The notes under the pieces were generated by a model that was not told the origin of the DNA, ran no database searches, and saw nothing but the letters and a program-made list of their open reading frames with translations. Positions 1 to 64,000 of a stretch of 64,000 nt of DNA are shown here, in pieces. A program made the position numbers and the translations under genes. Numbering within the stretch: the stretch's first letter is position 1; every line of letters starts with the position of its first letter. Source of the DNA: Amphiura filiformis (Eukaryota > Echinodermata > Ophiuroidea > Amphilepidida > Amphiuridae); contig NC_092636.1 of assembly GCF_039555335.1 (NCBI RefSeq), positions 1,891,501-1,955,500 of the forward strand, read 5' to 3'.

Positions 1-252
1 GGGCCTTCTGGATACGCCACTGGCGCTGCGTAAAATAAAAACAAAATTAGGGTAGGTCGGTCGGCAATTTTTTTTAATTATTTTTTTACACACACGGTAA
101 ATTGCGTATGATAAAGGCCTTGGAACTTTTTTTTTTTTTCTTTTTTTTTATTTAGGCCTAGTTTTTTTTTTGCAAAAAAAAAACAAGAAAAAAGGTCGGG
201 CCCATTTTTAGGGTCGGTCGGGTTACGCCAATCAAACAATTTTTTTAGGCCT
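1..252. repeat. MITE-like repeat, left end incomplete
   Basis: T-rich repeat ending in GGTTACGCCAATCAAACAAT, a T run and AGGCCT. The same element occurs at 37593-37820 and, in opposite orientation, at 57211-57468, where both ends show inverted termini of the type GGCCTAAAAAAATTGTTTGA. In this first copy the left terminus is not recognisable and may be cut or diverged. No coding sequence is visible. The transposon class is inferred only from the inverted ends. Confidence 0.55.
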
Positions 253-3208
253 TAAAGGCTTTGGACATTGGACAAGGCTAAACTGGAAAAAAATAAAATA
301 AAATATGTGTTTTTTTTGCGGATTGATACATAAAGCCCTTTATGGTGTGACTTTTATCACGTGAGGGAAATTTTGGCGTACTATTTTCTCATCTCAACCG
401 GTTGGAGTCATTTTTAAAGAGGTAGGTCTACATGAAAAAATAATCAGAGACATCAATAATTTGTGTAAATTTAGTGGTGGCGTTGCATGTGTTTACACCA
501 AAATGTTGGCATGCTAAGTACGTCATCGGATCTAGCTGTGAACTTGAACCCCTGTGACTGAATGGAATATCCAAAATGACGTCAGAACAGCAATCAACTG
601 AATGGACTTTAAAAATTCGCGCGAATTTTTTAAAGGCCATCTGATTGCGTATACAACAGGACGTGTCGAGACAGACAGGTGTTACAAGATTAGCCAGGAT
701 AAAAACTACTTTTAAAACGGTAAGCTTATGGTCAAATAATAGGGCCTATAACATGAAAAAATTGTTATTGAATTGTTGATAATATACATGTACAATGATG
801 TATGAATTACTCACAACTTCGCTGCAATTTTTTCAATCTATATTCGGAAATTGGGTAATTGTTTGGGCACTTTATACATAATACATGGTTAAGGATAATT
901 TGATCAGGTACTTTCTTTGATAAATCATTCAGTAAATATGAACCACTGAGAGAGATATAATTATGCAGTGTTAAAATTGCCTGGTCTAGACTAGTGTAAC
1001 TTTGAATTTTGCTTGTGTGTCAGTTCCCTAGTCTGCTCTCTAAATCACTAGTAAAAAGCTATAAAACATCTTTGTTCTGGAATGTTGACATTTACAATTT
1101 TCCTTAATTCGAACACTGTTCATGTAGTATGTGCAGATATAGCCAGGGCTAGTCGGGATTATGCACTTTCAGTTTCTCACGCGTTTGAACGGGAATTGGA
1201 TTGCGTACTTTTTTCGATGTCTAGTGAGCAAATTTCTTCAATATTTTGAGAAAATGATGTCAAATTTTCTATTCTATATTGTTTGGTAATAATGTCTTTT
1301 GCCAATAGTATGTTTAAAGTTGTAATTTTGTGTTTTTGATCGCAAAGATCGGATATTTTCGTTCCCGATTCGAATTCTGCACCCTTCGCAAGGGTGCCGA
1401 TTTCGGCAGAACTTTGACGATAATTTTGCCTTTTTGAACACTAAAATGCATTCGATCCTTAATTTTGTTTCAACCGAGTCTTAAATTAGCAAGCACAATA
1501 AGGTTGGTACCACTTTTATATACATTGATAAAAATTTTAAGATTTTTTTTCAAGTTTCTAACCGGCGCAAATCGTTAAGTGTGTATTTCCCATTGACATC
1601 CAAAATAGGAAATACGAGTCTGATGGACATAGGAACGGCGTCCATGAGACTCAGCGAGTCTAGCCAGGGCCAGGCGTAGCCACCTTTCTTGGTCAGGGGT
1701 GGCAAAATAAAATTTCGAGGGCACAGCCGAGAAAAAAAATACAGTTACATCATAACCGGTTTTGTTTTTTAAAGAGTCTGTACATGTCTTGGAGTTTCCA
1801 AAAAGCCTTGACTGGGATGATATGTGCAAGCGTAGCACGGAAAAGTTTTTGTATTGTACACTATTTTTGACTTGTCCATAATTGGGATGAAAGGGACTTT
1901 ATTGTGACAATGTGCGTGCACAGAGTGCAAAAATTGTATTTTACACCCATGATCTGGTTGAATTTTGGTGGAAAATGGCCTTTTTCTTTTCCTTTGCCCC
2001 CAGATTTGCTCTTCAATTTTTTTTGTCAGAGGGGCACATTTTTAAATTTTTTTGTCAGGGGTGGCACTCTGCCCCCCTGCCCCCTGCTGGTTACACTACT
2101 GAGATATAGGTAGTGTATGTGCAACGTCTCGTGGTTTGGAAGTCACGTAAAGCTGTTGCGGGTCCTGTACGTGTACAGGAATAGTCAAAACCCTGTCAAA
2201 CTTATCGCATTTTTATTTGCAGAGAGCCGAACCTGGCACAATAGTTCCAGGATCGTGCATAGATAAACCATGTACATATAATTATAAGAATAAAACAAGA
2301 CTTATTTTATTATTATTATTATTTTGACCATTGCATGTTCTCAGGGCATAGCCTGGATTTATTGGGGGGGGGCTGATTTTGAAAAAGTGGACCTTTTCCT
2401 AATATTTTGGAATTTTTTGACCAAGAAAAGCATAAAGCACCCTCATTATTTTGCTCGCTATGCTCATAAATGGGCAAATTTTGACATTTTTTTTGACTGA
2501 AAAAGCACCGTAACCTTTTTTTCACTTGCTACGCCCATAAAGTGGACCTTTTGGCCCTCGAGAGGTATTTTTGCTTTGGGGGCTGCCCCTCCTATGCCCC
2601 TGTATGTCTTTGCAATTAAACCATGTGGCATTGAAATCATAGACATGTCCCCCTAATTTTCCCCCTAATGTCCCCATAATGTCCCCATAAACTACAACTC
2701 ATGTGCAATTAAATAGGTTTTAAAATGCTAATTTGTTCCAAAACCTCCCATGCCCCTATCCCAGAAAAAAAATTGTTTGCTTGCCCTCCAGTTGGATTTT
2801 TGGGGTCGGTTGGTTGGAAAATTGTTTTAATTTTTATTTTTTAATGACTCGCTACTGTATAGGCCTGTAGGCAATGAACATTAATTGGTCATGTGGAAAG
2901 ATACACGGTACTTCACTACATCCCCCATTATTATGTGCAGGAACCAACTACACACCAAACATGGAACCATCTATACAATTAAAATCAATATTTTGGGACA
3001 TTTGTTTACGTTTGCAATTATGTAAACAAATTAAAACAATGCTAAGCACCCACCCAAATGATGTTGTAAAGCGCCCTGAGTGCTTTATGGAATGAATATG
3101 GATTGTTTTAAAAATTATTTGTAATTTTGCTGTACCTGGTATTTTGTTTGAACCCCCTCCTTACAATCTATCACTAACCTATAACAATACAAATTTTCCA
3201 TCTTGCAG
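253..3208. other. Intergenic, no gene seen
   Basis: Only short chance reading frames. Two stretches, about 1635-2100 and 2330-2650, contain G- or C-rich phrases (for example GTCAGGGGTGGCACTCTG) and look like old transposon remains, but I could not define ends. A short ATT microsatellite lies near 2307-2322. I see no splice-consistent coding exon. Confidence 0.5.
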
Positions 3209-3287
3209 GTTATTGGTGAAGCAAGCATGGGATGGCAATGTTACCATGGTTACCATGATAGGCATCTTCCACCAAAGTGGTTATCAG
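3209..3287 (+). other. Exon-like block, unknown
   Basis: A 79-nt segment bounded by a good acceptor (TCTTGCAG) and a good donor (CAG/GTAAGC). Two phases are open. One reads VIGEASMGWQCYHGYHDRHL followed by PPKWLS. Degenerate copies start units 2 and 3 at 10734 and 14739, and a remnant lies near 18900; they keep the CCAG/GTAAGC end but are shorter and carry stops. I do not recognise a protein family. It may be a decayed exon carried in the array, or chance. Confidence 0.25.
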
Positions 3288-3929
3288 GTAAGCATTGTAA
3301 CAACAAGATACCGTAAAACCCCGTCTACAAGCATATATAGTGTTTTTTATGAAAGCTATATTAATTCGAAGCAAGCGTAAATATACCGATACAAAAGATC
3401 TGTCTTAAAATAATACTTGTTTGTACATGCTTGGATCCGTAATTTATTTGCTCAAACTCCATAATGGCGCCTTGATTAATGTAGCTTTCATCAGAAGCAC
3501 TCTATATGCTTGTAGACAGGGTTTTACGGTAGTGCAATTGATTTCAGTTTACATGCACTACAATCATGCAAATCATGTTTAGCTGTCATATTTGGCAGAT
3601 GAATAGTATTTATAGTGCAAATTTAATCTAGGCTATGTGGAGGCATTTTAACAGTATCCTCATTTTAGTAGAGAAAAGGTCATTGAACTTTGCACAGAGG
3701 GTCAAGTTCAAAATTACTCAGACCTGTTCAAAACTCACACCATCGTGATCCTCTGGTAATAAGGATTCAGAAAAAGTATACTTTGACATACATTAGGGTG
3801 CATCAAACGCCCCCTATGTCAACCGATTTTCTTATTTGGTCAAAGTGTGCCACTTGCTAAAATAAATAATCTACACCAAATTTAAATTCAATCCCATGTC
3901 GTCTTCTGGGTCCATCGGGAGCTTTGCAG

Positions 3930-4205
3930 CAAATATATCACAATTGTGACACAATCTGTTCCATGGGGGCCAAAGGAGGCATTTTTGAAAATTGAGTTAC
4001 TGTAATTATTACATTGTACTTACAAACTGAAAACACCAAAGGTCTAGCATACTTGGTTCTAATGTTATGACGTTTTTTGATGTCTATTTTCTTATGTATT
4101 TTATTGTTTATTTACTCCACATTTTTACCTTTATCTTCAGTTTCAAATTTGCCGCCTTTGGCCCCCATTTACCAGATCGTGTCACAATTACACATGAGGC
4201 AGCTT
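3930..4205. repeat. Inverted repeat
   Basis: Arms near 3935-3990 and 4140-4200 are reverse complements around GACACRATCTG and GGGGGCCAAAGG. A related arm lies at about 55220-55270 in the right half of the window. This looks like a foldback or MITE-type repeat. Confidence 0.5.
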
Positions 4206-4370
4206 TTTATATTTCCATTATTTTTTCCCACCAAATAAGTTGAAAAGCGCTATAGGACTATTAAGTACTGTATCTCATATTTAACATGATTTGCACAATT
4301 GTTATGGCAATTCATTTATTGGACTAAGAGCTATATAAATGATTCTATTTTGTGATTAATTTTATATTAA

Positions 4371-4688
4371 AGGGCATTTCGTGATCCACAGCCTCATCCC
4401 CCACTTTTCCCAAAAAAGTTGAGATTTTTACACCACTGGATACCTCTGGCTACATAATGTTTATGTACCAAATATTTCTTGCAGATTAATTGCGTTTAGC
4501 AAAAAATATCGCCAAATTTGAATTTCGTTCTGGTGCACATTGTCTATGGAGCAGTGTACTACACATAATCATGCATAACTCGCAAACGCAAAATCGGAAT
4601 CAAATGAAATTTTGGAAATAAGCTTTATTCGTGGATATCTACTGAAAAATGTCATAAAAAGAGGATTCTAGGATCACAAAATCCTCCT
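4371..4688. mobile_element. TTAA-flanked MITE (piggyBac-like)
   Basis: A 318-bp insertion flanked on both sides by TTAA (4367-4370 and 4689-4692), with inverted ends AGGGCATTTCGTGATCC and, reading inward from the right, AGGAGGATTTTGTGATCC. The equivalent places in units 2 and 3 (near 12122 and 16402) run straight through without it. A related sequence lies in opposite orientation at about 37905-38110. The TTAA target duplication is typical of piggyBac-mobilised elements; no transposase is encoded. Confidence 0.75.
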
Positions 4689-4892
4689 TTAAGTTCCTTA
4701 GAAAATGTGTGTCAGACAGTGGTGTAACCAGACCTAACCTTCCGGGGAGTTCTGTTTGTTACTCATTCATTGACATTGATGATACATAAGCAGTTTTTAA
4801 GTACATCACTGGTGTCAGAGATATGTCAAAGCAAAGTCATTAATAAAGGGAAGGAAACAGGACAGGTTTTATCACTGACAATCATATATATG

Positions 4893-6639
4893 GTCATTTT
4901 CACGGTAAAGGTTGTAACTTTGGATTTTTAACACTTTGATCCGTGGTGGTCTAATAAAGCTACAGAATTCCACAATATTTGGCCACATAAGTCATCTAGT
5001 TAGCAGCTAGCTACCTTGGGTAGCATAATCATCTTTGGGGAGTTACTGCGTTCAGTTTTGGCCCGGGGTTTTGGCAGGCTAAAATGTCCATAAATATGGC
5101 CTTTTTGATGTACTAAAAAAATAGTAACATTTTTGTAAAGCCCCAGGTGTTTTCAATTAGTTCATGGATAATTTTTCTTATGCTGAAACTGTAGTCATAT
5201 GCTCAGTAAAAACTGCCACATTAGTTTTAATTGTGAACAGCCCTGTATTTTTATGAACCGGACTTCGATATTTGTCGTTTCGGAGGCTTCATTTTCCGTT
5301 AACAATTGTTAACAAACAAACTTTGTGGGTATAGCTTTGGTTCATAATTCTTTGTTATTTCTTTATTTCTTCTTGATTCATAGTTGATTACTTAACTTGA
5401 AATAGGTAACAAAAATTAGCCGACTTGCAAGCTTTTAAATTTTTTATAAAATCTTGACATCATAGAGGCGATTTTCCGTTAACAATTTTGAAGCATCCGA
5501 AACAAACTGTTCAGCTAGCTTGTGCAAATATAAATAAAAGAGCTCATCCAATGTATTTATCAAAATGTAGCAAAGTAGATCCTCAAACAGTGGAGATATA
5601 CATCACCGTTTGAAAATGGGACCCAATACAAACTTTCCGTTAACACTTGAAGCCTCCGAAACAAATGAAGCCTCCGAAACAACAATAAGATTAATTGGTG
5701 TGTTTCATATTGATATCTGCATTGTAATTGTTACTTGATATGTGGAGAATGTGATAAATTTCAAAAAGTGTTGATATTATGGTTAATGTTTAAAAAATAT
5801 ACTGATACCCAAGAAAGCCTGTTTCGGAGGCTTCACATGCAAGTTAACACCATACTTAACAAATGGGTGAAAAAAATTAATTGTGATAAATCTACAATAT
5901 ATTTTGGCATAGAATCATTGATTCAATACACACAAGAAAATAACAGCTTAGATGATCCCAACAGTGTTGTTTTTAAAAAAAAACTGCAACTGATGTTTAA
6001 CATTATTGTTAACAAGAAGCCTCCGAAACAAAAAATCATGACTTGCTGTGATAATTTACTTTTTGTCACAACTGAAATTCAATACTTAGAAGCAGAGCAT
6101 GAAAATTGGTAATTGTGATATTCTTTACCTATTTTTTCATGTCAACTTGTAGTAGTTAGCCAAATATTTTACTTTTATGATCACTTGTGTTGTTAACTGA
6201 AGGCTCCAAAAAATAACTCCCAATTTCTATGAAACTTGGCTGGGAAGTTCCTTTTATCAAGTAGTATTTGTACATGAAGTTAGACATTCAAATTGTTTTA
6301 GGAACCCAATTAAAACTTTAAAAATATGTTTCACGTTGGGAAATTTCCATTGTAAATGACACTTGATGTTAAAGATTTTCAAAACTGCAATTACAAACAT
6401 AGCAAAACATGGTATAAAATTTAACTTATATCTGTTGGCTTACTTTGGAATGGTATTTCACATGTATTCCAGATTTCATTTCATAATTTTCTGAGCTTAA
6501 TATGTAAAGCCTTGAAACATTATTTTACTGGAATTTAAGTTGCTTCTATGCATGATTTCAGTAAAACAGAAACATATTTAAGTGGTTTGAAATTTTGACC
6601 CTAAAAATCAAAAGTTTCACCCTTTACCGTGAAAATGAC
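4893..6639. mobile_element. DNA transposon, non-autonomous, with internal 15-mer repeats
   Basis: A 1,747-bp insertion with inverted ends starting GTCATTTTCACGGTAAAGG and staying similar for about 42 bp. Units 2 and 3 lack it (near 12375 and 16655). Inside, the motif GAAGCCTCCGAAAC occurs at 5649, 5667 and 6016, and as its reverse complement at 5277 and 5821, with a variant at 5490; GTTAAC usually lies close by. Repeated motifs of this kind can be transposase binding sites. A 125-codon frame at 5735-6112 runs through the repeats and resembles nothing I know. Target duplication is not clear, so the superfamily is unassigned. Confidence 0.7.
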
Positions 6640-6793
6640 TCTATGAGGATGTGGTATTTTATTGCAAAATTGTAAGGTGCTCGGTTTGGACAAAGTTATT
6701 TCGACTTAGATTGATCATATAGTATTTGTTCAAAATGAAACATTTTGATACGAATGATTTGACACTTAACATTTCAGAAGATCAATGCATGCA

Positions 6794-8963
6794 CAGGGGC
6801 GGACTGGCCACTGTGGCGTTGTGGCGATCGCCACATGGGCCGCTTGGTTCTGGGCTGCTCAGGGCCGGTTGCTCAAAAAGAAGAGAAAAAGAAAGAAAAA
6901 GGAAAAGAAAGGAGAAGGGGAGAAAAAAGAGAAAGAGAGAAAAGGAAAAAGAGGAGAAAGAAAGTGAAAATAGCAGAAAATGGGAGAGAATGGGGAAGGA
7001 GTATCTTAAGACATAGGCCCTAGGGCCTGAGGCATAGGTCCGAGAGCCGAAGGTGTAAGGCCCAAGCCGAAGGCGTAAGGCCCAAGACATAGGCCCTAGG
7101 GCTTAAGGTATAGGCCCTAACACTAAGCTATTATAGGCCGCCACTAGTACACCGTCGCGGCATCACCTACAAATGGCCTTTTGAATCAATTCTCTAGACC
7201 GTAAACACAGCAAAAGGCCAATACTCTAGATGCGATACAGTAAAATGTTTAAATTTTAAGCCAACAGCAAAATATTGGGCTGGCTGTCAATGGAATATTG
7301 GTATTTCATTGCGGCTGCGGAATGAGGCTAGGGCGGTATGGGCATTTGGTATTAGGCAGACATAGGAGAAAGAAAGGAAAAGAGAAGAAAGGAGGGGGAT
7401 AATTGAGGGGGATGAGTAATATAAGGGCCTACACAGTGTGCCCGCTGTTTGTCTGAAATAGGGGCTGATAGGCCTACAGGTACTCGACTTTGGAAGTGAC
7501 GGGGATGTGCGAACATGGGACACCAGTTTGAAACTATACATGCTATAGGGGTCTTTTGGTGAGAGCTTCGACGCCATATAACCAAGGGGGTCATTCAGTA
7601 AGGAGGCCTCAAAAGGGGGTTATTTCAGTGAGACTGGGACAAAACTTGGGTAAAAATATAAAAGTTGACAAATTTTTGATAATTGTTTTTCAAAAGTCAT
7701 CAAAAATTCCTTACAAAGGAAGGTCTTATTGTGACAGGAAAAGAAAAAATAGGGGTCATTGAGTGAGGAGTTCGGTAATTCAGTAAAATAAAAAATTAAA
7801 AAGCGGTCATTGAGTGAGAGGGAGTTGAAAAATGGAGGTTAATGTGGGTTGTGGCAGCACTGCACGCACATCGCTCCACTCATTTTTAGTGAGTGCCCCC
7901 CTCCCGGCCTTTGGCCCTTTGGACCACCATCAGCTGTCAAAACTAGCTGCTAGACCATCATTCGAAAACCTCTGGGCTGGGGTGCTCCTTGTAATGCAGG
8001 GATTACATTACATAATACTTACAGCCACATTACTCAGTTCAATACTCAAACCAATTTCTTTCCCTTTTTATGTTTCAACTCATACGCGTAGATCCCGGGG
8101 GATGGGGGATAAATCCCCCCCCCCCAATATTTTAAAAGGGATGGTCCATACAAGCCCCCCCATGATGACACCTGTAGGCCTATGTGAGTTTCTGACCAAA
8201 TCAATCTCATACTTGGCCATTTTAGCCTAAAAGTGTCAATTTTTTCAAGGCTTCATGCAATTTATTCCACTGCATCATCACCAGTTTAGCTTCAATATGC
8301 CAAAAATGTCTGTGTACAATAAACTTATGTCGCCAAAAGGTGCTATTTCAAGAATATTTTTCCAACCCCAATGTCAAAAACAAATCTACGCCACTGTGGA
8401 GTTTTATCACGTTAAGCTATGAAATGATCAATGCAATTTTTGCCAAAGCTCACTACCATTCGCTAGATGCTGTGAACTACCAAATCGCAATAGTTTAAAA
8501 AAGTTGCTATTAACCTTTACCCAGTAGGCCTAAACAATTTTTAGCATTTGTCTTTTAATGATTGAATATATACTCACGATATGATAACACAGTTCTGCAA
8601 AGATGTAATTCTATATGTGTGCAAATGAGTCAAAACATAAAACATGCACACTACTTAATAAATTGAATAGTGACAATGGATAAAGAATATTTCAAGTCTG
8701 TACAAATGGAATTTGGCTTCAGAAATCGTTGTCAAATCCGGGCTTCCTGACCCCCTAGAATAGCTAAAACCCTTAGTTGTCCGGGGCTTCGCCCTGGACC
8801 CCCACCAGGGCTTTGCCCTGGACCCTACCAGGGGCCCTTACGCGGGCCCCTGGACCCCATGCGCTAATCTCTTCGCTCGCTTCACTAGCTGCGCTCTATT
8901 TGACTAATAGGGCCGGTCTTTATAAATTTGCCACGGCCGCCTAAAACCACCAGTCCGCCCCTG
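6794..8963. mobile_element. hAT-type transposon, non-autonomous
   Basis: A 2,170-bp element with terminal inverted repeats CAGGGGCGGACTGG / CCAGTCCGCCCCTG and an 8-bp target duplication TGCATGCA (6786-6793 and 8964-8971). Units 2 and 3 carry the uninterrupted site at 12546 and 16827, so the boundaries are exact. Termini starting CAG and 8-bp duplications are hallmarks of hAT elements. Inside are a purine-rich tract (about 6875-6970), a short degenerate repeat of GGCCCAAG/AGGCATAGG type (about 7017-7120) and, near the right end, GGGGCTTCGCCCTGGACCCC-like DNA (8780-8870). No transposase frame is visible, so it would need a transposase supplied in trans. Confidence 0.9.
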
Positions 8964-9289
8964 TGCATGCAGATGAATATATCAGTTATGGAATGGATGA
9001 CAATGGTGAATGGTACTATATGACAGGTGGTGACCACTTGGGGATAATGGTGAAGGGTTCCAAGTATGTAAAAACATGAATGGCACAGAAAGTGGCTTTT
9101 AAATTTAAGCACATTTTACTAGAGTTTGGTAAGTAATTGATTTGCTGTTTTGCAGTCAAAATCTAGAAATTGAAATTCTTGAATAAGCTTTTAATTATGT
9201 ACTCATGTTTGTTCTGTTTCATTGTCATGTCTTTCCTCCCGAACTCCTTCCTTCCTGATTCTATGTGTCTTCCTACATAAATATGTATT

Positions 9290-9512
9290 CCTGTCCGACC
9301 AATTGTACAGTACAATTGCTATTGTATATCACCAAGACAGTACTGTCGGCGACTGGTGCACCTTCCCCATCTTGGGGCGTCTCCCCATCCCAGGGTGGCT
9401 CCTCAAGATCTAGCCGGCTTACTCGTCTCGGGGTGGCTCCCCGAGTTTGAGCCGGCTTCCTCCCTCCCTCCCGACTTCCACGTCTCGGGGTTGCTCCCGA
9501 GATCGTGCCAGT
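9290..9512. repeat. Palindrome and hairpin cluster, unit 1
   Basis: The palindrome AATTGTACAGTACAATT (near 9300) and ACAGTACTGT are followed by a run of imperfect GC-rich hairpins, each about 20 bp and spaced roughly 40-60 bp: CTTGGGGCGTCTCCCCAT, CTCGGGGTGGCTCCCCGAG and TCTCGGGGTTGCTCCCGAGA. Units 2 and 3 contain two such blocks each. No coding function is suggested. Confidence 0.65.
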
Positions 9513-9847
9513 CTGTGTCTGTCTATATGTCTGTTTATGTCACTGTTTTTTTTGTTTTATGTCATGTTTTTATGTATGTTTTGTGTTTGTGTCTATCTTG
9601 TTTTGTTCATGTTGTGTTCAAGTGCAAGGTATAGGGAAGGGGCAGGGGGGAGAGGGTGCGCATAGCTGTATTATTTTATGTACTAACATTTCTATTCTAT
9701 TTTGTTTTTGTGTTTCAGATGGCTTTGTGGAGACGGGAAATGGCGTTAGGAAAGAAGAGGAGGCAATAAATGGTCAGTATTTTGCTTTCTGTACGTTTTT
9801 GTATGTGTTTGTGTTGTCCCTGAGGAGAAGGATGATGAGTGATGGAG

Positions 9848-9955
9848 GAGGATGAGGAAGTGGAGGAGGATGAGGAAGTGAAGGAGGATGAGGAAGTGAA
9901 GGAGGATGAGGAAGTGAAGGAGGATGAGGAAGTGAAGGAGGATGAGGAAGTGAAG
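9848..9955 (+). repeat. 18-bp minisatellite, 6 copies
   Basis: Six tandem copies of GAGGATGAGGAAGTGAAG; the first has GTGGAG at its end. One frame reads EDEEVK per unit, but in this copy that frame is closed just upstream. Orthologous positions in units 2 and 3 have five and four copies. Confidence 0.9.
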
Positions 9956-10129
9956 GATAGCCGGAGCATTTGACTTGAATTGCTGAGTATAAAGCCCACT
10001 CCATGTCGACTTCCTGAGCCTTTCATCCTGCATAATGTGTAGATAACATCCTTGCTGTTCATCATGCTTGTAAGAAATACTGAAGTGAGTAGATCTATAT
10101 ATTGATCGGGAGTTAAGTGTCTGGTATCT

Positions 10130-10252
10130 GGTTAGGCTAGGGTTAGAGATAGGGTTAGGGCCAGGGGATAGGGTTAGAAGTGGGGTTAGGGCTAGAGTTA
10201 GAGGTAGGGAGGGTTAGAACTAGGATTAGGGCCAGGGTTGGGGTTAGGTTAG
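10130..10252. repeat. Degenerate TTAGGG-like tract, unit 1
   Basis: About 120 bp rich in GGGTTAG, GGTTAGGG and variants. It resembles a decayed interstitial telomere-type repeat, but exact TTAGGG periodicity is lost. The same tract recurs at 14136-14259 and 18396-18521. Confidence 0.6.
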
Positions 10253-12540
10253 AGATACCAGCCTGCATTTTTGCATCAGTACATAGAACCTACTCATGAG
10301 AAGCATTTAGTGCAAACACGGTGAGCAGTATGGGTGTTGTCTATTATGTTGTGCTTGCCTGGATTGTCTTTTGTTTGTCTTCAGAAAGTGGGCCCAATGC
10401 TTGGTAATTGGAGCATTCTGTTCCTGTTTTCATTGCATTTTTACTGACACTTTTTTTTTTTTCTTAAGTGATTTTATTCTGTCAGGTCATGGATTTGCTA
10501 AATCAGTGAAGCTTACTTACCAACTGCCTATGTATCATCAATGTCAATGAATGAGTAACAAACAGTGATGAGCTGTACACCAAAGACCACTATTAAACCA
10601 GGACCATTCAAGAAAAGTAGTTGGATTGGATACATACTTCAGGATGAGCCCTCAGGACGAACCACTTAACATCTATGCATTCAACCCAACCCATTGGGCC
10701 AAAGAGAGGACATCACTATCACAATTTATGCAGATTATTGGTGAAGCAAGCATGGTTACCATGATAGGCCTATTTTCCAAATTTTAACGAATGGTTACCA
10801 GGTAAGCATTGTAACGACCAGAGGTTTATAAATGATTCTATTTTGTGATCAATTTGATATTAAGTTTCTTAGCAAATTGGTAAAAGTTTGTGTCAGATGT
10901 GTCAAAGCAAAGTGTTATTGTCACTGCATTAATATAGGGAAGGAAACAGGACAGGTGTTTGGGAGCTTTTGGGGGAAATTTATCACTGACAATGATATAT
11001 TAGGTGGTATTAATTGCACAAATGTAAGGTGCTCAGTTTGGATAAAGAACAGTTATTACGACTTGGGGGGTTCTTGCAGAACTTGGATTGATAATATTTG
11101 TTGTTCAAAATGAATCATTTGATGATTTGACACTTTAAACTTAAAACATTTCAGAAGATCAATGCATGCAATTTAATATATCAGTTATGGAATGGATGTG
11201 AATGGTACTATATGACAGGAGGTGACCACTTGGGGACAATAGTATGTAAAAACATAAAAATGGCACAGAATGCTTGGTGATTGGAGCATTCTGTTCTGTT
11301 TTCATTGCATTTTTACCGACACTTTTTTTTTCTTAAGTGATTTTATTGTGTCAGGTCATGGTTTTGCTAAATCAGTGAAGCTTACTTACCAACTGCCTAT
11401 GTTAATCGAGTAACAAACGGTGACGAGCTGTAAAGCAAAGACCACTAACCAGGACTATTCAAGAAAAGTAGTTGGATTGGATACATACTTAGATCAGGAA
11501 GAGCCGTCATGACGAACCACTTAACATCTATGCATTCAACCCAACCCACTAGGCCACTGTAACGGAGGTCAACTGGATTTAATGAGAGAGGACACCACTA
11601 CCAGGTAAGTACTTGCAGCACTGACAAAACCCCAAATTTCATTAATTTGCCCCAACTTCATAAAAAGGACTCTTTCTTACCACTTTCTTTAAAAAAAAAA
11701 AGAAGCACAGCGATTGATAGTTCGCTACGCACAGGCACAATGTCTAGCCGTTGATCCACAAGCCTCAGCACACTTTACAGTGTATAATTTAACCCCCGAA
11801 ACTTATATTTTCCTGCAATCCATCATCCTTACCAATCAGGACGCATTTTTCCACCTTATGTTGCAATTGTGCGCAAAATTTGTTGATTTTGCACCCTCTG
11901 AAATTCACTTTTCCCTCATTCCACCGTGAACTTGACCTCTGTGTAAAGTTCAGTGACCTTTTCCCACCAAATAAGGGTGCTGTTGAAAGGCGCTATAGGA
12001 CTATTAAGTATTGTATCTCTGCCAAATGCAGCAAATTTAACAGGATTTGCACAATTGTTATAGCAATTCATTTATTGGACTAAGAGGTATATAAATGATT
12101 CTATTTTGTGATTAATTTTATATTCAGTTCCTTAGAAAGTTGGTAAATGTTTGTCAGACAGTGGTGTAACCAGACCTGACCTTACGGGGGGGTGTCAGAT
12201 TTAACAAATGTCTTTTCCCAATTTTTTACTCTTCCCAGTTTTGTACCCGGGGGAGGGGGCAGCAGCTTTCCCTCGGCCCCCACTGGTTACACCACTGGTG
12301 TCCGAGATATGTCAAAGCAGTCATTAATAAAGGGAAGGAAACAGGACAGGTTTTATCACTGACAATCATATATTATATTTAACTTTTATAATGGCTATGA
12401 GGATGTGGTATTTTAGAATTGCAAAATTGTAAGGTGCTCGGTTTGGACAAAGTTATTTAGACTTAGATTGATCTTATAGTATTTGTTCAAAATGAAACAT
12501 TAACATTTCAATACTAATGATTTGACACTTAACATTTCAG

Positions 12541-12648
12541 AAGATCAATGCATGCAGATGAATATATCAGTTATGGAATGGATGACAATGGTGAATGGTA
12601 CTATATGACAGGTGGTGACCACTTGGGGACAATGGTGAAGGGTTCCAA
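12541..12648 (+). other. Exon-like block, unknown
   Basis: A 108-nt segment between an acceptor (CATTTCAG) and a donor-like GTATGT. Only one phase is open. It reads RSMHADEYISYGMDDNGEW and continues YYMTGGDHLGTMVKGS. The copy at 16822-16929 is almost identical; in unit 1 the block (from 6778) is split by the hAT element. Shorter forms near 11153 and 15432 have lost an internal piece. I do not recognise the protein, and no neighbouring block joins it in a consistent phase, so it may be a captured or dead exon. Confidence 0.3.
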
Positions 12649-12888
12649 GTATGTAAAAACATGAATGGCACAGAAAGTGGCTTTTAAATTTAAGCAAATT
12701 TTACTAGAGTTTGGTAAGTAATTGATTTGCTGTTTTGCAGTCAAAATCTAGAAATTGAAATTCTTGAATAAGCTTTTAATTATGTACTCATTTTTGTTCT
12801 GTTTCATTGTCATGTCTTTCCTCCTTCCTAACTCCTTCCTTCTTGATTCTATGTGTCTTGTATGTCTCTGACCGCTCTTGCAGAAATA

Positions 12889-13525
12889 AATTCCTGTCCG
12901 ACCGATTGTACTGTGAAATTGCAACTAATTGTACAGTACAAATGCTATTGTATATCACCAAGACAGTACTGTCGGCGACCGGTGCCCACTAACCCATCTT
13001 GGGGAGTCCATCCAGGGTGGCTCCTCAAGATCTTTCTCCTGACTTCCACGTCTCGGGGTGACTCCCGAGATCGTGCCAGTCTTTGTCTGTCTTTTGTCTT
13101 TGTCTTTGTCTGTCCAGGTCTTCTGTTTCTTTTGTGTTTGTCTGTACTGTCTAGCTGTATGTTTGTCTTTCTTGTCTTGTTTGTGCACTTTGTAGTCTTT
13201 GTCTGTTTTATGTTTTTTGTTTCATGTAATGTTTTTATGTATGTATTCCTGTCCGACCAATTGTACAGTACAATTGCTATTGTATATCACCAAGACAGTA
13301 CTGTCGGCGACTGGTGCCCCTTCCCCATCTTGGGGCGTCTCCCCATCCCAGGGTGGCTCCTCAAGATCTAGCCGGCTTACTCGTCTCGGGGTGGCTCCCC
13401 GAGTTTGAGCCGGCTTCCTCCCTCCCAGCTAACTCGTCTCGTGGTGACTCCCCGAGATCGAGCTGGCTTCCTTCCTCCTGACTTCCACGTCTCGGGGTTG
13501 CTCCCGAGATCGTGCCAGTCTGTGT
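12889..13525. repeat. Double palindrome and hairpin cluster, unit 2
   Basis: Two copies, about 358 bp apart, of the block starting TTCCTGTCCGACC and containing ACAGTACTGTCGGCGAC and GC-rich hairpins. The second copy (from about 13247) has four hairpins in a row, including CTCGGGGTGGCTCCCCGAG. A pyrimidine-rich GTCTTTGTCTGT tract separates them. Confidence 0.65.
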
Positions 13526-13871
13526 CTGTCTATGTCTGTTTATGTCACTGTTTTTTTGTTTCATGTTTTATGTCATGTTTTTATGTATGTTTTGTGTTTG
13601 TGTCTATCTTGTTTTGTTCATGTTGTGTTCAAGTGCAAGGTATAGGGAAGGGGCAGGGGGAGAGGGTGCGCATAGCTGTATTATTTTATGTACTAACATT
13701 TCTATTCTATTTTGTTTTTGTTTTTGTGTTTCAGATGGCTTTGTGGAGACGGGAAATGGCGTTAGGAAAGAAGAGGAGGCAATAAATGGTCAGTATTTTG
13801 CTTTCTGTACGTTTTTGTATGTGTTTGTGTTGTCCCTGAGGAGAAGGATGATGAGTGATGGAGGAGTGGAG

Positions 13872-13961
13872 GAGGATGAGGAAGTGAAGGAGGATGAGGA
13901 AGTGAAGGAGGATGAGGAAGTGAAGGAGGATGAGGAAGTGAAGGAGGATGAGGAAGTGAAG
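13872..13961 (+). repeat. 18-bp minisatellite, 5 copies
   Basis: Five perfect tandem copies of GAGGATGAGGAAGTGAAG. The EDEEVK frame is open here and continues upstream through MMSDGGVE. It is also the frame of an exon-like piece after TTTCAG at 13735 reading DGFVETGNGVRKEEEAING. It ends at a stop after DSRSI. A coding origin is possible but unproven. Confidence 0.9.
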
Positions 13962-14135
13962 GATAGCAGGAGCATTTGACTTGAATTGCTGAGTATAAAG
14001 CCCACTCCATGTCGACTTCCTGAGCCTTTCATCCTGCATAATGTGTAGATAACATCCTTGCTGTTCATCATGCTTGTAAGAAATACTGAAGTGAGTAGAT
14101 CTATATATTGATCGGGAGTTCAGTGTCTGGTATCT

Positions 14136-14259
14136 GGTTAGGCTAGGGTTAGAGATAGGGTTAGGGCCAGGGGATAGGGTTAGAAGTGGGGTTAGGGCTA
14201 GAGTTAGAGGTAGGGGAGGGTTAGAACTAGGATTAGGGCCAGGGTTGGGGTTAGGTTAG
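14136..14259. repeat. Degenerate TTAGGG-like tract, unit 2
   Basis: Same degenerate GGGTTAG-rich tract as in units 1 and 3, nearly identical in sequence. Confidence 0.6.
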
Positions 14260-15079
14260 AGATACCAGCCTGCATTTTTGCATCAGTACATAGAAACCTA
14301 CTCATGAGAAGCATTTAGTGCAAACACGGTGAGCAGTATGGGTGTTGTCTATTATGTTGTGCTTGCCTGGATTGTCTTTAGTTTGTCTTCAGAAAGTGGG
14401 CCCAATGCTTGGTAATTGGAGCATTCTGTTCCTGTTTTCATTGCATTTTTACTGACACTTTTTTTTTCTTAAGTGATTTTATTCTGTCAGGTCATGGATT
14501 TGCTAAATCAGTGAAACTTACTTACCAACTGCCTATGTATCATCAATGTCAATGAATGAGTAACAAACAGTGATGAGCTGTACACCAAAGACCACTATTA
14601 AACCAGGACCATTCAAGAAAAGTAGTTGGATTGGATACATACTTCAGGATGAGCCCTCAGGACGAACCACTTAACATCTATGCATTCAACCCAACCCATT
14701 GGGCCAATGAGAGGACACCACTATCACAATTTATGCAGATTATTGGTGAAGCAAGCATGGTTACCATGATAGGCCTATCTTCCAAATTTTAACGAATGGT
14801 TACCAGGTAAGCATTGTAACGACCAGAGGTTTATAAATGATTCTATTTTGTGATCAATTTGATATTAAGTTTCTTAGCAAATTGGTAAAAGTTTGTGTCA
14901 GATGTGTCAAAGCAAAGTGTTATTGTCACTGCATTAATATAGGGAAGGAAACAGGACAGGTGTTTGGGAGCTTTTGGGGGAAATTTATCACTGACAATGA
15001 TATATTAGGTGGTATTAATTGCACAAATGTAAGGTGCTCAGTTTGGATAAAGAACAGTTATTACGACTTGGGGGTTCTT

Positions 15080-15346
15080 TTTTTTTCTCTCTTTCCACTG
15101 AGCACATACTTGTGCCAGTGCTTTTATTTTGTTTTGTTTTTATATACAAAAGAACAATTAAGAAAAATCACAAAAAAAATCATTAAAAATCACAAAGAAT
15201 TACAAACGCAGCATTAATTACAAAATGTTACTACATTTTAAACTGAAACAAAATACAAAAGCATACTCAAAGAATCATGTTATCTGAAAACCAGTCTTTA
15301 AAAATCAAATAAGATACAGTACATGTACTCACATGCATGGTACCAA
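15080..15346 (-). mobile_element. Short retro-insertion in unit 3
   Basis: A 267-bp sequence present only in unit 3. It begins with a T run followed by CTCTCTTTCCACTGAGC and is flanked by GTTCTT on both sides (15074-15079 and 15347-15352), which occurs once in unit 2 near 11069. The T run next to a short target duplication suggests a SINE- or LINE-type insertion on the minus strand with an A tail. No RNA-polymerase-III promoter boxes or coding frame are visible. Confidence 0.65.
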
Positions 15347-16821
15347 GTTCTTGCAGAACTTGGATTGATAATATTTGTTGTTCAAAATGAATCATTTGAT
15401 GATTTGACACTTTAAACTTAAAACATTTCAGAAGATCAATGCATGCAATTTAATATATCAGTTATGGAATGGATGTGAATGGTACTATATGACAGGAGGT
15501 GACCACTTGGGGACAATAGTATGTAAAAACATAAAAATGGCACAGAATGCTTGGTGATTGGAGCATTCTGTTCTGTTTTCATTGCATTTTTACCGACACT
15601 TTTTTTTTTTCTTAAGTGATTTTATTGTGTCAGGTCATGGTTTTGCTAAATCAGTGAAGCTTACTTACCAACTGCCTATGTTAATCGAGTAACAAACGGT
15701 GACGAGCTGTAAAGCAAAGACCACTAACCAGGACTATTCAAGAAAAGTTGTTGGATTGGATACATACTTAGATCAGGAAGAGCCGTAATGACGAACCACT
15801 TAACATCTATGCATTCTACCCAACCCACTAGGCCACTGTAACGGAGGTCAACTGGATTTAATGAGAGAGGACACCATTACCAGGTAAGTATTTGCAGCAC
15901 TGACAAAACCCCAAATTTCATTAATTTGCCCCAACTTCATAAAAAGGACTCTTTCTTACCACTTTCTTTAAAAAAAAAAGAAGAAGCACAGCGATTGATA
16001 GTTCGCTACGCACAGGCACAATGTCTAGCCGTTGATCCACAAGCCTCAGCACACTTTACAGTGTATAATTTAACCCCAGAAACTTATATTTTCCTGCAAT
16101 CCATCATCCTTACCAATCAGGACGCATTTTCCCACCTTATGTTGCAATTGTGCGCAAAATTTGTTGATTTTGCACCCTCTGAAATTCACTTTTCCCCCAT
16201 TCCACCGTGAACTTGACCTCTGTGTAAAGTTCAGTGACCTTTTCCCACCAAATAAGGGTGCTGTTGAAAGGCGCTATAGGACTATTAAGTATTGTATCTC
16301 TACCAAATGCAGCAAATTTAACAGGATTTGCACAATTGTTATAGCAATTCATTTATTGGACTAAGAGGTATATAAATGATTCTATTTTGTGATTAATTTT
16401 ATATTCAGTTCCTTAGAAAGTTGGTAAATGTTTGTCAGACAGTGGTGTAACCAGACCTGACCTTCAGGGGGGGTGTAAGATTTAACAAATGTCTTTTCCC
16501 AATTTTTTACTCTTCCCAGTTTTGTACCCGGGGGAGGGGGCAGCAGCTTTCCCTCGGCCCCCACTGGTTACACCACTGGTGTCAGAGATATGTCAAAGCA
16601 GTCATTAATAAAGGGAAGGAAACAGGACAGGTTTTATCACTGACAATCATATATTATATTTAACTTTTATAATGACTATGAGGATGTGGTATTTTAGAAT
16701 TGCAAAATTGTAAGGTGCTCGGTTTGGACAAAGTTATTTAGACTTAGATTGATCTTATAGTATTTGTTCAAAATGAAACATTAACATTTCAATACGAATG
16801 ATTTGACACTTAACATTTCAG

Positions 16822-16929
16822 AAGATCAATGCATGCAGATGAATATATCAGTTATGGAATGGATGACAATGGTGAATGGTACTATATGACAGGTGGTGAC
16901 CACTTGGGGACAATGGTGAAGGGTTCCAA
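16822..16929 (+). other. Exon-like block, unit 3 copy
   Basis: Near-identical copy of the 108-nt block at 12541-12648, with the same acceptor, open phase and donor-like GTATGT. Its preservation at this level may simply reflect recent duplication. Confidence 0.3.
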
Positions 16930-17177
16930 GTATGTAAAAACATGAATGGCACAGAAAGTGGCTTTTAAATTTAAGCAAATTTTACTAGAGTTTGGTAAGT
17001 AATTGATTTGCTGTTTTGCAGTCAAAATCTAGAAATTGAAATTCTTGAATAAGCTGTTAATTATGTACTCATGTTTGTTCCGTTTCATTGTCATGTCTTT
17101 CCTCCTTCCTAACTCCTTCCTTCCTGATTCTATGTGTCTTGTATGTCTCTGACCGCTCTTGCAGAAATAAATTCCTG

Positions 17178-17795
17178 TCCGACCGATTGTACTGTGAAAT
17201 TGCAACTAATTGTACAGTACAAATGCTATTGTATATCACCAAGACAGTACTGTCGGCGACCGGTGCCCCTAACCCATCTTGGGGAGTCCATCCAGGGTGG
17301 CTCCTCAAGATCTTTCTCCTGACTTCCACGTCTCGGGGTGACTCCCGAGATCGTGCCAGTCTTTGTCTGTCCTTTGTCTTTGTCTGTCCAGGTCTTCTTT
17401 TTCTTTTGTGTGTGTCTGTACTGTCTAGCTGTATGTTTGTCTTTCTTGTCTTGTTTGTGCACTTTGTAGTCTTTGTCTGTTTTATGTTTTTTGTTTCATG
17501 TAATGTTTTCATGTATGTATTCCTGTCCGACCAATTGTACAGTACAATTGCTATTGTATGTCACCAAGACAGTACTGTCGGCGACTGGTGCCCCTTCCCC
17601 ATCTTGGGGTGTCTCCCCATCCCAGGGTGGCTCCTCAAGATCTAGCCGGCTTACTCGTCTCGGGGTGGCTTCCCGAGTTTGAGCCGGCTTCCTCCTCCCT
17701 GCTACCTCGTCTCGTGGTGCCTCCCCGAGCTCGAGCTGGCTTCCTTCCTCCTGACTTCCGCGGCTCGGGGTTGCTCCCGTGATCGTGCCGGTCTG
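17178..17795. repeat. Double palindrome and hairpin cluster, unit 3
   Basis: Counterpart of 12889-13525: two TTCCTGTCCGACC blocks and the chain of GC-rich hairpins, with several point changes that break or weaken individual stems (for example CTCGGGGTGGCTTCCCGAG). Confidence 0.6.
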
Positions 17796-18149
17796 TGTCT
17801 GTCTATGTCTGTTTATGTCACTGTTTTTTTGTTTCATGTTTTATGTCATGTTTTTATGTATGTTTTGTGTTTGTGTCTATCTTGTTTTGTTCATGTTGTG
17901 TTCAAGTGCAAGGTATAGGGAAGGGGCAGGGGAGAGGGTGCGCATAGCTGTATTATTTTATATACTAACATTTCTATTCTATTTTGTTTTTGTGTTTCAG
18001 ATGGCTTTGTGGAGACGGGAATTGGAGTTAGGAAAGAAGAGGAGGCAATAAATGGTCAGTATTTTGCTTTCTGTACGTTTTTGTATGTGTTTGTGTTGTC
18101 CCTGAGGAGAAGGATGATGAGTGATGGAGAAGGATGATGAGTGATGGAG

Positions 18150-18221
18150 GATGATGAGGAAGTGAAGGAGGATGAGGAAGTGAAGGAGGATGAGGAAGTG
18201 AAGGAGGATGAGGAAGTGAAG
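18150..18221 (+). repeat. 18-bp minisatellite, 4 copies
   Basis: Four copies of the GAGGATGAGGAAGTGAAG unit, the first with GATGATGAG. Copy number falls 6, 5, 4 across the array from left to right. Confidence 0.9.
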
Positions 18222-18395
18222 GATAGCCGGAGCATTTTACTTGAATTGCTGAGTATGAAGCCCACTCCATGTCGACTTCCTGAGCCTTTCAGCCTGCATA
18301 ATGTGTAGATAACATCCTTGCTGTTCATCATGCTTGTAAGAAATACTGAAGTGAGTAGATCTATATATTGATCGGGAGTTAAGTGTCTGGCATCT

Positions 18396-18521
18396 GGTTA
18401 GGCTAGGGTTAGAGATAGGGTTAGGGCCAGGGGATAGTGTTAGAAGTGGGGTTAGGGCTAGGGTTAGAGGTAGGGGAGGGTTAGAACTAGGATTAGGGCC
18501 AGGGTTTGGGGTTAGGTTAGA
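18396..18521. repeat. Degenerate TTAGGG-like tract, unit 3
   Basis: Third copy of the GGGTTAG-rich tract, with a few substitutions. Confidence 0.6.
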
Positions 18522-18960
18522 GATACCAGCCTGCATTTTGCATCAGTACATAGAAACCTACTCATGAGAAGCATTTAGTTCAAACAAGGTGGGCAGTATG
18601 AGTGTTGTTTTCATTTTGTGCTTGCCTGGACTGTCTTCTGTTGTCTTCAGAAAGTGGGCCCAATGCTTGGTGATTGGAGCATTCTGTTCCTGCTTTCATT
18701 GCATTTTTTTACTGACACCTTTTTTTTTTTTGTAAGTGATTTTATTCTGTCAGGTCATGGATTTGCTAAATTGGTGAAGCTTACTTACCAACTGCCTATG
18801 TATCATCAATGTCATTAAATGAGTAACAAAGACCACTAACCAGGACCATTCAAGAAAAGTAGTTGGATTGGCCACATACTTCAGGATGAGCCCTCGGGAT
18901 GTTACCATGTTTACCATGATAGGCATCTTCGGAATTTACAGAATGATTACCAGGTAAGCA

Positions 18961-20392
18961 TCACCTATGATATGGAGTTCAGTGTCTGTTTCACAGCACT
19001 GAAACCTCAAATTTCATGCTGAGAATTTACCCCAACGTCTTAACAAGGATTCCTTATTATCACACTCTTGGATAATTTTACCCATAAAACTTAGAATATT
19101 TTCCTATGATTCTGCTACCTATTGTGATGTGCATTGTTTGTATGTATGCATGTTGTGTATGTCTTTGTTCTTGCAGAGGGTTATGTGATCAAGGTCAAAT
19201 GTTCTGTGTGTTGTCACATTCTTTGGATTTTGTGTGCTTGGTGAGATGACATGATTAGAACATCAATGTATTCATATTTTTAAATTTAATTGTTGCATTT
19301 TGCAGATATTGATGCCTGCATTTGATGAGATGGTTTAGATGTTAACGATTTTTAGATGTCTTCCTATTTCAATGAATGAAGTTTGGGTCCCTGAACCATG
19401 TAAGTACAGTTAACAGAAAATGGGATGTTTATTTTACAGTGATCCACTTTGGGACAATTCTGCCTGTAGCTAAGATTAATTATTGCTCAACTTCAATTTG
19501 GACCTTGTTTAAAAAAACCAAATCTGCTCATACAACTGGGAATGTTAACTATGGAAATATTTTAATTAAAAAATCAAATCCTATGTGATGTTTGAGGCTT
19601 CCAAATTATATCCTTTTTGGGCACATTTTAAGAAGTTAACCAATATGTGGACCTTAAAACAACCAAAATTGTAGCTCTATGTCACAAGGGGAAATGGTAA
19701 ATCAGTCATCATAATCAAACAAATTTAAAACAAATACTGTTAGTTGCAGTTTAGTGAAAAATAGCTTTAACTTGCATACAATTACGCTGAATGGTGGCTA
19801 AATCGCTGAATTGCGGTAAATATTTTGAAATTGCATCAAATTGTGATTGATAAAATGGTGCTTATGGTGTTAAATTCAATAACTGCAAATCTTGCTAAAT
19901 TTTTACCGATCACTACATCCTCTACATCACTACATACTTTTGAAAAATATGAGGAAATTGCTGTGAATTTGACCAAATTGTTTCAAATACTGATAAATCT
20001 GCTAATGTCCCCTTAAATCACACTAAAGTCTGATAAGAAACAGCAACTTTGTGACCAGTAAATTAATTGTCTGTATTTTCTTTGTTATAGTATTTTCATG
20101 ATCTGAGGAAGTTGGATTTGCCTCCATGTTGATACTTGCAGAGGTAAGTATCATTTTACAAGATTTCCAGTACAGTATTAATCAAAAAAAATTGCCATAG
20201 TAGAAATAATTTGGATCCACATAAGGGAACAAACCGAAAGTTCAATGATGATGTCCTATAAACAAAATTCCTTTTGTTTGGAGACCAACCCACAAAATTT
20301 AACACCAAGCGTGAAATGTTGACAATTCAAAACAGGAAGATCAACTTTGACTGATATTTTAACTAGTTTTTGTACAAATTTGGTTAATGGCC
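18961..20392. other. Right flank of the array, no gene seen
   Basis: AT-rich unique-looking DNA. A piece at 20095-20140 lies between TTTGTTATAG and GAG/GTAAGT but has stops in every phase, so if it is an exon it is non-coding. Another acceptor-like CTTTTTCAG lies at about 20930. These could belong to an untranslated transcript running out of the array; there is no further support. Confidence 0.3.
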
Positions 20393-20428
20393 CGAGCTTT
20401 CGATCCTTGCAGGATCTTTATCAAAGGC
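20393..20428 (-). other. Stem-loop, Penelope/hammerhead-like
   Basis: Read on the minus strand: TTTGATAAA, a 5-bp stem GATCC/GGATC with loop TGCAA, then GAAAGCTC. This resembles a CUGANGA-stem-GAAA hammerhead core but with changes in the first part and one extra base before the stem. A related stem-loop occurs at 60408-60440. Confidence 0.35.
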
Positions 20429-20651
20429 AAAGTAATCAGAATTTTGACACCCTAGGGTCCCTAACTAAACGTCTTTCGTTTAAAGAACTGTTGGTTCATT
20501 CCCTAAATAACTAGTGGGTTCTCTCATCCAAAGTGACCACATGACTGGAATTTTGCACACAAAATATGTCTTAATATAATATTATGATTGAACAAGTGTT
20601 CATCAAGTGTTGACAAAGGTAATGGTGTTTGCTGAAACGTACACAACGTCG

Positions 20652-20830
20652 TTGGGCAGGAAAAAACCTATGTGTTTGTGGCCCCTGAACATGTTTAAAA
20701 CAAAACTGCCAACCAGTGGCCCCTCAACATGTTTAAAACAAAACTGCCAACCAGTTACATAGGAGGTTTTACTTTAAGCATGTTCAGGGGCCAATGACAC
20801 ATGAGGGTTTTCCTGCCCATACGACGACTC
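20652..20830. mobile_element. Foldback element with internal duplication
   Basis: Inverted arms share GGCAGGAAAA..CC, ATGTG/CACAT and GGCCCCTGAACATG. A segment of about 52 bp containing CATGTTTAAAACAAAACTG is present twice between the arms (near 20688 and 20728). No coding sequence. MITE-like by structure. Confidence 0.55.
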
Positions 20831-21834
20831 GACAAGTAAGTGCATGTTCTGGATCAGATACAATGAACATTGTTTACTGGGTATAATATTATGTCCTTAT
20901 AGTTAATCACTTGTTTACTTTCTTTTTCAGTGTTTTGGTATCTGATTGTGCCTGGTCCATCTGTACTTCAACCATGCACCCACCCGTCACAGCAAAACCT
21001 ATCAAATGTTCCAAGCAAACAAAAGACTGCTTCAAAAACATCCAAGAACATTGTCCCCTTGGAACACTGGAAGTACCGTAATCAACATACAGAACAGGAA
21101 AGCATTTGAAAAAAAATAGCAGTATCCAGTCACCTTCATCAATTAGAGTAACTTGCATGATTAAATAACTTTACATGCAATTCTGTGAACAATGCTGATG
21201 AGATATATAAATAGCGGCTGCTGCTTGGGGCATGGATGCTGGTCATCCAGTACTTTTGCTGCCACTGTAATTTGAAAACTGATTGTATTTTATTTGTATG
21301 TGATACATGAAAAGGGAGGACTTTGTGGCAAAAGACATAAAAAAATAAGGAAAATAGTAAGAATTTGGAATGCCTTTTCACTTTAGATGAATGCCTTGAT
21401 CAATTTTAGCAAAAGAGGTGTCATTTTAAAGCTTGCAAAATGCTTTCAAAGCAGAAATACTGAACTCAAAATTGACCTCACCTGCGAAGTTCTGACTTTT
21501 CATGTGTTGCATCAAATGTAACTTTGGTTCAAAATTACTGCAAATGTATAATTTTTGTTCAATTTGTAAAGTGCATTTTGTTATTATGAGATATATCAAG
21601 TGTCTCTTTGAGATTATTTCTTCAGTCCAAAACTATTACAGCCTAATAATTATGCAGGCTTGTATATTTGGCATTAAAAATATATTTGACTGTATTTAAT
21701 AATTTCATTGTCTAGTAGTAAATGCATTCTAATCTAATGTATGCTCAAAAACTGATTTGATTTAAGGCGGCCAAAAATATGTTCTAATATGCCTACCCAG
21801 AATTTGCATTTTGGGAGCTTTTGAGGATATATTT

Positions 21835-22836
21835 TATATAAGTTCACATGTACGCCGACGATACACAGCTTTGTTTATCTTTTGATTTAGATAGTGCATC
21901 AGATGAACTTTCTTCACGTTCGCAAATTGAATTATGTATCAAGGACATTAAATCATGGATGACTGTAAATAAATTGAAATTAAATGATGACAAAACTGAA
22001 CTTCTTATTATCACCTCCAAATTTAATCAATCAAAACTTCGCTCCAACTCTCTTCAAATTGATTCTGCCAACATTCAAGCTTCTACTAATACTCGCAATC
22101 TAGGAATTATATTTGACAACATTCTCTCAATGGACGACCACATCAAAAATGTGTGCAAATCAACTTATTTTCAGATTAGAAACATTAATGAAATTCGCAA
22201 AGTGCTCGATTATGATACTGCTGCAACACTTGTCCACGCTTTAGTCACATCACGTCTTGACAATGGAAATGCTTTATTATATGGAATCACTGAACGACAA
22301 CTCAATAAACTTCAACAGGCTCAAAATGCTGCTGCACGCATGCTCACAAGGACTAGGAAATTTGACCATATTTCACCCGTCTTACAACGTCTGCATTGGT
22401 TACCAATACGGTATCGCATTCATTTCAAACTCCTTCTTCTCACCTGGAAAGCGCTCCATGACATGGCACCTTCTTATATCAGTGAACTTATCAATTTTTA
22501 TATTCCATCACGAAACCTTAGATCATCGGATAAATGTCTTCTTTCAGTTCCACGGACTTCTTCATCATTTGGCGACCGGGCCTTCTATGCTTGTGCACCT
22601 GCACTTTGGAACTTGCTTCCTTTAAATCTCATGCATATGTGATTCACTTGATATTTTCAAAAGACTTTAAAAACTCATCTGTTTAAGATTGCTTATGACA
22701 ATTGACTTCTATATGTGACTGTTTTTATAATTGTGTGTTAATTTTTAATTGTTCAATGTTTGCGCCTCGGAATAGGTTGTCTAGATAGATGGCGCATTAT
22801 AAATGCATTATTATTATTATTATTATTATTATTATG
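21835..22836 (+). mobile_element. LINE fragment, CR1/L2/Jockey group, 5'-truncated
   Basis: An open frame at 21848-22642 starts at the reverse-transcriptase catalytic motif YADD (residues 2-5). It continues through the thumb and C-terminal region typical of this group, with AARMLTRTRKFDHISPVL, LHWLPIRYRI and ALWNLLPLNL. After a frame break the typical tail LKTHLFKIAYD is still visible near 22665. The 3' end is GGCGCATTATAAATGC followed by an ATT microsatellite (22807-22835), as expected for target-primed insertion of CR1/L2-like elements. The upstream RT fingers and endonuclease are missing, so it is a dead copy. Confidence 0.9.
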
Positions 22837-23406
22837 TATATGAAAAAGCAGCCGTTTTTGGCCGATTGATTTTGAATGAATTTTTTGAAAAGTTTCAAAA
22901 TATGTTTGAAAAACATTTTTAGGACCATTTAGCCTCTAACAGAAAAAAAACCCTGGCCAAGCCGCTCAACATATTTGTTTCCTTAACATGTTTTAATTGA
23001 TACGGTATATTTTATATCGGTGAGAGCAAAATGTAAAAAATATGGGGTAAGAACATGACCTTTAGGTGAGAGCAGAAACGGCGTCACAGAAACCTCGAAT
23101 ATTGAATTTCTAGTTCTAAATGGCTTCAAATTTTTTGTTTTTTAAAATAAGTAACAAAATCAGCGATAAATGAAAGTTGCTGTTCCAATTGAACTTATAA
23201 GGGTCTTTGAGTGCCAGATCAAATGGAAAAATATGGGGTCTTTGGGTGACAGCGACCCTGAAAAAGGGGGTCTTAACAGCCCTACATACGCATCACCTCC
23301 GAAGTTGGAGTGCCCCCCCCCCAATGGCGCAAATGCTCTTTGTATTGTATATTAATTGGCAAGTGTCAGCCTGTAGAACAGGATCTTGTTTTTGCCGCCT
23401 AATATT

Positions 23407-23717
23407 AAAGCCTTAATGTATGATCTTTTTAAATTTTTAGATTTTTCTTTTCTTTTTTTTCTTTTCTTTTTTTTCTTCCAAAATGATAAAATAGTTGAAA
23501 AACATTGGAAATTTGCAAAGAAACAACATAAACTTAACTCGAAATATCTCGAGTTTAGGACTTAGGACGGCGAGTACACAGCCAGTGTGGAGGGAGCGTA
23601 ACCAAAAATCATCCTGTTTTACTATAAATAGGGCGAATTTGACAGTTAGCTCATAGATTTAATAAATATGCAAAAAAAAAAAGGTATATTCTGAAAAAGA
23701 TCGTACATTAAGGCTTT
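23407..23717. mobile_element. MITE-like element
   Basis: About 310 bp between inverted ends AAAGCCTTAATGTATGATC and, from the other side, AAAGCCTTAATGTACGATC. The interior holds T- and A-rich stretches. No coding frame. Confidence 0.65.
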
Positions 23718-24179
23718 ACGTGTTTAAATTGTTAGAAAAGTATGTGCAATAAAGAATAATGTACCTCCATTGGCAATTAGCGGCACAAGTCCAGATTTTT
23801 ATATAGATGTCTGTATAAATGTACATGGTTTTTATTGAAATTGTTACTATTTTATGTGACCTTTCGATCGCTTTCGGGGTCGGATAGGAATTTTTTCTCA
23901 TTGAATTGATCTGTTTTTTCGCCTATCTCAAGGTCAATCCATTATCATAGTTATATGAACACTACATGAAAATTGCTTTTGTTAAATTCATTTGCAATAA
24001 AATAAATTTAGTGTGTGTGTTTGCTTTGCTTTGTTTTGAAAGCTTAACAAGTTTTTTAAATTAGAAAATGAAATTCACACTTTGGTAAACCCTCATTTAA
24101 ACATGTTAAAGCCATATTGTAACACTTTTAGTGTTTTTCAAAAATTATTTTTTACACAATTGTAATATACTATAAATGA

Positions 24180-24730
24180 TTTATAGATTTTGGTGATTTT
24201 TCAAGTGGCATAGCTAGGGGAGAGCAAGGGAGGGAATGTGGGGGGACAGCTCGGGGGGTGGGGGATATCCTTTCGACACGATAATGCTTTGTTATAGGAA
24301 GTGGAAACCTTTACTCACCATGCATGAAATTCAACTTGGTTATACCAAATTAGTGGTATTTGTCCATATTTTCAAGCACCTGCGCACAATTGTTTTAGGG
24401 AGAGGGGGCATTTTTGCCCCCTGGCGCCACAACCAATAGCTACGTCACTGCAGCTAGTGACAAATCTTCAAATGTAAAGACGTTGGAGAAGATGAATTTT
24501 TTTTTATTAATATGAAGTTCATTGAAACATGAAATAAATTTGATCTGAAACACTTTGTAAGTTATTCGGTAGGTCTATGGCACACCCTTGGTCAGGGCCA
24601 CCCAATTTACTTTTGCCCCAGGCACCCTGACCCAAAGTTACGTCACTGGGGGGAGAATTGGTGCTGAATTGATTGATTCTGCACCACCTCCAAGCGGTGA
24701 GGATTTCGTGCACAAATCGAAACTTGATTA
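24180..24730. other. Transposon-like debris
   Basis: Contains phrases such as GTGGCATAGCTAGGGG (near 24206) and ATAGCTACGTCACTG (near 24436), and TTACGTCACTGGGG (near 24639), which resemble ends of old hAT-type repeats. I could not pair the ends or find target duplications. Confidence 0.3.
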
Positions 24731-24750
24731 TAACCTCTAAATTAAATAAT

Positions 24751-25222
24751 GTTATCTACTGAAGATAGCATCGTTTCATTAGAGGGCAATATGAGAGTAA
24801 AATGCTATCTACTGAAAATAGCAATTTACTCTCACGAAATAATGGTATCTACTAAATAAGGTTATCTACTGAATATAGCATATTGCCTCCCAATGAAACT
24901 GCTGTCTACTGAAGATAGCATATTTCCCTCTAATTACAAATGCTATCTACTGAAAATAGCAATTTACTTTCATGAATAATGGTATCTACTGTATACTGAA
25001 GAGAGTATACTATCTACTGAAGATAGCATTGTTTAGAGGTCAATATGAGAATAAAACGCTATCTACTGAATATAGCATATTGCCTTCCAATGAAACAATG
25101 CTATCTACTGAATATAGCAATTTACTCGCATGAAACAATACTGAAAATAGTAATTTACTCATGAAATAATGCTATCTATAATATGAGTATATTGCCCTCT
25201 AACTAAATAATGCTACCTTAGT
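24751..25222. repeat. Hairpin satellite, segment 1
   Basis: About ten copies, some broken, of a unit centred on TGCTATCTACTGAAGATAGCA. This forms a perfect 8-bp stem (TGCTATCT/AGATAGCA) with a 5-nt loop. Linkers are of the type AATTTACTCTCATGAAAT or GCATATTGCCTCC. Spacing is irregular here. Confidence 0.85.
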
Positions 25223-25225
25223 ACA

Positions 25226-26030
25226 GGACGCTATGGGTTTGGGATTTTATTCTCTGACATTAGTAATTTTAATTAATGTTTTTGGCATCCTAAAACGTGA
25301 AATAAGAATTTGATTGGTTCCATTTTGTTCTATGCCCCCTGTGGTACCCACGAGAGGTCGAAGGTCGCAGTGGGGTCAAAACAGTCCCATCATGTTGGAA
25401 TGTATCTCAAATTGTTTCTCTCATCACGGGGAGTAAAAAAAAGTCAATTGTCATATTTTTCTACGATGCTTAGTTATCAGGTTGAATAGGTCAAATGTGA
25501 AAAAATTCATTAACAGAGGTCAAAATTAAAAAATGGTCCGATTTCATCGAAACTGGTCTTAAATTACTCCCCTTATCATAAGATATCTCACAAACATATA
25601 CTTAATTCACAATTTTAGGTCATTTTTGTATTGTCATGTCGCCCAAAGTCCAATAAAAGTGACCTATGATTTCATCCGATTCTGAGGTTATATATTTCTC
25701 AAATAAACTATTTTCCTATTTGGTTTGCCCAGAGGAGTAATTTAAGACAAATTTCGATTGAATCAGTGCAATTTGAAAATTTGGCTTCTGTACACGAGTT
25801 ATTTGGCCTTATTTAACTCTAGACGCCTGAACTAGTGAACGTGACAATTTACTTTTTTTTTTTATTCCTATCAATATTAAAAGAGGAACAATTTGAGGTA
25901 TATTACAACATGATAGAACAAAGTTTTAATTTTGGCTTATTATGACCTTCGACCCCTCGTGGGAAGCATAGGGGACATAGAAAAAATGGAACCAATTCTA
26001 AGATGCCAAAAATCGCCCCATAGCGCTGTG
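25226..26030. mobile_element. Foldback transposon with long inverted ends
   Basis: About 800 bp with imperfect inverted arms of roughly 200 bp, running inward from CGCTATGGG through TTTTTGGCATC, TTGGTTCCATTTT, TCTATG(C/T)CCCC and GGTCGAAGGTC to CATCATGTTG/CTCAAATTGTT. It lies between segments 1 and 2 of the hairpin satellite. A truncated copy of its left end, with the same satellite flank, is at about 26468-26590. The arms are too long for a simple MITE; no transposase is visible. Confidence 0.75.
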
Positions 26031-26039
26031 TGCACTATC

Positions 26040-26500
26040 ATGACTATCTACTGAAGATTTTATTCATTGCCCTCCAATGAAACAATGCTATCTACTGAAG
26101 ATAGCATAATTATTTCCCTCTAATTACAAATGCTATCTACTGAATATAGCAATTTACTCTCATGACTAATGGTATCTACTGCATGTATACTGAAGAGAGT
26201 ATATTGCCCTCTAACTAAATAATGCTATCTACTGTAGATAGCTGAAGATACTGAAGATAGCATTATATTACCATGAAACAATGCTAATACTGAATATAGC
26301 ATATTGCCTTCCAATGAAACAATGCTATCTACTGAATATAGCAATTTACTCGCATGAAACAATGCTATCCACTGAAGATAGCACATTTCCCTCCAATTAC
26401 AGTAATGCGTTCTACTGAAAATAGATGGCATTATTTCATGAGAGTAAATTACTATCTACTGAAGAGTGCCCTCTAACTAAATAATGCTATCTTAGTACAG
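26040..26500. repeat. Hairpin satellite, segment 2
   Basis: About ten copies of the CTATCTACTGAAGATAG hairpin unit with variable linkers. It is followed by CTTAGTACAGGACGCTATGGG, which also ends segment 1, so a whole block including the flank was duplicated. Confidence 0.8.
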
Positions 26501-26599
26501 GACGCTATGGGGTTGGGATGTTATTTTCCTACATTAGTAAAACTAATTTGGCATCTTTAAACGTGAAATAATAAGAATGTGATTGGCAAAAATGTACGA

Positions 26600-26998
26600 G
26601 CAAACCAAATGCTCAGTCGTGGTAAATGGAAAGATCACCGATTGGTTTGAAGTCCTATTGGTGTTAGACAGGGATATCTTCTCTCACCATGCCTCTTCAA
26701 TCTATATCTGGAGTTTGTCATGAAGGACATCCAAAATCTAGGCTCGGGTGTGCAGATGGGTGACATGTGCATTAACATGATTAACAACATCCGATATGCA
26801 GATGACACCACACTCATGGATATGGACTTGGAGAACTTGCAAATCTCCACTAATTGGAAAAAGCATGCAGAAGCTGGGGAATGAAAATTAACCCAACAAA
26901 ATGCAAGATCATGTCTGACGATCCAAGAGATATCATGCTGAACCAAATGGCCATTGACAAAGTATGATAACTTCGTCTTTCTGGGTAGTACCTGGGTA
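26600..26998 (+). pseudogene. Reverse-transcriptase fragment (L1/RTE-like LINE)
   Basis: The frame 26663-26884 reads VRQGYLLSPCLFNLYLEFVM and later INNIRYADDTTLMDMD, the palm region with catalytic YADD. Upstream VVNGKITDWFEV is in another frame, and downstream a stop is followed by NFVFLGST in yet another frame. The style (GVRQG, LSPxLFNLY, NNxRYADDTTLM) is that of L1- or RTE-type LINEs and differs from the LINE at 21835. It is short, frameshifted and dead. Confidence 0.8.
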
Positions 26999-27084
26999 GT
27001 ATAGTGTAGTCAGTCAGTGGCGTAGCCAGCACTTTGCAGAGAGGGGACAAAGGGGGACAAGACAAATTTTAAGGGGGGCACCTT

Positions 27085-27570
27085 GCCTCCCAATGAAGAT
27101 AGCATATTGCCTCCCAATTAAACAATGCTATCTACTGAAGATAGCATATTGCCTCCCAATGAAACAATGCTATCTACTGAATATAGCATATTGCCTACCA
27201 ATGAAACAATGCTATCTACTGAATATAGCATATTGCCTCCATTAATGAAACAATGCTATCTACTGAATATAGCATATTGCCTCCCAATGAAACAATGATA
27301 TCTACTGAAGATAGCATTGTTTAATTGAGAAGCAATATATATCTTCAATGATAGCATTATTCAATGAAACAATATGCTATATTCAATAGATAGCATATTG
27401 CCTCCCAATTAAACAATGCTATCTACTGAATATAGCATATTGCCTCCCAATGAAACAATGCTATCTACTGAATATAGCATATTGCCTCCCAATGAAACAA
27501 TGCTATCTACTGAAGATAGCATATTGCCTCCCAATGAAACAATGCTATCTGCTGAAAATAGCAATTTCTC
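27085..27570. repeat. Hairpin satellite, segment 3 (regular)
   Basis: The most regular part: about eleven units of exactly or nearly 42 bp, consisting of AACAATGCTATCTACTGAA, (T/G)ATAGCATATTGCCTCCC and AATGA. Around 27300-27395 two units are in inverted orientation, making a larger palindrome. Two stray single hairpins lie outside at about 28632 and 28681. Confidence 0.9.
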
Positions 27571-27593
27571 ATACTGAGATAGTTAACATGGTT

Positions 27594-27690
27594 AAAGGCC
27601 CATTCAGTGACTTGCTCATCCGGACGATCGTAAAGCAATCCAAAATTCAGATTTTGGTATACCTTTGTCATTGTCATAGATGTGCTAACA
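27594..27690 (+). repeat. Dispersed repeat, empty-site copy
   Basis: AAAGGCCCATTCAGTGACTTGC..ATTCAGATTTTGGTATACC matches 29803-30150, where the same sequence is split by a hAT MITE at 29832. It gives the uninterrupted form of that site. Confidence 0.7.
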
Positions 27691-27886
27691 TATATATGTA
27701 GTACTAGTAGTATAGCCGAAAGCTGTGCATGAAAGACAAGACATTTTACGTGAATTTGTAATTTATATACTGACAGTATATAAATTTCATGTATGTATTT
27801 CAATGGGGCTTAATGCTATTTCCTTGTTTTTTGCCCAAATTTTTCATTTCAGAAATACCTTGAAATTTTAATGATTTTTCCTCCAC

Positions 27887-28508
27887 TTTTAAGGGATCGG
27901 GAATGAGCGTTTTGAGCGTTTCGACAGATTTTTTGTGGGACATGAGAGCACATCACTCAGACATATCGAATTGCATTCTGAATACGCAGAATGTGTTTCT
28001 ATCAAATTATTTTCATTTTTTGAAATTCACGATATAATACACATTTTATGACAAATTATTAAAATTTGATATTTTTCACATTTTTGATATATAACAGTCC
28101 TCGAAGTAAATTTTATTAATCTAATGACATATTCTTAAAATGTTTGTAGCTGGGAGGAAAAGCCGACGATCAATTGAAAATTTTACCTTTCATATTGAAG
28201 TTATGGATTTTTCCCCAAAAAAGACCTAATTTTTGTTTGTGTTTTGGGGAAAAATCCATATCTTCAATACGAAAGGTCACAATTTTCAATTGATCGTCGG
28301 CTTTTCATCCCACCTACATACACTTTAAGTATAAATGATCAGATTTATAAAGTTTACTTCGAGTACTGTTAAATATCAAAAATATAAATTTTTAATCATT
28401 TGCCATAAAATGTATATTACATTGCGAATTTCAAAAATCAAAATTATTTGATATTATTAACCTATAAATAAATACTGTCCAAACGTTCATACCCCACCCC
28501 TTAAGGGA
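27887..28508. mobile_element. Large foldback element (MITE-like)
   Basis: About 620 bp, nearly all of it two imperfect inverted arms of about 300 bp. It runs from TTAAGGGATCGGGAATGAGCG to AACGTTCATACCCCACCCCT + TAAGGG. Recognisable internal phrases are GATATAATACACATTTTATG, GCCGACGATCAATTGAAAAT and GGATTTTTCCCC on both strands. A second copy, interrupted by an insertion, is at 34328-36010. No coding capacity. Confidence 0.8.
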
Positions 28509-28724
28509 TTCGTGCACAATTTAAAAAAAAATATTTTCGCTGGGATCACTGAATGGGACTTTAATGCTCGGTCCCGGGACTCACACCTTGCTACATAATC
28601 ATGATAATAGGGCTGTAGTGAGTACATCTCGCTATCTACTGAAGATAGCTATATATATTTTCACAACTTGCTATCCGTGTCTTGCTATCTACTCAAGATA
28701 GTTTTCTTCAACAACATTTTTTTC

Positions 28725-29041
28725 GATTAAAGAGTTTAACTTCAACACTACACTATTTTTCGCTCACCTGGAACGTTTTCACTAGTTCGACTAGCGTCTT
28801 CAGCAGATGGTGATGCTGTGATGGTATCTTGTCTACGATCGGGATAACCTTCACTGATGACGTCATATGATTGACAGAATGACGTCATAGGATGTTACGA
28901 TGTAGCGGCGCCCCCCCCCCTGGGCATCAGTAGACAAGATACCATCACAGCATCACCATCTGCTGAAGACGCTAGTCGAACTAGTGAAAACGTTCCAGGT
29001 GAGCGAAAAATAGTGTAGTGTTGAAGTTAAACTCTTTAATC
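28725..29041. mobile_element. Perfect 112-bp inverted repeat, Penelope-like
   Basis: Arms 28725-28836 and 28930-29041 are identical reverse complements with no mismatch, around a 93-bp spacer ending in a C run. Each arm carries a hammerhead-like core (see 28957-29001). Penelope-like retroelements have terminal repeats with hammerhead motifs, sometimes in inverted arrangement, so these may be their terminal repeats without the body. Perfect identity suggests recent origin or gene conversion. Confidence 0.7.
28957..29001 (+). ncRNA. Hammerhead-like ribozyme motif, candidate
   Basis: In order: CATCTG (28957-28962), CTGAAGA (28963-28969), one extra C, a 6-bp stem GCTAGT/ACTAGT with loop CGA (28971-28985), GAAA (28986-28989), ACGTT, C, then CAGGTG (28996-29001), which can pair with CATCTG using one G-U pair. 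This matches a type I hammerhead with a minimal stem III, but the extra base between CTGAAGA and stem II is not standard. The mirror copy is on the minus strand at 28765-28809. Activity is not shown. Confidence 0.35.
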
Positions 29042-29831
29042 ATTTTATCTACCACTACGTATGAATATCCACTCGTATAACATTTTTTTCATTCATTTAT
29101 TTTATTCCCACAATTCACATAAAAATTACAAAATAGGTATATGTAGGCCTACTACAATACCAATGCATCAAAATGCCATCAAAAGAATGGAGGTAGCCGA
29201 AAGGCTAATAAGGCCAGAACAGCCCTTTAACAAAAACAGTTACCAAACAGAAACACTAAAATGACAGCTAAAACAAAACAAAAACTATACATTACTCGAA
29301 AATTAATCATATTTTGAAATTAAGTGTATGTATTCGGAATTCATTGGCAAATCAAATGATCTATATTATGTTACTGTTCAGACTGGTCATAGCTTTTGAA
29401 CGTGTTTTACAAACTTTCGATGAGTTCAGGCCGTTGTTTTGCCCGTATATAGTTCGGGCCAGAACATCGTCAGTGGCGTGCGCAAAGGGGGACCGAGCCC
29501 CCCTTTGTTGGTCATTCGGGAGATTCGGGGAAAAACGTCAAAATTTGCCCCTCAGACTCCTAATCAGACTCCCGATGATTCGGTGAACAACCTGCCCGTC
29601 CCCCCCCCACACACACACTTTCAATGTGCTGCACGCCACTGCATGACATTGACAGTTATTTAACCCGGAACTAACATCGAATTGTGTCATCGATTATGGT
29701 CTCATGGATTTTTAATGGAATCTTTAGGTTTGTGTTCAACTATGTTGTTATAATAGTAGTGGTAAGTTTTTTGGCTGATATTGTTGCCGCGAGTTTTTAA
29801 CAAGGCCCATTCAGTGATTTGCTCATCCGGA

Positions 29832-30060
29832 CAGGGCTCGAAATAAGGAGGGCCCCGAAAATCAGTGAGGGCCCGCAAAAGATACATCTGCCGGGCCCAA
29901 AAAATGGCCCTCAAAAAATTTACCATTTTTCCCACTTATGCCTATTTGTGGGGTTCATAGCCCCAAATTCGGGCCCAAAAAAAATTGTGAGGGCCCTCAA
30001 ACATTTAAGATCGAGGGCCCAAATGGCGCACAGAAATCATCTGGCTTATTTCGAGGCCTG
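29832..30060. mobile_element. hAT MITE, 229 bp
   Basis: Terminal inverted repeats CAGGGCTCGAAATAAG and, from the right, CAGGCCTCGAAATAAG. Exact 8-bp target duplication CATCCGGA (29824-29831 and 30061-30068). A paralogous uninterrupted site is at about 27616. The interior has GGGCCC-type repeats on both strands. No coding sequence. Confidence 0.9.
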
Positions 30061-30149
30061 CATCCGGACAATTGTAAAAATTAAAATTCAGAATTTGGTA
30101 CCTTTGTCATTGCCATATATAGAAGTGCTAAACAGCCTAGCCGGTAGCA

Positions 30150-31072
30150 GTTAGCTATAGTAGCGGGGTAACTTTGGTCGGTCACATATATTTTTTTTAA
30201 ATGGTCATATTTTCGTACAGCAATATTGTTTTTAGTCATATTTGGTGTCAATTTGTTAAGAAATATATTTGAAAGAAATAGTCGATAGTTGAATTTCTTC
30301 AAAATTTATGAAAAAATCAGGATTTTGGACCAAAAATTAGCATTTTTTTACATTTTTTTCAGAAAAAATAAAAATCGATAGCCTATTTGTGAGCAAGGAT
30401 GTGTGCTTGATTAATTTTACAAGGGGTCAAATGTCACAAAAAACAACTCGGCAACAAAAAAAACACTTGCCCATATTTAGGCCTACAGCATGCAAGATCA
30501 ATTTTTTTGATTTTTTTCCTTCATGGATGGAATGTAATACTCTGACCAAAGTTGCCCCAAATGCGGGGTAACTTTGGTTATTTTTAACCCCTGGGGCACC
30601 CTTACAAAATTATTTAAAAATCTTTTTCAACTTCAAAGTGTGGGGAACCCTAATGTCCGATAAAAAGGAGTCATAACTTAGGCCTAATTGGTTTTGTTTG
30701 GAAGCAGTGGTTTAAAAACTCTGAAAAGTGGTTTAAAAACTCTGAAATGTGCCCAAAGTTACCCCATTACGGTAGTTCAACCGAAAACTGTATAACAAAA
30801 TAAGGCATTTTACCCTGGGCATTTACATGAATCTGTAATGTAGGCCTATCCCTATCCAACCCCGTCTGAATGGAAACCGAACCAGTTTGTACCTTTTACA
30901 ACGCATAGCGATATCTCTGGCGATACTCATAGAGCGATTAGTACGGTAATAATCCTTTTTAAATAACCAATCAACGTCCAGTTCTTTTTTGGCGTCGCTG
31001 CCACTCATAGCACTATGACCTCTGACGTACACAGAAAGAGGGATTGACCGCAAAACTGAACTCATAGTTGTA
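30150..31072 (+). promoter_or_regulatory. Upstream region of the RASA3-like gene
   Basis: About 0.9 kb before the start codon without a repeat that I can define. A CCAAT box lies at 30967-30971 in AATAACCAATCAACG, about 100 bp before the ATG. No TATA box is evident at a suitable distance. The untranslated first exon and start site cannot be fixed from sequence alone. The phrase GGGGTAACTTTGG (about 30163 and 30563) is repeated and may mark an old element. Confidence 0.3.
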
Positions 31073-31133
31073 ATGGCGGAGGATACCGAAATTCCGGATG
31101 TGAGGGTATTGGAAAGTTTAGGAATTGTTATTG
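31073..31133 (+). CDS. RASA3: RASA3-like exon 1
   Basis: Start codon and [20 protein letters not shown], matching the N-terminus DVRVLQSL.. of GAP1 proteins. The donor is G/GTGAGT, phase 1. The next codons read through the donor would give GE, as in vertebrate homologues, but a strong consensus donor lies before them. Intron 1 is 9.6 kb. Confidence 0.8.
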
Positions 31134-34100
31134 GTGAGTACTGGATTGTACAGATGGGGCAATTGGTAGAAAAGATGGTCTTAGACTCTATCTACAACAT
31201 TTGGCGTGACATTGTTCAGTATAGTTATGTTACATTTTACAACATGAAACCAGGCATAGTCATGATAGTCTACTACTAAAAATAAAGTCATGAATGCATG
31301 AATGATGGTTGTGTCGCATACATAGCCTATCATAGCCATGGCCATGCCCATGGTCATGATGGTCCATATCAAATAAAGTTCGCATTCAGTACATCATTAT
31401 ATCATTGTACATGTAAGTCATGTATGAGTACAAATCATCAATGATCATGTACATCATACCCCGGCATCATACACAAAAATTACACATGTAGGGTACATGT
31501 AGCATGGCCATAGGGTATATTGCTGATCCATTAATTATCCTTTTCTGGTGCATTGTGGGATTGAAAAGGGGGCAAATCGATCGCTAATTTGCTCCCTTTT
31601 CTATCCCACAATGCACCAGAAAAGGATAATTAATGGATCAGCAATATACCCTATGGACGATGGTATATGGTACATTACAAATACCATGATTCATGATAAA
31701 TGTACATGTGTACACGTAACTTATAGCATACATGTATAGCACCTGTTGGTGCCAATTTAGGCTTTTAAGCATTTGCATGTGTGGTGCGCCCTTCAAGTTC
31801 AAACAATCTTTAGCTCATCTCTGGAGTTGCGCAGAAGTTGCGTAAACAATTCAGACAGACAAAATGGTGGATTGTAACCCGTGGTATTTACAATTTGTGA
31901 ATAATCAACGAGCAATAAAGAAATGGTTTGTAAGTGAAAACTGTGTTTGGTGTGTATGTTCTATGAATCCTAGGTACATACGATCTGTCTCAATAGGCCA
32001 ATAATTCACTCGTCAGGGCGAACTTTTGGTAAAAACCCTACAAAACCCCGGGGGTTATACTTTTCTATTCTCTCGCCGGTCGGGCCACGTCACATCCATT
32101 CAACATGTTCAATGATTCATGCATTGGAGTGAAACAACTTAAATCACATATTTTTATTTGCAGAGAGTCGAACCTGGGTCCTGGCACAATAGTGTGATAC
32201 AGAGTCTTAGCCAGAAATCAGAAACTACCCGTCCAAGCAGATACCAAAATTTGACCCTCAAATATAAAACAACTTGTGTATACCCATGGAAGGGTCACTG
32301 GAGTCAAATATGTCCTGATTTGGCCTTTACATGTCACTCTGAATTAGTCTCAAGTTCATAACCTTAAAATCATCTGTTTTAGAGCTATCACATCTGTAAA
32401 ATCCATTAAATCCACCCGTCTAAAATAGATTAGCCCGTCTTAAAGACTGGTGGACGCATGGCTGGCTAAGACCTTGGTGTGATAGCTTGTGATACACTCC
32501 AGAGTTCAGTGAATGCGAATGTTGTTTTCACTCCAGTGCTATCAGCCGGTTCATGCCTGGATGTCCAACCGACAGAATAATAACCCCTGTTTAGAGGAGT
32601 AACTTCAATTTACTTACAAAAATTAACATCTTTCTAAGTATGTCTGGCTCAAGCGAGTCTCTCTCACAACTATAATATAGTAATGGTTGTTTTTTACTCA
32701 TGTTCAAAACGTGACATGTACACACCAAATACAGCCCCTGAAATGGTCTACTTTTAGCGCACATCGACTCGAAACAGTTTAGTCATTGTTAAAAATGTGA
32801 TCCCCAGCCCTTTGCTTACCTTCGGACGAATTTATTGCAGTCTCCATGTCGAAGAATGCCCGGTACTTGCCCGGTACAAACATAGAAATGGCCACATTAC
32901 TTCAGTCCCGTTAATGAATATTTCTTCCGTACACCAATGGTTCCAACTGGGTTCCAACGTGGGCGTCACGATGATAGTCTCCTACACAATCAGATTATGT
33001 CGGCCTGACGCTCGTTGATCCTAACAAACCTGTGATAGCCACATACAGTCTGGCGGCTGGCCTGAGACTAATTTTATACACATGTGATGACGTACATATG
33101 TATTGAACTATCAGCCAATTGTACATGTAAGCCTTGTTTATGTCCATTTAGCTGCACTGCTCATGCATCATGCCGATCAGCGGCAAGTGACATGAAAGTA
33201 TGAAACCAGCATTAGAGCCGCCATTTTGACAAGTGCGTTCTACTCGTGAAAAAAATTACCTTTTGTTGACGTTTATCAAACAACATTTTTGATAACGGGT
33301 CATACTAGGATTTCAATTTTTTTATTAATGAAGTTACATGTTGTTTTGAGGAATAACACAGGAAGTTTTGAGTTTTATTTCAACTGGTGGTGTAGGAAGG
33401 TGAGTAAATTTGTGATGAGGTTTTCTTGTTTCAACGATCCGATAGTAGGATACGAGACGTAGGCTAAAAAGGTCTTATGCATGCGCGGTGGTGTTCTTGA
33501 AATCATCTAGAAACGCTTAATTCCCTGGTATTGTTTCAGGCGGTCTTACTGAGTGAAGGTGCTTTCTAAGAAAGGGCAATCTTTTCTTGTTTTGTTTTTG
33601 TTTTGTTATTTTGATCGACATGATTGAGTTGCAATGAATATACATGCAAGTAGGCCTAATAATGAGGCTATAAAGCCTAATATAATATTGTTCTTGAATG
33701 CTCATTGCTGGTGGGTGTGTAAGAGGTTTTTATTTTGTTATACCATAATAAACATTCATATTACATGTACATACCCATAGGTTAGCATGTTCATAAAATT
33801 TTGAAATTTAATAAATTCATCTAAAATTGCTTTCATTGAAAGAGAATCATTTAACTTCAAAAATGAGGGGTCAATCATGTATGTAGGCCTACAATTGGCA
33901 ATGTTATGAGGAAAAATATATATGCTCGCCTGAATGTCCCACATTATCAATGTCTTACATTTAAGTTAAAGTTACATGTGTGTATGTATTTTATGGCTAA
34001 ATTTTTGAGCACGAAGGGCCATTTTACAAAAAATTTTCATGAAATGTGGCTTTCACTACTTGATACATTTGTAGTAATAGTATCAAATAGTATTCAAATA

Positions 34101-37100
34101 CAGTTTTAATAAAATTCATGCTAGATTAGAGTTTTGAGGGTCAAAATTCAAATTTTCTTCATTTTCCTATTGGATTACACAGTTAAGACAGGATCTTGGT
34201 GCACAAGAAGCTTAATGAAGCCCGCCCTCACATGTTACAAATGTGATCATATCTATACTCTATAGGCTATACAGGCTGGGAAATAAGAAATAAGGCAGGG
34301 GCCAATTTGTAAAAAAATAGCCCCTGGGCCTTCTGATATTGATTTGTTGAAATTCGCGATATAATACACATTTTATGGCAAATGATTAAAAATTGATATT
34401 TAACAGTCATCAAAGTAAACTTTATAAGTCTAATGATATGTACTTAAAATGCATGTAGCTGGGAAGAAAAGCCGACGATCAATTGAAAATTTTGACCTCT
34501 CGTCACAGAAAGAAAAAGTGGTTAATTAATTCGGTAATCTCATTACCGGGAAGCTTTTACTGCCAGCGGGAAATCTAGGGCAACTTGGCCTGAAGTTGAT
34601 GTGAATGGATAGCTTAACCCATAGAAAATATGTACGCAAATTGCCCAGGCAGAATTCTCAATCCTACTTCCAGGTTTGTCATGTTTGTGGTTCCCACCGA
34701 CAGTTTTGATCAAGTATTACATAGTGCGTAATGGGATGAATGATATAACGGAAGCCAGCAAAAGCGTTACCGTTAGCCTCCACTCAGAGTCTTAGCCAGA
34801 AATCAGCAACCACCTGTCCAAGCAGATACCAAAATGTGACCCTCAAATATAAAACAACTTGTCTGTACCCATGGAAGGGTCACTGGGGTCAAATATGTCC
34901 TGATTTGGCCTTTACATGTCACTCTGAATTAGTCTGAAAGTTCATAACCTTAAAATCATCTGTTTTAGAGCTATCACATCTGTAAAATCCATTAAATCCA
35001 CCTGTCTAAAATTAGATTAGGCCGTCTTAAAGACGGGTGGACGCATGGCTGGCTAAGACCTTGCCTCCACTACAGGGCCACAGGCCCTTCATTATTACTA
35101 CGTAATTTAGCCAATAATTTGATGGTAGAGTCTAACTCAGTGTGCCTGTTATTGCAAGCGCTCCGAGCCTCCAAAACGCTAGTCTTAGTGCTGCTGGGCG
35201 ATTCTACACGGGAACCAAGCCGCACTAGAAAGTGCATTCGCACGTGTTGATAGCAATTGTGCTGGGTTTCCCAATCACGGCGATCGGCACAAAAAGGCGC
35301 ATGCGTACATTTAATTTCATACACGAGGTCGATGCATTTTTGTAGGGCGGTACTCAGGGCTGGAAAAAAAGTTCAACATGGGCGGAGCTAGAGTGGTAGA
35401 CAAGTTCTGTTGCGAGTTGAATTTCCGAAACTGTCGTGGTATTATACTGGTTAAGTTATGACACTTTGATGGTTATACTTTGTGAGTAATTCATGTAACA
35501 AAGTGCTAATTGTGTTCATTTTTTAAGCTTATTTAGGCTCATTTATGACATTTAAAAAAAAATTTTACGTTCCCGGGAAACTTTGCATTTTTTACAGCCC
35601 TGCCTCTCGTATTGAAGATATGGATTTTTTCCCCCAAAACACCAACAAAAATGAAGTCTTTTTGGGAAAAAATTACATACGGTATCTTCAATATGAAAGG
35701 TCAAAATTTTCAATTGATTGTCTGCTTTTCATCCCAGCTACATACACTTTCAGTACATATCATTAGATTTATGAAGTTTACTTTGAGGACTGTTATTGTT
35801 AAATATCAAAAATTAAAAAAATATCAAATTTTAATAATTTGTCATAAAATTTGTATTATATCGTGAATTTCAAAAAATCTAAATTAGGCCAATATGATAT
35901 CAGAAAGACATTCCTCATATTCAGAATGCAATTTGATATGTATGGTGTACTCTCAGCTCCCACAAAAACTATGTGAAAACATCGCTAAACGTTAATATCC
36001 CATTCCTTAACTGTATCTTTTGAGCACGATTTGCCCATTTTGGACAGTCTAAAATTTTGCTGAAGTGTAATTTTAGCAACATTTTTGATGCAATCGCATG
36101 TTGTGATCAGCTGTGTTTACTTCTGAACTTCCATTGCTTTACACAGTGTCATCATGCTTCAGCAAATCCTACTAGATTTTGAATGCAATGGTCTCTAGCC
36201 TAGAATGTGAAGCTATCGGTGAGCAAATTCTTGGCTAGACATCTCGAGCAAGCCGGCCCCCACTTATTCCCCAGCCTGCATACATACACGATATCCCAGC
36301 GCACATGATTGGTCGAGAGCCGGGCTTAAACAATGTTTCATACATATACATACACGCTATGTAACAGTGCGTGTGATTGGTCGAGCGCTGGGCATAAACA
36401 GCGTTTATGCCTGGTGCCCCGGATGTGAGATGGCCGGGTAGGGAAAATGATGGAAAATCATGTGTTTTAATTATGTTACTTGTAATTTTTTGTTAATATT
36501 TTGATGAAATAAGAAGCACAAAATGTTCTGGTAATGTGTGAACGGGGTTCATTCACATATTTTCATGACTAAACGGTTGTTTATGCCCTCGGGTGCATAA
36601 ACAACCGTTGTTATGCCATCATGAAAATAGAATGAACCCCGTTCATACATACCTTGCCAGAACATTTTGTGATTCTTATTTCATCAAAATAATAACAAAA
36701 AATTGCAAGTAACATTATTCAAAAACACGATTTTCCTTCATTTTCCCTACCCGGCGATCTCACATCCGGGACACCGGGCATAAATGCTGTTTATGCCTGG
36801 CTCTCGACCAATCATGCCGCATCACACGTGCTGTTACAATGTATATAGCGTGTATGTATGAATCCCTAATTAATGCTCGGTGTCACAGATTTGAGATGGC
36901 TGGATTGGGAAAATGGCGATCTTTATATAGGGACTAAATTATTACTTTTGCATTACCGTAAGGTTTACTTTTGCATTAAGGTTTACTTTTGCACCAAGGT
37001 TAAGCAGTTGCCAAACACTTTGAAATCAAGGTTTAATGTATTGGAAGGGGAACAGGTTACTCGAGAACTCTAGCTTAGAATTTGCACACGATAGTTATGC

Positions 37101-40100
37101 ATTCGATGCTAGAGTGCATTGCTATCGGCTTTTTCGGTCGGACAACGGTGCAATTTTTTGCAACAGAGGTTATTATTCTGTTAATGTTGCAATTTGGTTG
37201 AAAGTTATTTTGATAAATTAACTGTATCTTTTGAGCAAGATTTGCCTATTTTGGACAGTCTAAAATTTTGTTGAAGTGTAAGTGTAGCAACATTTTTGAT
37301 ACGATCGCCTGTCGTGATCGGCTGTGTTTACTTCTGAACTTCCATTGCTCTACACGGTGCGGTGTAATGCTTCAGCGAATCCGACTAGATTTTGAATGCA
37401 TTAATCTCTTGCATAGGGAATCGCAGCATAACCTCAGTGGCTACAGGTCGGTGATCGTCTGCGTTTCTTCTTTCCCTTCCGATAGCAAAAAAACCTTGTG
37501 TTCAGTTATGGTTAACCTTGATAAGAAAGTTTAATTTGATAAATTCGTAATTCATACATATACCAAAACATTTCCTGTTAAAATCATTACATAAGGCCTA
37601 AAAAAATTGTTTGATTGGCATAACATAAAAAAAAATTAGGGTAGGGTTAAAGCTGTAAATTGTGTTTAATAAAGGCCTTGGATCTTTTTTTCTTCTTTTA
37701 GTTAATTAAATTTTTTGTTTACCTTTTTTTATTGTGTTTTTGCAAAAAAATTAAAAAGTAGAGTCGGGTCTAATTTTAGGGTAGGTCGGGTTACGCCAAT
37801 AAAACAATTTTTTTAGGCCCAAGCTTAAATGATGAACTATGTACTTAGGAACGATGACTTCCAGTTCACTTCTGGGGTTACGATCAGACTTTCGCCAACT
37901 ACTGATGCCATTAGTTTTTAGATTTTTAGTTGATTCCGATTTTGCGTTTGTGAGTTATGCATGATGTGTATTCACTGCTACCTACTTGGAATTTCGTACT
38001 GATGTACCAGAACTTAATTCAAATTTCGCACAAAAAAATTTTTTTGCACATAAACATTATGTAGCCAGAGGTTTCCAGTGGTATAAAAATCTCTACTGTA
38101 TTACAATGTTTGAAATATATTTTCTGAGCGACAATTGTACACCATACATTGTTGGATGCATTCCATAGTGGCGTATGGTGATTTTTGGTCATTTAAAAAA
38201 AAAATTGGCACATATGTTTTAATGATGTTCTCTTTCATTTTGCTAAGTTTCAGCAGTCAAAATTAGCTAATTAATTAATAATTAATTTGGCGTATCGTTA
38301 CAAAGTGAAATTTTGTGTTTTCCAATTTCCATAGTGGACCACTCGCTGCTTTTTATACACATTTTATAATAGTAAACAAACTACGAAATATCGGCAAAAA
38401 TGAAAAACATTGCATGTCATAGTGGTGTACATCTCGCTGCATTCCATAGTGACGTATCGGACCTATACGCCACTATGGAATGAAGCCAATGAACAGTAAC
38501 GCCATAGAGATTACACGGCGACCAAGGTGGCATAAGGTTGGCGTTAGGTTAGACCAGTAAATAATGTTTCTTGATTTCTTTTGAAAAATAAAATTTTCCA
38601 TAAATTTAGAGAATAAAGGTATTGTTTTTAGCCACTGGAGTGCATCTATCGTCTCCTATAACACGAGCGACATAATTTTTTAATAAAACAATGAAGCAGA
38701 GCCGAGCTGTTTTACGCCAAAAATAATGATGTCGCCCGTGTTATATGAGACGATAGAAGCACGTCTGCACGACAGGCTAAAAATAATACCTTTATTCTCA
38801 TTCTTAAACACTTCAATTCAAATAAAAATATCATAAGTATTACAAATTTTAATCAAATTAAATTCTACATTTTACAAGGAATTACCTAGGGCTTAAAATC
38901 GATCAGTCCCGGTGTTGCTGCGCCTCCGATTGGTTCAAATAGCGAGTACGCGTATCGCGTCGATGCACACGCGCTGACCCGTGTGATATTGTGTCATATC
39001 ACATGGGTAAGAACCAATAAGATTGTAGGAACGTTCTCAAGTGTTTAAGAATACCAAATATAATGAATATCTGATTTACACGACTCGATTTTAAATTGGC
39101 AATTCTTCAATCCTGATTTTCTCGAAAAGTTATTTATTCGCAGTGCCCCACTAGCCACTACAGAATACAGCCGACGACATGTACAACTTCAAAACATATT
39201 TGATAAAATGGTAAACAATACACACATGTTGGGATCATGTGACCATGGCAATTTTTTGGTTTCTTCTCTGTATCACCCCTGTAATGTCAGTTTCCATTGG
39301 CATTTTACGGATAATTTCTCCGGCATTATCCTTCATCAAGAAGGACAAATTCCAGCGAAACTCACCGCCATTAGCTGGCTAATGTCAGAGAACATCAGTT
39401 TCTCTTAGCTGATATATACATGTTTTCAGAAAATGGGTCCCAACAAAAACATGCTATTACTAGTCTTACATGTACTTTGTTTGAAGTGTTTACATTCATC
39501 TTCTCCAGAAAAACTTTCCCATGAGCCAGGTTCATTACATTTTAAAACTTAATTGTAACAATACAGTTTCAATACATTTTGTTTTGTTTCAAAGTTGTTT
39601 GAAAGCATAATAGAAACCCAAGTTGAAATTACAACCCTTCTGGCGATTATCTACATGTATAGATAAATAAAACAAGTGACGTCATTGTAGGATGTTATAT
39701 GTAGGAGAAGAAGCATTTTAGCTGAAATCACATTTTTGGCCTATTTGACCCCTCTGTGACCTGTCTGAGCTAGAGCAAAAAGTGCCAGAAAATTGCCAGA
39801 AAGAAAGATCGGATAGCATTACAGTACCTAGCTGGGGGGTGTAAACCCCCAGCTAGGTAAGGAAGGTGTACACAAATTTTGTCTTCCTCTCACAGCAAGA
39901 CCATGTTATAGTTCTACTCCAAAAGTGGAACACTTGAAATTTTGTGAAGTGGGGAAATATTTATCAGTATTACATTACATACCGTACCCAGTATTATTTT
40001 ACATTTCAAATGTCGCACCTGAAGTAAAGTGACATACATGTACGGTCACAACTTTCAACATGGTAGTCTGGGGGCGGGAGGATATTGAGGGAAAATTCTA

Positions 40101-43100
40101 CAATACAAATAAGTTCTTTGGGGAAAGATTATGAATTCTAAAAATTTGGTATTTTCAGCTATCATAAATATCACTGGATAAATAATTTACACCAAAACAC
40201 CAACCATCATCACTCCCGTTTACTAACCGCTCACATTTCCTCAACTGGGGGGCTTCGCTTGTGTTTGAATAACTTATGTTTGAATAACTTATGTTATTAG
40301 GAATTGTATGCATGTGTAAAGGTCATTGTACTGCATTCATGTATGTACAACATATTACATGTTATATTGATAGTTATTTAAGCTTTGGTTCCAACCACAA
40401 CCATTTTTAATCCTGCCTTTAAATTTTCAGATGGTATTTCAACAACCAGCTAGACTGAGTCTACATTTGGTTATTGACCTTTGACTTATTGACTGTAACT
40501 AAACTGTGTATTACTGCAACACGTTGAATGATGGCATAATTCATGTAAAATTCATTTAGCTTGGTCACACAGCATGTACCAAGTCTCCGACTACTGAGTT
40601 TGATAGAGCTCAGGAATGCTAAATTATCAGCATTTTTTTGAGAAATTTTAAAACAGTTATAACTGTTTTACATGCGTACATAGTTAAAGTGTAGTTATGA
40701 ATATTCCTCTTCTTTTTTTTTTTTTTGAAGCAAAAAATTTAAGTTCAGCCAAAGATATTTACTGCACAATAAAACTAGACCAAGAGGAAGTTTACAAAAC
40801 AGAGGTGAAGGAAAAAACTCAAAGGTATGTATGGATCATGCCCGGATCATGCTGGCCAGTTTTACATTTTTTATCAAAACAAATTTTTAAGTCATTTTAA
40901 ATGTGCAGTAAGGTTGGTATAAATAGTTGAAAAAAATGTGATGTAAAATCCCAAAGGCAAGTGGTGTTCGACCCCTTGGGCTTTGCCAAGGTGCTACCCT
41001 TAGACCTCTTGCATAATCTTCAGAATATTTTCAGGGCATCTTTCTGGTATTATAACTTAATGAGAATAACTGAGAGTCTTACAAATATAAATATAGGCCC
41101 TGCCGTAGACTGTCATCCATATTGTCACCTTTCTATGATTTTTGCCTTTTGTCATTTTGTGTAATTTTCAATTTTGAGAACAAAGTACAAAATGTGGTTT
41201 AAACATTCATCAGTTAAGTAATCACCCTAATAATTATTTCTGATTAAATTCCCATTTGTTCTTGTGCAAAGATCTTGGTGAATAATTATGTTTAAATGCA
41301 TGCGTGAAGCACATTATTGACCCGTTCTGACAAAACCAGGAACAAGTCGCATTTTGGACATTTCATAAAAAATAAAAGCACTAGATAAGGGACCGTTCAC
41401 AAACACTTGTTGGGAGGGGCTGATGCAAAAAAAATTATTGCGAACATTTTTCGGGCCTCCCTTTACAGACCTCAACAATTTCAGGGCCCCCCTTTTTGAC
41501 ACGAACAATTATGGCTCAACCCCATAGAAAAGCATATAAACTCAATTTTCCCAGGAACGTTTGTGGTCATTTTTTTCAGGGCTCCCCCTTAGGAGGGTCA
41601 AAACAAAATGCATCGGCCCCCCTAATAATCTTTAAAATGATAACAAAATTATATAAATAGCATCAATACTTTTCAAGATGGATAATTTTGTAAATGATAC
41701 CTTGATATTTTTGCCAAATTGCTTTTCTGAATGGGCCAATTAGTTTCCTGCCTTGCACAGGATTGAATAGGGATTATCATAGTTCAACTGTAATTTATTG
41801 ATTATAAGTACTTTTAAGGATTCAAAAGTCCACTTAGTCCCACAGTCGAATTCCATGAAATTAAGAATCACAAAAGTTTTTTTTTTATGGGAATGTCATC
41901 TTTAATGGCCTATAACTCAAAAATGTGTCTAACGACTTGTTCCTGGTTTTGTTGGAGCTGGTAACATTTTGTACTTTGTTCTCAAAATGGCAAAAAAATG
42001 ACATGGGCAGTTATTGTAGCAGGCTGATGGGACGATATGTATTGTTGAGGATTATAAGGAAGTTGTTCAACTTGATACAGTGTTTAGTACATGTACAAGT
42101 CCAGACTTGTAGGAAGATGGATGCACAGACTGAGCTCGTCATCCTAGGTTCGAAACAAACAAAGATATGTGAGGGAGTTAAATAGCTGCCATTATATCCA
42201 ATGCAATGAGATCTGTTCCCGGGGATCTGTTCCCTCTTCTACCCAGTACACATGTTTACATGTTGCCTAGGAACTAGTTCCATTTGTACATGTAGACGCT
42301 ATACTATGATCAGCTCTTAATAGGCGGGAATTATTTGGTTTTTGTTACTGCGCGAGTCAATAAAGTTCCAACTTACGCACGCGTAAATTCACAAAAGCAC
42401 ACATCATTCACGCAAAGCGCAGTTCGCGTAGGTGCTGCGCCTAGCTGTGTGTACGCCATTCTGTATCAATCCACAATGTTATGAGTCCCGCATATTAAGA
42501 GCTGATCAGAGTATAAGTCCATCGAATATCACATATAGGGCATTGAGTCAGTGCTAGTCTAACTCTCTGCAATATGAAATTATCTCTGTACTTTTGATGG
42601 GATATAATAATATCATTGTTCTTGTAAAGAGCCAAAAGTAAAATGAAATGAAGAAAAATTAACAATTGACCATATTGTAACATAAATGAATCGCAAGAGT
42701 TGCTCCCAAATTCAGGAATTCAAATTTGTCAAGAATCAAGAATCTGGATTCTCGACACAACTGATTTCCCTAACACTTTTGGTTTGCTCATGGATTCAAA
42801 GTTGATGTTTCTAAATGTGTGCCTATTCTGCATAATTATATTAAGTTACAACACATTGGCAATTCTCACTTCATTCTTGCTAGATGAGTCGGTGAGAATC
42901 AATCGGTGCTTAGATAGGGGGAAGGGGATCAATTCTGGATCAACTGTCAAGATTCATTTGTCTCATAATGGTCAATTGTTATTTTTTCATTTCATTTATT
43001 TTTGGTTTGATGAAATACCATCAAAAGTAAACGTACACTTCCCGACCGCCATTCTGGAGGGTGCCTAAATTGTCAGATATATACCAGGAAATAGGCGATA

Positions 43101-46100
43101 AATAACATAAATACCCTCTTATTTGGTATATTTTCTGACTGGCCACAATGCTAGCTATTGTGTGTACCCTTGCCTACATACACAAATGTATGGTGGAAAT
43201 GTAACAGATTCTGTAGCAGTTGGAAAACTTTTGAGCATTTTGAATTCCATATAATTTGTCTCCTATAGTAGTAACTTCTGTGCAAACCCGACTACCTAAT
43301 TAGATAGAAAATATTCTGCTCGTAATGAAGGTGAATATAGCATTTTTGTACGGTCACGCATAAAAAAGTTACGCACAAAATAATTTTTTGTCATCAAATA
43401 AAACTATTTTCCCAAAGATGTACAATTATGCTATATTCAGTTTTACAATCTAGACCCTCAGAGCAAAATCCTGTGCAAAAAGCAGACAATTTGGTTGTGT
43501 AGTTTAGGAAATACAGGCCTTTGAAGGTCAAAATTGGCACATAATAGCGCCCTTAACGGTGAAAATCACATATATTTACCTTCAAAGTCCTGGCAAAAGA
43601 GTTATTTTTGTGATTTCAGCCATTTTAAAAATGTTGTAAAGAAGCAAATATAGCAATTATGACCCTGGATTTTTAATATTTGCATAAATGAACATTAAAT
43701 TTAAACAAAAACAATACATCTCGTGCCTTCTTTGGCTTTATTCCCACAATTAATCTTTATTACGTCTTGTTTCATGCAAAGTGCGATGGATTTTATAGTT
43801 CCTGGAATTTGTCTGCTGCATATATGTACGTAAGTCATATGTATATGGCAGCTTCATTATGTTTTGATATGCATATGTCCTTGTGTATATATACATGTAT
43901 GACATGCTAGGTGTGTCAATATTTGTGAATAGCAATCCTTATCATCGGAAATAGACAGGAAGTACTACCGATTGAAATATTAGTAAGTGTTGGCCACAAT
44001 TTTATTCCTGAATTTCTATCTGAAGTTCGGTTTGTTATACCCATTGGATACATATGTGATACCACATAGGGCTTAAAATACATCTTTTGATTATGCAGGC
44101 TCAGAAATCCGACGTGAATCCGCGAATCGATTCGCGCAAAGATTCTCGTAAAACATCAACCGGGTGAATCCATATGGATTCGCTTCTAGTGCATTGGCAG
44201 TATACAGAAATAAAAAAATATGTACCCAGTTTTAGTCCTGGTTTGACTATTTATACTTCATTATTAAAGCAACTGAACCCCCAAAATGACGAATTATGGT
44301 ATAATTTACTTAAATCATTAATAATTTGTACAATAATACTGATTTGAGAGGGCATTTTAACAGCAAAAACAGCCATCGGTTGCGTGCCGATGTTTCGTTT
44401 TGCCAGAGCCGCCATCTTGGATGACTAAATCAGACTGTCATAACCATATAAGGGCAGTATTTAGATTCGTGCGAATCAGGGATTTCGCAAAATTCTCTTG
44501 CGAGAATCTAAATGGATTCGCCCGCACATATTGGCTAGCTATTTTGAACATATTCTGATGACATTCAGCCCTGGAGCATACTTTTTGCCAATATTTACAA
44601 ATATATGTGAAATTTGGGGTGAAATGTTGCTTTTAAAGGGTACTACACCCCTCGATAAATTTGTGTCTATTTTTGCATTTTCCTCAAAACTAATAACACA
44701 GTGGTAACAAAAGTTATGTATATTATAGGGGCAAGGAATCCAATTACTACACTGGAATTTCAGTGACCCAAGACAAGCGGTTCGTTATTTATGATAAGAA
44801 AAGAGGTACCGCAAGAATGTACCTCATTTCGATCATATATACTGAACCACTTGTCTTGAATCACTGAAATTCCAGTGTAGTAATTGGATTCCTTGCCCCA
44901 ATAATATACATAACTTTTGTTACCAGTGTGTTATTATTTTTGAGAAAATGCAAAATAGTCACAAATTTACCACAGAGTGTAGTACCCTTAATTAGCCCCA
45001 TGTGTTTTGGGTCCTGATACCACGGATCTGTGGTGATAACATCAAAGAAAACAACAGGAAAGGAAGTATGTTGGGTAAAAGAAATGGAACACTTTGAGCT
45101 ACTTTGGTGTAAAGAACTGTAAACCATTACTACCCCTGTCTCCCATGCAATGTTGAGAAATGTTAATGTCTTCAGCAGTTATCCAATGTGTTCCAACATT
45201 GATAGATGGCGGAGAGGTGAAGGGTAAATTCTAGATATTTATTGTGTTCCTGAACACAACATACGTCATTTCAGTGATCATCATCATAACAAATTCTGCA
45301 CAGAATTTCTACAAAGTTTGCCAAGTGTACAAACTACTTTTTTTCAAGATTGTAGATGAGACGGATATTGGATGAAAAGATGATAGAGGGTGGTTATTGA
45401 ACTGAAGGCCTATAGTCTAGATAATAACATCACAGCTCTTCTCCATCTGACTCATTAGCTCAGTTGGTAGAGCATCGGTCCGGTGATCCGAAGGTCCCAG
45501 GTTCAAATCCTGGATGGTCGGTGAAATTTTTCACTGGCTGTCATTTATGTATGTGGAGACTTGTGTTAAAAACCTTTCTCATAAAGATTGTAGATAATAC
45601 AAAATACCTGTAACTGATTATAATTAAGATTCAGTATTTGATTTAACCGAGTTATAAGATAATAATAAAAAGAAACACAAAGTGGGATAGAATTACAAAA
45701 AAAAAATATTATGTATTGTCAGCATAGTCATTTTATTTCACTTCCAGGGGGAAAATATATAATTACTGAAATGTTTTTAAACATTAAAACAAACATTTTA
45801 AACAAAGTTTGGTGTTTGTCATTTTTTGCATGTCTTTGCTGATTTTGAATAATTTATAACTCCGCCCTTTTTTTAAATTCATGATTTTGAATTTCTTACA
45901 CTTCCAGAGACCATAAAAAAGAATATTTTTACTTTTTCACTGTAACTGTGTTGATTGAGAAAATTGATGTTCGGCAAAAGTTTTATGTTTTTACAGATCT
46001 CATATCAATAATATTATGAATACAGTTTGTCCACTCTGAAGTACAAAGTGACAATGCGCGCGTTAACAGCGCATAGTGCCGCGTCTCTGCTGCAGGTATG

Positions 46101-49100
46101 CGTGCCTTCAAAGTCGGCACAATGTGTGCATCCGCATCTGTACTTTGTACTTCAGAGTAGACTGACTGTAGTAGGTTATATGTATTTGTGGCATTCAACT
46201 TTATTAATCTTTAAATGTCAAATTTCCACCTTGAAATTTTCAGTCCATTTTGGTCCGAGGAGTACACATTTGATGTGCCGAGAGAGTTCCGCACATTATC
46301 CTTCTATGTGTATGAGAAAGACTGGCTGAAGCGATCAAATAGCAGTATCGTAGGAAAAGTAGCATTACGGAGAGATGAACTGCACAGGTTACAGAATAAA
46401 GATCAATGGTTCCCATTGCGACCTGTTGACTCAGACTCAGAAGTACAGGTAAGAACCATTGAAGTTGCAATCCATACACCTGCTATGGAAGACATGACCT
46501 TAATCCCCAGGGGGGTACTTAGTACAAATGACCATACAGGGACGTGCCGCTAATTTTCGGCCTTTTGGTATATCTTTTTCTAATCCAATTTTGGTATATG
46601 AATGGGTCCTTTTTTCAAAGTTTTTTAAATTTTTTCAAAAAATAGCCCAATTTTGCCTCAATCTAACCAAAATTTTGAAATTTTCCAAAGACAATTTTGG
46701 CCGAAAATTTTGACTTTTGGTATATCAATGGGTCCAAATTTGTATATTTATGGGTTCACTTTCAAATTCTCAGCAGCACGTCCCTACCAAAATCAAACTT
46801 GAGTACCCCCCGGGCCTAAAATCTCCCACACAGGGGTGTAGATTTCCAATAGGTAATCCCATTTGAATTTCACATTCCCTGTGTGGAAGTTTAAGGCTAT
46901 GTCTTCCATGGGGGTGTATGGATTTCAAATGGAATAGCCCAAAATGTATGAACATCATAATGGTTTGGTTGACGTGGAGTTCAGTTTAGTAGTGATGGCT
47001 GTGCTTTTACTGTGTTGAGCCGTAAGCATGCTGACAACTGCTTGTTGTATGTGTGTATTCGCTCTGTGGGAATAGGTTAGCAGTGCGCGATTCAACATTA
47101 CAATTAGTGAAATATGCTCCTACTTCACTACCACACTCAAAGTGAAACAAATTATAGAGTGTAATATAATACCCCGGGGGGGGGGGACTTGGATTATTTT
47201 TCGACGGGGAAGTGCGGCCCGAGCTTCCGAACCCATACCCATTTCTAAGGGTAATTTTACCGAAAATAGGGAACCATATCTAAGGATTTTCAGTAAATAA
47301 GGACCCATATCTAAGGATTTGAGCTTGAAAATAGTAAAAGCAACATGTTTCCTGCATGTTTTTAATGCATACCATGGAAAATCTAAAATGGTGACCCATG
47401 TTTAAGGATTTTTTGTGGAAAACCTACCCATTTGGGCATCACATCCCCGTATAGCGTTTGTACTTGAGTCAATGTGGACCATCATTATCCTTTAAACTCA
47501 TTTTTCTCAGAATGGCCAAAATGGAGGTACGTCTTTGTGTCAATGACCCCTCGACATAAGTTTACTAGCGAGAATTAGATTTGACTTGTGGATGGACCCA
47601 GTTAGGGGAGAGTTGTCAAAGATATGGCCAAAAATGTAGCTTTAGTGTGTGTAAGTGTAACTTGCTATTAATATTTTTAATTAATTAATTGGATTTGATA
47701 CAGCTACATAATGCTTTACAAATCTGTTTCGTAAGGCCACAGGGCCTCACTCCTCAGAAGCACATAACCATATTAATTATTTCGCTCCCATTTTTGGTTG
47801 AGCACTTTACCTTTGGATGATTTCAACCATCTTGGATGTATATCTTGGATTTATCTATTTATTAATATTTTTATGTACATGTGTATCATAATGAGGCAGT
47901 AACATTATTTGTTTTTTTCTCTCTCTCTACAGGGTCAGGTACAAGTGGAAATCAAACTGGTAGAAGTTGTATCAGAATCGGGACAGCCAACTATCTCTTT
48001 ACTAGTACAGTAAGTGTCATAAGTTGAATAATGACAGTATAATCTAACAATGACAACATTTTGATGCTTAAATGAGAAGATGCTTAAATTAAAGTACTCG
48101 CCATATTGGGACCTAATTAGCATCCTGGGTACTAAAATCAGGCATGGGGAGAGGGGAGGTGTGTGGAGTCCAAATTTGGAATTTACACACATAATCAATT
48201 GAAAAATACAGTGCATCTGAAGCAAGATCATAATCTTAGTCGAAAATGAAAGATGTTAATTGCATGGACAAAAAAGATAACAGACCACGTCCAAGCAGTC
48301 ATCGTCTCAGCATCACCCGAAAATGAGGGCCAATTATTCCATGAAATGCATATTTTTACGGACTACCGCGCGTATATGTGAAGGCACACAACGCTGATGT
48401 GATTGTTAGACACGGCACGATCGGCCCTCATTAATATGCGAGAATTCACAGCTAAATGCACGGGGACTTTGACAGTTGATACATGGTATGTAGTAGTCTG
48501 TGGTTATTTGTATTTCGACATTTGTTTCGACAGGTGCATTGATAGAGGGCGCTTTAGACAGCTGTCATTTGAAAATGGGGGTGCTTGTTAGGTTAAATAT
48601 GGTACATTCTTTTATAGGCACTATTTATACTTTTATTCTTGTGAGGTTTTTGGAAACCATAATCAGATCAGTAGTAAATACAAACAGTTGATACTGAGGA
48701 AAATCATTAACAAGGGAATATTCTATTTGCAAATATGTTTTAGGAGTTTATAAGATAGCATGAAAAAGATTCTTGATTCCATGTATTAACCAGCCAGCTC
48801 TTTTATGACCAAGCAAAGATTACGATTTCTCTCTGTGTGAAATTCAATGCTGATGGTGTTCACACGGTCATAAAATTTTTGAGAATCGATGTGCTTGAGA
48901 ATTGTGATTCCAATCCCATAATGTATGTCCATAGGATTCAATTTAAAGCCTGCAATTCCCAAGTTTCGCCGTTGTTCCTGATAACATCAGCTGTGGAATT
49001 ACAATCGCAAAATGGTAGCTCTTAAGGATCTTTCATTGGAATCGTGAAATCTCTTGAATTTCTTGGGGATAAATTTGGGGGCAATATTAGGCATTGGAAT

Positions 49101-52100
49101 CCTGAAGACGGATCTCCCCAAGTGTTTGTTCAAGACCCATGTTGCTTTTAAAGCAAAAAGACCTCAGTGTGGACATGCCTCATTACCTCTCTCTAAAATT
49201 GATCCCAAATTGTGGTTTATTTTACTGATAACAAACATCTTGTATTCTGATCATGCAACATATTGACGGGTTATTGCCCTATATGAAATAGCTGCCCTAT
49301 AGACAATTGACAATTATCTGCATTCTATATTGTACATGTAATAACACATGGCAGCTATTGCATTGTTAACCTCCGTGATATGTTATGGGATCAGTATTTT
49401 CCAGGAAAGATATGATTGTGAAGGAATCTAAACATTCAATCATTATTACGTATTTTGAACTTACTGAACTTGGTTTTAGATATTTTAGTTTTGGTTATAA
49501 TTGAACTATTTTGAGGTACGAGTTATTCCATTTAAAAAATACCCCCTCTGAAAGAAGAGTTTTGAAATTCCAAATTCAATAGTAAAAAACATACAAAATC
49601 CAACAATTTTCATCTAAAAATGGCGGAAAAGGAGGGTTGGAAGATTTTGGAATTCCAAATAAGGTGTTCCAATTAGGACCCAAATTGTGTACAATCTAAC
49701 TGGATAAACATAATTTTTCACCAGGTTCGCCGTTGCAAATAATAAAGGAGACAAGTAGAAAAAGTGATCCCGCCTGGGAATCGAACCCAGTACCTCGGGT
49801 TTAATTCTCGTCGATCATGCCACTGTTTTTCCATGTAATCTAACTGGGTATAATCATATTCCATGTTGTCTGCTGGATTTGAACATAAAATGCACACAAA
49901 CTTCCACTTGTATTGACCTTAAAGTTCACTTGGAAATGAAATAAACACAGCACAAGAAATAAGTCCCCCTCTCAAAATTTCATCATAACATTGTAAAGTT
50001 TCGTTTTGTACCAATAAAACTAACTTTGAAATAATTATATGACTGTTTACTAAGTGTTGTGTGAAAATGAAAGATGTCCATGACTTCAGGACTGAATGAG
50101 CCCAAATTTTAGACAAAAACTGACCTTTTCAAAAGTCACAAAGTAGGCCTATGCTTGTCACGAAAGTTGATTCATGACTTGTTACTATGGAAAACCCTTG
50201 TGGTTGAGTGCAGTTTATAATCCTCACCATGTGAACATTTGTGTATCGATTCTTTATCATTCAGCCATGCAAATCCCCTCCTTGCTGCAGAGTTCAGCAC
50301 AGTGAGTTGTAAGATGGCTAGTCCCATTCCTTGTACAATACATCTTGCAGTTAACAAGCATAGGCCTACTTTGTGACTTTTGGAAAGGGCAGTTTGAGGG
50401 CAGTTGAGAGGGGGACTTATTTCTTGTGATGTGTTTAGCAGGGACATCTTCCATAAGAGTGTTTATGGAGCTAACAGGCAACACAGGTATTCAATTAAAG
50501 AACTAATGTTTTAATTCTTACTGTGTCTTTGTGTACAGGTGCTTAGAGGGCAACGGTTTAACTATAGTGCAGGGAAGATGTGATCCATATGCAAATGTAA
50601 CTCTTTGTTCAATAACAAGGTAAATTGATATATCCAAGGGATGATTTAGCAAAGATGAATGTAAGTTGCTGAATTGTTTAGAGATGTGGGCTGTGCATCG
50701 AGTGTACAGGAGTGTGAACACAGGAGTGATACGCTGATCAGTTGTCACAGTTGTCCACTAAACATTGAGTGGGTAGAAGGGGCAGAAACTATGCACTCGA
50801 TGATCACTATCACATACCTGGAACAATTAGGAAATTTACTAGAATTCATGTACAGTCCAGTAGGCGAATAATCCTAGTTTGCCATTGGGCTTTCATTCAA
50901 GGCTTTACACAAGCATGTAAGTGGTGAACTCTTTTGTATGGAAAACCTGAAAATGGTAAAAAAAAGGCAGCATCAAATAGGCCAAGAGTACCATAAATTG
51001 AGTTACAATTAATCAGGTTTAAGCAAGAAGGTTTTTTTAGTTCAATAAATACACAAAGTGTAATGCCGTCTCGCTGTGCTTGTCTATAAATAATATTATT
51101 GCTGTCAGTAATGCATGCTCTTTTTAGAAACTATAAATTTTTCATCAGTTAAGAAGTTTCGTGCACAATTTTTGATCTGGTTTATAATCCCACCCCTGAA
51201 TTTTAGTCATAATTCAATTAAAATGGGGTAGAACTATTATACCAGGGTCAGTACTATAATGGTAATAATTTCTTTTTGTATCCTTGATTATTATTTCAGA
51301 AATGATACAAAAAGAACCAAAGTGAGAAAGAAAACAGTGAATCCTCAGTTTGATGAAAGTTTTACATTTGAGGTAAGGTCATTTCATTTCATGATTTTGT
51401 TTGCTACTTCTTTCATATTCATAACCTCAGCATATCAATCCATATATGTGTATAGATGATAAACATGAGGTTATTGATATCCACTAGTGACCATTGCATG
51501 TGACATAGCGAAAAACTATGCAGTGCAATGACTTCCGCATGCGTATATCCTATGCAATGGAACAGTTCACACAACTACCATATTTGCACATTGTGATGCT
51601 GTGGTAAGCTTGTTCGATTTTTTGAAGGGCAAAATGCAAATTGTGATTGAAACTGCTTATATTTATAAATTTAAAAAATAAAAATTGTACTGTTTTGTAA
51701 AAAGAGGAAAAAGGTGAGGGTTATGAATTTGGTTGATAACTTTGCATCAGTTATATTTCTGGTGATATGAAAAATATAAACATTTTACTGCTTAGGCCTA
51801 CGCCCATCGGAATATTCCTCGGTTCCAAAGGCAACATGTTTTGATTTTTCACAATACCTCCAAAGAACTGATGCACAGTTATCAACCTATAATTAAAATC
51901 AAGGCATGTTGTTTACTGTACACAGTTTCCAATGAAATAGTTACAATTTAGTTGTGTCCTTTGTGTAAGATGTGTCAGTTGATCAGGACTCACTAATGAT
52001 TTTCTGTTATGTTGCGACCCGATCACCTGGTCTTCATCAGACTGTGCAGAAACTTGACTTGTGTTTTCGTTGTGTGATGGTAAATCTTGCCAATTACCAT

Positions 52101-55100
52101 CACATTTGCAGTCTGATGTAGCCTGATCAGGTAGCAATGTAACTGAAAATCGTTGGTGAATTTTGACTTTCTTATTCACTTTTCATAGTATACCTTTCAT
52201 TGAGAAAGTATCCTACTGGTTTTTTTTTACAGCTGACAGCTGTGCTGTCAAATTGTTGGAAGATTGATTTTCTAGTTACATAGAGAAACAAATGAGGTTA
52301 TAAGATGTGATTCTACTATGCAGTGTGGGGATTCCCTCTTCCCAATGTCTACAAACATATTTAGCATTGTCTACAATGGCTGTATATATCCCCTCTGTCA
52401 TAGTAGAAAGCCTTATTGTGAACTTGTTACACACATTTGACCAAAATATGCACATATACACCCACACATAATTTGTTTTTCTCAAATGTTTATGATACAA
52501 CAATAAGATATTCCTACTGCAGAAATGATACCCTTTTAATGTTAAATGTAATAAGTCAATAGTTTTATGTTTACATGTTTAATATTTGTTTTACATGTGC
52601 AGTTGTCAAAGGGTGTAAATGAAAGACATCAGTTTAGTCCAGTAGATGAAGAACTTTGCAATTTAGAGTTAAGGTAAGTTGCGGCTTGCATTATGCATAC
52701 TTTTATGGATTTATTATGTACTGTAAATTATATGGTGAGGGTATGTGAATGAGTTTTGCTTGGGGGTAGGGCTAAATAACATAAAAAGATAATATGAAAT
52801 ACTGAGAGAGGGATCCAGATGAAAATATTGAGCACCACAATTTTAAAGATGCTTGCATTTGTGTGGGCAGATGCTGGCCCCCTAAAGAACGAGGAATCAG
52901 GGAGAATGGCTGTGGTCATATTTGTTGATTTTATGTGTTGATTTCTCAATGTTATGAAAACTGCAATATATTGCTATGTTGCCATGTAACCCTATTGTGA
53001 ATGTGAAGGAAATTCTTTCAAATTTCATAGTGAATAATATGATATAATGTTTTGCATGTAATTTAAACACATATATGCCATTTACTATGTGAAACACACA
53101 AAGCATAAAGCAAAACCTGCAGCACCTTAGTCAAGAATCACAATGTATGGAGATATGTTTTAGACAACCTGCTCTGCTGTCAGTACTTGTGATCAGTGCA
53201 GAACATTATGGAATGTCCAACTGAGATGTAATGCGTAAGAATTTATGACTGCATTAATTACAGAATATCGTTATGGAATTCATGGAGTTCTCTTGGAGGA
53301 GATGTGTTTATTGGGGAGGTACGGATACCTATAGGTGCAATAGATTTGGCTGCAGACAGACCGCATAAAGCATGGTGAGTATGGAGGACATGGGTGGAAT
53401 AAATAGAACAGGCTTGCAAAGGTTTCATGAAAATATATTTTTGTGATCCAATGTGTGGGGTTGGGTGTGTTTGTAAAAACTTACAAACTAGAATACACAC
53501 TTGAAAATTCAAAGATAACAGAGGACGCTCAGCAAATTAAGATGTCCACGGTTCCCTCTACCCATCAGTAGATAGTGAAAAGTCAAGTGGGGCCACAATT
53601 CTCGCATTTCGCAATCTATGTGCCCCCATTCGGTTTAAATGTGACAGTCGTCATAGCGCGTTGAATTGTGGGAAATTGGTCGACAAGCCAGACCCAGAAG
53701 TAGATATCATCAAGTACTTGCATGTAATTTTGCATTCAGTTGTCACAAATAAGCCGTAACACAGGAACATTATGTGTTTAAATGTCAATATAATTATGTT
53801 ACATGCGAATGCACACTAAACAGCAGTTTACAATAATTGTATTAGATCCATTAGATCCACGGAATCCTTGGTGGAGCCATTTTCAGCATTATTATCACAC
53901 TCGCTTAAAAATCCAATGGTGGCTAGCAAGGCGATGTCAACGCTAGAGGTCAAAAATTGGACTAGCAAGAGCAACTGTTGGTGGCGCATTGTATTGTGAA
54001 ATGCGAGAATCTAGAGCTCAGCTTCCTGTCTTTGTCGGTTCACCTCATTGTGTCATCATAGCTGCATTAAAATCTGCACTTCACTGCCTTGAGATCCCCT
54101 TGTTTGCTGCAAGTCACACATTATAAATCCTTGGATTTATTTATTATATTTTGCAGGTACTTCTTGCAGCCAAGAGAATCCAACAAAAGCAACAATAAAA
54201 GTGACATTGGTTCACTGCGAGTGAGGATTAATTACACAGAGGACCATGTGTTCCCCTCACAGTACTATGAACAACTCAGGGATATCATGTTGGAGTCAGT
54301 CAAAGTTGAGGTAAGGAAAGGGCAGATTGTCACGTCTCTAGAAAGAATTCAAATTTCTGTTGTTTTTAGCTTTTTCAATGGGCACAGTGTGTCATCCTGC
54401 TGTTTCCCTTTACTAATACAACAAGCACTTGATTAAAGCAGTCAAGTTAGCTCAATCTTTAAGACACTAGACTCATCTTAATTTGAGAGTAAAGCCATGT
54501 GGCAGATTTGAATCAGTGCGTTTACGCAGTTGTGTCACTGGTGTATGGACAACTCGCCCTTCTACGCGTGTTACTCTCAACTTAAGATAAGACACGTACA
54601 CTATAGTGTATGATGAAACAAGTTTTAGCCTCTGCAGTGTTGCTGGTGTGTTCTTACAAGTTCACTTGGTTTTAAGTTAAAAGTTCACATGGCAGATTGA
54701 GATGCCTACACATATGTAGAAATAATTAAATATTACTATTAAATACAAATACTGGACATGTGTGGTCAAGCGGTAGAACACAGGCCTCATAATCGTAAGA
54801 TTGTGGGTTTGAGCCTCCTTTAATTTTTTTTTATTAAAGTAAATCAAAAGTGTGTTTTAACTACTGTACAAGTTTAGAGTTTTGAAAGATACTAATTGAT
54901 TTTTTTGTTGATATTTATAGCCAACATCAGCCAGTGCCATTCACATTCTTGGGGAGCTTGTGAAAGACAAACTACGACCAGCGAGGGCACTTGTCAGGTT
55001 ATTCCATTATCATAATAGGGTGGTTCCTATGCTGAAAGCACTCACAGACTATGAAGTGTCAAGAACATCGTAAGTATTAAACAAATATGTTTGGGTTGAA

Positions 55101-58100
55101 ACTGAGTTTACTGCTTCTGTTTTATATTTTTATTGTCTAACTTGAGTGCATATTTATACTCTTCCACAGGCTGTTAAAGGATGTCTTCGCCAATCACAGC
55201 ATTATGCCTTATATGTGACACGATCTGGTCCATGGGGGCCAATGGCGGCAAATTTGAAACTGAGATAAAGGCAATCACGAATCATGTGGTTTTATTCGAA
55301 ACAAGCTCGTATTGACCATAAAAATGAATTAATACAGCCGTCTCTCAACACACGATTTTCAAAATTCCCGGGCGCTGAAATTGTCCAGTGCAATGCCGTC
55401 CCAGTAATACAATGAAGGCTGGCAACATTGAGCACAAATAACCATGACGTCATTGCACTGTACAATTTCGGCACGAGAATTTTGAATATCGTGTGTTGAG
55501 AGCCATAGCCAAATAGAACCATGTGATTCGTGCTTAACCCTAACACTTAACCCTGCTTTTTGATATCGGAAGTTAAAGAAGATACGAAAAAGGAGAGAAG
55601 ATGAACAAAGAAGTCACTTGGCACCCCCGGGATTCGAACCGTTGACCCCCCGCATGCCAACCACACGATCACGGACCGGTAGCTACAAAGGTTATTGCTG
55701 CCCGGGCAGCAATTCCGTGAGCATATAACACTCAGGGTGATTGCGTCATCGCAGACCCTGGGATTCACGCATGCGCTTAATTTTTCATCGTGGTTTTTTG
55801 TGGTATTTTTGAGTGTTAGGGTTAATAATTATCTTTCTAACATTGAAGGCATAATGTTGTGATTGCTGGAGACATCCTTTAATACCCTTAAAATAAAACT
55901 TAACATCAGACTTTTCATATTATTCAATCAAAATGTACTTTTTGTAAGTGTTCATCTAGATGTGATTTTTATTTAACAAAATGTATTTTGCACTATTTGC
56001 TCTTGCTTTAACAGAAGCGACCCAAACACAATATTCCGTGGCAATTCCTTAGCTTCCAAATGTGTAGATGAATACATGAAGTTAGATGGTTTATACTACT
56101 TATACGATACATTGCAAATGCTACTTGATGACATCTTTGAGAACAAGAAACCTTATGAGGTAGATCCTACCAAGTTAAAAGATGGTGAAAATCTAGAGAC
56201 AAACATGGTAAGTCATAACCTCAATTGACTATTTTGATTGGTTACAATGATGGCTAAATCATGTATTAAGCCAATAAGAGATATGGTAAGAATAGTCAGT
56301 AGGGCTGAAGGGGATTAAACTTACAATTCCGAGATATCTAAAAGCTCTATTTCGATTGGTTGCTCGGATGATTATATCATGTATAAATTGACCAATCAGG
56401 GGCACTTTATCAAAGGCAGTAGTACACATGGGGGTTAAAGAATATCCAAAGTGCCCACAAAGAAAGTAATATTTCCACTTTTTTATTCTGTAAAAGATGA
56501 CATTTTTGTGTAATTTTTGACCTACACACAAAATAAATATATTTGTGTGTTGTCATTTTTGCGGTAGCTACTTGGAACGTGAGATGAATGAAAATAAATG
56601 CAGTACAAAACTTTCCACCTTTACAGTATAATTGAAGACAGAGATAAAAAGACTAAAATGCGTCTGACGTCATCTGTCAATCAAACTCAAACACTGTTTG
56701 TTTACAAGTGTCTTGTGATGATGAGCAAATTGCTGAACGCGGCGATAAAACTGGTCGCCTTATGGTTAATTTTGTACCTTCAAACATACAAACCATCTCA
56801 AAAGTTATGTCTTTATAGTAGGAAACTTTCATTCCCGAAGGCACCATGTTAACAATGCCTAGAAAAGTTGCTTTTCGCCTTGAAAAAGTACGTAATTTTT
56901 CGCCTTGATTGACAGTGACGTCAGACGCATAATAGTCTTTTTATCTCTGTCTTCAATTATAGTTCCATTCAGGTAAAAATGGTGTATCCTTAGGTCTCTC
57001 CTACATGTATGTAAAGTACAATGTATACATAACCGTATTTTATAATGCTGTTGTACCTTACTGTTTTCAGGCCAATCTGGAAGGATATGTAGAGCAAGCG
57101 TACCAAGCCATTGTGGACTCTGCTATGGCATGCCCTACTGGCATGTGTGAAATGTTCTACTATCTAAAAGAAGCAGCACTCAAACACTTCCCAGGTAAGA
57201 CATGCAACATAAGGCTCCCAAAAAAATTGTTGGATTGGCGTAATCCGACCGACCCTAAAAGTAGGCCCGACCCTAGATTTTTCTTTTTTTTGTGCAAAAT
57301 AATAAACAAATAAACAAATAAAAAGATAAATAAAGATAAATAAATATATAAATTTTGAAAAAAGAAGAAGAAAAGTTCCAAAAAGGTAAAAATAAAAAAT
57401 CCTGACCTACCTACCTTAATTGTTTTTTTATGTCACGCCAAACAAACAATTTCTTTTGTTAGGCCTAAATGAAGAGATTGTTATATTGTGCTGTTCCATT
57501 TGACAACCTCATCCCCATTGTGGAAGATTTTTGGATTCCAACCAAATTCAACAGTTTTAATTAGTCCTAATCCAAAAGGTATGGAGGTATTTCATCTTCA
57601 AAAGAGATTTTTCTTTAAAGGAGTGACCCCTATATCCCCTGTTACAGATCTGAACCTGATACTTATAAACCTGCCTCATGAAGCTGGTTTGTGGTTTATT
57701 CTTGTTTCCATCTATAGACGAATCCTACAAGCCACATTCCTACACCTCACTGGCGACCATAGCTGGGGACCATCCATCCATTTTACGCGACGCCAGTATC
57801 ATAGGCGTGCAGTGTTTACCACTCCCGTGATGCGGCGCAAGTGCTACACGATCCGATGCGCTCGCGATAGTGGCCGTCTTGGATCGCAATCCAAACAGAC
57901 TAATCTAGTTTGTCACGGATGGCCCCCAGCTATGGCCGACTTAATCCTGACCATCACTTGGCTTGTTGGATCCGTCTATATGAGTTATCATTACATAGAC
58001 CTAGTAACCTTGTGCTAATATCATTATGGCTTGATGTTTGTTTGTTTGTTTCAGATGAGCCATATGCTCGTTACTCTGCGGTCAGTGGGTTTGTCTTCCT

Positions 58101-61100
58101 GAGATTCTTTGCACCAGCAATTTTATCTCCAAAGCTCTTCAATCTACGCAATGATAACCCTGTAAGTTACAACATGGATGGATGGTGCTTTTTTAGTAGT
58201 TTACTATTGAATTCACAATATCATATCTGGGGACTATCACTCTAGATTATTTTATTATGCGCCAGGCGAGTTTGATTCAAAATGATTTTGGGCTCTTGCT
58301 GATGAATGTCAGGGGTACATTATCTGCCCTTCATGAGCGATAAATCAAGATAGCGGATTTCCATAGCGTTACTTATGGTGCAATTTTGAGTCGGTCTTAA
58401 TCTTTGCGTATGATATCTTTGTAGCATGTACAGGTAATAAGAAAATTCATATCTGTGCGTGTGTGTCCAGCCCAGACCCCGTACAAGAAAAGCAGAACAT
58501 ATTTGTGTAGCATTCTTACACTCAATCTTTTCTGTCAAATTATATTACAGGATGAAAATGTGGCAAGAACACTGAAGATGGTTTCTAAGGCAGTACAAAC
58601 ATTAGGGAACCATGTCAATCCAGACAAGTTGGTAAGTGGACAAAATTATATAAACATGTTAGATTCAATTAATGGTTAGATTTTATTTTTATTTTGAATA
58701 AGTTTATGGCTTATTGCACAACAACTCTTTATTGCAGTGAAGTGATATATAAGACAGTCTTATAAGAATACATTTTGGTGATTCAATGCAAAAGATGAAC
58801 AAAACATGCACAATGCTTAGAATGTTGAAACTTCAAGTACTACATTTGATATCAGGAATAAAACATCAATATGCTCTGTAAATTGAGGCATCTTACATTT
58901 AAATCACTATTTCCTACAAATTTTCTTCAAATTTTTTTTTGTGCCAAACTCAGTTTGTGACTTCAGGAAGTAGAGAAGACATTGACCTATTCCAGTTGAA
59001 ATTCATACACCCCCTATGGAAGATGTGACCTTAATCTTCCACATTGGGAGTGTGAATTTCAGATAGGGTTACCTGAATGGGTATTTCAATTTGAAATCTG
59101 TACCCCCTGTATGGGAGATGAGATCTTTTCCATAGAGGGTGTATGAATTTCAACTGCAATTACAACCGTCAGGTTTTCATCATATGGTAGAGGAAGAGGA
59201 GAATAGAATTTGATAAATTACCAAAATGTTGGAGGTGTGATAAGTTATTTTGTTAAATTGTTGTTATTGTGTTTTTGTATTTGAATCAGAATGCCAACAT
59301 GAAAGAAGAGTATATGGCTCCATTATACTCAACATTACTCAACAGAGAACATGTAGAAGGGATTAGGAGGGTAAGTAGGCCGAACTTTTTGATATTTTAT
59401 TTTAAATATTTATTTTTACAAGATAAGTTTTGAAAGCAAATCAGATAAGTGACATCTACATCTACCAGTTAACATTTGAAAAGAATCAATACTCATGTAA
59501 TGTAGTTGTTAAACATGGGTGAATATCGTATATGTAATCCACATGTTTTTGCTTTCTCATCAGTTTTTAGATGTGGTGTCGTCTTCCAGTCTAGCAAGGG
59601 CAAAAACAATAGAAGCACCGATTGTGTTAAAGGAAGGGTAAGTCGGATGCCTCTTTTATCGATTGAGCTGTCTTAGCTATTACTATACCTCATAAATATT
59701 TATTAGGTAATCCATACATCTTATTGCTTAATAATGCCAGCGTCCGAGTACGGTATTTACACCAATTCCCCGTGCCTGTGCAATAACGCGTCACTGTCCC
59801 TTCAGTCGTAGCATTATGCTACACAACTGCGATTCTGCAGATGCATTTATCAAGAAAATGGCGTCTGCTGCAGTTATTTTGCCGAGATAACCGATGGATA
59901 ATAACACACAAATTTGACATTTGATGAAACAAAATGTTATTTATGGAACGTTAAAAAGAAAATTAGGTTAATATAGGTTAAAATTGTAAATTGATTGCTC
60001 AGAAATCCTCCAATAAAATCAGGTAAGCAAAATATTAAGCTTATTTACCATGCCGGCCGGCACGTTGACTGGTGTGTGTTTTTACTTTTGTTTACGATTT
60101 TACCGTAATAGTGAAAATATTTATGCGGGCTGGCACGTTGACTGGTGTGTGTTTTTACTTTTGTTTACGATTTTACTGTGACAGTGAAAATATTTCTGAG
60201 GTATAGTAAAACAAATACAACATGTTCCATTTCGGGGAAGTATTCAAAACTACTGGTCCCTCGGTGTTGGATGATTTGACTACTTCCCCTCAAAACATGT
60301 TGTATTTATATACTTTTACCATTAAAGAGTTTCATTTGTAGGATTGTTTCATACGATTGGTGAATTTTTGGTAGGCAAAGCCAGTAAAATAGTACTCACT
60401 TTCTGAGCTTTCGATGACCGGTTATGTCATCTTGATGACACAGATGATCTTGACTTGCTGCTAAACCAATCAAGAACCTGTGGGAATTAGACTACCAAGT
60501 CCCATGGCAGGACATCTGTGATCAAGATAGCTCAGAAAGTGAGTACTATTTTACTGGATTTGCCTACCAAAAATTCACCAATACTTTTACCATGTTTACT
60601 ACATCCTCCGTCACATACAGACTCACTCACTCACTGTACCCCCTTTGCTCCCTTTGTCCCTCTCCCCCTCTTCCCTCCTTTCTCTTTCTCTGTCTCTATC
60701 TTTTTTCCTGCTTCAAACCAAACAGTATAGGGAAACTTATTTTTCAGACTTTTTGGTAGTGTTTTTGACAAGACTGGCATCTCTGATTTAGTTAGTAACA
60801 TTTCATCATGTGAAATGTAATCTGTATCTTTTAATGAATTTATATCTATCATATATCTCAGTCCTCAACTGGTTTATAATTATGTCACTCCTAGGAAAGC
60901 AGTGCTAGAAACTGAATGGAACTACCATGGATAAAAGAAAGTTGAAATAAAACAAAATAAGCAATAGGAAAATAGAAACGGCTAATGGTATATAATATTG
61001 TAACCAAGCCTACAAATATGAAATTGTGGTTCTGTTCAGGACTTAATTTGTTTAATTTTTGGAGTAGGACTTATCGGAGCAGGATTGGTTTTTAAAAATG

Positions 61101-61503
61101 CCTGCGTATAAACTTTATTCCATACTGCCTCTACTCAAATTGAGAGTAACGCCATGTTGAATTTTGCAATGTCAGTTTTGAATCGACCGCACTGACCTAA
61201 TCCCGCTAGGCATATACACACACGTAGAAGGGCGATTTGTCCATATGATGGAGACGCAAGGAGACGCAACCGTGTAAGCTAATTCAAATCTGCCACTGCA
61301 AAATCCATATGGCATTTTTCTCAACTTAAGACGAGACTAATTTGGCCCGTCTTTGCTACAAATCTTTTGTACAACTTTCTCTATGAACAGGTTCATGACG
61401 AAAAGAGCCCAGGGCAGGAACAAGATGGGTGTCGGTGTGAAGAATTTCAAGAAGAGGTGGTTTAAGCTTACTAACCATGAATTATCTTACGCCAAATTTA
61501 AAG
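31073..61503 (+). CDS. RASA3: GAP1-family Ras GTPase-activating protein, RASA3-like (3' end outside window)
   Basis: Seventeen exons, 1,849 coding nt, 616 residues so far. GAP1 proteins switch off Ras (and for some members Rap) at the plasma membrane by speeding GTP hydrolysis. Domains: C2A about residues 10-110, C2B about 125-265, RasGAP about 310-555, PH from about 578 and cut by the window end. The arginine finger is R367 in [12 protein letters not shown]; the RasGAP signature [12 protein letters not shown] is at 479-490. The C2 loops are not rich in the Asp residues of Ca2+-binding C2 domains, as in RASA3. [23 protein letters not shown] and [14 protein letters not shown] match vertebrate RASA3 slightly better than RASA2; it may predate their split. 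All intron phases agree. The start ATG has G at -3 and +4. The missing 3' part should hold the rest of the PH domain and the Btk zinc motif. Confidence 0.93.
31508..31656. mobile_element. Palindromic MITE in intron 1
   Basis: 149 bp, with arms of about 70 bp that are reverse complements with very few mismatches: CCATAGGGTATATTGCTGAT at one end and its complement at the other. The loop is ATCGATCGC. It lies about 380 bp downstream of exon 1. The near-perfect arms suggest a young element. Confidence 0.8.
32200..32476. mobile_element. hAT MITE, copy 1
   Basis: 277 bp with ends CAGAGTCTTAGCCAG and, from the right, CAAGGTCTTAGCCAG. The 8-bp target duplication GTGTGATA is exact (32192-32199 and 32477-32484). 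About 90 percent alike to copy 2 at 34785-35063 by eye. Intron 1, no coding sequence. Confidence 0.92.
32485..34327. other. Intron 1, no element defined
   Basis: About 1.8 kb of AT-rich intron. I see no coding exon, RNA gene or paired inverted repeats with clear ends. Confidence 0.4.
34504..35602. mobile_element. Insertion with 8-bp target duplication, probably hAT-type
   Basis: 1,099 bp bounded by CCTCTCGT on both sides (34496-34503 and 35603-35610). It starts CACAGAAAG and ends ACAGCCCTG; the CA..TG ends and 8-bp duplication fit a hAT element although the inverted repeats are weak. A sequence CAGGGCTGGAAAAAAAG at about 35357 resembles the reverse complement of its right end. It contains hAT MITE copy 2. 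No transposase frame. Confidence 0.65.
34785..35063. mobile_element. hAT MITE, copy 2 (nested)
   Basis: 279 bp, same family as 32200-32476, with exact 8-bp target duplication CCTCCACT (34777-34784 and 35064-35071). It lies inside the 34504-35602 insertion, which lies inside a foldback element, giving a clear order of events. Confidence 0.92.
36008..36215. repeat. Direct repeat flanking a palindrome, left
   Basis: AACTGTATCTTTTGAGCACG..CTAGATTTTGAATGCA is repeated at about 37219-37410 with perhaps 10 percent differences. The two copies, 1.2 kb apart, flank the foldback element at 36347-36861. Confidence 0.75.
36347..36861. mobile_element. Long palindromic foldback element
   Basis: About 515 bp folding almost completely on itself: TACATACACGCTAT and GATTGGTCGAG at the left are mirrored by CGACCAATCA and ATAGCGTGTATGTA at the right. 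The centre is near 36587, between TTGTTTATGCCC and GCATAAACAA. Arms are imperfect. Intron 1. Confidence 0.8.
37219..37410. repeat. Direct repeat flanking a palindrome, right
   Basis: Second copy of the repeat at 36008-36215, in the same orientation. Intron 1. Confidence 0.75.
37593..37820. mobile_element. MITE, full copy
   Basis: About 228 bp with inverted ends AGGCCTAAAAAAATTGTTTG / AAACAATTTTTTTAGGCC. Interior phrases TTAGGGTAGG and GGCCTTGGA match the copy at the window start; the copy at 57211-57468 is reversed. Confidence 0.7.
37905..38110. repeat. Partial, reversed copy of the 4371 MITE
   Basis: GATTCCGATTTTGCGTTTG, GAGTTATGCATGATG and ACATAAACATTATGTAGCCA are the reverse complement of parts of 4440-4600. 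The outer ends of the element are not preserved here. Confidence 0.6.
38155..38486. mobile_element. MITE-like element with CCATAGTGGCGTA ends
   Basis: Inverted ends GCATTCCATAGTGGCGTA (38157) and TACGCCACTATGGAATG (38468). The CATTCCATAGTG phrase recurs internally near 38450 and CCATAGTGG near 38330. Intron 1. Confidence 0.6.
38610..38808. repeat. Inverted repeat
   Basis: GAATAAAGGTATTGTTTTTAG, ATCGTCTCCTATAACACG and CGACAT on the left are mirrored by ATGTCGCCCGTGTTATATGA, GACGATAGA and AATACCTTTATTCTC on the right. Foldback type, intron 1. Confidence 0.65.
38990..40730. other. End of intron 1, nothing defined
   Basis: AT-rich intron. A small perfect hairpin AGCTGGGGG..CCCCCAGCT lies near 39830-39856. 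No coding exon or clear transposon end. Confidence 0.4.
40731..40824 (+). CDS. RASA3: RASA3-like exon 2 (C2A)
   Basis: Reads [20 protein letters not shown] and [10 protein letters not shown], matching the C2A core of RASA2/RASA3. The only AG acceptor is GAAG at 40727-40730, after a T run; joined to exon 1 this gives I-A-K-N and drops two residues compared with homologues. Reading GAAGCA as coding would give the conserved EAKN, so a base may be missing in the assembly or the acceptor is unusual. Phase 1 to 2. Confidence 0.85.
41390..41650. repeat. Dispersed repeat fragment
   Basis: GGGACCGTTCACAAACACTT followed by alternating CAGGGCCCCCC and ACAATTATGG phrases. It has the look of an old dispersed repeat in intron 2. 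Ends not resolved. Confidence 0.35.
41651..42301. other. Intron 2, nothing defined
   Basis: AT-rich intron with no feature I can support. Confidence 0.4.
42302..42514. mobile_element. MITE-like element
   Basis: About 213 bp with inverted ends ACTATGATCAGCTCTTAATA and, from the right, ACTCTGATCAGCTCTTAATA, followed inward by GGCGGGA/TGCGGGA. Possible TA duplication at the borders. Intron 2. Confidence 0.65.
42515..44635. other. Intron 2, mostly undefined
   Basis: No gene. Between 44100 and 44525 the pentamer GATTC and its complement recur many times, with short palindromes such as CGAATCGATTCG, which may be a decayed repeat. Elsewhere nothing definable. Confidence 0.35.
44636..44991. mobile_element. 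Foldback element in intron 2
   Basis: Arms of about 140 bp, starting AAGGGTACTACAC and ending GTGTAGTACCCTT, with CAATTACTACACTGGAATTT and its complement inside. The loop of about 80 bp spans 44776-44854. Few mismatches. MITE-like. Confidence 0.8.
45449..45520 (+). tRNA. tRNA-Thr-like sequence, probably pseudogene or SINE head
   Basis: D stem GCTC/GAGC, a TAGCTCAGTTGG A-box, T stem CCAGG/CCTGG with loop TTCAAAT (B-box), and a 5-nt variable loop are intact. The anticodon loop CCGGTGA would give anticodon GGT (Thr), but position 33 is C instead of T, and the top pair of the anticodon stem is T-T. The acceptor GACTCAT faces ATGGTCG and pairs for only four bases, as if one G were lost from the 3' strand. 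No poly-T terminator follows directly. Probably a pseudogene or a tRNA-derived SINE, in intron 2. Confidence 0.55.
46022..46170. mobile_element. MITE-like inverted repeat
   Basis: ACAGTTTGTCCACTCTGAAG and TACAAAGT at the left are mirrored by ACTTTGTACTTCAGAGTAGA and CTGACTGT at the right. The centre is GC-rich (GCGCGCGTTAACAGCGC). It lies just upstream of exon 3. Confidence 0.65.
46244..46448 (+). CDS. RASA3: RASA3-like exon 3 (end of C2A)
   Basis: Reads [26 protein letters not shown].. and ends [14 protein letters not shown], the second half of C2A and the GAP1-typical PVDxDSEVQ junction. Acceptor TTTTCAG, donor CAG/GTAAGA, phase 2 to 0. Confidence 0.95.
46455..46945. mobile_element. MITE split by another element
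   Basis: Left part to about 46505 (CATTGAAGTTGCAATCCATA..GACATGACCTTAATC) and right part from about 46817 match the foldback family at 58985 and 62001. The element starts within about ten bases of the exon 3 donor. Interrupted by 46506-46816. Confidence 0.65.
46506..46816. mobile_element. Nested element with GTACCCCCC ends
   Basis: About 311 bp with inverted ends GGGGGGTACTTAGTAC..AGGGACGTGC and GCACGTCCCTACC..GTACCCCCC. The interior repeats TTTTGGTATAT and ATGGGTCC. It splits a MITE; the borders read TTAATC and TAAAATC, a possible imperfect target duplication. Related GC-rich ends occur near 47170 and 47455. Confidence 0.65.
47933..48009 (+). CDS. RASA3: RASA3-like exon 4 (C2A-C2B linker)
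   Basis: Reads [20 protein letters not shown] and ISLLVQ, aligning with GKVHLELRLSEV.. of homologues, the first strand of C2B. Acceptor CTCTCTACAG, donor CA/GTAAGT, phase 0 to 2. Confidence 0.9.
48010..49760. other. Intron 4, nothing defined
   Basis: No coding exon or element with clear ends between exons 4 and the SINE-like sequence at 49762. Confidence 0.4.
49762..49838 (-). repeat. tRNA-derived SINE-like fragment
   Basis: On the minus strand it ends GAGGTACTGGGTTCGATTCC then CAGGCGGGATCACTTTTTC. GGTTCGATTCC is a good polymerase III B-box with a 5-bp T stem (CTGGG/CCCAG). The 5' tRNA half is degenerate. Intron 4. Confidence 0.45.
49941..50437. repeat. Inverted repeat in intron 4
   Basis: CACAAGAAATAAGTCCCCCT + CTC at the left is mirrored by GAG + AGGGGGACTTATTTCTTGTG at the right. 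Inner arms CTTTTCAAAAGTCACAAAGT and its complement (50125, 50355) surround TAGGCCTA. Foldback type, about 500 bp. Confidence 0.65.
50539..50619 (+). CDS. RASA3: RASA3-like exon 5 (C2B)
   Basis: Reads [20 protein letters not shown] and TLCSIT, the C2B strand with the CDPYA motif shared with RASA2/3. Acceptor TGTACAG, donor AG/GTAAAT, phase 2 to 2. Confidence 0.95.
51300..51372 (+). CDS. RASA3: RASA3-like exon 6 (C2B)
   Basis: Reads [20 protein letters not shown] and FTFE, matching [21 protein letters not shown] of homologues. Acceptor ATTTCAG, donor GAG/GTAAGG, phase 2 to 0. Confidence 0.97.
52603..52673 (+). CDS. RASA3: RASA3-like exon 7 (C2B)
   Basis: Reads [20 protein letters not shown] and LEL(R), corresponding to the variable C2B loop before the EIRVDLW strand. 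Less conserved than its neighbours, but the splice sites (TGCAG, AAG/GTAAGT) and phase 0 to 2 fit. Confidence 0.85.
53264..53374 (+). CDS. RASA3: RASA3-like exon 8 (end of C2B)
   Basis: Reads [20 protein letters not shown] and [17 protein letters not shown], matching the last C2B strands (DLWN..DEFLGELRIPL). Acceptor TTACAG, donor TG/GTGAGT, phase 2 to 2. Confidence 0.95.
53540..54020. repeat. Possible inverted-end element in intron 8
   Basis: TTCTCGCATTTCGCAAT near 53601 is mirrored by ATTGTGAAATGCGAGAA near 53993, about 400 bp apart. Only these short ends are recognisable. Confidence 0.35.
54157..54310 (+). CDS. RASA3: RASA3-like exon 9 (C2B to GAP linker)
   Basis: Reads [40 protein letters not shown] and [11 protein letters not shown]. 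YFLQPRxNxxS..DxGSLRxxxxYTEDHVF is characteristic of RASA3/RASA2. Acceptor TTTTGCAG, donor GAG/GTAAGG, phase 2 to 0. Confidence 0.97.
54757..54818 (+). repeat. tRNA-derived SINE-like fragment
   Basis: GTGGTCAAGCGGTAGAACAC resembles a D arm, CCTCATAATC an anticodon arm (CAT), and GTGGGTTTGAGCC a B-box. Stems are partly broken. It is followed by a T run. Intron 9. Confidence 0.4.
54921..55069 (+). CDS. RASA3: RASA3-like exon 10 (start of RasGAP domain)
   Basis: Reads [40 protein letters not shown] and [10 protein letters not shown], matching P(V/I)SASAAHIL.. of homologues, the first GAP helices. Acceptor TTTATAG, donor TC/GTAAGT, phase 0 to 2. Confidence 0.96.
55160..55300. repeat. Dispersed repeat, related to 3930-4205
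   Basis: GTGACACGATCTGGTCCATG and GGGGGCCAATGGCGGCAAAT match one arm of the inverted repeat at 3930-4205. Intron 10. Confidence 0.5.
55617..55690 (-). repeat. tRNA-derived SINE-like fragment
   Basis: On the minus strand: GATCGTGTGGTTGGCATGCG (A-box-like region) and AACGGTTCGAATCCCGGGGG (B-box GGTTCGAATCC). The T stem is imperfect. Probably the head of a SINE on the minus strand. Intron 10. Confidence 0.5.
56015..56207 (+). CDS. RASA3: RASA3-like exon 11 (arginine finger)
   Basis: Reads [20 protein letters not shown] through [17 protein letters not shown]367 in IFRGNSLA is the arginine finger that completes the Ras active site. Acceptor TTTAACAG, donor ATG/GTAAGT, phase 2 to 0. This is the most conserved exon in the window. 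Confidence 0.98.
56627..56961. mobile_element. MITE, Tc1/mariner-like by target site
   Basis: 335 bp with inverted ends TATAATTGAAGACAGAGATA / TATCTCTGTCTTCAATTATA and a further AAAAGACTA..GCGTCTGACGTCA match, over about 50 bp. TA at both borders suggests a TA target duplication. Entirely within intron 11. Confidence 0.8.
57071..57194 (+). CDS. RASA3: RASA3-like exon 12 (RasGAP)
   Basis: Reads [40 protein letters not shown] and P, matching SCPT(V)MCDIFxxLR. Acceptor TTTTCAG, donor G/GTAAGA, phase 0 to 1. Confidence 0.97.
57211..57468. mobile_element. MITE, reversed copy, in intron 12
   Basis: Reverse-orientation copy of the family at 1-252 and 37593-37820, with ends AAAAAAATTGTTGGATTGGC and GCCAAACAAACAATTTC..AGGCCTAA. 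It begins 16 bases after the exon 12 donor. Confidence 0.7.
58055..58161 (+). CDS. RASA3: RASA3-like exon 13 (RasGAP signature)
   Basis: Reads (D)[20 protein letters not shown] and [27 protein letters not shown] is the RasGAP signature; R481 stabilises the finger loop in known RasGAPs. Acceptor TGTTTCAG, donor CCT/GTAAGT, phase 1 to 0. Confidence 0.98.
58551..58631 (+). CDS. RASA3: RASA3-like exon 14 (RasGAP)
   Basis: Reads [20 protein letters not shown] and HVNPDKL, matching ARTLTLISKTVQTLGS. Acceptor TATTACAG, donor TTG/GTAAGT, phase 0 to 0. Confidence 0.95.
58985..59166. mobile_element. Foldback MITE, in intron 14
   Basis: About 180 bp: CCAGTTGAAATTCATACACC and CCCTATGG at the left are mirrored by CCATAGAGGGTGTATGAATT and TCAACTG at the right. 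An inner second pair occurs around GTGTGAATTTC. Same family at 62001-62195 and, split, at 46455-46945. Confidence 0.75.
59290..59370 (+). CDS. RASA3: RASA3-like exon 15 (end of RasGAP)
   Basis: Reads [20 protein letters not shown] and HVEGIRR, matching FKESYMATFYEFFNEQKY. Acceptor AATCAG, donor AGG/GTAAGT, phase 0 to 0. Confidence 0.93.
59564..59637 (+). CDS. RASA3: RASA3-like exon 16 (GAP to PH linker)
   Basis: Reads [20 protein letters not shown] and VLKE(G), matching FLDLISSS..EQPIVLKEGF. Acceptor CTCATCAG, donor GG/GTAAGT, phase 0 to 2. Confidence 0.95.
59681..60208. mobile_element. MITE-like element with internal tandem duplication
   Basis: Inverted ends TACTATACCTCATAAATATT / AATATTTCTGAGGTATAGTA. 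Inside, a 73-bp period repeats once (GGCACGTTGACTGGTGTGTG at 60059 and 60132). Possible TA target duplication. Intron 16. Confidence 0.7.
60357..60581. mobile_element. Foldback element with GAAAGCTC stem-loop
   Basis: Arms TTGGTGAATTTTTGGTAGGC..AGTACTCACTTTCTGAGC and the complement at 60529-60581. Read on the minus strand, the left side has TCAAGA, a GATGAC/GTCATC stem and GAAAGCTC, resembling the stem-loop at 20393. May be a Penelope-type terminal repeat remnant. Intron 16. Confidence 0.6.
61391..61503 (+). CDS. RASA3: RASA3-like exon 17 (start of PH domain)
   Basis: Reads [37 protein letters not shown] and G. This is the first PH strand pair with the [14 protein letters not shown] basic patch that in RASA3 contributes to inositol phosphate binding. 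Acceptor ATGAACAG, donor G/GTGAGG, phase 2 to 1. The next exon lies outside the window. Confidence 0.97.
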
Positions 61504-61627
61504 GTGAGGGGCAGAAATGTGGTGGATATTTACGCCAATAGTAATGAGAGAATGAAACAAAAGATAAAACAAGACCATGCTGTATTCACTGGATTAGTCT
61601 AATAATTAGGTATGATCCTTTATTTGC

Positions 61628-61841
61628 TTAACCCCATGAGAACTACCTGCCGATTGGCTAAAAAAAAAGTTTTCATTATCAATTGGCCCAATCAGCAACA
61701 TTGTTAGAATAATTTCACCATGCTAAAAAATTGGGGTGAATTATTTGCAAAGCTCCATTCTGATTGGTGATTAAAGTGAAAATATCATGTAATTAACCAA
61801 TCAGAGGCAATGTTAGATCGGCAGGTAGTGCTTGGGGTTAA
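61628..61841. mobile_element. MITE with TTAA ends
   Basis: About 214 bp: TTAACCCCATGAG..CTACCTGCCGAT at the left is mirrored by ATCGGCAGGTAG..CTTGGGGTTAA at the right. ATTGGC, CCAATCAG and CTGATTGG are repeated inside. A looser relative lies at about 56218-56440 in intron 11. Confidence 0.75.
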
Positions 61842-62000
61842 ATCAGGACAAGAACTTCAACAGATGAGAGCAGCTTGTGTGAATCAAATCACTTTTTGAT
61901 AAGTTTGACTTACAATATCATTATATCATTATAATATTGACATAAATGGCCCACTATCCTTGAGATTATAATTTTTGGTCAAGGATTATGGCATACTAAT

Positions 62001-62195
62001 GGGCTATTCCACCAGTTGAAATTCATACACATACACCCCCTGTCAAAGACATGACCTTAATCTTCCACACAGGGAGTGTGAATTTCAAATGGGGTTACCC
62101 GAATGAGTACTTCATTTGCAGTCTACACCCTTATTGTGGGAGATTAAAGTTCTGTCTTTCATCAGGGGTGTATGGAATTCAACTGGTATTGCCCA
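62001..62195. mobile_element. Foldback MITE
   Basis: GGGCTATTCCACCAGTTGAA..CATACACCCCC is mirrored by GGGGTGTATGGAATTCAACT..GCCC. Same family as 58985-59166 and the split copy at 46455-46945. Confidence 0.75.
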
Positions 62196-62408
62196 AGCCT
62201 GTTTTGTGAATATTAGCAAGTATGTTTGTGTAAGCAGGCTATTAACATGTGAAAAACACTGTTACAAAGATGTTCACACAGAAATGGTCTGACTTTAATG
62301 TCATAACAGGTAGTCAGGTAGTCCAGAAAGAAAGTTTATTTAGGTCATGTTGGATGAAGGATATTATTACCAGATCCATTCTGTTTGCATGTATGTCTGA
62401 TGGCATTC

Positions 62409-62762
62409 GCTGTCAAGTGATATAATAATCGGTTTAACTACCATAGCAATAGGTTCAAACAATTTTTGAACATACCGAGCTGCACTACAAGCAGGTTGCA
62501 CTCATCACCTGTGTATGTCTGCAATCATAGATTGAATACAATACCGGTCTTTTTAAAGATATTAACCTTACAGTTGCAAGTGATTAGCATGATATGAATA
62601 TTCTTTAGAATTACGATCCAGGTCTTAATCCGTGCTCTTTGACATCTATGTTTCAATGCAGAAGTACTGTGTGAACGTACTAGTGCAGCGTGATATATTC
62701 AAAAATTGTTTTAACCTATTGCTATGGTAGATAATCCGATAATTACGTCACTTCAACAGCGA
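62409..62762. mobile_element. Foldback element
   Basis: CGCTGTCAAGTGATATAATA and ACCATAGCAATAGGTT at the left are mirrored by AACCTATTGCTATGGT and GACGTCACTTCAACAGCG-type sequence at the right, around a loop of about 215 bp. Confidence 0.7.
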
Positions 62763-64000
62763 CTTATCTGTTAGTTTTTATCAAAACACTGGTATATAGC
62801 CTCTACCTTTTCCGGAGTAATAAATCCTGTTTTGATTTAGAGACTTGTAAAGTTTTCATAAAAAGTTTTGAGATTACAGTGTATTTTTTTCAGACCTGAC
62901 GTCGCAAGTCTTTAGGGAGAATATTTTGAGTAACCCATGTATTTTAAGTTTATAACTGTTGGTTAAAATAGTATTTAAAAATTCAACACATTGGAGTGCT
63001 TCTTGTTTGAATTTCATTATTTCTTATCACATGTTTGGAATTTTCAAGTAAACCAACTATCCAATGTGTTACCAAGAGTTAAGTTAAGACGAAACTTGTT
63101 GCACAAGTTCAGTCAAATTGTTATAACTTTTGCGACAAAGCTAACAGTATTTACCATATAACAAAGTGCTTCTTTAACAACTAATGAAACTAAGGTATAC
63201 CAAAATACTAAACCCAATGTACTATGCTTTCATTATTATTATTTTTATTACTTTTAATATAAAATTAGAAAAGTGGTTTAGGGGTGAATGTTACATCAGG
63301 GTGTGTTTTTGGGGAGGGGCATCACTCCTCTGATTGTCATTTCATGAAAGAAAAACATATCTTATTTGTAGATTTTCATTTAAATGATATTATAATCCCA
63401 CACAAAAACGAAGGCCACACTTACATGCGAAGTCCGAAGTTTAAAATAATACTGTAAAAAGTTTTGTGCCATTTTTTATGATGTGCCAATAATTATTAAC
63501 TTGTTTCACTTGTTTTTAAATTTTCGATTCTAAGTGTCCGTACATTGACCTGTACACAAAGTGAATATATTTGTGGGGTGTTATTTTCACGGCAGCTGCT
63601 TGAAATGTGAAAGGTGCAAAAATAAATGTATTATGAATATTAAAATGATAAAATTAAATATATGGAGAAATTTATGGAATGCAGTTTGATGCCTCATTTG
63701 CCCATTGCACGGTTACACCATAAACAAAGAGAGCCTTGAATTGACAATAGACATGAAACAGAGAACTACATAACTTTATGCAGTGTTATATGACTGGTTC
63801 AATTCCCATTCACGTATGCTGCCAGATTGAGACTCTCCTCGCATATCGCAGAACTGTGCAATGGGTGAATTGTCTAAAAATGGAAAGAGTTCAAACTTTA
63901 AAATTTTAACAATTTTTGCAATTTGAAAATTTGCACATTCAAAATGAATACACAGAGTAAATTGCTAAGCTTGAGAATTTGTTATGTAGCCTGAACAGAG

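Follow-up and report, generated by a model that had tools for sequence, protein, structure and literature searches.

A tandem array of alternating long and short units in Amphiura filiformis holds an empty site, a hAT-like MITE, the same element with a captured filler and a donor-type copy of that filler all within 16 kb, so that the order of these states can be read in one genome. The most probable history, to which we assign a probability of roughly 80%, would comprise at least three layers of tandem duplication, with insertions into the first long unit (L1), capture in place by the MITE of that unit, an exchange giving rise to the third layer, and a late insertion into the second short unit (S2). 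Each copy keeps the state that preceded the insertions of another copy, and serving as such a record is the only role demonstrated for the array. The window, that is, the whole 64-kb stretch analysed, has a G+C content of ~37% and contains no N.

Self-BLAST of positions 1-26000 recovered the array far above chance, bearing out the tandem array proposed by an earlier sequence-only reading, and 11070-14662 and 15347-18899 match at 96.3% over 3603 columns. The spacing of 4281 bp given in that reading is exact for the landmarks at 12549 and 16830, and it includes the insert at 15080-15346. The three like units that it described are instead three long and two short ones: self-BLAST and alignments give the order L1-S1-L2-S2-L3, in which long units alternate with short, reduced ones (Table 1), and the mosaic test described below rejects three like units.

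Table 1 Coordinates of the array units, inserted elements and neighbouring features in the window.
Feature	Position	Strand	Basis
Long unit L1; carries inserts e1, e2 and e3 and an altered MITE	3209-10735	+	self-BLAST, alignment
Short unit S1; holds the empty sites of e4 and the MITE	10736-11559	+	self-BLAST, alignment
Long unit L2; hybrid, left as L3, right as L1	11560-14740	+	alignment, mosaic test
Short unit S2; carries e4	14741-15840	+	self-BLAST, alignment
Long unit L3	15841-18899	+	self-BLAST, alignment
Partial landmark A closing the array	18900-18960	+	self-BLAST
Best-supported switch point in L2	13479-13487		mosaic test
e1, 318 bp; target duplication TTAA (4367-4370, 4689-4692); Kolobok-type ends	4371-4688
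e2, 1747 bp; terminal inverted repeats of 38 bp; target duplication absent	4893-6639
e3, 2170 bp; hAT-like; target duplication TGCATGCA (6786-6793, 8964-8971)	6794-8963
e4, 267 bp; poly(A)-ended fragment; target duplication GTTCTT (15074-15079, 15347-15352)	15080-15346	-
hAT-like MITE in L2, 139 bp	12159-12297
hAT-like MITE in L3, 139 bp	16440-16578
hAT-like MITE in L1, 95 bp, inside replaced; target duplication GTGTCAGA (4709-4716, 4812-4819)	4717-4811
Captured filler, inverted piece of segment C	4752-4803	-
Donor-type segment C in L1, the nearest one to the filler	10504-10565	+
Second inverted array fragment, 82% like 11927-11991	3643-3710	-
Element-like stretch, 57-bp inverted repeats, TA at both ends	3309-3531
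Element-like stretch, 58-bp inverted repeats; related end at 55214-55274	3942-4189
C2 and RasGAP frames	46215-58242	+	Pfam

Alignment of the short with the long units gives identities of 81-82% for segment B and 91-93% for segment C, and the short units are the most distant type in the array. S1 and S2 are identical at 259/259 positions of segment B and at 288/291 of segment C. A short unit looks like a long one from which large internal pieces have probably been deleted. Alternatively, the short form could have come first, with region X inserted later into the long units. Region X is flanked in L2 by the 10-bp direct repeats CAGAAAGTGG (12671-12680 and 14390-14399), and it may be either an insertion in the long type or a deletion in the short one. 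In the alignment, ~376 bp of region X (12853-13228) are present in L2 and L3 and missing from L1. Each long unit also contains degenerate telomere-like repeats (GGTTAGGGCTAG; 10130-10252, 14136-14259 and 18396-18510). A coding role of the unit was set aside, since the six frames scanned, which came from region X and landmarks A, B and C, were without a Pfam match at E 0.1 and the frame of landmark B is broken by length changes in the short units; the joined A + B translation returned one weak PDB match only (E 0.12). As a working view, the array unit is taken to be non-coding.

L2 is a hybrid of L3 on its left and L1 on its right. In the mosaic test, which used substitutions only at 69 diagnostic sites, none of 10000 shuffles was as extreme as the best split of L2 (Table 1). 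Left of the split, 26 of the 32 diagnostic sites are L3-like and six are L1-like; right of it all 37 are L1-like and none is L3-like. In the left part (11965-13228), substitutions number 10/1118 between L2 and L3, 20/699 between L1 and L2 and 18/699 between L1 and L3, and in the right part (13656-14740) the counts are 7/1077 for L1-L2, 38/959 for L2-L3 and 35/960 for L1-L3. Signals are mixed from ~13.24 to 13.66 kb, and between 13.23 and 13.66 kb all three pairs are 2.8-5.1% apart (13229-13655; L2-L3 12/426, L1-L2 11/371, L1-L3 19/371); outside this stretch, L1 and L3 differ by 2.6-3.7%. The hybrid structure fits a single recent tandem duplication of L1-right/S/L3-left as the simplest cause, probably through unequal exchange in region X. 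Its two copies are separated by substitutions at 30 of 3836 sites (0.78%) and by 14 indel events, e4 left out.

A mosaic would also result if three copies of equal age had been evened by gene conversion with no recent duplication, and conversion between tandem copies is common; however, the near identity of S2 to S1 in segments B and C means that a whole 4-kb stretch would have to have been converted with one clear switch, making this explanation improbable. The history is most at risk from a possible assembly artefact in its youngest layer: the true order would then be L1-S-L3, with two haplotypes placed in tandem, L2 and S2 as alleles and e4 heterozygous. The join sits where L1 and L3 share homologous repeat sequence, and the low divergence of the copies, with its 14 indel events, equals what two alleles may show in a polymorphic animal. 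Alleles assembled as false tandem copies are amply documented (PMC9516828); gaps between false pairs are a hallmark of them in that account, and the absence of N from the window counts mildly against such an artefact. We consider it unlikely, though it has to be taken seriously, and it could mimic the youngest layer only: layers 1 and 2, inserts e1-e3 and the capture are independent of whether that layer is real.

Since L2 is a hybrid, the empty states of L2 and L3 cannot be counted separately for the three inserts of L1: together they amount to about one independent witness, present in duplicate. For e4, close testimony comes from S1 only. The sequence-only reading had used sibling units as a panel of empty sites, and empty states are indeed read in them, but the units do not testify independently. 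The case warns against treating tandem copies as independent evidence of an empty site: about half of the evidence counted earlier falls away with the hybrid.

The four inserts listed earlier were borne out, but at least one clean insertion had been missed, the hAT-like MITE at 12159-12297 with its L1 and L3 counterparts. It is present in all three long units and in neither of the two short ones. Hallmarks of hAT elements are an 8-bp target duplication and terminal inverted repeats beginning with CA, and the MITE has both. Its ends are CAGTGGTGTAACCAG, with perfect 15-bp terminal repeats in L2, and when the first 19 terminal bases were compared ungapped with those of 100000 random intervals, 10 of these were as good. 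The target copies of GTGTCAGA agree at 8/8 positions on both sides in L1, with one change in each copy in L2 and one in the left copy in L3, and S1 and S2 hold a single GTGTCAGA without the MITE. This pattern implies that the element entered after the split of short and long units and before that of L1 and L3, in agreement with the distances.

In L1, the MITE keeps its first 31 bp and about its last 10 bp, its right terminal repeat being cut to ~10 bp (9/10 matching, by eye). The filler between them matches segment C of L2 (14519-14570) at 49 of 52 positions in inverted orientation, and segment C of L1, 5.7 kb downstream, in 56 of 62 columns with two gaps. It scores 89 (52 bases against segment C of L1). 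None of 20 shuffled fillers exceeded 30 anywhere in the window, and the real filler itself reached no more than 31 once the three C copies of the long units had been taken out of the window. At the right end of the filler there is microhomology of ~2 bp (by eye), too little to carry weight. With terminal repeats and a target duplication around the filler, a parental-type copy present, and the element unfilled at the corresponding position of L2 and L3, the L1 MITE matches Pack-TIR gap filling, and break repair with template switching would be the likely cause of the filler. The retention of both MITE ends in the filler-bearing copy would also be expected of an element that had acquired its filler at another locus and entered L1 with it, in an event separate from the insertion in L2 and L3. 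This is rather implausible, as the same site and the same 8-bp target are used in all three long units, and within the window nothing but the C segments of the array matches the filler strongly.

A second inverted array fragment lies in L1 at 3643-3710, around which no enclosing element could be delimited. Together with the MITE filler, it raises the tentative idea, to which we give less than even odds, that inverted template switching takes place repeatedly with the array itself as donor. If this is true, tandem repetition may feed captures into the array's own transposon copies, and one array can order the empty site, the element and the capture without an outgroup species. Two inverted-repeat stretches of L1, 3309-3531 and 3942-4189, were also absent from the earlier list; no clean empty site was found for either in the array. 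In the terminal-repeat control, nine of 100000 random intervals were as good as 3309-3531.

When the edges of the four inserts were read again against empty sibling copies, all stood as originally placed, as did the target duplications of three of them and the lack of one at 4893-6639. Insert e1 has ends AG..CT with TTAA on both sides, and its empty site is a single TTAA in S1 and S2 and TTCA in L2 and L3. Kolobok elements, in the extracts of PMC9587614, have TTAA target duplications and 5'-RR..YY-3' ends, and piggyBac ends differ. The ends and the TTAA thus make e1 fit Kolobok, and piggyBac was ruled out. The ungapped 19-base test of its terminal inverted repeats was negative, with 6 matches, a level that 39395 of 100000 random intervals also reached; shifted by one base, the terminal core matches at 12/14 positions. 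A diverged relative of e1 lies at 37911-38102.

The terminal inverted repeats of e2 match at 92.1% (35/38), with three of 100000 random intervals as good, and beside the insert L1 lacks 17 alignment columns of L2/L3 sequence. Four frames of e2 were scanned with no Pfam match. Between 5278 and 6028, e2 contains six copies of the 13-mer TTTCGGAGGCTTC in both orientations with at most one mismatch, found nowhere else in the 64 kb, and GTTAAC stands near most of them; these repeats are perhaps putative protein-binding sites of e2. For e3, TGCATGCA flanks both sides and is single in L2, L3 and S1, and perfect 14-bp terminal inverted repeats begin with CA (19-base score 15; 0 of 100000 random intervals as good), so that e3 shows both the 8-bp duplication and the CA-starting ends of hAT elements. 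Six of its frames, scanned singly, gave no Pfam match, hAT transposase included.

The T run at the plus-strand start of e4 and GTTCTT on both sides identify it as a minus-strand fragment ending in poly(A), with the poly(A) end and target duplication of a poly(A) retroposon; the one frame scanned had no Pfam match. Although it was earlier assigned to the third unit, e4 sits in the short unit S2, the sibling of which is S1 (10736-11559). Neither e3 nor e4 has a second copy within the window at E 1e-3. Viral-contig scans yielded 0 matches for GTCATTTTCACGGTAAAGG, at least 120 for CAGGGGCGGACTGG and 113 for CAGTGGTGTAACCAG; by estimate, such numbers are taken as chance for patterns of 14-15 bases. 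In open-licence literature text, no match was found to CAGGGGCGGACTGG or to four other terminal-repeat or motif strings.

The claim that the inserts postdate the duplication survives as the simplest reading, with e1-e3 entering after the L1/L3 split and e4 after the S1/S2 split; the independence of the units assumed with it does not. Some TTAA elements can excise precisely, and the inserts might in principle be ancestral and cleanly lost from the sibling units. Such losses would have to be separate for e1 and e3, each down to one target copy, a need reduced, not removed, by the left parts of L2 and L3 being near copies; for e3 and e4, clean loss is unlikely because the siblings hold a single target copy. 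Ancestral inserts are thus very improbable, and later insertion is preferred.

In the downstream part of the window, nine frames were scanned against Pfam, giving two C2 matches (E 2.2e-9 and 2.8e-6), two RasGAP matches (E 2.2e-8 and 7.5e-8), one RasGAP match below the cut-off (E 0.031), one RVT_1 match and three frames without a match. The C2 and RasGAP frames probably belong to one gene at ~46.2-58.2 kb on the plus strand, for which GAP1/RASA-like is the likely family name. Just downstream of the array, a 266-aa open frame (21842-22639; RVT_1 E 0.0031, below the cut-off) is perhaps a LINE remnant, and a reverse-transcriptase fragment lies at 26651-26881 (RVT_1 E 4.6e-7). In addition, the window contains a minisatellite with 11 copies of a 42-bp unit (27094-27563), further 40-45-bp arrays at 24863-24991 and 26044-26424, a tRNA gene at 45449-45520 (53.4 bits), and two tandem copies of a 73-bp unit with 93% matches (60050-60195).

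In the proposed history, a segment without recognisable coding domains, upstream of the RasGAP-domain exons, would have been tandemly duplicated in at least three layers. The oldest would have separated the long and short types, the latter being reduced by internal deletions, after which the hAT-like MITE would have entered the long type. A second layer would have split L1 from L3, and e1, e2 and e3 would then have entered L1 alone. A break inside the L1 MITE may have been repaired by inverted copying of a ~50-60 bp piece of segment C, producing a Pack-TIR-like element. In the youngest layer (0.78%), unequal exchange between L1 and L3 within region X would have duplicated L1-right/S/L3-left, creating the hybrid L2 and S2, into which e4 would have retroposed. 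The insertion of e1-e3 and the capture are placed before this exchange as the probable order. Counting against this history are the lack of a target duplication at e2, the six of 32 left diagnostic sites that are L1-like, the divergence of all three pairs in the mixed stretch, and the 376-bp piece of X missing from L1.

To read an empty site from a related copy is established practice. As in analyses of related or paralogous empty sites (for example PMC2213677 and PMC4495683), an uninserted homologous copy reveals the edges and target duplication of an insert; here, in contrast, such copies belong to one array and differ in age. The youngest layer resembles tandem duplication by non-allelic homologous recombination (named in PMC3744419) in that homologous repeats bound the duplicated stretch and a hybrid repeat lies at the junction, with the difference that an assembly join would look alike here. 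Pack-TIR gap filling was described in animals in 2021 (Tan et al., PMC8277862). In the portions of that paper drawn on here, a gap is filled after a break inside a TIR element, with donors that lie nearby, within 15 kb in 56.9% of cases, and short microhomology at one or more breaks in 67.6%, and the unfilled element at the homologous site comes from outgroups, the events being ordered via other primate species. The L1 MITE is like the single-copy Pack-TIRs described there in being a TIR element with a target duplication, a replaced inside and a nearby copy (5.7 kb), and in having an unfilled element at the homologous site. It differs in that the earlier state is supplied by tandem paralogues rather than by outgroup species, and in that the MITE is 139 bp, the filler only 52-60 bp and inverted, and the right repeat ~10 bp. 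Should arrays of this kind prove common, a survey of tandem duplications for inserts that differ between copies could yield a catalogue of captures that requires no outgroup. The array is a well-preserved new example of known processes, in which ordinary mechanisms have left an unusually complete record.
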